A DNA stretch of 47,005 nt from a virus. Under the pieces are notes generated by a model, which was not told where the DNA came from, ran no database searches, and worked only from the letters and a program-made list of their open reading frames with translations. The position numbers and the translations under genes are program-made. This document shows, in pieces, positions 1 through 47,005 of the stretch; within the stretch, counting starts at the first letter, position 1, and each line of letters begins with the position of its first letter. Where the stretch lies: the IMG/VR virus record IMGVR_UViG_3300008111_000998, positions 1-47,005 of that record; one strand, given 5' to 3'.

Positions 1-207
1 GCTATTATCGAAGAGTTCCGAAGATATTTTGATACCATTATTGGTACTCGTGGCAATACTGGTAAGAAAATGACTAATTCGTCGGCTAATTATACCAAAT
101 TCTTTGACGAAGTAGATACAGAGACTGTACAATCTGAACACAGTGATGAATTCACTGACGAGGAAGAATCAAAATTAAACCAGCTAGAATCACAGGTAAA
201 AGAATGA
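1..207 (+). CDS. C-terminal fragment of an unidentified phage protein (5' end outside window)
   Basis: An open frame runs from the first base to TGA at 205-207 and gives the last 68 residues of a protein. The tail is acidic and polar, rich in Glu, Asp, Ser and Thr, and ends SQVKE. The next gene starts inside its last codons (ATG at 204), which is the ATGA coupling seen through the rest of the plus-strand block, so the fragment is very likely a real gene end. No domain is recognisable in this piece. Confidence 0.7.
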   Translation, partial: AIIEEFRRYFDTIIGTRGNTGKKMTNSSANYTKFFDEVDTETVQSEHSDEFTDEEESKLNQLESQVKE

Positions 208-464
208 CATTGCCCGATGAACGGTATCGTTCCGTAGTACAAACTAGAAGATTTTTGTTGGATCTTTGTAATCCACAGCACACTCCACGAGTTCCAAAAA
301 TTATAAGAGAACATGCACGAGCTATGTTGCGTCATTACCCAAGTGACTGGGATATGACTCGTGCCGCAGAAGGTGCTCCAGATGTGTTCCAAGAACGTAT
401 GGAAGCAGTAACAAGACTTATGAAACAGTACGAAAACTCAAAGGCTGAAAAGAATGAAGCGTGA
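204..464 (+). CDS. small BPSL0761-like protein
   Basis: This 86-residue protein opens with LPDERYRSVVQTRRFLLDL and continues with VPKIIREHARAMLRHYPSDW. That pattern (ERxRxVxQTRxFLxxL, then a VPxxxRxxAxxLLRHYP block) matches my recollection of the BPSL0761 family of small bacterial and phage proteins, whose function is unknown. It is predicted to be helical and soluble, with no membrane segment. It overlaps the stop of the preceding gene by 4 bases and the start of the next by 11, so it is probably translated by coupling. The family name is from memory and was not searched. Confidence 0.75.
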   Translation: MTLPDERYRSVVQTRRFLLDLCNPQHTPRVPKIIREHARAMLRHYPSDWDMTRAAEGAPDVFQERMEAVTRLMKQYENSKAEKNEA

Positions 465-972
465 TTATACAGACGGAGAGTTAGACAATGCTGTATTCTT
501 CTTTGGACAAGAAGTAGAACATACCCCAGCATATAATATGAACACATTGTTTGTAGTAGGTGTTCAACCAATTGATGCTATTGAAGGTGCATTGTCTAAT
601 CAAAATATTAAACATATTTTCTTTGGTGCTAATCACAGTTTTAACCCTAGTAATTTTATTGAGCACAAAGAATGGGAAGAGATGATTTTCCATTTTCTAG
701 ATGCAGAATATCTTTGCTCATTAGATATTCCTATAAGTCAAGTTGAAGAATTCCACGAAAGCGGATACTGTGAGTATGATAATTTTATTCCGCAAATTCG
801 TGTGCCAATTCCCTATATTAAATTATGGAATTATAATACAATGCTTAAAATCGATGATAAAGATTTTAAGGCAACTAATCCCGGTGTATGGTCCCACAGT
901 CTACATACACTAATGGATCGCAGTAAGTTCACAGACTGGTTACAATACAAAAATGACAAGGTATTAAAATGA
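454..972 (+). CDS. conserved phage protein of unknown function
   Basis: The protein has 172 residues. It is soluble and has no signal peptide. Recognisable blocks are an early EVEHTPAYNMNTLFVVG segment, HIFFGANHSFNP, and a C-terminal block with IPYIKLWNYNTMLKIDDK and NPGVWSH. Proteins with this layout recur in marine T4-like phages, to my recollection, without an assigned role. The gene overlaps its upstream neighbour by 11 bases and its downstream neighbour by 4. Confidence 0.75.
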   Translation: MKRDYTDGELDNAVFFFGQEVEHTPAYNMNTLFVVGVQPIDAIEGALSNQNIKHIFFGANHSFNPSNFIEHKEWEEMIFHFLDAEYLCSLDIPISQVEEFHESGYCEYDNFIPQIRVPIPYIKLWNYNTMLKIDDKDFKATNPGVWSHSLHTLMDRSKFTDWLQYKNDKVLK

Positions 973-1172
973 AAGAAATCATTGTCAAAGATAGTCCCGG
1001 ATTTCAACTTCGGATTAAAAAATGGGAGTGTGCTAACCCTAAAGGTTTGTTTGCTGTTCATTTTATTCAAGCAACTAAAGACAAAGATGGTAACGTCGAT
1101 AGTGAATCAACATACGAATTCTTCATGGAAGAATCCGATCTTAAATTAGTATCCGAGGCATTAATTAAATGA
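969..1172 (+). CDS. small hypothetical protein
   Basis: This 67-residue soluble protein begins MKEIIVKDSPGFQLRIKKWE. It appears to be mostly beta strand with a C-terminal helix (ESDLKLVSEALIK). It is joined by ATGA overlaps at both ends, which supports real translation within the same transcript. No family is recognised. Confidence 0.6.
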   Translation: MKEIIVKDSPGFQLRIKKWECANPKGLFAVHFIQATKDKDGNVDSESTYEFFMEESDLKLVSEALIK

Positions 1173-1558
1173 TTATTCGGCAAGACGTTCGTCCTAACAA
1201 AATGATTTGGGTCACCTTCCGCAAAGAAGGTATGCACAAGTATCCAGCCGCACTTACAGATCCAGCACTTGCTACAGGTGATGAATATGATGTAAGTTTT
1301 CTAGGATATCCGCATCGTCACATCTTCCACTTTAAAGTGTGGATTGGTGTTACACACGATGATCGTGATATTGAGTTTATTCAGTTTAAACGCTGGTTGG
1401 AAAATCTGTACAGTTCAGGTACACTCCAACTAGACTACAAGAGTTGCGAAATGATGTCAGGCGATTTATACGACAGCATTTCCAATAAGTATCCAGGTCG
1501 TGAGATTTGGATTGAGGTCTCCGAAGACGGAGAAAATGGTTCATTTATTAAGTACTAA
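1169..1558 (+). CDS. hypothetical phage protein
   Basis: The protein has 129 residues. It is soluble and contains the aromatic and His-rich stretch FLGYPHRHIFHFKVWIGV in its middle. The end (PGREIWIEVSEDGENGS) looks like a beta hairpin. The start overlaps the preceding stop by 4 bases. No domain is recognised; the size and position suggest one of the many small conserved proteins of T4-like marine phages. Confidence 0.65.
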   Translation: MIIRQDVRPNKMIWVTFRKEGMHKYPAALTDPALATGDEYDVSFLGYPHRHIFHFKVWIGVTHDDRDIEFIQFKRWLENLYSSGTLQLDYKSCEMMSGDLYDSISNKYPGREIWIEVSEDGENGSFIKY

Positions 1559-1574
1559 CTAGAAAGAGGCTATC

Positions 1575-1850
1575 ATGGCTATTAATTATAAAAACGTTTC
1601 TTACTTTGAAACCCGCCCTGACATTGTAAAGATCTTTGATGATCTAGAAGCGTTCCACAATTTCTGTAAATTTGAAATGTGCGACTTTAACGAGGCTAAT
1701 CTCTACAATAGGAATAGTCAGATCTGGAACAACTACTACTACAGTACTCGTCCAAAGAAACCCTGGAACGGTGAGCGCAAACCACGTGGCGAATACAATC
1801 GCAGTGGTGGTAACAATTACAACAACAATAGAAACTTTAACCGTCAATGA
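1575..1850 (+). CDS. small protein with Arg/Gly/Asn-rich tail
   Basis: The protein has 91 residues. The first 55 or so form an ordinary segment with Cys-containing FCKFEMCDF. From about residue 58 the chain becomes low in complexity and basic, rich in Arg, Gly, Asn and Tyr (KPRGEYNRSGGNNYNNNRN), like disordered RNA-binding tails. A good ribosome site (AAGAGG, 1563-1568) precedes the ATG. The final bases overlap the next gene by 4. A nucleic-acid-binding role is only a guess from composition. Confidence 0.65.
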   Translation: MAINYKNVSYFETRPDIVKIFDDLEAFHNFCKFEMCDFNEANLYNRNSQIWNNYYYSTRPKKPWNGERKPRGEYNRSGGNNYNNNRNFNRQ

Positions 1851-2917
1851 TCTATATTGTTGATTTAGAAGCTGTTGAAACTCGCTACACAGCGCAATGG
1901 AAAGAACATGTACCTAAACTTCTTAAAAAATCTGGACATCAGATTCAAGTTATCTCTGGTCCTGAAGATGTTCCTCGTGCCACTACTCCTGGTGCCTTTC
2001 TCAATTTTGGCGGCACTAATATCTATAAGTCTTGCCAAGTTGAAGAATTTAGTCGCTTATTTACATCCGGATCAGTTAAGCCAGGGGATCATTTTTTGTT
2101 TACTGATGCTTGGCACCCTGGCATCATAAACTTAAAATACATGAGTGAACTGTTGGGTATTCCGGTAGTTACTCATGGATTATGGCATGCTGGCAGTTAT
2201 GATCCTCAAGACTTCCTAGGACGTCTTGTTGGAGATAAGCCTTGGGTTAGAAATGCAGAGAAGAGTTTCTTTCATGCATTTGATCACAACTACTTTGCCA
2301 CTGACTTCCATATTGATATGTTTGCACACAATCTATTAAGCATAGATTTTGACACAGCAAAACTTTCATATATCGATAAAAATAAAATTGTACGCACAGG
2401 ATGGCCTATGGAATATATGGAAGATACACTTACTCCATATAAGAATATGCCCAAGAGAGATCTTATCTTGTTCCCGCATCGTATTGCACCTGAGAAGCAA
2501 GTAGAAATCTTTAGAGATTTAAAACATCATTTGCCGCAATATGAATTCGTAGTTTGTCAGGATCAACAGCTGACAAAAAATGAATATCACAATTTACTAG
2601 GTGAAGCAAAGTTAGTGTTCAGTGCCAACTTACAAGAAACACTAGGTATTAGCTGTTACGAGGGTGCTATCGTTGATGCTATTCCTATGGTGCCCGATAG
2701 ACTATCATACAAAGAAATGTATTACGATACATTTAAGTATCCTAGCAAGTGGACAGAAAACTACGATGCATACACCGTGTACCGTCCGGATCTCTGTCGT
2801 GCTATTATGATCCATATGGATAATTATAAAACTAGATTACCTATGCTTCGTAAACAAACGGGGGATTTACATGAGCAATTCTTCTCAGCCAAAGAATTAT
2901 ACAGACGATTTACTTAA
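1847..2917 (+). CDS. putative GT-B-type glycosyltransferase
   Basis: The protein has 356 residues. The N-terminal half has alternating strands and helices and a segment describing a Rossmann-like fold (FLFTDAWHPGIINLKYMSELLG, read as two parts). The C-terminal half carries a typical GT-B donor-domain layout: LILFPHRIAPEKQ, then VFSANLQETLGISCYEGA and VDAIPMVPDR, with the Glu before GISCYE in the place where retaining GT-B enzymes bind the nucleotide sugar. It probably transfers a sugar in the cytoplasm. Acceptor and donor cannot be told. The last 47 bases overlap the start of the next gene, a longer overlap than elsewhere in this block. Confidence 0.7.
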   Translation: MIYIVDLEAVETRYTAQWKEHVPKLLKKSGHQIQVISGPEDVPRATTPGAFLNFGGTNIYKSCQVEEFSRLFTSGSVKPGDHFLFTDAWHPGIINLKYMSELLGIPVVTHGLWHAGSYDPQDFLGRLVGDKPWVRNAEKSFFHAFDHNYFATDFHIDMFAHNLLSIDFDTAKLSYIDKNKIVRTGWPMEYMEDTLTPYKNMPKRDLILFPHRIAPEKQVEIFRDLKHHLPQYEFVVCQDQQLTKNEYHNLLGEAKLVFSANLQETLGISCYEGAIVDAIPMVPDRLSYKEMYYDTFKYPSKWTENYDAYTVYRPDLCRAIMIHMDNYKTRLPMLRKQTGDLHEQFFSAKELYRRFT

Positions 2918-3263
2918 CGAAGTAATGATCAGTGCCGGTGGCACTGGTGTAGATACAGACAGTGTCACTATTACATTGCCCAGTGATACAATGTCATCTT
3001 ACAGTGGGGGCATTGTTACATTAACAGGTAGTGGTGCAGGTTCTGTTTATACTATTAACACCACTGATACAATAACTTTAACAGACGGTTTTACTAACAT
3101 CTGGACAAATGAACAGAATGAATGGGTAGATAAATTCCCAGAATGGGATAGAATTAAAGATATGTGTAAACAATATCCTAGTTTAGAAATTGCATTACGA
3201 AATTTTGAAACTATCTATAAACTAGTAAAGGACGACTATGATAATCCGACTCCTAAAAAATAA
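2871..3263 (+). CDS. hypothetical protein with beta-rich, fibre-like N-terminus
   Basis: The protein has 130 residues. The first 80 are rich in Thr, Ser and Gly (TDSVTITLPSDTMSSYSGG and GSGAGSVYTINTTDTITLT), as in beta-structured phage fibre or adhesin pieces. The last 45 are a charged helical module (FPEWDRIKDMCKQYPSLEIA). The start at 2871 is supported by a GGGGGA ribosome site at 2860-2866, although it lies inside the previous gene. The helical end resembles in style the end of the protein at 3680-4075, so the two may be related mosaics. Confidence 0.65.
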   Translation: MSNSSQPKNYTDDLLNEVMISAGGTGVDTDSVTITLPSDTMSSYSGGIVTLTGSGAGSVYTINTTDTITLTDGFTNIWTNEQNEWVDKFPEWDRIKDMCKQYPSLEIALRNFETIYKLVKDDYDNPTPKK

Positions 3264-3717
3264 ATTCTTTAGATTTTTAGAACGTAATGATCGCAAAAGA
3301 ATCATTATGGATCGTGTCAGTGAAGAACCGTATCTTGAACGGTACTATGTTTTTCTTAAAGACAGAACATGGTTTCCATTTAACGTGTTTCTACACAAAT
3401 TTCTTAAGTCAGATCCCGATGATGTGCATGACCATCCATGGCCTTACGCTACTCTAATTCTTAAAGGAGGGTACTATGAATGGCTTCCACAGTTTGACAG
3501 TGGAGGTAACAAGATCGCCGAAATGTGTGTATGGAGAGGGCCTGGAAGTTTTCGTATATGTGGTGCTACTAGTTATCATCGTATCGAGCTTGACCCTAGT
3601 GTAGATTGTTGGACTTTGTTTATGCCTGGTCCGCAAAAAAGAGAATGGGGATTTCTCGTAAACAATAAATGGATTCCAAATGGCGACTATTTACAAGAAC
3701 GTAAACTCCGCGGTTAG
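3238..3717 (+). CDS. cupin-like conserved phage protein
   Basis: The protein has 159 residues. The core has DDVHDHPWPYATLILKGGY followed by GPGSFRICGATSYHRIEL and WTLFMPGP. This is a cupin-like arrangement: His-x-His near the start of the barrel, a Gly-turn, and a later His that could complete a metal site. A basic N-terminus (residues 1-22) precedes it. To my recollection similar proteins occur in marine T4-like phages without known substrate. ATG at 3307 is an alternative start. It overlaps the gene before by 26 bases and the one after by 38. Confidence 0.7.
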   Translation: MIIRLLKNKFFRFLERNDRKRIIMDRVSEEPYLERYYVFLKDRTWFPFNVFLHKFLKSDPDDVHDHPWPYATLILKGGYYEWLPQFDSGGNKIAEMCVWRGPGSFRICGATSYHRIELDPSVDCWTLFMPGPQKREWGFLVNNKWIPNGDYLQERKLRG

Positions 3718-4075
3718 TCCAGGCTACGGCGCTGTACCGCCACTAACAGTCGGATATACTACCAATACTACCGCAGGACCGTTTTTAACTACCAACGGTT
3801 CAGGAGCAACTAATTGGGCTACTGTGTCACCTAACTATAACATAAGCGACGGAGTAATGAAGGTAAGCGGAGACCCTGCTACGCTAGAAGTCAAAGGTAA
3901 AATGGTGCTTAACGGACGGGACTTGGAAGAACGGTTAGACACAATCGAAAAAGTCTTGCAGATTCCTGAACGTGATGTTATACTTGAAAAAAATTATCCG
4001 TTACTTAAACAAAAGTACGATGATTACATTAATACACTTTCTAAATATAGAATGTGGGAAGAACTTAAAAAATGA
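3680..4075 (+). CDS. conserved phage protein, fibre-like N-terminus plus helical module
   Basis: The protein has 131 residues. The first half is Gly/Thr/Asn-rich (YTTNTTAGPFLTTNGSGATN). The second half contains LEVKGKMVLNGRDLEERL and a helical end with ERDVILEKNYPLLKQKYDDY. The LEVKGKMVLNG block with a following coiled helix recurs in my memory of marine phage proteins that vary in their N-terminus. A virion-associated role is possible but not shown. It overlaps the previous gene by 38 bases and the next by 4. Confidence 0.65.
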   Translation: MATIYKNVNSAVSPGYGAVPPLTVGYTTNTTAGPFLTTNGSGATNWATVSPNYNISDGVMKVSGDPATLEVKGKMVLNGRDLEERLDTIEKVLQIPERDVILEKNYPLLKQKYDDYINTLSKYRMWEELKK

Positions 4076-4659
4076 AAAAAATACATTACAGTTGGGCACA
4101 GATAGAAGGAGCATGTTTAGACATTGCTCGACAACTATCTAAAGACAACTGGCGTCCAGATTATATAGTAGGTATTAGTCGAGGCGGATTAATACCTGCT
4201 ACATTATTGAGTCACTATATTAATGTGCCAATGAAACCTTTGCAGGTTAGTCTGCGAGACGGTGGCGAGTGTGTTAGCGATTGCAGTATGGCTGAAGATG
4301 CATTTGGATATCCCAGACAAGAAATTCATATTGCAGATGAAACCGACATTGGGGCTGTTTTAGATGCCGCATCAAGTTTGTTAGAAATGCCCGAAGCAAC
4401 GGGATATAAAAATATTCTTGTTGTAGATGATATTAATGATCAAGGCACTACTATTGCATGGATTAAAAAGGACTGGCAATCTAGTTGTTTGCCTGAAGAT
4501 CCAGATTGGCAACATGTTTGGAGTAATAACGTAAGATTTGCTACACTAACTAATAATCTAGCCAGCAATGAAACAGTAGATTATTCTGTTTGGGAAGTTA
4601 ACAAAGCAGAGGATGATTGCTGGCTGGTCTATCCCTGGGAAGAGTATTGGCTAAAATGA
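4072..4659 (+). CDS. type I phosphoribosyltransferase
   Basis: The protein has 195 residues, close to the usual size of type I phosphoribosyltransferases. The PRPP-binding loop is VVDDINDQGTT at residues 117-127, with the expected two acidic residues and TT end. An early DYIVGISRGGLIPATLL segment matches the family's first strand and pyrophosphate loop. Such enzymes use PRPP to salvage a purine or pyrimidine base in the cytoplasm. The base specificity cannot be read; xanthine-guanine-type enzymes are the closest in feel. ATGA overlaps link it to both neighbours. Confidence 0.85.
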   Translation: MKKIHYSWAQIEGACLDIARQLSKDNWRPDYIVGISRGGLIPATLLSHYINVPMKPLQVSLRDGGECVSDCSMAEDAFGYPRQEIHIADETDIGAVLDAASSLLEMPEATGYKNILVVDDINDQGTTIAWIKKDWQSSCLPEDPDWQHVWSNNVRFATLTNNLASNETVDYSVWEVNKAEDDCWLVYPWEEYWLK

Positions 4660-4847
4660 AATTTTTTCTTGGCTTTTTAATAGCTACTGTAATATGGATA
4701 GTAGTTCTAGCGGCTATTCCTATGCCGGAAGAACGGGTTCGTATCTACGATTGCGGAATGGCCGAATGGCATCCTGATATTCCAGAAGATGTAAAAAATG
4801 CCTGTAGGAAACGATTTAAAAATGTACAACCAGGTCCAATAACATGA
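4656..4847 (+). CDS. small single-pass membrane or exported protein
   Basis: The protein has 63 residues starting at the ATG that overlaps the previous stop (ATGA at 4656); an upstream ATG at 4617 in the same frame is inside the previous gene and less likely. Residues 2-20 are strongly hydrophobic (FFLGFLIATVIWIVVLAAI), consistent with a membrane anchor or signal sequence, followed by a short polar domain with two Cys (YDCGMAEWHP and KNACRKRF). Small proteins of this form are frequent in marine phages. The function is unknown. Confidence 0.7.
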   Translation: MKFFLGFLIATVIWIVVLAAIPMPEERVRIYDCGMAEWHPDIPEDVKNACRKRFKNVQPGPIT

Positions 4848-5110
4848 TCAATATTAATCTGAATATTAGGAATCCTTTCAATAGAAACTTTAAACGTTTG
4901 TGGGGGTGTGCTCGTAGCACACCATTCGCACATAAATTTGTTGAGTTTCAACTGTATAAGGATAATAGTATAATATCTATTAATATTAATTGGACATTTA
5001 GACAAGATCATTCGGGACTAAACATTGACATTGGTTTTTTAAGTTACTGTTTTGATTTTAATTTTTACGACAGTCGTCACTGGGATTTTAATAAGGGACA
5101 CTACCAATGA
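4844..5110 (+). CDS. hypothetical phage protein
   Basis: The protein has 88 residues. It starts MININLNIRNPFNRNFKRLW and ends with an aromatic segment (YCFDFNFYDSRHWDF). It is predicted to be beta-rich and soluble. It is coupled by 4-base overlaps to both neighbours. No family is recognised. Confidence 0.6.
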   Translation: MININLNIRNPFNRNFKRLWGCARSTPFAHKFVEFQLYKDNSIISININWTFRQDHSGLNIDIGFLSYCFDFNFYDSRHWDFNKGHYQ

Positions 5111-5922
5111 CTACAATGACTTTATTTCCTGGTCCCAAAATTGGTATTGTAGGCGCAGGATATGTAGGCGGTGCTATTGCTCGAGCTTATAGCGATACTA
5201 TGGCGCAAATAATCTGCGTAGATGCAGACCCTAGCAAATCTACTGGCACATATCAAGATCTTATGGACTGTGAAGCTGTGTTTGTCTGTGTTCCTAGTCC
5301 TAGTAAGCCCAGCGGAGAATGTGATACTAGCATACTCAATTCAGTATTATATCTGCTCAAAGATTATAAAAATCTTATTATCAGTAAAACTACTGCTACT
5401 CCAGACTTTTACCAAAGATCACAAGAAATATATCCTAATCTAGTACATGTTCCAGAATTCCTAACTGCGGCTAATGCATTACACGACTTTCTCACACAAG
5501 AATATGTTATAATTGGTGGATCTGTATTGGCCTATCAAAGAGAAGCAGAAAGAATACTGAAATTTGTACAGCCAATTAAAGCGGCTGCATATACTTCAAT
5601 TGGCGAGGCTGCACTAACAAAATACATAATAAACTCATTTCTTGCTACCAAAGTAGTGTTTATGAATGAAATGTATGAATTAGCAGATAGTTTAGGATTC
5701 GATTGGCGGAAACTGTCTATACTCCTTATGAGTGATTCTAGACTAGGAGGTAGCCATATGATTGTACCAGGTCCAGATGGCCAATTTGGATTTGGTGGAG
5801 CATGTTTTCCCAAAGACACAGAAGCTCTTATTAAATTTGCCGCTAAAAAGAATGTAAACCTAAATACTTTGAAGGCAGCAGTAAAGAAAAACGATCTTTT
5901 GAGGTTGCAAAAACCTAAATAA
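5107..5922 (+). CDS. short UDP-glucose/GDP-mannose dehydrogenase-family protein
   Basis: The protein has 271 residues. The NAD-binding Rossmann motif is GAGYVG (16-21). The catalytic-cysteine motif FGFGGACFPKD is intact, with C233. Family enzymes oxidise the C6 alcohol of a nucleotide sugar to a uronic acid and are usually about 390-450 residues. This one stops soon after the central domain, so the C-terminal UDP-binding domain is missing. A full-length relative is encoded at 30720-31913 on the other strand. It may act on a different substrate or pair with another subunit. A sigma70-like promoter overlaps its 3' end. Confidence 0.8.
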   Translation: MTTMTLFPGPKIGIVGAGYVGGAIARAYSDTMAQIICVDADPSKSTGTYQDLMDCEAVFVCVPSPSKPSGECDTSILNSVLYLLKDYKNLIISKTTATPDFYQRSQEIYPNLVHVPEFLTAANALHDFLTQEYVIIGGSVLAYQREAERILKFVQPIKAAAYTSIGEAALTKYIINSFLATKVVFMNEMYELADSLGFDWRKLSILLMSDSRLGGSHMIVPGPDGQFGFGGACFPKDTEALIKFAAKKNVNLNTLKAAVKKNDLLRLQKPK

Positions 5923-5933
5923 TCGTGTACAAT
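5905..5933 (+). promoter_or_regulatory. sigma70-like promoter before folE
   Basis: TTGCAA (5905-5910), a 17-base spacer and TACAAT (5928-5933) form a good host-type promoter; a second TACAAT follows at 5935-5940. It lies at the end of the dehydrogenase gene and 42 bases before the folE start. A small hairpin (AGGTT/AACCT, 5902-5916) overlaps the -35 box. Confidence 0.55.
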
Positions 5934-5974
5934 GTACAATAGTCATCCACGACAATAACTCGGAGAACAATAAA

Positions 5975-6799
5975 TTGACAAATGATTTTACCCCAGATCC
6001 TGTAATGAATACACCCATTGATCGAAAATTTAAAGCTGACGAATATTTGCCACTGGACAAAAAAGTCTATATTAAAGCCGGCGAGGACATGAGCGACAAG
6101 GGCTACGAAGAAGCATATCTAGCAGACACACTTCGCTTTAAGATGAAACGTGATAAAAAGAGATTCTGGGCAGGTGACAATATCAGTGACTATGTTGACG
6201 AAGAAAAGAAAAATCAACTCATTGACGAAGCAACCGAAGCATTTGAACTAGTGCTTGATCGATTGCTGATCGATCGTGAAAACGATCCTAATTCAAAAGG
6301 CACAGCACGTAGACTTGCCAAGATGTACTTCAACGAAATAATGGCAGGACGATATGAACCAGGACCAGATGCAACCGCATTTCCAAACGATTCGGCAGAC
6401 CGCTATGAGGGTATGCTGGTTGTACGTAGCGAGCTTCGTAGTATGTGTAGTCATCATCATCAGCCTGTTAGTGGTGTTGCCTATATTGGTATTATTGCCG
6501 CTAATAAACTTATTGGCTTATCGAAATATACACGTATCGCACAGTGGTGTGCTAGACGAGGTACTCTCCAGGAGGAACTTTGTAACGACATCGCCCGCGA
6601 GATTAGTAAAGCTACTGACTCAGAGAACGTAGCAGTCTATGTACAAGCTGTGCATGGTTGTTGCGAGAACCGCGGCATTATGGCACACTCGTCATTGACT
6701 CAAACTACTGTATTAAAAGGAACATTTAAAGATGATCCTCATACAAAGAAAGAGTTCTTTGATAATATTAAACTGCAACAAGAGTTTGCACCACGTTAA
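5975..6799 (+). CDS. folE: GTP cyclohydrolase I (FolE)
   Basis: The protein has 274 residues. It opens the GTP ring to make 7,8-dihydroneopterin triphosphate, the first step of both folate and queuosine/7-deazaguanine synthesis. The zinc and catalytic residues are visible: C158-S-H160-H161 and C229 in the VHGC motif, with GLSKYTRIAQ and the RGTLQEEL block between them. Residues 1-80 are a non-catalytic N-terminal extension beyond the usual length of about 190-220. The start is TTG at 5975, with GGAG at 5962-5965 as ribosome site; no ATG fits better. With QueE at 8970 it may feed preQ0-type DNA modification, but QueD and QueC are not in this window. Confidence 0.93.
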   Translation: MTNDFTPDPVMNTPIDRKFKADEYLPLDKKVYIKAGEDMSDKGYEEAYLADTLRFKMKRDKKRFWAGDNISDYVDEEKKNQLIDEATEAFELVLDRLLIDRENDPNSKGTARRLAKMYFNEIMAGRYEPGPDATAFPNDSADRYEGMLVVRSELRSMCSHHHQPVSGVAYIGIIAANKLIGLSKYTRIAQWCARRGTLQEELCNDIAREISKATDSENVAVYVQAVHGCCENRGIMAHSSLTQTTVLKGTFKDDPHTKKEFFDNIKLQQEFAPR

Positions 6800-6808
6800 G
6801 GAGATAAT

Positions 6809-6985
6809 ATGATGGATAAATTTTTTATATGGGTTGGACGTAACAGAAAAGAAATTAGCCTTACAATTGGTGGGCTAAACATACTGTCTGGAATCAGTGC
6901 ATTAGTAAGCGGTAACTATGGACTTGCTATAGTAGGATTTACAATTGGCGGTGCTCTTATTTTTGATGCTTACCGGGGAATTTAA
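6809..6985 (+). CDS. small membrane protein
   Basis: The protein has 58 residues from ATG at 6809 (ATG at 6812 is equally possible). A strong ribosome site, AAGGAG, lies at 6798-6803. After a basic start (VGRNRKE), residues 16-52 are hydrophobic and Gly-rich (SLTIGGLNILSGISALV, then GLAIVGFTIGGALIF), which suggests one or two membrane segments. It lies between folE and the next gene with no gap to spare. The function is unknown. Confidence 0.65.
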   Translation: MMDKFFIWVGRNRKEISLTIGGLNILSGISALVSGNYGLAIVGFTIGGALIFDAYRGI

Positions 6986-7495
6986 ATGAGTCAAGTTTAT
7001 TTAATTAAACCACTTGAAAAGAAAAGCATTGTCTATCATGTAGAAATGTTTCGTGAGAACCCAGATGGTACAGTAAGTTGGTTTAACATTGACGAAACTT
7101 ATCGTTGGGGTCAGGGCTTTATTGAAGCGGATCTTGACTGTAATCTTCCCTGGGATGGTGACAATGTTGCCTATGCCAAACCAGATGTAGGTTGGGGCTG
7201 TGAGTTTGACGACAGCATCAGTGTTGAATGGGAATTCAGCGACGATATTAAAGAATTAGAACAACAAGAACTCAAAGAACTTTACTATGAAGGTGGTGCC
7301 GGTTGGCTCTACGATGGTGAACACGATTGGCAAGAAGAAGACTGTGCTGTTCATATCATTGCACCATACCAAGTTAGTTTATGTGACGAGCTAACAGGCG
7401 AAGTTATTGAAGAAAATGTTAAATTAAAACCTAGACCAAATCCAAGTACATCATGGCCATTTAGTCCAGCATTTCCAAAACCTGAGGAAGAATAA
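6986..7495 (+). CDS. acidic hypothetical phage protein
   Basis: The protein has 169 residues and is strongly acidic. It is rich in Trp (WGQGF, LPWDGD, VGWGCEFDD, GGAGWLYDGEHDW) and ends in a Pro-rich tail (RPNPSTSWPFSPAFPKP). It is probably soluble. It directly follows the small membrane protein and overlaps the next gene by one base (TAATG). No domain is recognised. Confidence 0.6.
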   Translation: MSQVYLIKPLEKKSIVYHVEMFRENPDGTVSWFNIDETYRWGQGFIEADLDCNLPWDGDNVAYAKPDVGWGCEFDDSISVEWEFSDDIKELEQQELKELYYEGGAGWLYDGEHDWQEEDCAVHIIAPYQVSLCDELTGEVIEENVKLKPRPNPSTSWPFSPAFPKPEEE

Positions 7496-7713
7496 TGAAT
7501 ACTGCTAAAGATATAATGGATCAGTTTATCAGTCGTGCAAAGAACTTGCAAGAGTTTACTATTTGCACCAATGTACCGGATAATTTTAGATTTAACGGAG
7601 TCGTACCATTTGATATGCGAATTGAAGACGATACTATCTATGCTAAAGTATGGGCTGTAGAATTTGATGAAGCCGCTAAAAAGTTAGATGATTTTTTAGA
7701 AACATGTAAGTGA
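7495..7713 (+). CDS. small hypothetical protein
   Basis: This 72-residue protein has an N-terminal helix (AKDIMDQFISRAKNL), a strand region with CTNVPDNFRFNG, and a C-terminal helix (EAAKKLDDFLETC). It starts in the TAATG junction with the preceding gene. It is probably a small alpha/beta protein of unknown role. Confidence 0.6.
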   Translation: MNTAKDIMDQFISRAKNLQEFTICTNVPDNFRFNGVVPFDMRIEDDTIYAKVWAVEFDEAAKKLDDFLETCK

Positions 7714-8108
7714 ATAAAAAAATGACAGATAAATTTTTTGACGGTCCTGACGATAAAGACGACAGCGAAGCACCTTGGGATGATATTGTCCGAGAAGACT
7801 TCCATATTGCTGTGTACAGAGACAAATATCCTGTAACAGAAGGACATCTATTGTTTGTCCCCAAATACAATACAGTGACTATTGTAATGCAGGCTATGGA
7901 TGATGCACTACGCGAAGGTCGTAGAGGTGTTGAACTAGGCGAGTGGGACGGTTTTAATGTAGGTATTAACTACGGTGAAGCAAGTGGTCAAACAGTTATG
8001 TGGCCTCATGTACATATGATTCCTAGACGCAATGGCGATATGGAAGATCCTAGAGGAGGCGTAAGACATGTTATTCCAGAACGTGGTAACTACAAAAAAG
8101 AAACATAA
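7710..8108 (+). CDS. HIT-family nucleotide hydrolase/transferase
   Basis: The protein has 132 residues. It has the HIT layout: FHIAVYRDKYPVTEGHLLFVPK, a helix, GFNVGINYGEASGQT, and the histidine motif. HIT enzymes hydrolyse dinucleoside polyphosphates or AMP-linked compounds, with the middle His as nucleophile. Here the triad reads W98-P-H100-V-H102-MIPR, so the first His is Trp while the central and last His remain. The start may be GTG at 7710, overlapping the preceding stop, or ATG at 7722; neither has a clear ribosome site. Confidence 0.85.
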   Translation: MNKKMTDKFFDGPDDKDDSEAPWDDIVREDFHIAVYRDKYPVTEGHLLFVPKYNTVTIVMQAMDDALREGRRGVELGEWDGFNVGINYGEASGQTVMWPHVHMIPRRNGDMEDPRGGVRHVIPERGNYKKET

Positions 8109-8118
8109 AAAAATAGAT

Positions 8119-8358
8119 ATGCCTACTAAACCAGAGTGGTATCAAAATGATATACCTAGTGATCAAGTAATTACTGTCAAGTGGCACAATCAAAACAGTC
8201 ATTGGTGGAATGAAACGTGTGCCAGTGTACTAGAAGTATTTGGATTGCCCGGTGGAAGGTTTTATTACAAACCTTATCCAGACTATATGACATTTACTTT
8301 TAAAACAAAAAAAGATGCCAATTTATGTCGTATATTATTAAGGGAAAGGTTAGTATGA
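8119..8358 (+). CDS. small hypothetical protein
   Basis: The protein has 79 residues from ATG at 8119, just after the HIT gene's stop; the frame also opens upstream at 8068 within that gene. The sequence is MPTKPEWYQNDIPSDQVITV at the start, followed by Trp/His-rich KWHNQNSHWWNETC and a basic end. It shares a 4-base overlap with the next gene. The function is unknown. Confidence 0.55.
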   Translation: MPTKPEWYQNDIPSDQVITVKWHNQNSHWWNETCASVLEVFGLPGGRFYYKPYPDYMTFTFKTKKDANLCRILLRERLV

Positions 8359-8645
8359 AATGGTTTAAAAAACTAGTAGCCAGTTGGGCAAGAGAAGGTA
8401 GAAATTATGAAGAAGATTGCGTACAGCCTAACAGATTAATCAGTACTGCTGAATGTGCTTCAATTAATGATGACCCTGTACTAAACTTTAAAATCTATTC
8501 AGCAGTAGGTGGCAAGGTTGTAGAGTTTAGACGTTATGATCGCAGGAGTGATCGCAATGATTCTACTACTTACATTATTACTAACGATCAAGACTTTGGT
8601 GATAGAATTAGTAAAATTGCAACAATGGAACAATTAAAATTATGA
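8355..8645 (+). CDS. small hypothetical phage protein
   Basis: The protein has 96 residues from ATG at 8355, which lies in an ATGA junction and has the purine-rich GGGAAAGG at 8342-8349 as ribosome site. It begins with an amphipathic basic helix (MKWFKKLVASWAREGRNYEE), then a beta segment with RRYDRRSDRND. I recall proteins with this kind of start as common, unassigned small proteins of marine T4-like phages. Confidence 0.6.
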   Translation: MKWFKKLVASWAREGRNYEEDCVQPNRLISTAECASINDDPVLNFKIYSAVGGKVVEFRRYDRRSDRNDSTTYIITNDQDFGDRISKIATMEQLKL

Positions 8646-8992
8646 ATCCACAGACCCCAGCACAGGGTGTGCTACTGGTCACCGACTGGGGCACATCAAA
8701 GATGTATAAAGCAGTATGTGAGTGTGCCAACGACGACTGTACACATACAATTGACATTGAAGCAGAAGACACAGGTGTTAATGTAACCATTTACACAAAA
8801 ACTAGAACAAACTTTTGGTCCAAATCTCGATGGCGGCACATTTGGAATCTATTAACCAAAGGATATACTGAGCTCGAAACTTGTATTATTATGCGTAAAC
8901 AGGTTGCTCTTAACTATGCAAATGTGTTACAATTAGCAGTAAAGGACGTAGAAGAATTGAGGAACAAACATGGAAAAGATCAAAGTAAGTGA
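8642..8992 (+). CDS. conserved phage protein of unknown function
   Basis: The protein has 116 residues. It has a Cys-rich early segment (VCECANDDCTH) that could hold a metal, a beta segment VNVTIYTKTRTNFW, and SRWRHIWNLLTKGYTELET, then a helical end. This layout recurs in my memory of T4-like marine phages with no known role. It overlaps queE by 23 bases. Confidence 0.7.
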   Translation: MNPQTPAQGVLLVTDWGTSKMYKAVCECANDDCTHTIDIEAEDTGVNVTIYTKTRTNFWSKSRWRHIWNLLTKGYTELETCIIMRKQVALNYANVLQLAVKDVEELRNKHGKDQSK

Positions 8993-9842
8993 AATGTTTT
9001 ATTCGGCGCAAGGAGAAGGACGCTTTGTAGGTGTCCCTTCTGTTTTCTTGCGTACATTTGGATGTAACTTTAAGTGTGCTGGATTTGGCATGCCTAAAGG
9101 CCAGTTAACTACTGAAGCAGATGCTGTAGCAGAGCAACAGATTTCTTTTAACAAATGGAAAACTTTTGAAGAGCTGCCGTTGGTAACTACAGGCTGTGAC
9201 AGCTATGCCAGCTGGCATCCAGCATTTAAGGATTTAAGTCCTTACTATTCATTAGATGAATGTATAGGCAAAATGTTAGATCTTACACCTAACAAACGCT
9301 GGACACAGGACAACGGTAATGATGTTCATTTAGTTATCACTGGCGGAGAGCCGTTGCTAGGATGGCAACAGTTATATACTCCATTATTAAAGAATCCTCT
9401 TATGCAGGATCTATGGAATGTAACTTTTGAAACTAATGGCACTCAAAAGCTCTATGAGCAGTTAAAGGTATTCATTGCATGGAATTGGAATGAGCATACA
9501 GGTAGAGAAGTTACCTTTAGTGTAAGTCCAAAATTAAGTGCCAGTGGTGAAGACTGGAATGATACTATTAAGCCTGAAGTAATTATTGACTATCAGGAAG
9601 TGGGTTTTGTGTATCTTAAATTTGTAGTGTCTACACTAGAAGATTTAGAAGAAGTAGATCGTGCAGTTGGGGTTTATAGACGTGCAGGATTTAGAGGGCC
9701 TGTGTATCTTATGCCAGTAGGCGGAGTTGTCAGTGTTTATGACAACAATAGAATACACATTGCAGATGAAGCATTAAAAAGAGGTTACTACTATAGTCCA
9801 CGTTTACACGTTGACTTATGGGGTAACGGATGGGGGAAATAA
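8970..9842 (+). CDS. queE: 7-carboxy-7-deazaguanine synthase-like radical SAM protein (QueE)
   Basis: The protein has 290 residues. QueE rearranges carboxy-tetrahydropterin to CDG using SAM and a 4Fe-4S cluster. The family's start (EMFYSAQGEGRFVGVPSVFL) and GGEP SAM-binding motif (VITGGEPLLG) are clear. The cluster region has C32 and C36 but Phe at position 39, where the standard CX3CX2C motif has its third Cys; C76 in TTGCDSYASW may supply it. An insertion of about 45 residues separates these. FolE is encoded 2.2 kb upstream. Partner enzymes QueD and QueC are not in the window, so the host may supply them. Confidence 0.88.
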   Translation: MEKIKVSEMFYSAQGEGRFVGVPSVFLRTFGCNFKCAGFGMPKGQLTTEADAVAEQQISFNKWKTFEELPLVTTGCDSYASWHPAFKDLSPYYSLDECIGKMLDLTPNKRWTQDNGNDVHLVITGGEPLLGWQQLYTPLLKNPLMQDLWNVTFETNGTQKLYEQLKVFIAWNWNEHTGREVTFSVSPKLSASGEDWNDTIKPEVIIDYQEVGFVYLKFVVSTLEDLEEVDRAVGVYRRAGFRGPVYLMPVGGVVSVYDNNRIHIADEALKRGYYYSPRLHVDLWGNGWGK

Positions 9843-10291
9843 TGAAAAACTTATTAAGAAAAATATTTGGTCTTGACCAATTAGAAGAAGCTGTTGTCGT
9901 TGCTCGTCAAAAACTTGAAGAGGCAGAAAAATCTAAACAAGAAGTAGAAGCATCACTTCAGAAAGCTCTTAAAGAAGAAGAACTGGCTAAACTTACACCT
10001 AAAGAACGTGCTACTGCCAAAGGCGAACCTTGGGTGGCGGTGTTAGACACCCATGTAAACAAAGACAATATTCGCAACGGCTTTTTTGAGCTTGACTGGA
10101 ATGCAGAGTTTGTGTTACAATTGAAACAGGCTGGATACGGCTTTGACGGTGATCCGGATGAAGAAATTGTAGATCGTTGGTTTAGAGATTTGGCTAGAAA
10201 CATTTTAGGTGAGGAAGGTCAAGTCACTACTCGTGGCGCAGGATTTATAAATGTTATTCCAATTTCAAAAGGCAAATCAGAGGTTTCATGA
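9842..10291 (+). CDS. coiled-coil conserved phage protein
   Basis: The protein has 149 residues from ATG at 9842 in the TAATG junction after queE (ribosome site GGGGGA). Residues about 15-55 form a long charged coiled coil (LEEAVVVARQKLEEAEKSKQ). The second part has IRNGFFELDWNAEFVLQL and GFDGDPDEEIVDRWFRDLA, a conserved phage block I recall from marine viruses without an assigned function. It overlaps the exonuclease gene by 4 bases. Confidence 0.7.
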   Translation: MKNLLRKIFGLDQLEEAVVVARQKLEEAEKSKQEVEASLQKALKEEELAKLTPKERATAKGEPWVAVLDTHVNKDNIRNGFFELDWNAEFVLQLKQAGYGFDGDPDEEIVDRWFRDLARNILGEEGQVTTRGAGFINVIPISKGKSEVS

Positions 10292-11253
10292 CATATATTT
10301 TAGTAGACACAGCTAATACATTCTTTCGTGCTCGTCACGTTATTCGTGGTGATGCTGACATTAAGTTAGGCATGGCCTTACATATTACATTCAACAGTAT
10401 TAAGAAAGCTTGGCAAGACTTTAATGGTAGTCATGTTGTGTTCTGTCTTGAAGGTCGGTCGTGGCGCAAAGACTACTACAAGCCTTACAAAGCTAATCGA
10501 GCAGAAACTCGTGCGGCAATGACGGTTAAGGAACAAGAAGAAGATAAATTATTCTGGGAAACGTTTGATGCGTTCAAAGATTTTGTTATCAATAAGACTA
10601 ACTCTACTGTACTTCAAAATTCAGTGTTAGAAGCAGATGATCTTATTGCTGGTTGGATTGCCGATCATCCCAATGATGATCATGTGATTATCTCAACAGA
10701 CAGCGACTTTCATCAGCTGATCGCACCTACTGTTAAGCAGTACAACGGTGTAGCAGAGACACTTACTACTATTGAAGGCATATTTGATAAGAAAGGCAAA
10801 CTAGTAGTTGATACAAAAACTAAAGAGCCTAAAGACATTCCTAATCCAGAATGGATCTTATTTGAAAAATGTATGCGAGGCGATAGCAGTGATAACGTCT
10901 TTTCAGCATACCCTAAAGTACGTAAAAATAAATTACAAGAAGCATTTAACGACAGAACCAATAAAGGCTTCGCGTGGAACAACATGATGTTGCAACGTTG
11001 GGTCGACCACGAAGGTGAAGAACACCGTGTGCTCGACGACTATGAACGCAATCGTCGACTAATTGATTTAAAGCATCAACCGGATCATATTAAATCTATT
11101 ATTAAAGAGACTATTACTGAAAATAGTAAAACTAAAACCGTTGATCAAGTAGGCATACGTCTTCTTAAGTTCTGTCAGCTATATGATATGAAAAGAATGA
11201 TGGATAGTATTCAGCAATATGCAGAACCCCTACAGGCAAAATACAAGGAATAA
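10288..11253 (+). CDS. 5'-3' exonuclease / RNase H, FEN family
   Basis: The protein has 321 residues, similar to T4 RNase H. Such enzymes remove RNA primers and 5' flaps during phage DNA replication. Visible active-site features are the first Asp in MTYILVDTAN (D7), the bridging-region sequence WRKDYYKPYKANR, EADDLIAGW, and ISTDSDFHQLI, which together give the acidic metal-binding cluster. A later ECMRGDSSDN-like stretch (KCMRGDSSDNVFS) matches the helix-hairpin-helix start. It is coupled to the upstream gene by ATGA. The host or another phage region must supply the rest of the replisome. Confidence 0.9.
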   Translation: MTYILVDTANTFFRARHVIRGDADIKLGMALHITFNSIKKAWQDFNGSHVVFCLEGRSWRKDYYKPYKANRAETRAAMTVKEQEEDKLFWETFDAFKDFVINKTNSTVLQNSVLEADDLIAGWIADHPNDDHVIISTDSDFHQLIAPTVKQYNGVAETLTTIEGIFDKKGKLVVDTKTKEPKDIPNPEWILFEKCMRGDSSDNVFSAYPKVRKNKLQEAFNDRTNKGFAWNNMMLQRWVDHEGEEHRVLDDYERNRRLIDLKHQPDHIKSIIKETITENSKTKTVDQVGIRLLKFCQLYDMKRMMDSIQQYAEPLQAKYKE

Positions 11254-11257
11254 CACA

Positions 11258-11737
11258 ATGACAGAATTTCAAGCTAAACCTATTGTAGATGGAAAATTTT
11301 GGATCGTTGAACAAAACGGTGAAAAGATCGGTACGCTATCTAAAAAAGAAAATAATAGATTTGTTTTGAGTAGCAAAGATGGTTCAAGTTTCTTTGGTAA
11401 AAAGGAAGAAATTATCAAAGCATTTGGTAAGGATTTTTTTCAAGCAAAGATTAAAACTACCATGAGTAACGAGGTAGTAAGAGATGTTTACAGTTATCCG
11501 ACTAGCTGCCATCCTTACAATCCAATGTTTAATGTTCAAAAGAAGTTACCGTTGTTTACAAAGAGTCCGGATAGTAAAAGTCTTTACTGTGCAGGATACT
11601 ATGTAATTAGATTTGATAAAGGCTGGGTTAAGAGCTTCTGTCCAAAGCTAATTACTATTGAACGTTACGAAAACAAAGGTCCGTTTAAAACAGAATTAGA
11701 AATGAAACAGGTGCTATCAAATGCCAGATCCGATTAA
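11258..11737 (+). CDS. conserved phage protein of unknown function
   Basis: The protein has 159 residues from ATG at 11258, with AAGGA at 11246-11250 as ribosome site; an earlier in-frame ATG at 11219 lies in the exonuclease gene and lacks one. The sequence has SYPTSCHPYNPMFNVQKKLP, LYCAGYYVIRFDKGW and SFCPKLITIERYENKGPFK, a set of blocks I recall as common in marine phages. It is soluble. It overlaps the next gene by 17 bases. Confidence 0.68.
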   Translation: MTEFQAKPIVDGKFWIVEQNGEKIGTLSKKENNRFVLSSKDGSSFFGKKEEIIKAFGKDFFQAKIKTTMSNEVVRDVYSYPTSCHPYNPMFNVQKKLPLFTKSPDSKSLYCAGYYVIRFDKGWVKSFCPKLITIERYENKGPFKTELEMKQVLSNARSD

Positions 11738-11954
11738 TACTATTCCTATTCAGCAGTTTATACAGCAGGTAAAGGCCGCTGAACTAGGACAGCAACGTGA
11801 AATAAAGCTAGATATTAAAAATGCTAAACTATTGGCACTTTGTCTAGCAGAAGTAAGTGCTAAACTACTAGAAAATTACGACGGATTACTGAATAAAATG
11901 CAGGCTGCTCAATCCGAGGAAATTGTAATTAAGCTAGACGGTGGTGGTCTATAA
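11721..11954 (+). CDS. small helical hypothetical protein
   Basis: This 77-residue protein is predicted to be helical throughout (IQQFIQQVKAAELG, LLALCLAEVSAKLLENYDGL) and ends EIVIKLDGGGL. It starts within the end of the preceding gene. No domain is recognised; a structural or assembly role is possible. Confidence 0.58.
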   Translation: MPDPINTIPIQQFIQQVKAAELGQQREIKLDIKNAKLLALCLAEVSAKLLENYDGLLNKMQAAQSEEIVIKLDGGGL

Positions 11955-11963
11955 CTAAAAACG

Positions 11964-11997
11964 GATAAATATATGCGTAGTTAAAAGGACGCATATA
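11964..11997 (+). promoter_or_regulatory. late-promoter-like motif inside a ribosome-site hairpin
   Basis: GATAAATA (11964-11971) matches the T4 late promoter core ATAAATA. A perfect 9-bp inverted repeat follows: TATATGCGT (11970-11978) pairs with ACGCATATA (11989-11997). The 10-base loop holds the ribosome site AAAAGG (11983-11988) of the gene starting at 12000. RNA starting about 6 bases after the late motif would lack most of the left arm. Confidence 0.5.
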
Positions 11998-11999
11998 AC

Positions 12000-12284
12000 A
12001 TGAGTAGGCCAAAACCAAAAGTTTTGCTCGAATATACAAATAAAAAAACGTATAAGACAGAACAAGTATTAGATTCAGAAGCTATATGGGCTGTGTTTTA
12101 CAAAAATCAGCCATTTAATCTCAAAAGCTTTAATAGCCTCACCAGCTATCCTGGACCAAAATACAAAAAAGTAAGTTTCTCCAATCCTGGACATGCTATT
12201 AATCTAGCCAAGAAGCTGAATAGAATGTTTAACAGTGACGATTTCCAAGTGGTCAAACTGACTGCTGGTGAAATACTTAAATGA
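12000..12284 (+). CDS. conserved phage protein of unknown function
   Basis: The protein has 94 residues. It has blocks I recall from many marine phages: KPKVLLEYTNKKTYKTEQVL, AIWAVFYKNQPFNL, SYPGPKYKKVSFSNPGHA and a helical end. It is basic and soluble. The start is set by the ATG after AAAAGGA, which sits in a hairpin loop. It overlaps the next gene by 4 bases. It may be expressed late because of the upstream motif. Confidence 0.7.
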   Translation: MSRPKPKVLLEYTNKKTYKTEQVLDSEAIWAVFYKNQPFNLKSFNSLTSYPGPKYKKVSFSNPGHAINLAKKLNRMFNSDDFQVVKLTAGEILK

Positions 12285-12679
12285 TATCTAGAGAAACATT
12301 TACTAAAATTTTCCTTAAGGAGATGAGTCGTAGTACGGACGAAGCAAATGTACGGCTGCATCTTCACAAATGGTGGCAAAGTAAACGAACCAAAGAGGGT
12401 GGCGGGTTACGTTTAAGTTTAGAAGGCTACGAATTCATAGTGAGCGAACTAAATCTAAAAGAATACGAAATTCCATTTAACGAAAAAATTGAACTGAGTC
12501 CTCAAACTATAATATTTTTTGATCAGTTTTTGGACAGTCCTTATTTTTTAACCAATCAAAGTCTTACCGTTTTCAACGAGAAAAAGGCATTTGAGCTATA
12601 TATGTTTTCGGACGACATTCGAAAATACGGGCTAATCAAAGCTATAAACAATCAAAAAGATATCGCCCAAACTGACTAA
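12281..12679 (+). CDS. hypothetical phage protein
   Basis: The protein has 132 residues. A basic, helical N-terminus (TKIFLKEMSRSTDEANVRLH and LHKWWQSKRTKEGG) is followed by a segment with GYEFIVSELNLKEYEIPF and a helical, charged end. The start overlaps the previous stop (ATGA). It is the last gene before the strong promoter at 12696. Confidence 0.62.
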   Translation: MISRETFTKIFLKEMSRSTDEANVRLHLHKWWQSKRTKEGGGLRLSLEGYEFIVSELNLKEYEIPFNEKIELSPQTIIFFDQFLDSPYFLTNQSLTVFNEKKAFELYMFSDDIRKYGLIKAINNQKDIAQTD

Positions 12680-12777
12680 AAACTCCAACAAGGCGTTGAC
12701 AACTAGATGCAACGGCAGTATAATAGATACATAGAACAGTTAGTTCTATAAAGTTTTTAACCTAACTAGGAGTTTTT
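12678..12777 (+). promoter_or_regulatory. inverted repeat that could mask the moxR-like ribosome site in read-through RNA
   Basis: AAAAACTCC (12678-12686) is a perfect 9-base complement of GGAGTTTTT (12769-12777), which includes the GGAG ribosome site. The first arm lies upstream of the promoter, so only RNA read through from the preceding genes could form this pairing. Promoter-initiated RNA would have the site free. Confidence 0.45.
12696..12724 (+). promoter_or_regulatory. perfect consensus sigma70 promoter before moxR-like gene
   Basis: TTGACA (12696-12701), exactly 17 bases, then TATAAT (12719-12724) form a full-consensus host-type promoter. A 7-bp hairpin (ATAGAAC/GTTCTAT, 12731-12749) would sit at the 5' end of its RNA. 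This is the usual sign of early or host-polymerase expression. Confidence 0.85.
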
Positions 12778-13869
12778 ATGAGCGAGATTAGTTCACGTAC
12801 CGTTGGCCCAAAGGCCGCAAAAAAGAGTCTGCGTCGTGCCTTTAAAGCCAATCGTCCGTTGTTCCTTTGGGGCCCCCCGGGTATTGGCAAGTCTGATATT
12901 GTCAAACAAATGGGCGAGGAACTCGACGCTCATGTAATTGATATCCGTTTGAGTCTTTGGGAACCCACTGACATTAAAGGTATCCCCTATTTTAATTCTG
13001 AGTCCAATCGTATGGAATGGGCTCCTCCTATCGAATTGCCAGATGCAGAGTTGGCAGCAAAACATGACAAGATCATTTTGTTCATGGACGAAATGAACTC
13101 TGCGGCTCCTGCTGTGCAGGCGGCGGCCTATCAGTTAGTGTTGAATCGTCGTGTTGGTACTTACCGCTTGCCTGACAACGTGCTCATCGTTGCCGCAGGT
13201 AACCGTGAAACTGACAAAGGTGTTACTTATCGTATGCCTGCTCCGTTGGCTAACCGCTTTGTTCACTTGGAAATGAAAGTAGACTGGGAAGATTACTTCC
13301 AGTGGGCTACTGACAATCGTATCCACAAGGATGTTGTTGGCTTCCTTACTTTCAGCAAGAAAGACCTCTACGACTTTGACCCAAAGGCTGCTTCACGTGC
13401 CTTTGCTACTCCCCGTTCATGGACCTTTGTATCCGAGCTGTTGTTTGATGACGATGAAGACGAAGGCACTTTGACTGACTTGGTAGCAGGTGCAGTTGGT
13501 GAAGGTCTTGCTGTTAAGTTCATGGCTCACCGCAAGATTGCAAGTAAGCTGCCTGATCCTACTCACATCTTAAAAGGCAAGGTAAAGAAGATGGACACTA
13601 AAGAAATTAGTGCCATGTACTCTTTGACTGTTAGCCTATGCTACGAATTGAAAGATTCTGCAGATAAGAATGCCAAAGATTGGAATGACCAAGTTAACTA
13701 CTTCTTCGAATTTATGATGAATAACTTTGAAACTGAATTGGTTGTTATGGGTACTAAACTTGCACTTACTCAATATCAATTGCCTTTGGATCCAGATGAG
13801 ATCAAATGCTTTGATGACTTCCATGCCAAATACGGTCGCTTCATTGCTGCCGCTACTGAAAAGCGTTAA
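12778..13869 (+). CDS. MoxR-type AAA+ ATPase
   Basis: The protein has 363 residues. Walker A is GPPGIGKS (32-39), Walker B IILFMDE (99-105), and the sensor 1 Asn sits in IVAAGNRE (about 137-144); MPAPLANRFVHLEM supplies the expected arginine. MoxR ATPases usually act as chaperones that assemble or activate metal-dependent complexes with a VWA-domain partner, and such a partner is encoded next at 13942. The gene has its own consensus promoter and an AGGAG ribosome site 7-8 bases before ATG. The G/C-richer, well-used codons hint at high expression. The target in phage infection is unknown. Confidence 0.9.
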   Translation: MSEISSRTVGPKAAKKSLRRAFKANRPLFLWGPPGIGKSDIVKQMGEELDAHVIDIRLSLWEPTDIKGIPYFNSESNRMEWAPPIELPDAELAAKHDKIILFMDEMNSAAPAVQAAAYQLVLNRRVGTYRLPDNVLIVAAGNRETDKGVTYRMPAPLANRFVHLEMKVDWEDYFQWATDNRIHKDVVGFLTFSKKDLYDFDPKAASRAFATPRSWTFVSELLFDDDEDEGTLTDLVAGAVGEGLAVKFMAHRKIASKLPDPTHILKGKVKKMDTKEISAMYSLTVSLCYELKDSADKNAKDWNDQVNYFFEFMMNNFETELVVMGTKLALTQYQLPLDPDEIKCFDDFHAKYGRFIAAATEKR

Positions 13870-13886
13870 TTTGGTTGTGGTACCAT

Positions 13887-13935
13887 TTGACAGGACCTTC
13901 GGGTCCTGTTATAATATATACTGTATAAACAGGAG
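13887..13935 (+). promoter_or_regulatory. consensus promoter with a UUCG hairpin in its spacer, overlapping an SD-masking repeat
   Basis: TTGACA (13887-13892), 17 bases, TATAAT (13910-13915) is a perfect sigma70-type promoter. Its spacer holds CAGGACC-TTCG-GGTCCTG (13891-13908), a stable hairpin with a classic cUUCGg loop, probably the end of the upstream mRNA. TCCTG (13904-13908) can also pair with CAGGA at 13930-13934, which covers the ribosome site AGGAG of the next gene. Transcripts from the promoter would begin near 13922 and lack the TCCTG. Confidence 0.75.
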
Positions 13936-13941
13936 CAAATT

Positions 13942-15111
13942 ATGACTCAACTAGATCCAGTTATTGACAAAATTGTAGTAGCCCGTGTAGGACTGCTACT
14001 TCGTCATCCGTTCTTTGGCAACATGGCTACTCGTCTTAAAATTGAGGAAGCCAGTGATTGGTGTATGACTGCCGCTACAGACGGACGCCACTTGTATTTT
14101 AATCGCGAGTTTTTTGAAAAGATGAGCGTTAAAGAAGTTGAGTTCGTAGTAGCTCATGAAATTCTTCACAATGTATTTGAGCATATGATGCGAGTTGAAG
14201 GACGCGATCCTCGCATTTGGAATGCGGCCGCAGATTATAGTGTTAACGGTACCCTTGTTCGTGATCGCATTGGCGACAGTCCTAAAGGTATTAAAATTTT
14301 CCATGATCCTAAACACTATGGTAAAAGTACAGAACAGATCTATGACGAGATCTATAACGACTTGGACGAGCAAGAACTTGCCGCACTGGGTCAACTGTTA
14401 GACGAACACATTGATTGGGAAAAAGACGGCAAGGATGGTCGCCCACAATACAGCAAAGATGAACTTAAAAAGATCCGTGACGAAATTAAAGAGCAGATGA
14501 TGCAGGCTGCTCAGGCAGCGGGTGCAGGAAATACTCCTGCAGAGATCCAACGCATGATCCGCGAATTGACTGAGCCTAAAATGAATTGGCGTGAAATTCT
14601 TCGCCAGCAAATTCAAAGTACTATCAAGAATGACTATACCTTTATGCGTCCTAATCGTAAAGCATGGCACATGAATGCTATTTTGCCAGGCACTAACTAC
14701 GATGAAACTATTGACATTTGTATTGCTATTGATATGAGTGGATCAATCGGCGATGACCAAGCTAAAGATTTTATTTCAGAAATCAAAGGCATTATGGACG
14801 AGTACAAAGACTATAAGATTAAACTGTGGTGCTTTGATACCAAAGTCTACAATGAACAAGACTTTGACGGCTACGGCGACGACATTATGGAATATGAAGT
14901 AATGGGCGGTGGTGGTACTGAATTTGATGCAAACTGGGACTATATGAAAGAGCACGATATCAGTCCTAAAAAGTTTATCATGTTTACAGACGGTTATCCT
15001 TGGGGTAGCTGGGGTGATGAAAATTACTGTGATACTGTATTCATTATCCATGGCAATGATAAAATTGTACCGCCATTTGGCGCTTATGCCTACTACGAGT
15101 CAAAAAATTAA
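13942..15111 (+). CDS. putative metallopeptidase with VWA-like domain (DUF2201 type)
   Basis: The protein has 389 residues. Zinc-protease motif HEILH is at 72-76 (VVAHEILHNVFEHM). The C-terminal part is a VWA-like domain with the metal-binding D264-M-S-G-S sequence, GGGGTEFDANW, and FTDGYPWG, which complete a MIDAS site. Between them lies a charged linker. This pairing with a MoxR ATPase (gene before) is the known arrangement of VWA/MoxR partners. The metal-dependent target is unknown. It overlaps the following gene by one base, and it has its own consensus promoter. Confidence 0.88.
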   Translation: MTQLDPVIDKIVVARVGLLLRHPFFGNMATRLKIEEASDWCMTAATDGRHLYFNREFFEKMSVKEVEFVVAHEILHNVFEHMMRVEGRDPRIWNAAADYSVNGTLVRDRIGDSPKGIKIFHDPKHYGKSTEQIYDEIYNDLDEQELAALGQLLDEHIDWEKDGKDGRPQYSKDELKKIRDEIKEQMMQAAQAAGAGNTPAEIQRMIRELTEPKMNWREILRQQIQSTIKNDYTFMRPNRKAWHMNAILPGTNYDETIDICIAIDMSGSIGDDQAKDFISEIKGIMDEYKDYKIKLWCFDTKVYNEQDFDGYGDDIMEYEVMGGGGTEFDANWDYMKEHDISPKKFIMFTDGYPWGSWGDENYCDTVFIIHGNDKIVPPFGAYAYYESKN

Positions 15112-15389
15112 TGGCACTAAAAAACGGTAAAGTAAATCCACTTAATGCTCTGGGCTTGCGGAAGGTTAACTTCCCAGCCCATCATTTTCACTATACTGCA
15201 CACAATAGATATACACCAACTGTTGTGAAGATGCTAGACACGTGGATATATCATAATCTTAACGGAAGATACTATGTAGGGCAATCAATTGACTTGATTG
15301 ACAATACAATAGTATTCACTACTAAAGTTGGATTTGAGCAAGAAAAAGAACTCAGTTTTTTCAGACTTGCCTGTCCACATTTAACTTAA
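15111..15389 (+). CDS. small conserved phage protein
   Basis: The protein has 92 residues. It starts in a TAATG junction directly after the VWA gene. The sequence has GLRKVNFPAHHFHYTAHNRY (His-rich) and KMLDTWIYHNLNGRYYVGQS. A close link with the moxR/VWA pair is likely from the coupling, but no function is recognised. Confidence 0.65.
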   Translation: MALKNGKVNPLNALGLRKVNFPAHHFHYTAHNRYTPTVVKMLDTWIYHNLNGRYYVGQSIDLIDNTIVFTTKVGFEQEKELSFFRLACPHLT

Positions 15390-15414
15390 TAGATAAATTA
15401 TAAGCATATATAAT
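15386..15414 (+). promoter_or_regulatory. possible promoter before paralog pair
   Basis: TATAAT (15409-15414) is exact. The hexamer 17 bases before it is TTAATA (15386-15391), which matches four of six -35 bases. The site lies just upstream of the small gene at 15432, which has a good AAGGAG ribosome site. Confidence 0.4.
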
Positions 15415-15431
15415 TGATGTAAGGAGATATC

Positions 15432-15644
15432 ATGACTGAAGAAGTTACTAATGTAGAAAACAATACACCAGCTGAGTCTGCACAACTGACACTCAATGAT
15501 TTGGCAGCACTTAAAAGTATTATTGATGTTGCTTCGTCTAGAGGCGCATTTAAGCCAAATGAAATGGTTGCAGTTGGACAAGCATACAATAAGCTAACCA
15601 GCTTTTTAGATACAATTTCTAAACAACCACAAGGAGTCAAATAA
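15432..15644 (+). CDS. small protein, first of a tandem paralog pair
   Basis: The protein has 70 residues. The core is LTLNDLAALKSIIDVASSRG, then AFKPNEMVAVGQAYNKLTSF. The next gene has the same core, so the pair arose by duplication. A disordered acidic N-terminus of about 20 residues precedes the core. It has a clear AAGGAG ribosome site and shares a TAATG junction with its paralog. The fold is probably helical. The function is unknown. Confidence 0.7.
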   Translation: MTEEVTNVENNTPAESAQLTLNDLAALKSIIDVASSRGAFKPNEMVAVGQAYNKLTSFLDTISKQPQGVK

Positions 15645-15880
15645 TGACTGACGAAGCTCAAGCAGTAGATCAAACTGAAGTACCACAAGCACCGGCTGCT
15701 AATCCAGAATTAACAATCTCTGATTTAGCCGCTATTAAAAATTTAATCGATGTAGTCACTACACGAGGTGCATTTAAAGGTGAAGAACTTTCCAGCGTAG
15801 GCGTTTTATACGACAAGCTCAACAAGTTTTTAACTGCCGTTCAAGCACAGGCACAGCAACAAACTGCTGAGTCAAATTAA
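15644..15880 (+). CDS. small protein, second of a tandem paralog pair
   Basis: The protein has 78 residues and aligns with its upstream neighbour without gaps over about 45 residues (LTISDLAAIKNLIDVVTTRG, then AFKGEELSSVGVLYDKLNKF). The N-terminal 25 and C-terminal Gln/Ala tail differ. It is followed by another strong AAGGAG ribosome site. Two subunits of one assembly is a simple reading of the pair. Confidence 0.7.
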   Translation: MTDEAQAVDQTEVPQAPAANPELTISDLAAIKNLIDVVTTRGAFKGEELSSVGVLYDKLNKFLTAVQAQAQQQTAESN

Positions 15881-15889
15881 GGAGATATT

Positions 15890-16540
15890 ATGGTAGATCT
15901 TAAACACGTAGGTAGAATAAAAGCCACAGGAAGAAAATGTCTTGTAGCTTTTAGAACTTTACCCGGTGATGCATATCACTGCCTAGTAGTACCAACAGAA
16001 AACTTACCTGATGATTATCACGATGCACTTATTCAATTAGTTGAATCTGCATCCGGGCAAAGTTCTAACGAATTTGCTGAAGTACTTTCTCGAGCCAAAT
16101 TCTCAGACGGTAGTACTATGCTGCCTGCGTTACACACGCAAGGTCGTCTAGTTCGACTACCAACTGATGCAATCGAAATGACACCTAACTTCCAAGCAAA
16201 GATTGGATTAGACGAGTTGAACGCAGTTATTGCTCAACAACGAGGCGTGGCTATTGATGATTTAGCAGTTAAAGAGCTTAACAGTAATAAGGTCGAAGTG
16301 TCTGAGATTGCCACAGTCAAGGATATATCCAACAACACTAGTAATGACAATGTCGCAAGAACAACATCTGCTAGCGTTACCCAAGATGAACAACCAGCAG
16401 TAAATGCTCTAAACGAAAATGCACCAGCCGAAGAAAAGGCAAAATTCTATCGAGGCAAGGCGGATAAATTGGCCAAAGAAGCAGCTCAATTTAGACGAAT
16501 GGCCGAAGAACTTGTCCCCACTAAAAAGAAAAGTGCGTAA
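15890..16540 (+). CDS. conserved phage protein with long flexible linker and coiled-coil end
   Basis: The protein has 216 residues. The folded N-terminal part (1-130) has KCLVAFRTLPGDAYHCLVV and LPDDYHDALIQLVESASGQS, then SDGSTMLPALH. Residues about 140-185 are a low-complexity Asn/Ser/Thr/Ala linker. The end is a helix with KAKFYRGKADKLAKEAAQFR and RRMAEELVPTKKK. I recall similar proteins from marine T4-like phages, unassigned; a virion or assembly role is possible. It has an AAGGAG ribosome site. Confidence 0.68.
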   Translation: MVDLKHVGRIKATGRKCLVAFRTLPGDAYHCLVVPTENLPDDYHDALIQLVESASGQSSNEFAEVLSRAKFSDGSTMLPALHTQGRLVRLPTDAIEMTPNFQAKIGLDELNAVIAQQRGVAIDDLAVKELNSNKVEVSEIATVKDISNNTSNDNVARTTSASVTQDEQPAVNALNENAPAEEKAKFYRGKADKLAKEAAQFRRMAEELVPTKKKSA

Positions 16541-16850
16541 TGGGAAACCACTGCCCAAAGATGTAATAGATATATGGCCAGAAGTGTTTGGTGAGATTAC
16601 ATGTAATGTACTTCCACTGACATACTTGCATACTATAACTATTACATTTAAAAATGCAAAAGTTTGGGAAATAAGAGCTAATAAAATTATGACTGACGAT
16701 TGGGATTCCTTTGAATCCCACATCAAAGAAATAATTAAAGAATACGAATCAAATATTGAAAATATAGATTTTCGGCTCGACACAGACAGAATTAAAAAAG
16801 ACATTACTAGACATACTAAACGTTTTTTAAATAAAAGAAAGTTAAAATGA
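16533..16850 (+). CDS. conserved phage protein of unknown function
   Basis: The protein has 105 residues from GTG at 16533, which overlaps the previous stop by 8 bases; an in-frame ATG at 16419 would place an unconserved stretch inside the previous gene. The sequence has DVIDIWPEVFGEITCNVLPL, ITFKNAKVWEIR, and a basic end with IDFRLDTDRIKKDITRHTKR. I recall this layout as recurring in marine phages. It overlaps thyX by 4 bases. Confidence 0.65.
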   Translation: MRNGKPLPKDVIDIWPEVFGEITCNVLPLTYLHTITITFKNAKVWEIRANKIMTDDWDSFESHIKEIIKEYESNIENIDFRLDTDRIKKDITRHTKRFLNKRKLK

Positions 16851-17527
16851 AAGTCAGACTCGTTTCATATAGTCAACCTACAGAAGAATTTCGCAATCAA
16901 AACATCAACGATGCACTAGATCTAGTAGCATTTTGTGCGAGAGTAAGTAATCCTAGTAATCAATTTAACACAGAGACTAGCGAAAAACTCATCAAATATT
17001 TGATCAAACACCAACATTGGTCGCCACTCGAAATGGTTTCAGTTTGTATTGAAATTGAAACCACTAGAGATATTGCCCGACAAGTTCTGCGTCATAGAAG
17101 TTTTAGCTTCCAAGAGTTTAGTCAACGATATGCGGATCCAACTAAAGAAATTGGCGAAGCATTTACTCTGCGTGAAGCACGTTTTCAAGATAGTAAAAAT
17201 CGTCAAAACTCTGTTGAGTTTGACATGCAAGACGAACAACAAAAATTATTGGCCTACGAATGGGAACGTGCTCAGAAGCGTGTTTTATATGCTGTAGAAA
17301 AAGAATACAAATGGGCTATTGCTAACGGCATTGCTAAAGAACAAGCCCGTGCATTATTGCCCGAAGGTCTTACAATGAGTCGTATGTATATGAATGGTAC
17401 TCTGCGTAGCTGGATGCACTACATTGAATTACGTAGTGCTAATGGTACGCAAAAAGAACATATGGAAATTGCTCAAATTTGCGGTCAAGTAATTGCAGAA
17501 ATATTTCCGTTGTCTAAATCACTGTAA
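16847..17527 (+). CDS. thyX: flavin-dependent thymidylate synthase ThyX
   Basis: The protein has 226 residues, the normal ThyX size. ThyX makes dTMP from dUMP with FAD, NADPH and methylene-tetrahydrofolate. The signature RHRSFSFQEFSQRY is at residues 82-95 and matches the RHRxxSxxxxSxR motif. The C-terminal block with EQARALLPEGLTMSRMYMNG and WMHYIELRS is also typical. It is the last gene of the plus-strand block and its last 43 bases overlap the end of the converging gene at 17485. Confidence 0.95.
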   Translation: MKVRLVSYSQPTEEFRNQNINDALDLVAFCARVSNPSNQFNTETSEKLIKYLIKHQHWSPLEMVSVCIEIETTRDIARQVLRHRSFSFQEFSQRYADPTKEIGEAFTLREARFQDSKNRQNSVEFDMQDEQQKLLAYEWERAQKRVLYAVEKEYKWAIANGIAKEQARALLPEGLTMSRMYMNGTLRSWMHYIELRSANGTQKEHMEIAQICGQVIAEIFPLSKSL

Positions 17528-18414
17528 TGTTGCACATTATCTGATTTTCTAGTTATATTAAAATTAAATGTTTTAAACCATTTACTTTGAATAGCTGTTA
17601 ACGGATCATCTATGGGAAGCTCGTGTTTAATGAGGTTCCCAATTTTTTTGGCTAGTTCTAAAGGATCTTCACCTTTAACTCTATCATAGAAGAATGCATT
17701 GAGATAATCAAAGTTTCGAACATTGATAAAATTCCAATCAGTAAAGTGTGTCATGTAGCAGCCTTGGCGAGCTCCTAGTATACTCCAAATACCGTGTTCT
17801 ACATCTGCACCTACCATTGACCAAATACCTAACCTTTGATAATTACCCGGCCATACATCTTTTAAATGTTTGACTCGTTGGCCTTGCTCTAGACTCATTT
17901 TTACACCTTCACGGAATCCTGCTCTCCATGCTTGTAGGGCACTGCCGTTATTGTGTATCTCACTGAAACTTTTATCCAGTGGCAAATATTCTAAATCCCA
18001 ACAAAAGTCTATTTGACTTTTAACATTGTCAGCGTCAGCAAGTTCGTGTGTACGCATACCTTCTACTACATGTCTTGGCCAACATTTAATGCCACCATTG
18101 CCGTACATGAGTCCGTTGATAACATTATAACTAGGCCAACTGATTACACAATTTTCAAAATTAATATCGTTAGGAACTTCTATTACTTGATTAAGAAACT
18201 TTCCTGTAAGTACATTGTCTCCGTCTATAGTAATAAATCTATCAGTTGTGGATAACTTTGCCGCGGCTTTGTGTGCGGCATCTGAACCCTTAACTCCATG
18301 TACTCTTTTGGCCCAAGGTATTTTATTACACAAGGCAGCATAGTTACGATCAGCGTTAGGCTCATCGTAACTAATATAGATTACATCGTATTCACTTACT
18401 GCTATTTTTCTCAT
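17485..18414 (-). CDS. GT-A-like glycosyltransferase-type protein
   Basis: The protein has 309 residues. The N-terminal half has YDVIYISYDEPNADRNYAAL, KIPWAKRVHGVKGSDAAHKA and ITIDGDN with a DxD-like metal and nucleotide-sugar site (D64-G-D66), then NGLMYGNGGIKCWPR. A conserved QAWRAGFREGVKMSLEQG block and a Trp-rich end follow. It resembles in order the gene at 38696 and the last 226 residues of the 1622-residue protein directly upstream, with which it overlaps by 23 bases. It is likely a GT-A fold enzyme; the substrate is unknown. Confidence 0.72.
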   Translation of the reverse strand: MRKIAVSEYDVIYISYDEPNADRNYAALCNKIPWAKRVHGVKGSDAAHKAAAKLSTTDRFITIDGDNVLTGKFLNQVIEVPNDINFENCVISWPSYNVINGLMYGNGGIKCWPRHVVEGMRTHELADADNVKSQIDFCWDLEYLPLDKSFSEIHNNGSALQAWRAGFREGVKMSLEQGQRVKHLKDVWPGNYQRLGIWSMVGADVEHGIWSILGARQGCYMTHFTDWNFINVRNFDYLNAFFYDRVKGEDPLELAKKIGNLIKHELPIDDPLTAIQSKWFKTFNFNITRKSDNVQHYSDLDNGNISAIT

Positions 18415-21400
18415 TTAAAAATTGCTCGTATAACCAATCAAAGTCGTTAATCTTAAATAAGTTCTCTGGGTGCTCTGTAGCAAACTTACGTCCGGCGAGT
18501 GCGCCTTTTATGGCAAATTTACCGTAGGGTTTGTCTGCACCTTCTGTACACCATACATTCAAACGTTCTTCAGTTTCACTATCTACCTGACGATCAATCG
18601 TTTTACCTGCTAGTTTAGCACATTCACGGAATGCTGACTTCCAAGTTGAAAACTCATCTGTGTTAAAAGAAGTTATGTTACTGACCACTTGAACAGGTTT
18701 AAACTTGTCACTGATACTGGTTGTCATATCGGGACGAGTTACATCCATATCTAATGTAAGTTGTCTAGGCAATAGTTTAACACCACCGTAACCGTAGACT
18801 AGATTGTTAACTGGGTTTTGACTGCGCCATACATGTACAGTATCATGTTCCCATACAGGTATTTCATAGTCAAACTTGAAGTCATCAACTACAACTGCGT
18901 CACCGTCAACTACCCAGAAGTTATCTGTACCTGCCTGTTCGGCTGCTTTGATGTGTGCCTGGTGAATGCCTTTAACTCCATGTACACGTTTGACTCTTGG
19001 ATATAGTGTTTTAACTCTGTCAAAGTTTTCGTCAGCATTACTTTCGTTATAACTGATAAACACAATGTCATAGGGTTTAACTTTACTGGCTGTGATATCC
19101 CATTCTTTCTTTTCTACAATATAACGGAATGTGATTTCTTTTTCAGTAATTGGAACATGCTTGCTCATTAAGTTAATACCATTATAGTTTTCTTCACCTC
19201 TAAATAGGTGTTTAAAACTGTGATTCATATTTCTGTCATAGGTATTGTGATGACTAAAATATGTATCAAAGGCAAATGTATCAAGCGGCTCTACTTCACT
19301 AGGTACCATCCAGAACAAGTCAGTAGTTGATTTTTCTAATGCTGTTAGATAATCTCTATATGTAGTTACTGTAAATGTATCATATTTCTTTGGATAGCTA
19401 GCTACTAATTCTATTTCTTTCTTTTCACTAAAGAATCTATACTTAAATTCTTTTTCAGATACTAGTACATCCTTGCTGAACAAACAGATACCATCCCAAT
19501 GTTCTCCGTTTTTAAATATGTGAGTAATGTGTTGATTATATCGTGGAACATAGTAGTCGAAGTCAAAGTCTTCAACTACGTCAACGTCAGTCCATATACC
19601 CCAGAACATATTAGATTCAGATAAATCACATGCTTGAACATAATCTTTGTATGTAGAAATATTGAACTTATCGAACATTTTAGGTCTACTAGCCAACTCC
19701 ATCCATTCTTTGCGATCAGTTAGATATCTAAAATTAAATTCTTTTTCTGAAATAAGTTTTTTCTTACTAGCAAGTATAACTCCGTCATAGGTATCACCGT
19801 TTTTAAATACGTGATTTTCTTCTCTATCGTAACTGTTATGATAGCTAAAATAAAGATCAAAGTTAAACCCATTGACAATTTCAACATCGTTAGGTACTAT
19901 CCAGAACAAATCAGTATTTGAAGTTTCAACAGCATTGAGATATTCTGAATACTTGTTAATATAGAATATGTCATACGGTTTAGGAGTACTAGCTACTAAT
20001 TCTATTTCTTTCTTTTCACTAAAGAATCTATAATTAAATTCTCGTTCAGTAACTAACTCATGTTTTGACATCAAGCATATACCGTCCCAGTGCTCGTCAT
20101 TTTTAAATACGTGAGTGATGTGTTGATTGTAACGTGGAACATAGTAGTCAAAGTCAAAGTCTTCAACTAAATCTATATCATACCAAACACACCAAAACAT
20201 ATCTGTAGTCGATTGTTTTACTGCATTGAGATAATCATCGTAGGTTTTGATGTTAACGAATCTATTAAATTCTTTTGGTCTGCTTGCAAGTATTTCCCAT
20301 TCTTTTTTATCTGGTAAAAATCTATGTTTAAATTCTCGTTCACTTATTGATTTAAACTTGCTAGCAAGTATAATACCGTCATAGGTGTCGCCATTGAGGA
20401 ACATATGATTTTCTTCTCTATCGTAACTGTTATGATAGCTAAAATAAAGATCAAATTTAAATTCGTCAACTGTAATAACATCGCTAGGAACTATATAAAA
20501 TAAATCTGTAAGAGATTCGTCTACTGCATTTAAATATTCATCATAACTGTCAATATAAAATATATCATACTGTTTAGGATAACTTGCTACGTAGTCAATT
20601 TCTTTCTTTTCAGTAAAGAATCTATATTTGAATTCTCGTTCACTTACAGGTAAATGTTTACTGAATAAACAGATACCATCAAAATGATCACCGTTCTTAA
20701 AAATGTGCGTAATGTGTTGATTATATTTAGGCACATAGTAATTAAAATCAAAGTCTTCAACTACATCAACATCATGCCATACGCACCAGAACATGTTGCT
20801 GTTAGATTCCTTACAGGCATTAAGATATTGTTCGTATGTTTTAATGTAAAATTTATCAAAGAGTTGAGGTCTACTTACAAGTATATCCCACTCTTTTCTT
20901 TCATTTAAAAATCTGTAAGTAAATTCTCGTTCACTTATTGGTGTAGACTTGCTGGCTAAAATAACACCATCATATGTGTCACCGTTGAGAAACATATGAT
21001 TTTCTTGGCGGCTGTATGTATCATGATGACTAAAATATAAATCAAATTTGTAGTCATTGACTACTACAACATCATTTGGTATTAACCAGAATAGATCTGT
21101 AGTCGCAGATTGTGCAGCATCTACGTATTCTTCGTATGTGTTAACATAGAATATGTCATAATTTTTAGGATAGCTAATAGTATAATCAACTTCTTTTTTA
21201 TCAGTAAAGAATCTATATTTGAATTCTCGTTCGCTTACTTTATTATACTTGCTAAACAGGCAGACACCGTCCCAGTGCTCGCCATTTTTAAATACATGAG
21301 TGATATGTTGATTGTAACGTGGAACGTAGTAATCAAAGTCAAAGTCTTCAACTACATTAACGTCCGGCCATACACACCAAAACATACTTGTTTTAGATTG

Positions 21401-23260
21401 TTCACAGGCTGTGAGATATTCTTCAAAAGAATTAATATACCATACCTCAAACTTAACTGGAGAACTGGCAAGTATCTCTTCTTCTTTTCTATCTATGATA
21501 AACTTATTAGTAATTTCTTTCTGTGAAATTTCTATATATTTGCTTACTAAAAAAATACCATCATAGTAATCGCCATTTAACAACGCATGATTTTCATATC
21601 GTGTACATTGTACATTAAATTTAAAATCTTCCAATACGTTAACATCGCTTGGAATCATATAAAACATGTCTGTTGTTGTCTGTGTTTTAGCTTCTAAATA
21701 TTGCTCGTATGTGTCTACAATAAATTTATCATATGGTTTAGGATAACTTGCTATGTAATCTACTTCTTTCTTTTCATTGAAGAATCTATACTTAAATTCT
21801 TTTTTGCTAATTTGATAATGCTTGCTGAACAAACATACGCCATCTAGATACTCGCCGTTTTTAAACACATGAGTTATATGTTGATTATAACGAGGAACAT
21901 AATAATCAAATTCAAAATCTTCAACTACATTAACATCAGTCCATATAGCCCAGAACATACCTGTTGTAGATTTCTCCACTGCTGTTAGATAATCATTGTA
22001 TGTAGTAATTTCAAATTTATCAAACGCTGTTGGCATACTGGCTAATTCATCGTGTTCTTTTCTATTGATAACAAACCATGAATTGAATTCTTTTTTGCTA
22101 ATTTCCTGTTCTCTAGGAGTTAGCATAATGCCGTCATAAAAATCACCGTTTCTAAACACATGATTGATAGTTCTATTATATGTGTCATGATGTGTGTAGT
22201 ATAGGTCAAGTTTAAAATTGTCTAATATTTTTAGACTGGATGGTACTATCCAGAACATGTCAGTTGTTGAGTTATCTATAGCTTCTAGATATTCTTCGTA
22301 GGTATCTATGTTGAACTTATCGTAGGGTTTAGGATAACTGGCTACGTAGTCAACTTCTTTCTTTTCATTAAAGAACCTATACTTAAATTCTTTATCACTT
22401 ACTTTATTATGCTTGCTGAACAGGCAAAGTCCATCGTAGTGATCACCGTTCTTAAAAATGTGCGTAATGTGTTGATTATAACGAGGTGCATAATAATCAA
22501 AGGTAAAATCTTCTACAATTTCTATATCATACCAAACACCCCAGAACATATCTGTTGTTGATTGATCACAGGCAGATAGATAATCTTCGTAGGTCTTAAT
22601 ATTAAACTTTTCAAATTCTTTAGGTCGACTGGCAAGAATTTCCCACTCTTTTCGATCGCTTAAAAATCTATATTTGAACTCTCGTTCGCTTATTGGTTTA
22701 AATTTCGACGCTAGTATAATACCATCATAGGTGTCACCGTTGAGAAACATATGATTTTCTTGCCTCTCGTAACTATTGTGATGACTGAAATATAAATCAA
22801 ACTTAAACTCGTCAACAACATTGACGTCGCTAGGCACTAACCAAAACAAATCAGTAGTTGAATTTTCTAATGCTTCGCAATATTCTTCATATGTGTCTAC
22901 ATAAAAAATATCGTAGCGTTTAGGACAACTTGCTACTAAATCAATTTCTTTTTTATCAGTGAAAAATCTATATTTTAATTCTCTGTCACTAATATACTTG
23001 TGACGAGGGATCAAAGACAATCCATCAAAATATTCGTTATTTTTAAAAATATGCACATATTCTTCATCCCATTTAGGAATTGAATACGAAGAAAAATCAA
23101 AATCTTCTTTTAATTCTATATCGTCCCATACTGTCCAGAACATAGCAGTAAGGGCTTTTGATTTAGCTTCGTCAAAATTTTTGGCTTTTTTAGCAAACGG
23201 ATATTTTGATTTGATAGTTTTCCAGTTTGGATTGTTTCCAATAACAAAAATATCGTACAT
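18392..23260 (-). CDS. giant tandem-repeat protein built from a glycosyltransferase-A-like module
   Basis: The protein has 1622 residues. Residues 1-115 are a divergent copy of the N-terminal half of a GT-A-like module. About 13 repeats (116-1396) follow, alternating B type (100 residues: FWLVPSDVNVVDEF, then SHHNSYERQENH) and A type (97 residues: FWGVWYDIEIVEDF, then RYNQHITHIFKNG). Residues 1397-1622 are a full copy of the module, with FWVVDGDAVVVDDF (D1452-G-D1454), NNLVYGYGGVKLLPR and a shorter AFRECAKLAG end. In the repeats the first Asp of the DGD site is replaced by Trp or Pro while the second usually stays, so they are probably non-catalytic. Overlap with its downstream neighbour is 23 bases. 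No signal peptide is seen. Binding or scaffolding of a glycan or glycosylation complex is an inference. Confidence 0.78.
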   Translation of the reverse strand: MYDIFVIGNNPNWKTIKSKYPFAKKAKNFDEAKSKALTAMFWTVWDDIELKEDFDFSSYSIPKWDEEYVHIFKNNEYFDGLSLIPRHKYISDRELKYRFFTDKKEIDLVASCPKRYDIFYVDTYEEYCEALENSTTDLFWLVPSDVNVVDEFKFDLYFSHHNSYERQENHMFLNGDTYDGIILASKFKPISEREFKYRFLSDRKEWEILASRPKEFEKFNIKTYEDYLSACDQSTTDMFWGVWYDIEIVEDFTFDYYAPRYNQHITHIFKNGDHYDGLCLFSKHNKVSDKEFKYRFFNEKKEVDYVASYPKPYDKFNIDTYEEYLEAIDNSTTDMFWIVPSSLKILDNFKLDLYYTHHDTYNRTINHVFRNGDFYDGIMLTPREQEISKKEFNSWFVINRKEHDELASMPTAFDKFEITTYNDYLTAVEKSTTGMFWAIWTDVNVVEDFEFDYYVPRYNQHITHVFKNGEYLDGVCLFSKHYQISKKEFKYRFFNEKKEVDYIASYPKPYDKFIVDTYEQYLEAKTQTTTDMFYMIPSDVNVLEDFKFNVQCTRYENHALLNGDYYDGIFLVSKYIEISQKEITNKFIIDRKEEEILASSPVKFEVWYINSFEEYLTACEQSKTSMFWCVWPDVNVVEDFDFDYYVPRYNQHITHVFKNGEHWDGVCLFSKYNKVSEREFKYRFFTDKKEVDYTISYPKNYDIFYVNTYEEYVDAAQSATTDLFWLIPNDVVVVNDYKFDLYFSHHDTYSRQENHMFLNGDTYDGVILASKSTPISEREFTYRFLNERKEWDILVSRPQLFDKFYIKTYEQYLNACKESNSNMFWCVWHDVDVVEDFDFNYYVPKYNQHITHIFKNGDHFDGICLFSKHLPVSEREFKYRFFTEKKEIDYVASYPKQYDIFYIDSYDEYLNAVDESLTDLFYIVPSDVITVDEFKFDLYFSYHNSYDREENHMFLNGDTYDGIILASKFKSISEREFKHRFLPDKKEWEILASRPKEFNRFVNIKTYDDYLNAVKQSTTDMFWCVWYDIDLVEDFDFDYYVPRYNQHITHVFKNDEHWDGICLMSKHELVTEREFNYRFFSEKKEIELVASTPKPYDIFYINKYSEYLNAVETSNTDLFWIVPNDVEIVNGFNFDLYFSYHNSYDREENHVFKNGDTYDGVILASKKKLISEKEFNFRYLTDRKEWMELASRPKMFDKFNISTYKDYVQACDLSESNMFWGIWTDVDVVEDFDFDYYVPRYNQHITHIFKNGEHWDGICLFSKDVLVSEKEFKYRFFSEKKEIELVASYPKKYDTFTVTTYRDYLTALEKSTTDLFWMVPSEVEPLDTFAFDTYFSHHNTYDRNMNHSFKHLFRGEENYNGINLMSKHVPITEKEITFRYIVEKKEWDITASKVKPYDIVFISYNESNADENFDRVKTLYPRVKRVHGVKGIHQAHIKAAEQAGTDNFWVVDGDAVVVDDFKFDYEIPVWEHDTVHVWRSQNPVNNLVYGYGGVKLLPRQLTLDMDVTRPDMTTSISDKFKPVQVVSNITSFNTDEFSTWKSAFRECAKLAGKTIDRQVDSETEERLNVWCTEGADKPYGKFAIKGALAGRKFATEHPENLFKINDFDWLYEQFLNEKNSSK
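19073..22915 (-). repeat. 13 tandem coding repeats of about 295 bases in a two-type alternating pattern
   Basis: Units of about 300 bases (B) and 291 bases (A) alternate without exception, making a higher-order period near 591 bases. At the DNA level the A units share recurring stretches, for example ACATGAGTGATATGTTGATT and close variants. This favours copy-number change by recombination. The array lies inside the 1622-residue gene and is bounded by an A-like N-terminal unit and the C-terminal GT-A-like module. Confidence 0.85.
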
Positions 23261-23266
23261 ATCATT

Positions 23267-23998
23267 CTACCAGGTAATAAACTTATATAGCTCTTTTGCG
23301 TAGAGCTCGTGAGGTTTTTCTCCATGATGCCAATACTGCGCCAGTGAGTTTTGATGTCCTTCTCTCACATACTTGGGATAAAAGGCATTGTAAGAATTAT
23401 CAAAGTCCATGTAACGGGATCCGTCTATTAATTTTAAGTAAAAGTCAGTCCATCGATCTCTTTTAGCAAAGTGCATAGTATTACACATGACATAAGGAAT
23501 GTCCATTGACTTAAAATAAGATTGCATTTGGTGAGCAAGATTTAAACTTTGTATTTCTAAATATGATTGATTTGATGCCATGAACTTTTGATAGAATGGT
23601 ATTATACGTTTTTCCCAATCAGCGTTTCCGTTAAATCCAGGATTTAATCTATAGAATACATTATTAGTGTTTCCAAACCAAGAGTTAGTTTCAGATATAA
23701 TGTATTTTGTTCCTAGCTCTGAAGGTATTTCCATACGTATACTTTCAGTCCATGCAACGCATATAAACAAATCCATAGTTGATACGTCATATTCTTTATG
23801 CAACCATTCTAGTACAGACCTAGCTATAGTAGGATTAGCCGATCCCGGAGACGAAATATTAATAGGTCTACGACCCAACATACTTGCTAATAAGTTCCCG
23901 AATGAGTTATTTCTGTTAAAATCAGAATCTAATTTTCCATCTATTTCTGAGCCGGCTGCATGACTACATCCAGAGATGAGCATAACTTTTTCTTTCAT
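23267..23998 (-). CDS. SGNH/GDSL-hydrolase-like protein
   Basis: The protein has 243 residues. It begins MKEKVMLISGCSHAAGSEID, with the nucleophile-region GCS (S12) of SGNH hydrolases, then PINISSPGSANPTIA with the Gly and Asn blocks (GSAN). A late EGHQNSLAQYWHHG holds candidate catalytic His. SGNH enzymes cleave esters, often acetyl groups on glycans. No secretion signal is seen, so the action is probably cytoplasmic. It overlaps the gene upstream by 4 bases and lies 6 bases before the repeat-protein gene. Confidence 0.7.
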   Translation of the reverse strand: MKEKVMLISGCSHAAGSEIDGKLDSDFNRNNSFGNLLASMLGRRPINISSPGSANPTIARSVLEWLHKEYDVSTMDLFICVAWTESIRMEIPSELGTKYIISETNSWFGNTNNVFYRLNPGFNGNADWEKRIIPFYQKFMASNQSYLEIQSLNLAHQMQSYFKSMDIPYVMCNTMHFAKRDRWTDFYLKLIDGSRYMDFDNSYNAFYPKYVREGHQNSLAQYWHHGEKPHELYAKELYKFITW

Positions 23999-25251
23999 TT
24001 CTCTAACCTCTGTACTGTTTTAAAAGTTGTTTTTTCTAACAGACAGTGATAGTTATGATCTAATACTGACTGCATCTGATTATAGATTTCCCTTAACTCA
24101 TTAATGCTTTTTGAATTTATATAATTAATTAAATTTAAAATTTTTATAATACGCTGTTCATGATTTGTTTCTTGATCATAACTTTCGTCCCAAAAATCTG
24201 AAAATGTTTTAAAGCCCATTCTTTTAGCATATTCTATAGTATGAGGAGGTGCTACTAATATAAAAGGACGCTTATATCTTATGGCTTGATATAATTTTTC
24301 GCTGTAATTACCACAATGCTGTGCAAATCTTGTTTCATTAATTACATCACAAAAACTATCATTGTAAAAATTTTCTAATGGATTTAATCTAGGATTATTA
24401 ATTGCAGGAGTTTCATAGATAGTATAATCATCTGTCACTGGATAATGAGATGCTGTATTATCAGTTATTTCTACTAAAGCTTTAGCTTTGATATCTAAAC
24501 ATACTGGAGAATGATAATTTAAAATTTCTAATCCAGAGTTAAGTTGATCATATAGTTCTTTATTTGTTTTTTTCCATTGATGTAGAGGAAAAAATAAATC
24601 ATGTGAAAATGCTTGGTTATTACAATTAAAATACCAACTGTAGTTAGAAGAAACTGTTGATAAGAATGCAGTAATTAGATGACGATGTTTTGTGTATCGC
24701 CAATTTACACAAATAAATTTTTTAGTAAATTTGTTATTAGGAAAACTCTCAAATAAAGAATAATTTTTTAAAAATAGATCATTTGTTACTAACTTCATCA
24801 TCTTTGTATAATGTGGATGATAGTGAGCTGCTTTGTAATCACAGGTATTTACTATTACTTTTTTTAAACCATTACGTGTAATATATTCTTTAATACTTTC
24901 TAACTCATCAGCTCGCATTTCTTGTACATTTGTTTCAAAAGGAAATTCACTGTAAAATCCTCTGTTGTGATGATACTGTTCTTTACGAGAACAAATAGGT
25001 TCGTATAAGAAAAAATGCAAACCTAAATTATTCATAATTGATATGTCGTCAATACTATGACTGATATTTTTTAATCCCGTTAATTCTCCGTTACCCATGT
25101 AAACAAACACAGGCACATGAGGAGCCAGGCCTGAAGAATTTCTAACCTGCTTCATAAAAAGATTTGCATCTGTTTCAGCGCGGTTTGACATGCCCGGAAT
25201 ATTAAACCAATGTAGTTGTGTTAATTCGTGCTCAGGGGGGCTAGTAATCAA
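23995..25251 (-). CDS. putative GT-B-like glycosyltransferase (family with 29593 and 32737 genes)
   Basis: The protein has 418 residues. The C-terminal third has YSEKLYQAIRYKRPFILVAP and KRMGFKTFSDFWDESYDQET, which correspond to EKTFRPIALKHPFILASRP / LGYKTFSPLIDESYD of the gene at 29593 and to EKLFKPIANFHPFIIVSRP / IGYKTFHPYINEAYD of that at 32737. The EK-then-PFI-then-GxKTF order suggests a nucleotide-sugar site in a GT-B-like fold, somewhat like fucosyltransferase or exostosin ends. The N-terminal half has a central PHVPVFVYMGN segment. It has a 4-base overlap with each neighbour. The substrate is unknown. Confidence 0.6.
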   Translation of the reverse strand: MITSPPEHELTQLHWFNIPGMSNRAETDANLFMKQVRNSSGLAPHVPVFVYMGNGELTGLKNISHSIDDISIMNNLGLHFFLYEPICSRKEQYHHNRGFYSEFPFETNVQEMRADELESIKEYITRNGLKKVIVNTCDYKAAHYHPHYTKMMKLVTNDLFLKNYSLFESFPNNKFTKKFICVNWRYTKHRHLITAFLSTVSSNYSWYFNCNNQAFSHDLFFPLHQWKKTNKELYDQLNSGLEILNYHSPVCLDIKAKALVEITDNTASHYPVTDDYTIYETPAINNPRLNPLENFYNDSFCDVINETRFAQHCGNYSEKLYQAIRYKRPFILVAPPHTIEYAKRMGFKTFSDFWDESYDQETNHEQRIIKILNLINYINSKSINELREIYNQMQSVLDHNYHCLLEKTTFKTVQRLEK

Positions 25252-25748
25252 AGCAGTTCTCCTGTAATCTGAAGTGTATATCTATCTTCTACTCCTATAT
25301 TACTAGCTGCATGAGGAACATCATATTGCCAGAAAAAATAGTCGCCTGCTTTCCAATTTACATAGCCAACATCTGCTATTTCTAAATAATGTCCGGGTTG
25401 CCAATCTTCTAACATAATTAAAACTCTACAGACATTTGTTGGAACTGCATTAAACAATTTAGTATAAGTTCTAAAATGGTCAGTATGAGTAGGCATTATT
25501 TCTAGGGTACTCATTTTATAAAAATTATATGTTTGATTTTTTAAACCAAATATATTGTTAAACTTTTCTACCCAACTTGGCAATGGGTTTTTACTGTCAT
25601 ACATTGATCCTGTAAAACTTTTTATACAGTCATAACCTTTTTCTTTCCACTGGGCAATTTCTTGTTCAGTTACTGGTTGTTTAACGTAAGAAAAAGTCCT
25701 ATAACTTTTATCCCAAAAAGGATTAACATGTCCAGTATAAAAGTTCAT
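25248..25748 (-). CDS. Fe(II)/2-oxoglutarate-type aspartyl/asparaginyl hydroxylase-like protein
   Basis: The protein has 166 residues. The double-stranded beta-helix motif is visible: H88-T-D90 in MPTHTDHFRTY, a distal H146 in VPHAASNIG, and R156 that could bind 2-oxoglutarate. GHYLEIADVGYVNWKAGDYF lies between. Such enzymes hydroxylate a residue or small molecule. The gene sits between the GT-B-like gene and the amidinotransferase and is joined to both by 4-base overlaps, so they probably serve one pathway. The substrate is unknown. Confidence 0.78.
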   Translation of the reverse strand: MNFYTGHVNPFWDKSYRTFSYVKQPVTEQEIAQWKEKGYDCIKSFTGSMYDSKNPLPSWVEKFNNIFGLKNQTYNFYKMSTLEIMPTHTDHFRTYTKLFNAVPTNVCRVLIMLEDWQPGHYLEIADVGYVNWKAGDYFFWQYDVPHAASNIGVEDRYTLQITGELL

Positions 25749-26722
25749 GTATGCTTCCTTTGTATGTCAAGGGTGACACAATGAAAGCCTCCACCTAATG
25801 TACGCTGTTGCCTCATTGGTAGCATTGCACATTCAATACCATATTTTTCTAATTCTTTACGTAGGTTGTGTTGATTTTCTTCTAATGCAACTAGATTAGG
25901 ATTAACACTGAACAAATTCATATTAATCCATGTGCTAGCATTACAGTAACCAGGATAATGTCCAATATCAATAGGTTCAGGACACCATATGTAGTCCCAT
26001 GACTGTAATGGTTTAGGTAACTGATCAATACTTTTAATCCTAGCAGGATTTAACAACATTAGGCCTTCGCGAAGTAACCCGATAGTACTGTCTAAATGCA
26101 TATAACTATACACACCTTCGATAGTCCAAACTTTGTTATTAGGCAGTAACTCTTGTAGATACTCAGCGCCTTGCTTGTTGCCACTGTTACTGACTAGATA
26201 GTATAAATTATCATTGTCTCTTAAAATGTTAGCTGCATCAAAAGCTGGCTCAGTCTCGTTAAGTGCTAGTATGTTAGGATCTCCAAGACATTTTAAATTA
26301 TATAAATCTTCGTCATGCGAACATCTAGCAATCGTTACAACATAGTTGTTTTCAAAATGTTCTTGCAGGGCAAAATATTCATTGTGTCTTGCTTTTAATG
26401 GTTGAGGTGTTGATAAAATTAATTTATCATGTACTAACACTCCGTCTCTAGGACAATAGTTATAGTAATTAGGAACAACATTTTTGTTTGGTCTTAATAC
26501 AGTTACTCCGCAGGATTTTAAAAAAACAACAAATTTTTCTAAATCTTCATTGGCTTCATCAATAACTTGTTGTGGATAAGGTCCTACTGGAATTTCGTTG
26601 ACATCTTTTACATCTGCATAATTAACAGTTCTTAAACTAATATCGACGGAAGGTATTTTAGCATCGTCTGCAATACCAACTATAACTGTTTCTAATGGAT
26701 CCCATTCATTTTTACTTAACAT
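25745..26722 (-). CDS. amidinotransferase-family enzyme
   Basis: The protein has 325 residues. It has the start WDPLETVIVGIADD, the YCPRDGVLVHDKLILSTP block (Arg-Asp), EPAFDAANILR, SYMHLDSTIG with the His, and a C-terminal Cys (C315) in TLGGGFHCVTLD. This is the order of arginine:glycine and StrB1-type amidinotransferases, which move an amidino group from arginine to an amine. The likely product is a guanidinylated compound, perhaps made on a sugar or a small molecule assembled by neighbours. It overlaps the next gene by 4 bases and the aminotransferase by 11. Confidence 0.86.
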   Translation of the reverse strand: MLSKNEWDPLETVIVGIADDAKIPSVDISLRTVNYADVKDVNEIPVGPYPQQVIDEANEDLEKFVVFLKSCGVTVLRPNKNVVPNYYNYCPRDGVLVHDKLILSTPQPLKARHNEYFALQEHFENNYVVTIARCSHDEDLYNLKCLGDPNILALNETEPAFDAANILRDNDNLYYLVSNSGNKQGAEYLQELLPNNKVWTIEGVYSYMHLDSTIGLLREGLMLLNPARIKSIDQLPKPLQSWDYIWCPEPIDIGHYPGYCNASTWINMNLFSVNPNLVALEENQHNLRKELEKYGIECAMLPMRQQRTLGGGFHCVTLDIQRKHT

Positions 26723-27302
26723 TGAACACCTTCATTTTTGATATATCAGGATAATCTGCATTACTCCATTTTTTTGGAGTTAAATCTTTTACTTGATTGA
26801 ATTTTTCTATACCTAGCTCTGCTGTTTCAGGAGTCATATAATAATGATAACCAAACATATCAACGTCCTGTTCTTTCCAAGGCATGTCTTGAAGTCGACC
26901 GTCATAACTCATTTTTTTAAGAGTCTGCGCAGAAGAATAATTATCAGTAAGAATAATTCCGCCTCGTCCTAGGTTAAGATGTTTTTTATATTGGAAACTT
27001 AAACACATAAATGTATCCGGCACGTAGCTGTTTTCTTTCCATAAAACTGCTGCATCAATAACATTAGTATTACCAATAAAATAATAGTCTTGCCATATTG
27101 AGTCTGCAAATTCCCAGGACAAGCCTAATTTTTCAAATGTCATTGGTATAGACAGATAGGTATGTGTAGGACAGGTTACTAACCTAGGATTTATATGTCG
27201 TAGACAAAGTTCTATAGCGTGTGTACAACTATCGGTTGCAACAGCATATTTAGAACCAAAATATTTTGCAATGGTGTTTTCAAAGTTAACTATTGGGGAC
27301 AT
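26712..27302 (-). CDS. short DegT/DnrJ/EryC1-type aminotransferase-like protein
   Basis: The protein has 196 residues, about half the family's usual 370-400. It has the PLP-domain features: NFENTIAKYFGSKYAVATDS at the start, TNVIDAAVLW with the ring-nitrogen Asp (D83), and SFQYKKHLNLGRGG with the likely PLP lysine (K107). The C-terminal small domain is missing or replaced by a short tail. It may work as a compact or split enzyme, or bind a partner. It sits between the amidinotransferase and the radical SAM genes, with 11- and 17-base overlaps. An amino sugar or amine donor role is inferred. Confidence 0.78.
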   Translation of the reverse strand: MSPIVNFENTIAKYFGSKYAVATDSCTHAIELCLRHINPRLVTCPTHTYLSIPMTFEKLGLSWEFADSIWQDYYFIGNTNVIDAAVLWKENSYVPDTFMCLSFQYKKHLNLGRGGIILTDNYSSAQTLKKMSYDGRLQDMPWKEQDVDMFGYHYYMTPETAELGIEKFNQVKDLTPKKWSNADYPDISKMKVFNVK

Positions 27303-29541
27303 TTTCTTTTATGTTCTTAATACTAGAGATTGGAATTACTACATTAGAGTGCATTGCTGCCTTTTCAGGAATAGCTTCCATTTTTGAAATATTTGGAACT
27401 TCTACTTCGTACTCTTTAAAATTACCCCAATGACCTTGGCCTCTATATCTATACTGAAAGGTAAAATCTATTGTGTTATTTAAAATTCTTTCTTCTTCTA
27501 AAAGAACATTAAAGTCGTCACCACTTCTGCCAGCTTCAACATCCCATGTTGGTTTAGCTAACTTCCTTGCTCGCTTTGCAGTATTACTCATCATGCGACT
27601 ATAATCCTGAGCATAGAATGGTCCTTTACGACCTCTAGGCGGAGGCTCTCTTTCGTCGTAGGGATTATCAATTTGATCAAATTTGTATTTAAAATCAGCA
27701 GTCCATTGACCGTCATCTGAAATTTTAAATTTAAATAATGCGTTATACATTCCTGGACCGTATTGGGTTCCAAATTCTTTTAGATCAATTGTGGGATTAA
27801 ATAAAATTTCAGCTTCATACCCGCCTCGAGTTTTCCATAGCATACGGAAAAATGGCCACATCTCATTTACTAGTGCATCAGCAAAAGGATTAAGATTAGG
27901 TTTAATTATATTGTAATCAAACTTTTCATATTCAATTTCTTTTATAAGGTATGGATTGTTTAATTGTATTTTATAGTGCTCTTTAGCTAGATTAAATCTT
28001 ACAGGGTATCCAAAAGGTACTTCAGTACATCCCGTCATTAAATCTAGGAACATATGGAGTATCTTTACTCTGGTCATAACATGTGTACCACCTTTGGTAA
28101 AATCACTAGTGATCCAATGTCCTTGATATTTTTGTGCGCTGATATTAAACTTATGTGTATTCTGCCCAACAATAGTTTCCGGTCCTAGACCGTAGCCTAC
28201 ACCGGCGCCAACATTGTTGATATTCATGTCACGCATACGCCACAACAGAGTCATGCTATCAGCAAAGTCTTGTAGCGTTTCTGTAGGGAATCCTACGATC
28301 CAGTTTGTAGCAGCATAGATACCAACTTCCTTACCATCGCGGAAGTTCTGTTCCATTTCTGCAATAGTAACACCTTTGGCCATGTCGTCTAGTACACTTT
28401 GACTGCCACTTTCAATACCGTAGTTTAGCATGATGCAACCTCCGGCTTTTAGATCTTTAAAATACTCTAGATCCATACGGCCATCACAACGAGCATAACC
28501 TGTCCAATTAATTTTAAGACCTTTAGCTTCAACTGCTTTACAAAATGCACGTAGTTCTTTTAAATTGCCGTTAACAAGACTATCAATGAACCAAATAACA
28601 TCAACACCTTTATTGTAGTAAAGCCATTCTATTTCAGAAATAAGATCAACTGACTGACGCTGACGATATTTCCAAAAGTGTGTTTCTTCGCAGAATGTAC
28701 ATTTAGCTGTACAACCTCGACTAATTTCTGTGTTAACACCGTTGGGTAGATCGTAAAGACTAAAGTCGATGCTTTCGTAATCAGGCATCGGCAATCCATT
28801 AATATTAACACGCTCGTATTCGTCTTGAGTAAGCACAACTGATCCACTGTGTTCAACACCATTTTCTACATCTTCTAATAATTTTAGCAGATTAATTTCA
28901 CCTTCACCCACCACAACATAATCGTAATAAGGATGTACAGTAAACCAACTTTTGTGTGCGTTAGGGCCGCCAACTGCAATTTTAATATGCGGTGCTCTGC
29001 GCTTTAATTCTTGCGCCATCCACTTTGTAGGTTCTTCGCTGATATAGTACATAGAAAACCCTACTACTTGAGGATTCATTTCTATTATTTCTTGTATTGC
29101 CTGTTCAAGAATTGGTTCTAATACAGGATGTATGTCTTTCATATAGGTTTCACCTAGCCAGTGCCAACTGGCTGCAGGATCCCATAGTCTAAATGGTAGT
29201 TTGTTGTTAGGGATCCAATCTTCTTGATGGGCACGATATGCCTTAACATTAAGATCCATAATAAGAGTTTCATATCCTGCACTCTTGGCTACACCACTTA
29301 ATCTAGCAAGACTAAATGGCGGCATATAAGGACTCCATTCTGGACATAATACCAATACTAGTTTAGTGTTTCTAGTTTTGTAGTCTACATAAACAGGAGT
29401 GAGATTTTTCTGTACTGTTGGTTTTGCATAGGGAGCAATCGCCTTCATCATAGACATATGACGTGCGTCTGCTAGATCTTCTGGCGGCTTTTCGGGGAGG
29501 ACTACTTCTTTTTTAGCAAGTCCTTGTAGATTAAAATCCAA
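27286..29541 (-). CDS. B12-binding-type radical SAM protein
   Basis: The protein has 751 residues. Residues about 58-225 form a cobalamin-binding-like fold (LVLVLCPEWSPYMPPFSLAR, VVGFSMYYISEEPT, IAVGGPNAH, VVVGEGEINLL). The classic DxHxxG cobalamin motif is not seen. The radical SAM motif is C277-TAK-C281-TF-C284, followed by NYGIESGSQSVLDDM and WIVGFPTETLQDFADS. The last 250 residues form an unfamiliar domain with aromatic and basic stretches. Related enzymes methylate or rearrange unactivated carbons. It has an AGGAG ribosome site and the gene before is separated by 51 bases. A natural-product-like modification is the best reading. Confidence 0.86.
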   Translation of the reverse strand: MDFNLQGLAKKEVVLPEKPPEDLADARHMSMMKAIAPYAKPTVQKNLTPVYVDYKTRNTKLVLVLCPEWSPYMPPFSLARLSGVAKSAGYETLIMDLNVKAYRAHQEDWIPNNKLPFRLWDPAASWHWLGETYMKDIHPVLEPILEQAIQEIIEMNPQVVGFSMYYISEEPTKWMAQELKRRAPHIKIAVGGPNAHKSWFTVHPYYDYVVVGEGEINLLKLLEDVENGVEHSGSVVLTQDEYERVNINGLPMPDYESIDFSLYDLPNGVNTEISRGCTAKCTFCEETHFWKYRQRQSVDLISEIEWLYYNKGVDVIWFIDSLVNGNLKELRAFCKAVEAKGLKINWTGYARCDGRMDLEYFKDLKAGGCIMLNYGIESGSQSVLDDMAKGVTIAEMEQNFRDGKEVGIYAATNWIVGFPTETLQDFADSMTLLWRMRDMNINNVGAGVGYGLGPETIVGQNTHKFNISAQKYQGHWITSDFTKGGTHVMTRVKILHMFLDLMTGCTEVPFGYPVRFNLAKEHYKIQLNNPYLIKEIEYEKFDYNIIKPNLNPFADALVNEMWPFFRMLWKTRGGYEAEILFNPTIDLKEFGTQYGPGMYNALFKFKISDDGQWTADFKYKFDQIDNPYDEREPPPRGRKGPFYAQDYSRMMSNTAKRARKLAKPTWDVEAGRSGDDFNVLLEEERILNNTIDFTFQYRYRGQGHWGNFKEYEVEVPNISKMEAIPEKAAMHSNVVIPISSIKNIKENVPNS

Positions 29542-29592
29542 TATAATTCTCCTATCAAATATTTAACAGTTTTAATTTTAACCGTTTTTTTT

Positions 29593-30600
29593 CTAAACTC
29601 CGGTCTGATCTAAACGATACTGAGTTTTTTCCATTAATACTCGATAATTATGATCAAGGATATCTTTGATATCCGTCTGCCATTTAATCCAATGATCATC
29701 TGTAAAATCACATAGACGTAGGACTTCTTTCCAAATCATTTCTAATCTTAAATGATCGTCAAGTTCACTGTCATAACTTTCGTCAATCAAAGGACTAAAA
29801 GTTTTATATCCTAGCTTTTTTAAATACTGTAAAGAAAATGGTCTTGATGCTAAAATAAAAGGGTGCTTTAGTGCGATTGGTCTAAATGTTTTTTCTGTTA
29901 AAAATACAGAATCTCCGGCATCTATAAACGGAAAAAAATCATTATGGTCTTGAAAAAATAAAGTTTCAGTAACTAAACTAAAATAACTATCGCTGTGATA
30001 AGTTAAATCTTCAAGTCTTACATCAATTGGATTGTATCGATCGTCTGGTACATTAAGACGTAAGGGAAATATATCTTGATATCTCGTGAACAATTTCCAC
30101 ATTCTTTTGTACTCCGACAGTCCTGATAATCGTTGTATTACATCTAGACCGTATTCAAAAGATGAGTAAGTTTTTTCTAAAAAATTGTCGTCAAGTATTT
30201 TATAAAAAATACGTGCTCGATGTTCTCTTAACTGTTTGTTAAGACAGCAAAATAATTTAGATTTTTTTTGAATCAAATATTCAATTTTAGGATGTTTGGT
30301 GTCTCGATAAAAAACTGAAAGATTTTCTTTCATTACATTTTCAAAAACACTAATACAAGAAATTTTAATTACAGGTTCTATATTTTGTTCTAGGCAATAG
30401 GCTTCATAAGTTTCTTGTCCATTTTGAGCTGAAGTTAGATATACATAGGAAACACTATAATCATTTATCTGTCTAATAATTCGATGAATTTTTCTTATAT
30501 GATCAAAATAAACTGCTTCGTTTATATTGTCAAATAGAATTATTTTATAACCGTCTTTAATTGCTGCTTTAATAGAATCTGTTATTGGCTCTGTATCCAT
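29593..30600 (-). CDS. putative GT-B-like glycosyltransferase, N-terminus uncertain
   Basis: The protein has at least 335 residues. The C-terminal part has VFLTEKTFRPIALKHPFIL and KKLGYKTFSPLIDESYDSEL, and so is a paralog of the proteins at 23995 and 32737. The ATG at 30600 gives MDTEPITDSIKAAIKDGYK, but the open frame runs 40 codons further up (RETFYVYAGTYSHCS) to the A-run at 30724. That stretch seems to match the N-terminal strand of the 32737 paralog (DAQYFCVDF) and lacks any ATG, GTG or TTG. The true start is therefore unclear. No DxD-like site is seen. Confidence 0.6.
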   Translation of the reverse strand: MDTEPITDSIKAAIKDGYKIILFDNINEAVYFDHIRKIHRIIRQINDYSVSYVYLTSAQNGQETYEAYCLEQNIEPVIKISCISVFENVMKENLSVFYRDTKHPKIEYLIQKKSKLFCCLNKQLREHRARIFYKILDDNFLEKTYSSFEYGLDVIQRLSGLSEYKRMWKLFTRYQDIFPLRLNVPDDRYNPIDVRLEDLTYHSDSYFSLVTETLFFQDHNDFFPFIDAGDSVFLTEKTFRPIALKHPFILASRPFSLQYLKKLGYKTFSPLIDESYDSELDDHLRLEMIWKEVLRLCDFTDDHWIKWQTDIKDILDHNYRVLMEKTQYRLDQTGV

Positions 30601-30741
30601 TTTAGGAAAAGAACAATGAGAATATGTTCCGGCATAAACGTAAAATGTTTCTCGGCCAATGATACCGATTACATCTGTTAGAAATTCAATGTTATGACCA
30701 ACGGTCTGTTGATCTAAAATTAATTTTTTTTTTGACGAGAA
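30601..30741 (-). other. open frame upstream of the ATG, with a run of ten A at a possible -1 slippage site
   Basis: On the coding strand a run of ten A (30724-30733) lies just before the stop TAA (30720-30722) of the dehydrogenase gene. The 40 codons from 30720 to 30601 are open in the frame of the downstream gene, without a normal start. That frame differs from the dehydrogenase frame by -1, so slippage on the A-run would fuse the two proteins. A homopolymer length error would give the same picture. Confidence 0.4.
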
Positions 30742-31913
30742 TTACCGTAATGTATTACTTCAAAGTTGGCGCCATCAACAGTTTTTAATTTTCGCCAAGG
30801 GTCTATTACTATAGAACCTGTAGAGAATGTTACGTGATTTACCCATTTGTCCCAATACCCGATAAGGTAAACTTCAGTCCACTCAGGTTTAAGATCTAGA
30901 TCGTTAGTATGCACATCATAATAATTTACAGTACCGCCTAGTTTTTCAATGTAATGTCCTACCAACAGACTAGGACTTCCATTAGTATAGTGTACTCCTG
31001 GCTTGTATGCTTTACCTACTATAGTAATATTTGTACCGTAAGACAAACATTTTTTAGCAATACGTTCTGATTGTACTTCTCTAGCTGTCATAATAGCATC
31101 AAACAAATCATAGCCTAGATCAAGTTTATCTGCTAGATATCTTAATGCTATATTATCTCTAGGATGGCATGCGCCCCCATCACCTAATCCCGCTTTCATG
31201 TATGCAGGACCCATAATGCGATACGAACTTTTTGCCAAGGCGTCAGTTACTACATCGACATTGATATTACCATTTGTTTCAGCAACATCTTGTATCATGT
31301 TAACTAATGCTAATTTAGTACTGATAAATGTATTATAAAAAATCTTAATTGATTCTGCTTCGTCCCAAGTTCCAACTTCGTACCTTGGATTATTTTTCAT
31401 AAGGGGAGCATAAAAATTAATTAATTCCTGTGCATCGCCTGTAACACTACCATCTTCTGTGCCAATGATTACCATTTCAGGATTAATCATATCATACTTA
31501 ACTGTACCCATTGCAATAAGATAGGGGTTATAGATAAATCGAGCATTAGTTATTAAGGGTTCTAGTTGCGATCTTACTGTGCCAGGTAAAACTGTGCTGA
31601 TTAAAACAACTAATTGTTTTTTGTTAACATGTTTGTTAACTTCTTGTAAAATATTTTTAACAATAGTGTAATCAAAGTCTTTATTTGGCAAATGGCTTGT
31701 TGGCGTTTCTCCCCCGTACATAGGATCGTGCGGAGTTGGTGCTGCAATAAAAATAAAACTACTGTTTTCTACTGCTTCCTTTATTGAAGACATCATAAGA
31801 AAAGCAGGTGTCCTAGGCTCAACATCATAGCCCACTACTTGGTAGTGTTCTGCCATTACTTCGGCGCAATCTTGCCCAAGTTTCCCAACGCCAATCATAG
31901 CAACTTTAGTCAT
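30720..31913 (-). CDS. full-length UDP-glucose/GDP-mannose dehydrogenase-family enzyme
   Basis: The protein has 397 residues. Rossmann motif GVGKLG is at 8-13. The catalytic-cysteine region is GLGDGGACHPRD with C249. The third domain has NITIVGKAYKPGVHYTNGSP followed by YYDVHTND. All three domains are therefore present, unlike the short relative at 5107. It should make a uronic acid from a nucleotide sugar for the neighbouring glycosyltransferases. It ends in a lysine-rich tail encoded by a run of ten A. Before its start is an ATAAATA late-promoter-like motif and the gene at 31943 lies 29 bases upstream. Confidence 0.86.
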   Translation of the reverse strand: MTKVAMIGVGKLGQDCAEVMAEHYQVVGYDVEPRTPAFLMMSSIKEAVENSSFIFIAAPTPHDPMYGGETPTSHLPNKDFDYTIVKNILQEVNKHVNKKQLVVLISTVLPGTVRSQLEPLITNARFIYNPYLIAMGTVKYDMINPEMVIIGTEDGSVTGDAQELINFYAPLMKNNPRYEVGTWDEAESIKIFYNTFISTKLALVNMIQDVAETNGNINVDVVTDALAKSSYRIMGPAYMKAGLGDGGACHPRDNIALRYLADKLDLGYDLFDAIMTAREVQSERIAKKCLSYGTNITIVGKAYKPGVHYTNGSPSLLVGHYIEKLGGTVNYYDVHTNDLDLKPEWTEVYLIGYWDKWVNHVTFSTGSIVIDPWRKLKTVDGANFEVIHYGNSRQKKN

Positions 31914-31931
31914 GTATATTCCTCAAAAAAC

Positions 31932-31938
31932 TATTTAT
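31932..31938 (-). promoter_or_regulatory. late-promoter-like motif before dehydrogenase gene
   Basis: ATAAATA on the minus strand matches the seven-base core of the T4 late promoter (TATAAATA), preceded by A rather than T. It lies about 19 bases before the ATG at 31913, in the 29-base gap after the preceding gene. Short motif, so only moderately supported. Confidence 0.35.
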
Positions 31939-31942
31939 TAAG

Positions 31943-32740
31943 TTAAAACCAGTCTATCTTTATTTCTTTATCCATTACGACTGGAGAATCGTTTGCGTCC
32001 AAATTAAAAGTACGATGTATATCATCCGATGTTGCACAGGCTTTTAACAGTTTAGTAGATCTTACAGCATACTTGTAAGTTTCTTGTGGTATTTCAAATC
32101 CCACTTTTTTTAAGTAACTGTAGTATCTTACTGGGGATGGATGGTAATCTTGAAACATTACTCCGTGATTAGGGTGCTCGTAAACATGTCCGTGATCCCA
32201 ATAACTGTGCATTTCTGTTTGGAATACATTAGGCAAGCATATATCTGTTACTGGTTTATATAAATTTAATATTTTTCCAATGTCTCGTGTTTCATCATTT
32301 TGATAGTTCCAAGGAACACTGGTAAGAAAAATATAATCACACGGTAAGCTATCGAGAAAACCTTTAGTTAAACTTACTATATTTAAATCTCTTATAATAT
32401 ATCCTTTTGTATCGGCAAATTTTTTAACAAAACTTTCAGGATAAAATTGTTGAGTATAAATGTTACCCGGAGTTTGCCAGTGGTCATTTAGATATCTATC
32501 TTCTCTACAAAAAGTTGTCCACATCACTACAACTAAATCATCTTCTGTATAATTTAATCTAGTGTTACCTTCGGAAACTTTATAAGAAATAAAAGGATTG
32601 CCTGCACCAGATTTTCCTAAATTAATAAATTCAGTGTCTGGCATTGTATGTGCAAGAATATCTGCCCAAGTCGGCCAAATATACTTTGTAAAGCTGCATC
32701 CGACTGTGATTAATCTTTTGTATTTTTTTAAAGTTATCAT
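31943..32740 (-). CDS. SGNH-hydrolase-like protein
   Basis: The protein has 265 residues. It begins with RLITVGCSFTKYIWPTWADI, in which S16 is the likely nucleophile, then FINLGKSGAGNPFISY (Gly and Asn blocks), DLVVVMWTTF, and FQDYHPSPVRYYSYL with the Asp-x-x-His-like DYHPSP. These are the four SGNH blocks. It is similar in order to the protein at 23267, a second hydrolase of the same fold in the cluster. De-acylation of a glycan or peptide is a guess. It overlaps the upstream gene by 4 bases. Confidence 0.72.
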   Translation of the reverse strand: MITLKKYKRLITVGCSFTKYIWPTWADILAHTMPDTEFINLGKSGAGNPFISYKVSEGNTRLNYTEDDLVVVMWTTFCREDRYLNDHWQTPGNIYTQQFYPESFVKKFADTKGYIIRDLNIVSLTKGFLDSLPCDYIFLTSVPWNYQNDETRDIGKILNLYKPVTDICLPNVFQTEMHSYWDHGHVYEHPNHGVMFQDYHPSPVRYYSYLKKVGFEIPQETYKYAVRSTKLLKACATSDDIHRTFNLDANDSPVVMDKEIKIDWF

Positions 32741-33876
32741 AATTGTGTTGTGAATGTTGATTTTGAAAGCAACATATCAAAGTTATATTTACATACAGAT
32801 CTAGAAAAATCTAAAAATTCTGCTAGTTCAGTTGTGTTTAATTTAGATAGGCGTTCAATTTCATCTACTACAGCTATCATTCGTTTTACATCATCTTCAA
32901 TGAGATCATATGCTTCATTAATATAAGGATGAAATGTTTTATAACCTATAGATCTAATTGCTTCTAAACTTCTAGGTCTACTTACAATTATAAAAGGATG
33001 AAAATTTGCAATTGGTTTAAAAAGCTTTTCACTTAAAAATCTTCCCTTTTCTAGGAAGTCATAATAATTTGTCTCACTTACTACACTAAAATAAGTTTCT
33101 TCATAAAATTTAGTAGTGCTTTGTAATAGGTTAACATGGTTAATTTCCATGTCTGTTCTATCTACAAATAACTCTGGCAACGATAAAATTTTATCTTCAT
33201 TATTTTTTAACAGTTCTAATTCTGTATAGTGATTTCTATGAATATCTAAAATGTCTGTCCAAACTTTATTCCAATCTCTATTGTCATCTGAGCTGGCTAG
33301 ACTTACATGTCCGTAATCTAATAAATTTCTAGCAGTTAAAAATGCTACCAGAGCAGGACGATGTAGTCTCCATCTTCTGTTTAAGTTTAAAAATTTTTTA
33401 GGATAATTTTTTGTTTTAAGTGTATCTGGAAAAACATAACCCATACTAGTTATGTCATTTTTAGTAGAAATTTCAAAAACTCTAGACCATTCAGCTGCAA
33501 TAGGTTTACAGTTATATTTTTTAGCTACTATATCAATTTCATTTTTTATATCAGCAGATTCACTTAATAATAATATTTGTTCTTCAGGAATTTTAAATTT
33601 AATAACAACAAATTTATAAACACCGTCAACAACTGAATGAAATGCTTCATGGCTGTTGTTTAAAATTAACTTAATTCGTCCGCGGCGGATTGAAATTAGT
33701 ATACTTGAAGGTACTACTTTGTTTAAATGTTCTAGTCCATCGCCAAGCATAAAGTCAACACAAAAATATTGTGCATCGTTAAACTTTCGCAGTTGTGGTA
33801 ACACAGTTACATCTCTCATAGAAATTTCGCTGTTCCAACCAATGTAAGGAGTATTGTTGTCGTTTATAATAGACAT
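32737..33876 (-). CDS. putative GT-B-like glycosyltransferase (same family as 23995 and 29593)
   Basis: The protein has 379 residues. The C-terminal section has FLSEKLFKPIANFHPFIIVS and RSIGYKTFHPYINEAYDLIE, which match the same section of its two paralogs. The N-terminal half has DAQYFCVDFMLGDGLEH and SSILISIRRGRIKLILNNS. It overlaps the SGNH gene by 4 bases and directly abuts the radical SAM gene upstream. Donor and acceptor are unknown, and the fold assignment is tentative. Confidence 0.6.
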   Translation of the reverse strand: MSIINDNNTPYIGWNSEISMRDVTVLPQLRKFNDAQYFCVDFMLGDGLEHLNKVVPSSILISIRRGRIKLILNNSHEAFHSVVDGVYKFVVIKFKIPEEQILLLSESADIKNEIDIVAKKYNCKPIAAEWSRVFEISTKNDITSMGYVFPDTLKTKNYPKKFLNLNRRWRLHRPALVAFLTARNLLDYGHVSLASSDDNRDWNKVWTDILDIHRNHYTELELLKNNEDKILSLPELFVDRTDMEINHVNLLQSTTKFYEETYFSVVSETNYYDFLEKGRFLSEKLFKPIANFHPFIIVSRPRSLEAIRSIGYKTFHPYINEAYDLIEDDVKRMIAVVDEIERLSKLNTTELAEFLDFSRSVCKYNFDMLLSKSTFTTQL

Positions 33877-34842
33877 TTAAATCATTTCAAATTTTGGAAT
33901 AATAATATCAGTACCGCAATGACAATGTTCTTTGCCGCAGATAATTTTTTTAGGGCCAACTGAACTTATGTCCTGTAATATGTGTCCTACCTTGTCACCT
34001 TGCCCGCAACTAGCTAAACTGACTTCTCCAGTAGGATTAATAAAAATAGCATCTCCTACATTGCACAGCCAGCCTTTAAAGAAATTTTCTCCGTTAACAA
34101 TAATTTCATTACTGTTAGTAGCTGATTTAGACTGATCGTCGTATTTGTTAAAACTAACTGCTTTACTTTCTTTGTAAGGTTTAGGTAATGTAAAATTCAT
34201 TTCTACGTTATGTGTATCAATGAACGTTTTCTTTTCAGGATCTTTATATTGCCAAGGACCTGCATTAACACTCATTTCATCAAATAACGGTGTCCATTCG
34301 ATAAAGTAGTTAGGCATAACTTCTTTTAAGTGATTGCCGTACTCTACAACTTCCCAGAATCGTTCTTCGTGCATCAACATCTTTGTACAAAGATAGTTTA
34401 CTTTGTCACAGAGAAAAATATTGTTTTCTTTATATTTTTCTTTGTCAGAAAATTCAACATGGAAACTGGCAACAATATCATCAAACAAATGATAGTGTTT
34501 TTCCCACCATGCTAACGGACGACTTAAATTAGTATTAACTGCTAATGTGCAGTCTGGCAATTTTTCTCGTAGCCATTCGCAGATAGGAATGAAATTTTTC
34601 CAAGCAGTAGGTTCTCCGCCAGAGAAGAAAAACTTATAATGTTTGTATCCTACTTTTTTATATCTTTCAATAATGATTTCTAAATTTTTAATATAAACAT
34701 CTAGGTTATCATCATTCCTATGACTGCCGCCCCAATTGCCTGGATTACAGTAACTACATTTAAAATTACAAAAATTATTAACTTGCCATGTAACTGCCAA
34801 ATACGGCTCAGGGGCTGTAATTGCTATTAACTTTTTGCCCAT
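33877..34842 (-). CDS. radical SAM protein with SPASM-like C-terminus
   Basis: The protein has 321 residues. The radical SAM cluster is C25-NFK-C29-SY-C32 near the N-terminus; SGGEPTAW is the SAM-binding motif. The end has a Cys-rich region (GWLCNVGDA, ASCGQGDK, ICGKEHCHCGTD) that could hold an auxiliary iron-sulfur cluster, as in SPASM proteins. Such enzymes often modify peptides or proteins. It overlaps the next radical SAM gene by 16 bases and abuts the GT-B-like gene, so it belongs to one operon. Confidence 0.85.
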   Translation of the reverse strand: MGKKLIAITAPEPYLAVTWQVNNFCNFKCSYCNPGNWGGSHRNDDNLDVYIKNLEIIIERYKKVGYKHYKFFFSGGEPTAWKNFIPICEWLREKLPDCTLAVNTNLSRPLAWWEKHYHLFDDIVASFHVEFSDKEKYKENNIFLCDKVNYLCTKMLMHEERFWEVVEYGNHLKEVMPNYFIEWTPLFDEMSVNAGPWQYKDPEKKTFIDTHNVEMNFTLPKPYKESKAVSFNKYDDQSKSATNSNEIIVNGENFFKGWLCNVGDAIFINPTGEVSLASCGQGDKVGHILQDISSVGPKKIICGKEHCHCGTDIIIPKFEMI

Positions 34843-36086
34843 CTATAAACCTCTTTTAATTCAGGAATTACATCTAAAATACTTTCATTGCGTACACTGT
34901 CTAATTCGTCATTGAATTTAATAAACTCTTGTATGCCGCCTTTGTTAGGATCACCGCTTTTTAAATTCTGACTTATCATTTTAAATCCATTACTAATGTG
35001 AGGATTGTACGAATATTTGTGAATGTATTCTCTGTAAAGTCTGCCTAGTTTTTCTTTTGAAAATTCAGGAAGAATCATGATATTTGAATACCACGGGCTA
35101 GTAGCAAGATTAAACCTAGGTGCTGTGTTTTTATCAATTAACTCATTGTCTATAAGATAGTCAAAGAATTTAGGAAACTGGAACACATTCCATATACTGA
35201 TTGTTGGTGTTATTTGGAACTGTGCATGTGGTACTAGTGCTTTTAATTCGCGTAAATTTTTCTCAGTTCTTTCCCAGTCAGTGCCTTTGCGAATCAATTC
35301 AGCATGATCTCCCATGCCGTCAAGACTGGCCCAAATAATTAGATTAGGGAACTTTTTCCAATACTCAATTAGATCTTTATCTTTAAATTTAAGACTGCTG
35401 AAATTTGTCGTGTAACTTAATTCAATAGTTTCATTTACTCCAGTTTCAATCCAGTAATCTAAACATTCATAATGCTCAGGAGTAATGATAATTTCTCCGC
35501 CGGCAAAGTAAACTTCTACTACATCTTTGAGATACGGTTTGAGTTTAGTCATTAACATTTGATCATCGTTGTTACTGACTACCATTTTAGTCATATTAAA
35601 ATGCTTGTCTAAAACTTCAACACCTTTATGTTCAATAAATTCCTGTGCCCATAGGCTAGAGCAACTTGGTCCGCAACTACGGCATTTCATATTACATAGA
35701 TTGCTAAAACGAATATCCATATATTTTAATTTAAATTCGTTTAAGCTGCCATCGTCATTAGTATCTTCCACAATATCAACAAAGTCAAGACCTCTGCGTT
35801 TATTATGACTCTGACGCATAGTCCACGTGCCTAATTTTTCAAGATCGTAGCATCGTTGGCATGCTTCAACAGGTTCGTCGTTGAGCATGTTTAGACGCAT
35901 TTTCTTATAATCATCACTGTTCATCATTTCTAGTACAGATTCGTTTGATTTAATTTCGCCCACTGGCTTATTACTATCAGCTACACAGCACGGCATTACT
36001 CTACGATCTGGCCAAGCGTGAAAGTGAATCCACGGCAGTATACAAAAATGTTTTCCATTTTCAACAAGGTCTTTTACGTTTTTCAT
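34827..36086 (-). CDS. N-terminal twitch domain radical SAM protein
   Basis: The protein has 419 residues. Before the radical SAM cluster lies a Cys-rich twitch-like domain: C15 (HFCILPWIHFHAWPDRRVMP region), C33-C34, C76 and C79. The SAM cluster is C131-NMK-C135-RS-C138, followed by VYFAGGEI and later a strand IIWASLDGMGDHAELIR. This order (twitch domain first) matches the N_Twi_rSAM family known from marine phages and bacteria, whose substrates are unknown. Two paralogs follow directly upstream (36089, 37311). Confidence 0.85.
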   Translation of the reverse strand: MKNVKDLVENGKHFCILPWIHFHAWPDRRVMPCCVADSNKPVGEIKSNESVLEMMNSDDYKKMRLNMLNDEPVEACQRCYDLEKLGTWTMRQSHNKRRGLDFVDIVEDTNDDGSLNEFKLKYMDIRFSNLCNMKCRSCGPSCSSLWAQEFIEHKGVEVLDKHFNMTKMVVSNNDDQMLMTKLKPYLKDVVEVYFAGGEIIITPEHYECLDYWIETGVNETIELSYTTNFSSLKFKDKDLIEYWKKFPNLIIWASLDGMGDHAELIRKGTDWERTEKNLRELKALVPHAQFQITPTISIWNVFQFPKFFDYLIDNELIDKNTAPRFNLATSPWYSNIMILPEFSKEKLGRLYREYIHKYSYNPHISNGFKMISQNLKSGDPNKGGIQEFIKFNDELDSVRNESILDVIPELKEVYRWAKS

Positions 36087-36088
36087 TC

Positions 36089-37327
36089 TTACTCCGTTAG
36101 ATTCATAAGTCTATTTAATTCTGGGAAAGTTTTAATAAAACTCTCACCTCTAATCTTATCAGTTGACAAGACATGCATAAAAAATGTCTTTTTATTTTCG
36201 TCCCAAGTATCACTTTCGTCTGCAAATTTAACTGCATCTGTTACGAGGTTGTTTAACAGTATCCATTCAGGGCCGTTAGACGATATAAATTTTTCTGCGT
36301 TTTCTTTTGCAGAGGCTTTTAAAATTTTTGGCATACTTTTAGCAGAATAGTAACTAGGATGCACAGCAAGATACAGGCTATGATACCAGTCTTCTAATCT
36401 TACAATATTTTTTTCTTTAAGATAATTGTAAAAGTCGCCAATGGTCAAATAATTAAAAATACTGAATACTGTGTTTATTTGAAAATGTACGTAATCTAAT
36501 TGTCTAAAAGTAAGCAAATTACTTTCCACTTTCCCCCAATCTGTACCGTGACGTAGCCATTCTGCTCGTTCACCGTAATGATCAATTGAGCAACTTAATT
36601 CAACACGTTTGAAATGTTTCCACAGATCAAGAATGTCATGATTTTTATATTTGATGTTACTGGCGTTGGTATTATAACGCAGTGTCACATCTGTTCTACC
36701 CTTGCGAATCATTTCTTCAAGGATTGTATAATGCTCGTCTGTGATCAATGGTTCGCCGCCAGCAAAGTATGCTAGATCAATATGTTCAATGTGTGTTAAA
36801 ACTTCATTAAGCAAATCGCCTTTGCCATCGTCAGCATGGATGATTATAGGATGTTTAGGATCAAAATTAGCTCGCTGTTCAGCGGCCCACTGACTGCTAA
36901 ACTCTGCACCACAGGTACGACATTTAAAGTTACAAATATTACTAAAACGTATGTCGTAATATTTCATCTTGAAGTCAGGCATAGTACCGTCTTCTTGCGT
37001 CTGTGGCACTAGTTCATCAAAATCTTTACCCCAGTGTTCTTTACTATAATTTCTAAAACTATGGGGGCCAGCTTCTTCGTGTTTATAACAAAAATTGCAG
37101 ATCTCGCTCTTTTTCTCATTTAACATATTAAGACGAATAGTTTTCATCTTGTCATTGTTAAAGGCATCTTTTAATGTTGTTTGTTTTGTATTACCAAATG
37201 GAGTTGTGTAGTTATTACTACAGCAAGGATAGATGTCACCTTTGGGAGTTACATTTAAGTGCATCCACGGAAACATGCAAAATACTTTGCTCTCATTGAG
37301 TAAAAAATCTTTATCTATATTGTTCAT
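36089..37327 (-). CDS. N-terminal twitch domain radical SAM protein, second paralog
   Basis: The protein has 412 residues from ATG at 37327, which is close to the preceding stop; an in-frame ATG at 37444 lies far inside the previous gene and adds 39 residues with no similarity to its paralog. Twitch-domain Cys are C17, C35-C36, C77 and C80. The SAM cluster is C132-NFK-C136-RT-C139. AYFAGGEPLITDEHY is the SAM-binding block. It is clearly related to the protein at 34827 and somewhat to that at 37311. It overlaps the upstream gene by 17 bases. Confidence 0.84.
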   Translation of the reverse strand: MNNIDKDFLLNESKVFCMFPWMHLNVTPKGDIYPCCSNNYTTPFGNTKQTTLKDAFNNDKMKTIRLNMLNEKKSEICNFCYKHEEAGPHSFRNYSKEHWGKDFDELVPQTQEDGTMPDFKMKYYDIRFSNICNFKCRTCGAEFSSQWAAEQRANFDPKHPIIIHADDGKGDLLNEVLTHIEHIDLAYFAGGEPLITDEHYTILEEMIRKGRTDVTLRYNTNASNIKYKNHDILDLWKHFKRVELSCSIDHYGERAEWLRHGTDWGKVESNLLTFRQLDYVHFQINTVFSIFNYLTIGDFYNYLKEKNIVRLEDWYHSLYLAVHPSYYSAKSMPKILKASAKENAEKFISSNGPEWILLNNLVTDAVKFADESDTWDENKKTFFMHVLSTDKIRGESFIKTFPELNRLMNLTE

Positions 37328-38699
37328 TGGCAATTTCGCATAGTTTATAAAAACTTTCCATTTCTGGAAACACTTGTAAAAAGCTAGTGTCTCGTCTACT
37401 GTCCATGGCACTAAACCAATTGAAGAAATCTTTACGTCCTTCAATTAGTTTTTCACGAGAATGATTTGTATTCTCCATGTAGTCCACTACACGTTTAAAT
37501 TTTTCATATTCAACGCTGGTAAATTTGTCACTGGCATTATCATCTACATTGTCTTCCATGAACTTTAAACTGTCTTTCATGTAAGGCATGAATTCTTGTT
37601 TAGGTAATAGATTCATGTCATATTGAAGAGGATCTCGAAGATATGGAGTATCGAAACGTACACGATGTTCTTTTTTGTCATCATACCATCCGTACTGTTT
37701 GCGCCATTCTAACATTTTTTCTAGTAAGGATTTAAATGTTGTAACACTTAAAATATTAAATGTAATCATAAAAGTAATAGGACTAGTTGTCTTTGTAAGA
37801 TAAGTGTGAAAGTTTTCTTCCCATACTGTTAAGTCAAGTCCTGTGCGAATATATTCAGCACGAGGTCCCCATGTGTCCATACTAGTAAACAATTTAAAAT
37901 TTCTAATTTTGTTATTGACTTTAAGTTCTTCTACTTCTGTAGATAATCTATCAACTAACCCGGTCTTAACTCCAAGATTACTATTAACATTAAGTTCTAG
38001 CCAAGGCATAGGATCTTTGTTAATCTTGTCAAGTAATCGCCATGTGCTCACGTGCATTAGGGGTTCACCGCCTGTAACTCGCATAATGTTTAATGTCTTA
38101 CGCAGTTCTGGCCACCAACGCCAAAATGCATCCACATACGGATTATCTTCTTCACGACTGTATAACTTCATCCAATCAATGTCACATCGATGATTCTTAA
38201 CTGTGGTTACTGGGCCATGTTCTTTAATTTCGTTGAAGAATCTTGTACTATATTTGGGATGACAGTATCCGCATTTAAAATTACATTCGTTACCAAAATT
38301 AATCTCGATATATTCAGGATTAATATTTTGATCCCATGCACCTTTAGCTGTTTGTTCGTAGCGTTCTTCTGTAAAAATACTGGCATTACGAATATGGCGA
38401 TCACTGATATATTCAGGACCCATGGCTTCTATGTTCCAGCAATATTGACAACCGTCAGGCTTCTTACCCTCTAGCATCATCTTGCGTTCTTGTTTTTTGT
38501 GATCGGTATTGTGTAACGCACTAGGATTATCAAATACTTCAATTAAAGGGATCTTATGAGGAGCAGGATGATAACAACTGTGTGTTTCACCTGTTTGTAA
38601 GTACATAGTCACATGATGCCATTTGGCAAGACAGAATGTAGGACTTACTTCATTCTCTACTTTTATCTTAATTGTTTTGATCTTTTCTTGTTCGTTCAT
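37311..38699 (-). CDS. N-terminal twitch domain radical SAM protein, third and divergent paralog
   Basis: The protein has 462 residues. Twitch-domain Cys are C23, C42, C84 and C87; the paired Cys of its two paralogs is a single Cys here. The SAM cluster is C139-NFK-C143-GY-C146, and RVTGGEPLMHVSTWR is the SAM-binding block. An insertion region of about 40 residues with basic and aromatic residues (RKQYGWYDDKKEHRVRFD) distinguishes it. The start is ATG in an ATGA junction with the GT-A-like gene upstream. Confidence 0.84.
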   Translation of the reverse strand: MNEQEKIKTIKIKVENEVSPTFCLAKWHHVTMYLQTGETHSCYHPAPHKIPLIEVFDNPSALHNTDHKKQERKMMLEGKKPDGCQYCWNIEAMGPEYISDRHIRNASIFTEERYEQTAKGAWDQNINPEYIEINFGNECNFKCGYCHPKYSTRFFNEIKEHGPVTTVKNHRCDIDWMKLYSREEDNPYVDAFWRWWPELRKTLNIMRVTGGEPLMHVSTWRLLDKINKDPMPWLELNVNSNLGVKTGLVDRLSTEVEELKVNNKIRNFKLFTSMDTWGPRAEYIRTGLDLTVWEENFHTYLTKTTSPITFMITFNILSVTTFKSLLEKMLEWRKQYGWYDDKKEHRVRFDTPYLRDPLQYDMNLLPKQEFMPYMKDSLKFMEDNVDDNASDKFTSVEYEKFKRVVDYMENTNHSREKLIEGRKDFFNWFSAMDSRRDTSFLQVFPEMESFYKLCEIANEQYR

Positions 38700-39592
38700 T
38701 TAAAATACTTTCTCAGTGCATCTTGCATTTTTTTGTAGTAAACGGAACCGTCTGCATCAAGGTCAGCAATTTCAAGTCCATGAGTTTGTTTAATTTCTTG
38801 TCCGTAAAATTTAATTTTTTCTTCTGCATGATCAACAGTTTTATCTGCCCAATGTTCTTTCCAATAATCAGTCAAATATTCAAAATCTCTCACATTGGCA
38901 TATTCCCAATCGGTGCAGTTAGTCATATAACAACCTTCTCTAGCACCTAGCATACTGTACAAGCCGTTGTCAACATCTCGCCCAACTGAGCACCATGTTA
39001 TTAATCTGTAGTAGTTTTCCCACCAAACTTGTTTTTTCATATCAGTAACTTTAGCGCCTTGGTCCAGTGACATTTTAACACCTTCACGGAAACCTGCCCG
39101 CCATGCTTGGAACGGTGTGGCATTGGTGTAACTTTCGCTGTAGTTGTCATTGAACTGATGATACCGATGATCAAAACAAAACTCAACTAGCCCTTTGTGA
39201 TCTGTAGGGTCTGAATTTTCGTGTGTTTTCATATCGTTAACAAACTTACGTGTCCACATCTTAAGGCCACCGTTACCATACATAAGATGATTAACGTGTA
39301 CTCGTCCTGCCCAACTAAAGACATAGGTATCGTCAAACCCTAGTTCATCTAGGTCAACAACTACTTGAAAAAACTTGCTGTCAACAATATTATCAGCATC
39401 AACTGTGATAAAATATTCTGTTTCACTTTTGGCAGCGCAGGCTTTATGTGCGGCGTCGCTGCCTTTAACTCCATGTACACGTTTAGCCCATGGGACTTTT
39501 TTTAATAAGTCTGCATAATTTTTTTCTGCATTAGGCTCGTCATAACTTAAGAATACAATGTCTTGATCAATAACTTTAATTTTATTACTCAT
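38696..39592 (-). CDS. GT-A-like glycosyltransferase-type protein, paralog of the 17485 gene
   Basis: The protein has 298 residues. It has DIVFLSYDEPNAEKNYADLL, KKVPWAKRVHGVKGSDAAHK, ITVDADN (D65-A-D67), NHLMYGNGGLKMWTR, and PFQAWRAGFREGVKMSLDQG. The match to the gene at 17485 extends over the whole length and to the C-terminal module of the 1622-residue protein. It sits at the other end of the block from the repeat-protein pair and is linked by ATGA to both neighbours. Confidence 0.75.
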   Translation of the reverse strand: MSNKIKVIDQDIVFLSYDEPNAEKNYADLLKKVPWAKRVHGVKGSDAAHKACAAKSETEYFITVDADNIVDSKFFQVVVDLDELGFDDTYVFSWAGRVHVNHLMYGNGGLKMWTRKFVNDMKTHENSDPTDHKGLVEFCFDHRYHQFNDNYSESYTNATPFQAWRAGFREGVKMSLDQGAKVTDMKKQVWWENYYRLITWCSVGRDVDNGLYSMLGAREGCYMTNCTDWEYANVRDFEYLTDYWKEHWADKTVDHAEEKIKFYGQEIKQTHGLEIADLDADGSVYYKKMQDALRKYFK

Positions 39593-40161
39593 GCTTTTTC
39601 CTTAATTCCGTAATTAGGAAATCTTTTTAATGTTGCTACACTTATCTGAGAAAACTGTTGTTCGTGATCACTTTCAAAACTATAATCTATTTTACCATCA
39701 ACTATGTTGTCAACATCAATTGTAAAGTATCTATATAGGTAATGAGGATCATCTTTTTTGCAAATATAAAATGTAATAGGCGGCAATACTTCTATTTTTT
39801 CTAGTGCTTCTTCATTAAAATATACTGTCCATTTACTGTCATCTATACTGTGTTCAAGAACAACATTATCATCGGTGTGTAAGGTTACTGGCAAGATTTG
39901 AAATAAAGGTTTACTATACTCTACTGTATCATTTTCTGAAATTGTGATGCCTTTGCTTAAATTATAAAAATATTCTATATTATATTTTCTAAAATCTTTT
40001 TTACCATTAATAAAATCATCTATTAAAAATAGATCAATTTCAAATATTTTATAGTTGTCTTCTTTGACGTTACTTAATGAATGAACAGTACCTTCATTAT
40101 CGTAATGAACATAAAAAGAATTATATACTGTTCCGGAAGTTAAACGGTCTTTTCTGCTCAT
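39589..40161 (-). CDS. conserved phage protein of unknown function
   Basis: The protein has 190 residues. It has FYVHYDNEGTVHSLSNVKED, FRKYNIEYFYNLSKGITI and a C-terminal strand segment. It recurs in my memory of marine phages as an unassigned protein. It is soluble with no signal or membrane segment. It is coupled by 4-base overlaps to the GT-A-like gene and the next glycosyltransferase-type gene, so it probably belongs to the same pathway. Confidence 0.65.
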   Translation of the reverse strand: MSRKDRLTSGTVYNSFYVHYDNEGTVHSLSNVKEDNYKIFEIDLFLIDDFINGKKDFRKYNIEYFYNLSKGITISENDTVEYSKPLFQILPVTLHTDDNVVLEHSIDDSKWTVYFNEEALEKIEVLPPITFYICKKDDPHYLYRYFTIDVDNIVDGKIDYSFESDHEQQFSQISVATLKRFPNYGIKEKA

Positions 40162-40988
40162 AAGTTTTCCAATTTTTTAATTATGTCATCAGTAAGAAAT
40201 TCATCTTCTACATAATGAAATAGTCCGTGCTGTTGAAAGTTTCCAACTTTTAAATTACCGTCATCACTGAAATAAGAAGATATAGCCGATGTCCATTTGT
40301 TAGGAATATTTTTCCAGCCTTGTATTGCTGGTTTCATATGTGTAAAGCTTGGTACTAGTGTATCTTTGGTAGTAAATTGTTCTTCACAGCCCATAAACTT
40401 AAGAGCTAATGCTACACTTACATCCATACTGCAAAATGTCTGTGGAGAATTTTTAAGATGTAGCGGGTAAAATTTTCTCCACTGGTCAATAATAATTTCT
40501 AACCATTTAAAAAATTCATATGTTCTATCAATCTTTTTAAAATAAAACGCACCAGTGTAAGTGTTAACTAGATTATTAGCAGTAAACGTTTTTCTATAAT
40601 AATCGTTGTTAATAATATTTCCTCGATAATCTAATACATTCGAAGTAAAAAATAAATCTTTTTGTTCAAGATATTTCCACCAATGATCATTGCTGTTTAG
40701 CAATAGCATGTCAGTGTCATAGACAATATTTTCAACAAATGGACTTATGTGTATTACTTTCCATCGATTTTCAATTTTCCAAGATGACCCTTCTGCATCG
40801 TCGCCCCAGGGAATTGGCAGTATGTGATCGAACGCATGTCTATACGATTCAGGTACTTCGTTATTAGTGACTAAACATGTTTCACGATATAACTTGTTGT
40901 TCTTTTTAATACTTAACGCCAAAGCGTAAGCCTGTCTTACGTAATCAACATTAGAATTTTGTGCTACAAAAATATGACCATTAGACAT
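40158..40988 (-). CDS. GT-A-type glycosyltransferase-like protein with DTD motif
   Basis: The protein has 276 residues. It starts HIFVAQNSNVDYVRQAYALA and has VYDTDMLLLN (D91-T-D93), the nucleotide-sugar and metal site of GT-A folds, near the place it occupies in GT8-like enzymes. A segment FYFKKIDRTYEFFKWLE follows. The acceptor is unknown. It has an 8-base overlap with a relative downstream in the plus-strand sense (upstream in transcription) and a 4-base overlap with the next gene. Confidence 0.75.
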   Translation of the reverse strand: MSNGHIFVAQNSNVDYVRQAYALALSIKKNNKLYRETCLVTNNEVPESYRHAFDHILPIPWGDDAEGSSWKIENRWKVIHISPFVENIVYDTDMLLLNSNDHWWKYLEQKDLFFTSNVLDYRGNIINNDYYRKTFTANNLVNTYTGAFYFKKIDRTYEFFKWLEIIIDQWRKFYPLHLKNSPQTFCSMDVSVALALKFMGCEEQFTTKDTLVPSFTHMKPAIQGWKNIPNKWTSAISSYFSDDGNLKVGNFQQHGLFHYVEDEFLTDDIIKKLENL

Positions 40989-41817
40989 TGTTAATCTGCC
41001 TTAATAAACTATACTTGTTCATTACATGAACATCAACTGTTGATGTCTTAACTGGGGTAAAATCTGAAGAGTATCCTTCTTTCTGAACTAAAAACTTCAT
41101 TACAGAATCTTCAATTCCAAAAAGAATATCAGAATCTCGTATGTAAAATAGTTTGCCAGGTAATTGATGTGCAAATGTTCCTAGAGTAAATCCATTGAGC
41201 ATGTGTATAGCAATACTAAATGCATAGTCATTCCTAAAATTAGTACTGTGTATTTGATACACTAACTTATAATAGGTCCAGTTTTCCTTAATATGCTTAA
41301 CTAGTGCAAATAATAATTCTGTATTTGCTGTTTTCTTAAAGAAGAATACTGTGGCCCAGTAAAAAGGAATACTGTGCTCACCTATTGTGGTAAATTCAGA
41401 AACATCACGCCATTGCGCTAGATCAAACCCTTGTTGATAAATTAAAAAGTCATGAGGTTGATCCCAGCAATAGCTTAATGTTTTTGAATTTACAATATAA
41501 TCTGAATCAATTACCAGTGTGTTCTCGTATGGAGTAAGATCGAACACACTATAACGTGTACTATTTTTCCAAGGAAGTTTAACACTCTTATTTGCACCGT
41601 CGTAAAAGTACTTTGAATTGGCCTGCTCTTCTTGGTCTAACTCTATAATTTTATCAAACACTGAAATATCTAACTTGTCAAAGATAGTTTTATCATCTGT
41701 TATGACTGTCACAGGAACTTCTAAAAATTGTGTTACCTTCTTTGCGGCGAACCAAGCCAGTTGTGCGTAATCAATTTCTTGATTATTATAGGCAAACAAC
41801 ACTACTCCGTTGGTCAT
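40981..41817 (-). CDS. GT-A-type glycosyltransferase-like protein with DSD motif
   Basis: The protein has 278 residues. It starts VVLFAYNNQEIDYAQLAWFA and has LVIDSDYIVN (D104-S-D106), the GT-A metal and nucleotide-sugar site. It is similar in order to the protein at 40158, probably a diverged paralog. LPWKNSTRYSVFDLTPYENT precedes the motif. No membrane segment is seen. It is joined to the genes on both sides by short overlaps. Confidence 0.72.
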   Translation of the reverse strand: MTNGVVLFAYNNQEIDYAQLAWFAAKKVTQFLEVPVTVITDDKTIFDKLDISVFDKIIELDQEEQANSKYFYDGANKSVKLPWKNSTRYSVFDLTPYENTLVIDSDYIVNSKTLSYCWDQPHDFLIYQQGFDLAQWRDVSEFTTIGEHSIPFYWATVFFFKKTANTELLFALVKHIKENWTYYKLVYQIHSTNFRNDYAFSIAIHMLNGFTLGTFAHQLPGKLFYIRDSDILFGIEDSVMKFLVQKEGYSSDFTPVKTSTVDVHVMNKYSLLRQINNV

Positions 41818-42161
41818 TTTACTAGAGTCTCCACTGATCTACTGTTCTTAAGTTGTGAGTACTTGGTGTAATACTCATTAATAGAACTTTGATAAATTAC
41901 TATCAGTGTTTCTAAAAAGTTTTTAAGATTTTCAATGCTTATCGGAGTATGATTATCATCAATCAGTACCAGATCCTCATCATAGCCTAGATCCGTTAGT
42001 GTTTTAACAAAATTTATAAGGTCGCGAGTTACAGTAAATGTTCCACCGTTTTGATAATGGATCAAGTTTTGAAGAAATTCTTCTTTGAGTATGTGTTTTT
42101 GATTTGACAACGTAGTCATATAATTGGCTACGTCAAAGGCTTTTTGGACGATTGGATCCAT
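41814..42161 (-). CDS. conserved phage protein, first gene of the long minus-strand operon
   Basis: The protein has 115 residues, helical and soluble (QKAFDVANYMTTLSNQKHIL, then an alpha/beta middle with LVLIDDNHTPISIENL). I recall this family from marine T4-like phages with no role. The start follows an AGGAG ribosome site 6-7 bases before ATG, and a perfect sigma70-type promoter lies 24 bases upstream. It shares an ATGA overlap with the following gene. Confidence 0.7.
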   Translation of the reverse strand: MDPIVQKAFDVANYMTTLSNQKHILKEEFLQNLIHYQNGGTFTVTRDLINFVKTLTDLGYDEDLVLIDDNHTPISIENLKNFLETLIVIYQSSINEYYTKYSQLKNSRSVETLVK

Positions 42162-42184
42162 GACAACTCCTAGATTTAATAGTT

Positions 42185-42213
42185 ATTATACTATTTTATC
42201 TAAAAATTGTCAA
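42185..42213 (-). promoter_or_regulatory. perfect consensus sigma70 promoter driving the long minus-strand operon
   Basis: On the minus strand TTGACA (42208-42213), 17 bases and TATAAT (42185-42190) form a full-consensus promoter. The -35 box overlaps the end of the structural gene at 42200. A 6-bp dyad (AATAGT/ACTATT) surrounds the -10 and could be an operator. The first ATG is 24 bases downstream. Confidence 0.85.
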
Positions 42214-43123
42214 GTATTATAGTTCCAGTAACTGGCTCGTCAACTGGTGGTCCTAATCCTGTTTGATCGCCAGCATCATTATCGGTGAAAGTTATAGTAA
42301 ATGCCAACGTGTTAGCAGTAGGTCTGCTTACACCAACCAAATATCGATTTTCAGCATATTGTGTTACGCTAGAAGATTGAGTAAGGATATTACTGGCTGC
42401 GGCGCCAATGGTCAATGTTTGAAAACCTACAGCAGATCCTACGCTACCGCCAGCATTAACTCCCCCGGTGATGTTTGTGCTAGATGCTCTAAAGTTAAGA
42501 GTACCAAAGCCGCTTAACATATTAGTCCAATCTGTGTCTTTGGTAGTTGCGGCAGCACCTGTTCTAGAAGCAGTAATCTGAATTGATCCGCCAGCGTTAA
42601 AGAAGCAACGAATATGATCTGCTGCTGGTACTGTAAGACTTCCTGAAGTGTAACCTGCAAATGTCAGGGTGACGGTATGTGTAATGCTAGCCCCTAAAGC
42701 TGATGTACCCCAATTTGTACCCCTAGTTGTTGATGTTAAAGATACACCCGAAGTAGTTTGTGCTGCTGCAACCACTGCTCGGTTAGCATTTACACCATTA
42801 TCTGCAAAGTCTTGGTATTGGAGTCGAATAGCTTCTTGTACCACAGTTGACGGTGTAACATCAAATAAGGTCTGCCATGGGCTTCCAATGGTAGTACTAG
42901 CAGTAGAAACTCCAGTGTTAGTTTGATGTACCCTTGCTTTAGTAAGATCGTCCCTTAACTGGTCCCATTGAGTAGAAGTCATTGTAGTACTTTGACTCAC
43001 TGGGCTACTTGCAATTGGTTGACCATAACCTGTCGTACCAGTGCCAATCCCCATTACTGATGAGATCACAGCCTGGATATTATTATAATCTTGAGCCGTT
43101 GCTCTTGTTCCTGATCCTGCCAT
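42200..43123 (-). CDS. virion structural or tail-fibre-like protein
   Basis: The protein has 307 residues. The N-terminal helix (ATAQDYNNIQAVISSVMGIG) is followed by STQWDQLRDDLTKARVHQ and a long stretch rich in Thr, Ser, Gly and Ala, then a beta-rich end (LAFTITFTDNDAGDQTGL). This composition is typical of phage fibre or baseplate-associated proteins; the start matches a family I recall from marine T4-like phages. It is placed just before the long glycosylation-type operon and after two other structural genes in transcription order. Confidence 0.75.
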   Translation of the reverse strand: MAGSGTRATAQDYNNIQAVISSVMGIGTGTTGYGQPIASSPVSQSTTMTSTQWDQLRDDLTKARVHQTNTGVSTASTTIGSPWQTLFDVTPSTVVQEAIRLQYQDFADNGVNANRAVVAAAQTTSGVSLTSTTRGTNWGTSALGASITHTVTLTFAGYTSGSLTVPAADHIRCFFNAGGSIQITASRTGAAATTKDTDWTNMLSGFGTLNFRASSTNITGGVNAGGSVGSAVGFQTLTIGAAASNILTQSSSVTQYAENRYLVGVSRPTANTLAFTITFTDNDAGDQTGLGPPVDEPVTGTIILDNF

Positions 43124-43133
43124 TTTATGTTCC

Positions 43134-44918
43134 TTACAATATTATTGCTTCAACTAGTTTTACATCTTCAGAGTCGTTGGTTTCTAAAGCTATAGCAAAC
43201 GTATCTGGAAAATTGCCGGCTAATATAGCTGTGTTTCTTAAAACATTTCTAGCTGCACCTGCATATCCATTTCCTGCTGCTACTAATTTGTCGCCTTTCT
43301 TTACAGATCCAATAACTTTTACAGGAACACGACCTTTAAGAGCTACATAAGTACCACCTTCTAGACCAGCATTCATCATATATGCAGGATTTGCACTCAC
43401 TGCACCAAATGCTCTGTCACCAAATCTACAGGCTGTAACTTCAGCGTCGCCGCCGACAGTCATTACTGTTCCTACTTCATATTCATCATCAGCTAGATAT
43501 TTTTCTGCCAAGTCAGCAAACAATGCACTGGTAGCAGTACCTTGGAATAGTACAGCATTAAGGTTTCCAGCACTGTCTCTGCAAGGAACCGTAAACGGTG
43601 TTCCACTGCTGGCTGTGTCTATTGCAGTTGATCTGTAATTTGCACCAACCAATAATGTGTTAGCTTGAGTAGCTGTTACTGCTGTAGTAGCTGAAGTTGC
43701 ATTGCCTAAAAATCCAGCAGCACAAAGTCTGCCTGAAGAATCTCTTACTGCAACTGTGTTAACTGTTCCAACTCCTGCAGAATCAACAGCAGCGGATCTA
43801 TAGTTTGCTCCAACTTTTAATTCATCTGCTCTTGTAGTTGTTCCGACAAACTCATTAGCATAAACTTTGTTAAAAACTGCGCCAGGAGCTCCGAGATTAG
43901 TATTTCCTGCAACGTCTGGAACTAATGCTGGAGCAGTTAGTCCAGTATAAGGTGCTGCTGATGCTTGTGAAGCTGTTATGAATCTAAATTTAGTAAGGTT
44001 ACTAGGCTGTGTATTATCAGCTAATCTTACGTCAATACCTTGATTTAAAGTTTTTCTTTCAATAATTACATCATTACTTGAAACTTTAACTTCTAAATCA
44101 TCATCGTTACCTAGAGTATAACCTACGTCACCAAACTTAACATTAATATTTGGTGGACCAATAAAAGAAGTTGTACCTGTGCCTTTTTCAATAAAGTCGT
44201 CGGCGGTTCTTGTTTGACCGGCGCTGTTAACTAATCTTCTAGAAGCACTAGCAGTACCCCAAAATGCAATGGAAGGTACTGGGCCACCCGGACTTACGTC
44301 TTCAGGCTGTAAGTTAGCCAGTGTAATACCTTTCTTAATTGCAGTGAAAGCGCCTGCGTTTCCTACGTTTAAAATATCTTGGCTAGCTGTGTTGAGTGTA
44401 TACTCGCTGGACATAGAAATAGTATACGCTACTTTGCCGTCTACAAAGGCAGCAATTACAGCATATGGATTATTAGATGTGTCATATACTTTAATTGATT
44501 TTAATTGTGTTGTGCCAACGCCTGATAATCCCTGTGGACCTACTAGTACAAAACTAGTCCCATTGTACACAAACAGCTGATTATTAGCAGTATCAAACCA
44601 AAAATCACCAGAACTTAACCCTGTTGGTTCGCTGCTACTGGATTCTGAGCCGCCACTAGTTTTCCATTTAGTAGTGCTCTGATCATAAAATTTAATCTTT
44701 TTAGCAGAGCTGTCGTACCACATTTGTCCGTTTATAGGACGCGGAGGAGCACTAGGACCGGCAAAATTTTCTAGCATGTGTACTAGATTTTCATTTTGCG
44801 CTTCTCCGTAGCCAGCGTAATTTTTTCCTATAAGCTTAATATCTAACGTACTATCGATAGTTCCGTCTTCAACAACAGCTACAGTAGTTCCGTTATACTT
44901 ATCTATGGTATATGCCAT
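43134..44918 (-). CDS. tail-fibre-like structural protein
   Basis: The protein has 594 residues. The N-terminal domain (YTIDKYNGTTVAVVEDGTID, then INGQMWYDSSAKKIKFYDQS and SGDFWFDTANNQLFVYNGTS) carries two WYD/WFD beta-hairpin-type repeats. Two copies of a VGANYRS(A/T)A(V/I)D segment follow. The C-terminal 120 residues (DEYEVGTVMTVGGDAEVTAC, ALKGRVPVKVIGSVKKGDKL) resemble a conserved fibre tip/head domain seen in phage tail fibres. It is preceded by a T4-type late promoter and an AAGAGG ribosome site. It probably binds the host or joins fibre parts. Confidence 0.8.
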   Translation of the reverse strand: MAYTIDKYNGTTVAVVEDGTIDSTLDIKLIGKNYAGYGEAQNENLVHMLENFAGPSAPPRPINGQMWYDSSAKKIKFYDQSTTKWKTSGGSESSSSEPTGLSSGDFWFDTANNQLFVYNGTSFVLVGPQGLSGVGTTQLKSIKVYDTSNNPYAVIAAFVDGKVAYTISMSSEYTLNTASQDILNVGNAGAFTAIKKGITLANLQPEDVSPGGPVPSIAFWGTASASRRLVNSAGQTRTADDFIEKGTGTTSFIGPPNINVKFGDVGYTLGNDDDLEVKVSSNDVIIERKTLNQGIDVRLADNTQPSNLTKFRFITASQASAAPYTGLTAPALVPDVAGNTNLGAPGAVFNKVYANEFVGTTTRADELKVGANYRSAAVDSAGVGTVNTVAVRDSSGRLCAAGFLGNATSATTAVTATQANTLLVGANYRSTAIDTASSGTPFTVPCRDSAGNLNAVLFQGTATSALFADLAEKYLADDEYEVGTVMTVGGDAEVTACRFGDRAFGAVSANPAYMMNAGLEGGTYVALKGRVPVKVIGSVKKGDKLVAAGNGYAGAARNVLRNTAILAGNFPDTFAIALETNDSEDVKLVEAIIL

Positions 44919-44940
44919 CTTTTAACCTCTTAATCTTATA

Positions 44941-44948
44941 TATTTATA
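44941..44948 (-). promoter_or_regulatory. T4-type late promoter motif before tail-fibre gene
   Basis: TATAAATA on the minus strand is the exact T4 late promoter consensus. It lies 23 bases before the ATG at 44918. A short hairpin, CTGCA/TGCAG (44954-44967), overlaps the preceding gene's stop and could mark the end of its RNA. Confidence 0.7.
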
Positions 44949-44958
44949 TCTTACTGCA

Positions 44959-47005
44959 TTAGTGCAGATCTACCCACGAGCCCGGAGCAACATAGGCTTG
45001 AACTCTATTAGCATCGCTATTGTAAATTAATTCCCCATAATTTAAGAAATTAAACACTCTAGCCGCTAATTGTGCATTTGTATAAGTTGGTAATCTAAAA
45101 CTAGAACCGCTAATATTACTTGTGCTAGTGTTAGAAATAACAATATCACCGAATAAATTAGTAGTAGGTCGTAGCCCAAATGCAGCACCAGGTGTAACCT
45201 GCATCACGTACTGTTCTTGTACGCTGGTATTATCAAATGCACTTATTCGAAGACCGGATCCTCCAGAACGAATAGTAATAGCATTGGTGCCAGAAATAAG
45301 ATTAAGTGTGCTAGTTCCTGTTACATTCAATGCTGGATTTGTAATATTTCCTGTTACGTTACCTGATACGTTACCTGATAAATTACCGTTAATACCGCCC
45401 GATACTGTTAGACTCGTTAGCGTTCCTAAACTAGTAATATTTGGCTGTGCTGGTGTCAGTACATTTCCTGTAAGGTTTCCAGATACACTACCTGTTAGTG
45501 ATCCAGTTACTGCACCACTTAAATTACCCACAAACTGTGCCACAGGACCAACAGTACTAATTACTGTGCCGCCGTTGTTTGTTGACAGCATGTTACCTCT
45601 TAAATTACCTACAACGTCTACTAAAATTGTATTAGGCAATGGAAGAGTTTCTAAATATTTCCAACCAATTGATCCGCCAGTATAAATGAATCCAAGTGCG
45701 GTATCTTTTTCATTTAAGATAACATCGTCGTCTGCACCTAACAACATATCTAATACTAGTTTGAATGACAGGTCGTTACCATCATACATAGTAAATGCCA
45801 GTCCAGGTGCAAAACTGTATGTGCCGCTTACATCAAATCTAAATGCGCTGCCTGTGTCAACAAAGTTAGTTGGTGTAAGTACCGTTGATTCGCCGGTAAA
45901 TGTAACACCGACAGGAGTTGGATGATCGGTTAAAAAGTTAGGATATGTAACTTTATCAACTGTAACTCGTGTTACGCCCGGAGAAGGGTTAGTTGCAGAC
46001 ACTAATACATAGTCTTTAAACCCACCACTTACGCCGCTTACAGGATCAATTAGTGCTCCGTCAATGGTTATTGTGTCGTTAGTTCTATAAGCATAACCGT
46101 GATTATTAGGATCAATATTAATATTAACTTCAGAGTAAATTCCAACTACACTAATGTCTAGATCAATAGTAAGGCCAGCGCCTGAAATAGAATCAGTTGT
46201 TGTAGCTAAATTTAATTTTGAAAATGGAACTGTAACGTTCGGTGATACGCCTCTGATGGTCCCAGGGTCATAATCTCTATATCGAATTAATCGTAAATTG
46301 TCTGTGTCAAATGCTGAATCAGCATCAACAATTCTTACAGTACTACCAATTGCTCGTAAAGAATCTCTTGGTAGAACAAAATCTCTACCTCCGGTACTTC
46401 TTGTTCTAGCTAAAATTCTATCAGAAACAACTAGTTCATAATCGGCTGATTGAGAAATCCAAGGGCGATTAAAATCGTCAACATACTTTTTAGTAACTAA
46501 TGTATCATCTGTATCGCCGCCAATGGTAATAACACCAGAACCTACAACTTTAGAACCTAGTAAGTCAACTTGTCCTGTGCTAGGAAGAAGTTGCAAGTCC
46601 CCTCGAGAATAAATTTTGTCATCTGTAATTGTAAGGTTAGCTGTATGAATAGTTTTAATACCAATAGTTCTTACATTGTTGATGTTGCCTTCTGCTGGTA
46701 CTGTTCCGCCTGTAGCAGTTACTGCTAATGTTGAACTAGTCTTTGCAGTAACTATATGATAGTTGTTTGTACCAAGATTACCTCCACCACTGTCAGCTGT
46801 GATATAGGATCCAACAACAAACTGAGTAGTAGAACTTAATCCTGTAATATTATAGGTATAAATTTGAGAACCTGTGTCAACTAAATCGCTAACAAATCCG
46901 TTGCTCACCGGAGCTGAGGTAATACCAGTAATACCAAAACCTGCCGCTTTTGTAATGCTATTAGCAATTACGTTTGCTGAAAGAACTGTTACATCATTAA
47001 TTCTG
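44959..47005 (-). CDS. tail-fibre-like structural protein, N-terminus outside window
   Basis: At least 681 residues are read; the frame stays open to the right edge, so the GTG at 46908 is an internal codon and not the start. The sequence is Thr, Ser, Gly and Asn-rich with beta-hairpin repeats. A region of residues with GNLSGAVTGSLTGSVSGNLT and PAQPNITSLGTLTSLTVSG forms repeats like those of phage fibres. The end GELIYNSDANRVQAYVAPGS is a typical fibre tail. It is probably a receptor-binding or fibre shaft protein. The upstream partner is outside the window. Confidence 0.8.
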   Translation of the reverse strand, partial: RINDVTVLSANVIANSITKAAGFGITGITSAPVSNGFVSDLVDTGSQIYTYNITGLSSTTQFVVGSYITADSGGGNLGTNNYHIVTAKTSSTLAVTATGGTVPAEGNINNVRTIGIKTIHTANLTITDDKIYSRGDLQLLPSTGQVDLLGSKVVGSGVITIGGDTDDTLVTKKYVDDFNRPWISQSADYELVVSDRILARTRSTGGRDFVLPRDSLRAIGSTVRIVDADSAFDTDNLRLIRYRDYDPGTIRGVSPNVTVPFSKLNLATTTDSISGAGLTIDLDISVVGIYSEVNINIDPNNHGYAYRTNDTITIDGALIDPVSGVSGGFKDYVLVSATNPSPGVTRVTVDKVTYPNFLTDHPTPVGVTFTGESTVLTPTNFVDTGSAFRFDVSGTYSFAPGLAFTMYDGNDLSFKLVLDMLLGADDDVILNEKDTALGFIYTGGSIGWKYLETLPLPNTILVDVVGNLRGNMLSTNNGGTVISTVGPVAQFVGNLSGAVTGSLTGSVSGNLTGNVLTPAQPNITSLGTLTSLTVSGGINGNLSGNVSGNVTGNITNPALNVTGTSTLNLISGTNAITIRSGGSGLRISAFDNTSVQEQYVMQVTPGAAFGLRPTTNLFGDIVISNTSTSNISGSSFRLPTYTNAQLAARVFNFLNYGELIYNSDANRVQAYVAPGSWVDLH

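Follow-up and report, generated by a model that had tools for sequence, protein, structure and literature searches.

The repeat-array gene and its neighbourhood

The window analysed here is a stretch of 47,005 nucleotides from the IMG/VR virus record IMGVR_UViG_3300008111_000998. On its minus strand lies an open reading frame with an ATG start that encodes a phage repeat-array protein of 1622 amino acids. It was divided into an N-cap unit (u1), thirteen units in the order B A B A B A B A B A B A B and, at the C-terminal end, a complete domain, termed the C domain here (Table 1). The initial annotation of this gene had described repeats of 97 and 100 residues in strict A/B alternation (seven B, six A), with a related piece at the N-terminus and a full copy at the C-terminus, and this was borne out by the division into units and by comparison of the protein with itself. 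Self-offset identity reached 0.328 at 197 residues, with further peaks at 97 and 100, while the maximum among 200 shuffles of the protein was 0.092. The six A units (u3, 5, 7, 9, 11 and 13) are of 97 amino acids each and the seven B units (u2, 4, 6, 8, 10, 12 and 14) of 100, except for u6 (94), u10 (one residue longer) and u14 (103). Identity within the array is 65–75% between A units, 45–77% between B units and 35–48% between A and B units. The related N-terminal piece is u1, which is A-like (41–47% identity to A units, 27–35% to B units), and the full copy is a complete GT-A-like domain. As the u1 units from 12 arrays group as a single clade in the tree built from units (support 0.98), u1 is counted as a distinct conserved N-cap, and the refined count for the window is thus 14 repeats followed by the C domain.

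Table 1. Features of the array gene and its cluster in the window (res, residues of the array protein).
Feature	Position	Strand	Remark
Array protein	18392..23260	-	N-cap, 13 units in alternation, GT-A-like domain at the C-terminus
u1	22943..23260	-	N-cap, A-like, res 1-106; GT-A-like start retained (MYDIFVIG..NWKTIKSKYPFAKKA)
u2	22643..22942	-	B unit, 100 aa
u3	22352..22642	-	A unit, 97 aa
u4	22052..22351	-	B unit
u5	21761..22051	-	A unit
u6	21479..21760	-	B unit, 94 aa
u7	21188..21478	-	A unit
u8	20888..21187	-	B unit
u9	20597..20887	-	A unit
u10	20294..20596	-	B unit
u11	20003..20293	-	A unit
u12	19703..20002	-	B unit
u13	19412..19702	-	A unit
u14	19103..19411	-	Final B unit, 103 aa
C domain	18395..19081	-	Complete GT-A-like domain, type II, about res 1394-1622
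DxD motif of C domain	18899..18907	-	DGD, res 1452-1454; D-x-D in 17/17 aligned members
Type I GT-A-like paralogue	17485..18414	-	309 aa, stand-alone, overlaps end of array gene
Hydroxylase-like (weak), DegT aminotransferase, B12-radical SAM and UDP-glucose dehydrogenase genes	25248..31913	-	Same cluster
Four radical SAM genes	33877..38699	-	At least one has a SPASM domain
Type I paralogue	38696..39592	-	298 aa, adjoins virion genes
Conserved virion block genes	42200..44918	-	43134-44918: virion structural/tail fibre PHROGs; 42200-43123 placed by synteny only

In the window the array gene is found at the far end of a cluster shared with the radical SAM, DegT, UDP-glucose dehydrogenase and B12-radical SAM genes. 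The gene order that recurs in phages runs from virion structural genes through a small gene, three one-cluster genes and a type I gene to the type II (array) gene and radical SAM. Across 92 loci, the gene directly downstream of the array-family gene was radical SAM in 38, a methyltransferase-like gene (c2) in 24 and type I in 12, and type I lay immediately upstream in 29. The c2 product has no Pfam match and is a putative methyltransferase as read from its sequence. Gene fusions occur as well. Two phage contigs and one Oligoflexia genome (L022, L023 and L112) encode the C domain joined to radical SAM-SPASM, and type I is fused to type II in six proteins, none of which carries repeats. One lineage has type I and type II joined, in addition, to a tract of helical repeats and a c2-like C-terminal part, and the fusion partners across genomes (a second GT-A, radical SAM-SPASM and methyltransferase-like) comprise all three partners of the cassette. 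The combination of type I, type II and radical SAM-SPASM recurs in Bdellovibrionia.

There is published precedent for such a location. The host recognition cluster of T4-like pelagimyophages holds glycosyltransferases, a UDP-glucose dehydrogenase and radical SAM cassettes (PMC7029224), and the location of the cassette in the window matches that cluster. The pelagimyophage/cyanomyophage cluster likewise combines these genes with fibre genes, and a repeat-array glycosyltransferase is not mentioned in the passages of that account considered here (PMC7029224).

Fold of the C domain and loss of DxD from the repeats

A derivation of the repeats from a GT-A-like module had been proposed in the initial annotation, and it is supported both by structure prediction and by sequence comparison. 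An AlphaFold model of u12-u13-u14-C, built with 66 relatives, had a pLDDT of 93.2. When this whole four-part model was scored with Foldseek, there were 46 PDB matches at E <= 1e-3, all of them GT-A transferases (among them WrtF, K4CP, polypeptide GalNAc-transferases, SunS/ThuS, ArnC, RmlT and PcManGT) except HddC, a sugar-nucleotidyltransferase of related fold. The predicted structure thus supports a GT-A derivation of the C domain, and no unrelated fold emerged. For the repeats the same derivation is supported, although the structural side is weaker. A repeat-only model (pLDDT 91.4) had a best PDB match of E 0.26, and the 50 PDB matches listed, none below that value, were GT-A or sugar-/CDP-nucleotidyltransferase entries. 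Since the repeat-only model is without a significant PDB match, the GT-A nature of a single repeat rests mainly on its sequence homology to the C domain (i-E 3e-8 for the repeat profile; hhalign P = 4.9e-8). In the models, each repeat follows the C domain in its order of elements but lacks one helix-strand pair close to the start as well as the C-terminal helices.

The DxD motif separates the two kinds of domain. D-x-D is invariant when the C domain is aligned with single-domain relatives and with the neighbours of 300 residues, and it was found in all 79 C domains that were compared (78 by pattern and the remaining one, VDADA, by eye). By profile alignment it is present in none of 164 distinct internal repeat units (0/164); no unit has both aspartates, and the first position of the motif is W, P or S in most of them. 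The repeats are therefore read as dead, shortened GT-A copies placed before what would be one live enzyme, and the C domain is probably an active glycosyltransferase. These numbers bear on the idea that the protein is a processive polymerase with all of its units catalytic, for which the existence of two-domain GT-A polymerases such as K4CP, itself a Foldseek match, gives a precedent; with the motif missing from every internal unit and with the helix-strand pair and C-terminal helices lost, this idea is very improbable.

No family describing the array protein was found in Pfam, NCBIfam or PHROGs. Pfam PF00535 (GT family 2) was below its curated cut-off (best E 0.024, 3 of 17 members), the best PHROGs value was 0.0023 over short chance-like stretches, fibre and receptor-binding families of Pfam and PHROGs gave no match to the protein, and searching the PDB by sequence returned chance matches only. 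The low-scoring Pfam matches to phosphonate-binding, Nudix and coatomer families within the array all fell below cut-off and were rejected as effects of composition. In a tblastn search of 50,697 phage records with four queries, namely the whole array protein, its C domain, the neighbouring type I protein and a relative consisting of one domain, no significant match to an isolate phage was obtained; near relatives of the window may have been excluded from this collection.

The C domain resembles known GT-A enzymes (WrtF 9omn, K4CP 2z86, PGANT9 6e4r, SunS 7msn) in its predicted fold and its DxD. It differs from them in sharing only 9–14% identity and in reaching the cut-off of no Pfam GT family, while its family adds up to 16 shortened copies that lack DxD. 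The E. coli K4 chondroitin polymerase likewise has several GT-A domains per chain, as a tandem of two, whereas the array protein has one domain with DxD and 14 half-size copies without it. The best structural matches were two proteins of uncultured Caudovirales phage in BFVD, A0A6J5LK21 (804 aa, E 8e-33) and A0A6J5L5L5 (1076 aa, E 2e-30), each aligned over more than 600 columns. As such they are probably relatives; identity in the structural alignment is 18–19%, and both are deposited as uncharacterized proteins. The C domain is thus a divergent member of a known fold, and the unusual part of the architecture is the long array of shortened, disarmed copies, of which no other described example was found in the protein-family libraries, isolate phages and literature searched. 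This agrees with the earlier remark that no protein of such layout had been described, and the protein of the window can now be placed at one extreme of a large undescribed family.

Distribution, copy number and conservation of the array

With the C-domain alignment as query, at least 550 relatives were found in IMG/VR, and the family occurs widely among uncultivated aquatic phages. Among the relative contigs, one has a T4-type portal and another a gp23 capsid gene. Neither was found in L001, probably because the contigs are partial, and from synteny the window's own phage is taken to be T4-like. In bacterial and archaeal genomes, scanned at one genome per species, there were 10 loci, including several in Bdellovibrionia MAGs and one in a named strain, Mucilaginibacter galii CCM 8711, which has type II together with a methyltransferase; none of the 10 contains an array.

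The initial annotation had suggested that array length be compared in related phages. Among 68 non-redundant complete members it ranged from 0 to 16 units, with 29 members having 0, six having 1, six having 2, eight having 3, eight having 4, four having 5, two having 6, one each having 7, 13 and 14, and two having 16. As 29 of the 68 are complete without repeats, the array is dispensable for basic function. The periodicity is of two units in the window and of three units in both 16-unit arrays (L005 and L006), with no clear period in shorter arrays, and the A/B alternation therefore reflects lineage-specific block duplication. The tree that groups the u1 units also splits all repeats from C domains (support 0.79); together these indicate a single origin for the layout of N-cap, expandable middle and C domain.

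The same 14-unit array recurs in two IMG/VR contigs from two other samples (L001 and L002) at 99.75% amino acid identity, the window differing from L001 at 28 of 4872 nucleotides. In the 13-unit protein of L009 nearly all units are kept position by position at 76–93% identity, with synonymous sites near saturation, and L004 retains the same units in like manner. Nearly all retained units are closer to the unit at the same position of L009 than to their own paralogues, and the array is therefore stable at this level of divergence. Pooled dN/dS was 0.059 across 11 repeat pairs versus 0.042 for the C domain, and the repeats are under purifying selection. In L003 there is an in-frame deletion of 80 residues which is off-register and crosses a unit border, and which is either a real variant or a collapse.

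A candidate scaffold attached to a probable glycosyltransferase

The best explanation of these data, in which we place moderate confidence, is that the protein joins a live GT-A glycosyltransferase of the host-recognition cluster to a non-catalytic array that serves as a scaffold holding the acceptor. Repeat anatomy, DxD loss, purifying selection, the single origin of the layout, copy-number variation, neighbourhood and fusions are all computed; the array would bind the acceptor or partner proteins and the target may be the virion or the host surface. The C domain with its DxD would be the single live transferase of the protein, cooperating with the type I GT-A protein and the radical SAM-SPASM enzymes in a cassette that may build or attach a modified sugar. 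The array would be a chain of former enzyme domains gripping, at many points, an acceptor that is either a glycan or a repetitive fibre protein, and could feed this acceptor to the live domain, hold partner enzymes, or both. The substrate of the cassette would then be a glycan or glycoprotein of the virion or host surface. Part of the variation in unit number may be neutral. Repeat number showed no correlation with the length of neighbouring fibre-like genes (Spearman -0.27, p 0.12; 0.19, p 0.39), and a simple ruler idea is therefore unsupported.

The same enzyme might have another target, altering the surface polysaccharide of the host against competing phages, with the array as a polysaccharide-binding tract; we regard this as possible and hold it tentatively. 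A role of this kind has been proposed for the glycosyltransferases of the pelagimyophage host recognition cluster (PMC7029224). The UDP-glucose dehydrogenase and DegT aminotransferase of the window cluster are consistent with it, as are polysaccharide synthases among the Foldseek neighbours. However, no obvious membrane anchor or signal sequence was seen by eye, the type I, type II and radical SAM genes come directly after virion-block genes in many loci, and radical SAM-SPASM partners suit the modification of a peptide at least equally well.

That copy number is largely neutral, with units multiplied by unequal recombination and any number of them functional, seems unlikely. It would fit the range of 0 to 16 units among close relatives, the differing periodicity of the window and L005/L006, and the disregard for unit borders of the L003 deletion, but it sits poorly with a dN/dS of about 0.06 per unit and with the positional correspondence to L009. 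A structural array, in which GT-A-like beads form a fibre or adhesin displayed on the virion, is distinctly unlikely: the arrays are rod-like, of up to 16 units, under purifying selection and in a cluster with tail genes, yet the enzyme-like C domain with its invariant DxD is always attached, single-domain versions take the same place in the gene order, bacterial relatives that lie outside phage clusters are paired with radical SAM enzymes, and the type I–type II fusions, of which some end in a methyltransferase-like part, resemble enzymes. Of the candidate roles named in the initial annotation (scaffold, multivalent glycan binder or surface fibre), the genome context favours a scaffold attached to an enzyme over a fibre. 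Assembly artefact, through collapsed or expanded repeats, had been named in the initial annotation as an alternative and is refuted, as the L003 deletion is outweighed by the identical 14-unit layout of L001 and L002, by units conserved in L009 and L004 at silent-site saturation, and by the dN/dS.

If the glycosyltransferase with its acceptor-holding array is extended into a general model, it would represent a new class of scaffold, in which an enzyme domain has been shortened, disarmed and amplified into a rod of variable length that presents substrate to the single live copy at its terminus, with repeat number tuning modification of the virion or host surface. We put this forward as a doubtful proposal.

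Glycosyltransferases are common in aquatic T4-like phages, and to our knowledge their targets and partners are mostly not known. In the family described here, a recurrent cassette beside virion genes brings together two GT-A proteins, a putative methyltransferase and radical SAM-SPASM enzymes, an association supported by the fusions. The array-free homologues of the family in bacterial MAGs and in M. galii CCM 8711 are testable, and its arrays of 0 to 16 units constitute a natural series on the function of amplified, disarmed enzyme domains.

Variants of the array

Among the loci holding relatives of the 1622-residue array protein (the type II family), three carry the array as two overlapping ORFs, the first with four units and the second with one unit and the C-terminal domain, which suggests that the array need not be a single chain, or else a frameshift. 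The L003 protein differs from that of the window by an in-frame deletion of 80 residues, joining unit u10 (B) to u11 (A) off register, and by four further amino-acid differences.

Fusions and a bacterial module

The type II domain is also found fused to the glycosyltransferase-like domain of its ~300-residue paralogue (type I) and to a second tandem array of helical repeats of ~22 residues (NLHSLFRLLGDEHEDLRKA..), unrelated to the type II units. The C-terminal part of these fusions resembles the methyltransferase-like gene adjoining type II elsewhere. A compact module of type I, type II and radical SAM-SPASM genes occurs in Bdellovibrionia MAGs, with no obvious phage context around it.

Other genes of the window

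The B12-binding radical SAM gene, a single 751-aa ORF in the window and L005, is present as two ORFs (318 and 432 aa) in L001. A tandem gene pair with no family matches is conserved in many phage loci upstream of the type I gene; by eye its products resemble transferases of the GT8 type (LVIDSDYIV). The 47-kb window holds two distinct genes of the UDP-glucose dehydrogenase-like kind, the first of them shortened. The genes for GTP cyclohydrolase and a QueE-like protein suggest phage DNA base modification of the deazaguanine (queuosine-type) kind.

Coordinates of the features discussed
Locus	Position	Feature	Detail
L094	8374-10681	Split array	
L038	8434-10687	Split array	
L101	3910-6217	Split array	
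L003	7995-12626	Array with internal deletion	
L058	8993-12343	Fusion	
L070/L071	9050-12223	Fusion	
L109	7980-11141	Bacterial module	
L111	7998-10964	Bacterial module	
L110	7986-10962	Bacterial module	
Window	27286-29541	B12-binding radical SAM	751 aa, TTG start
Window	40158-41817	Tandem gene pair	No family matches
Window	5107-5922	UDP-glucose dehydrogenase-like	Shortened, 271 aa
Window	30720-31913	UDP-glucose dehydrogenase-like	
Window	5975-9842	GTP cyclohydrolase, QueE-like
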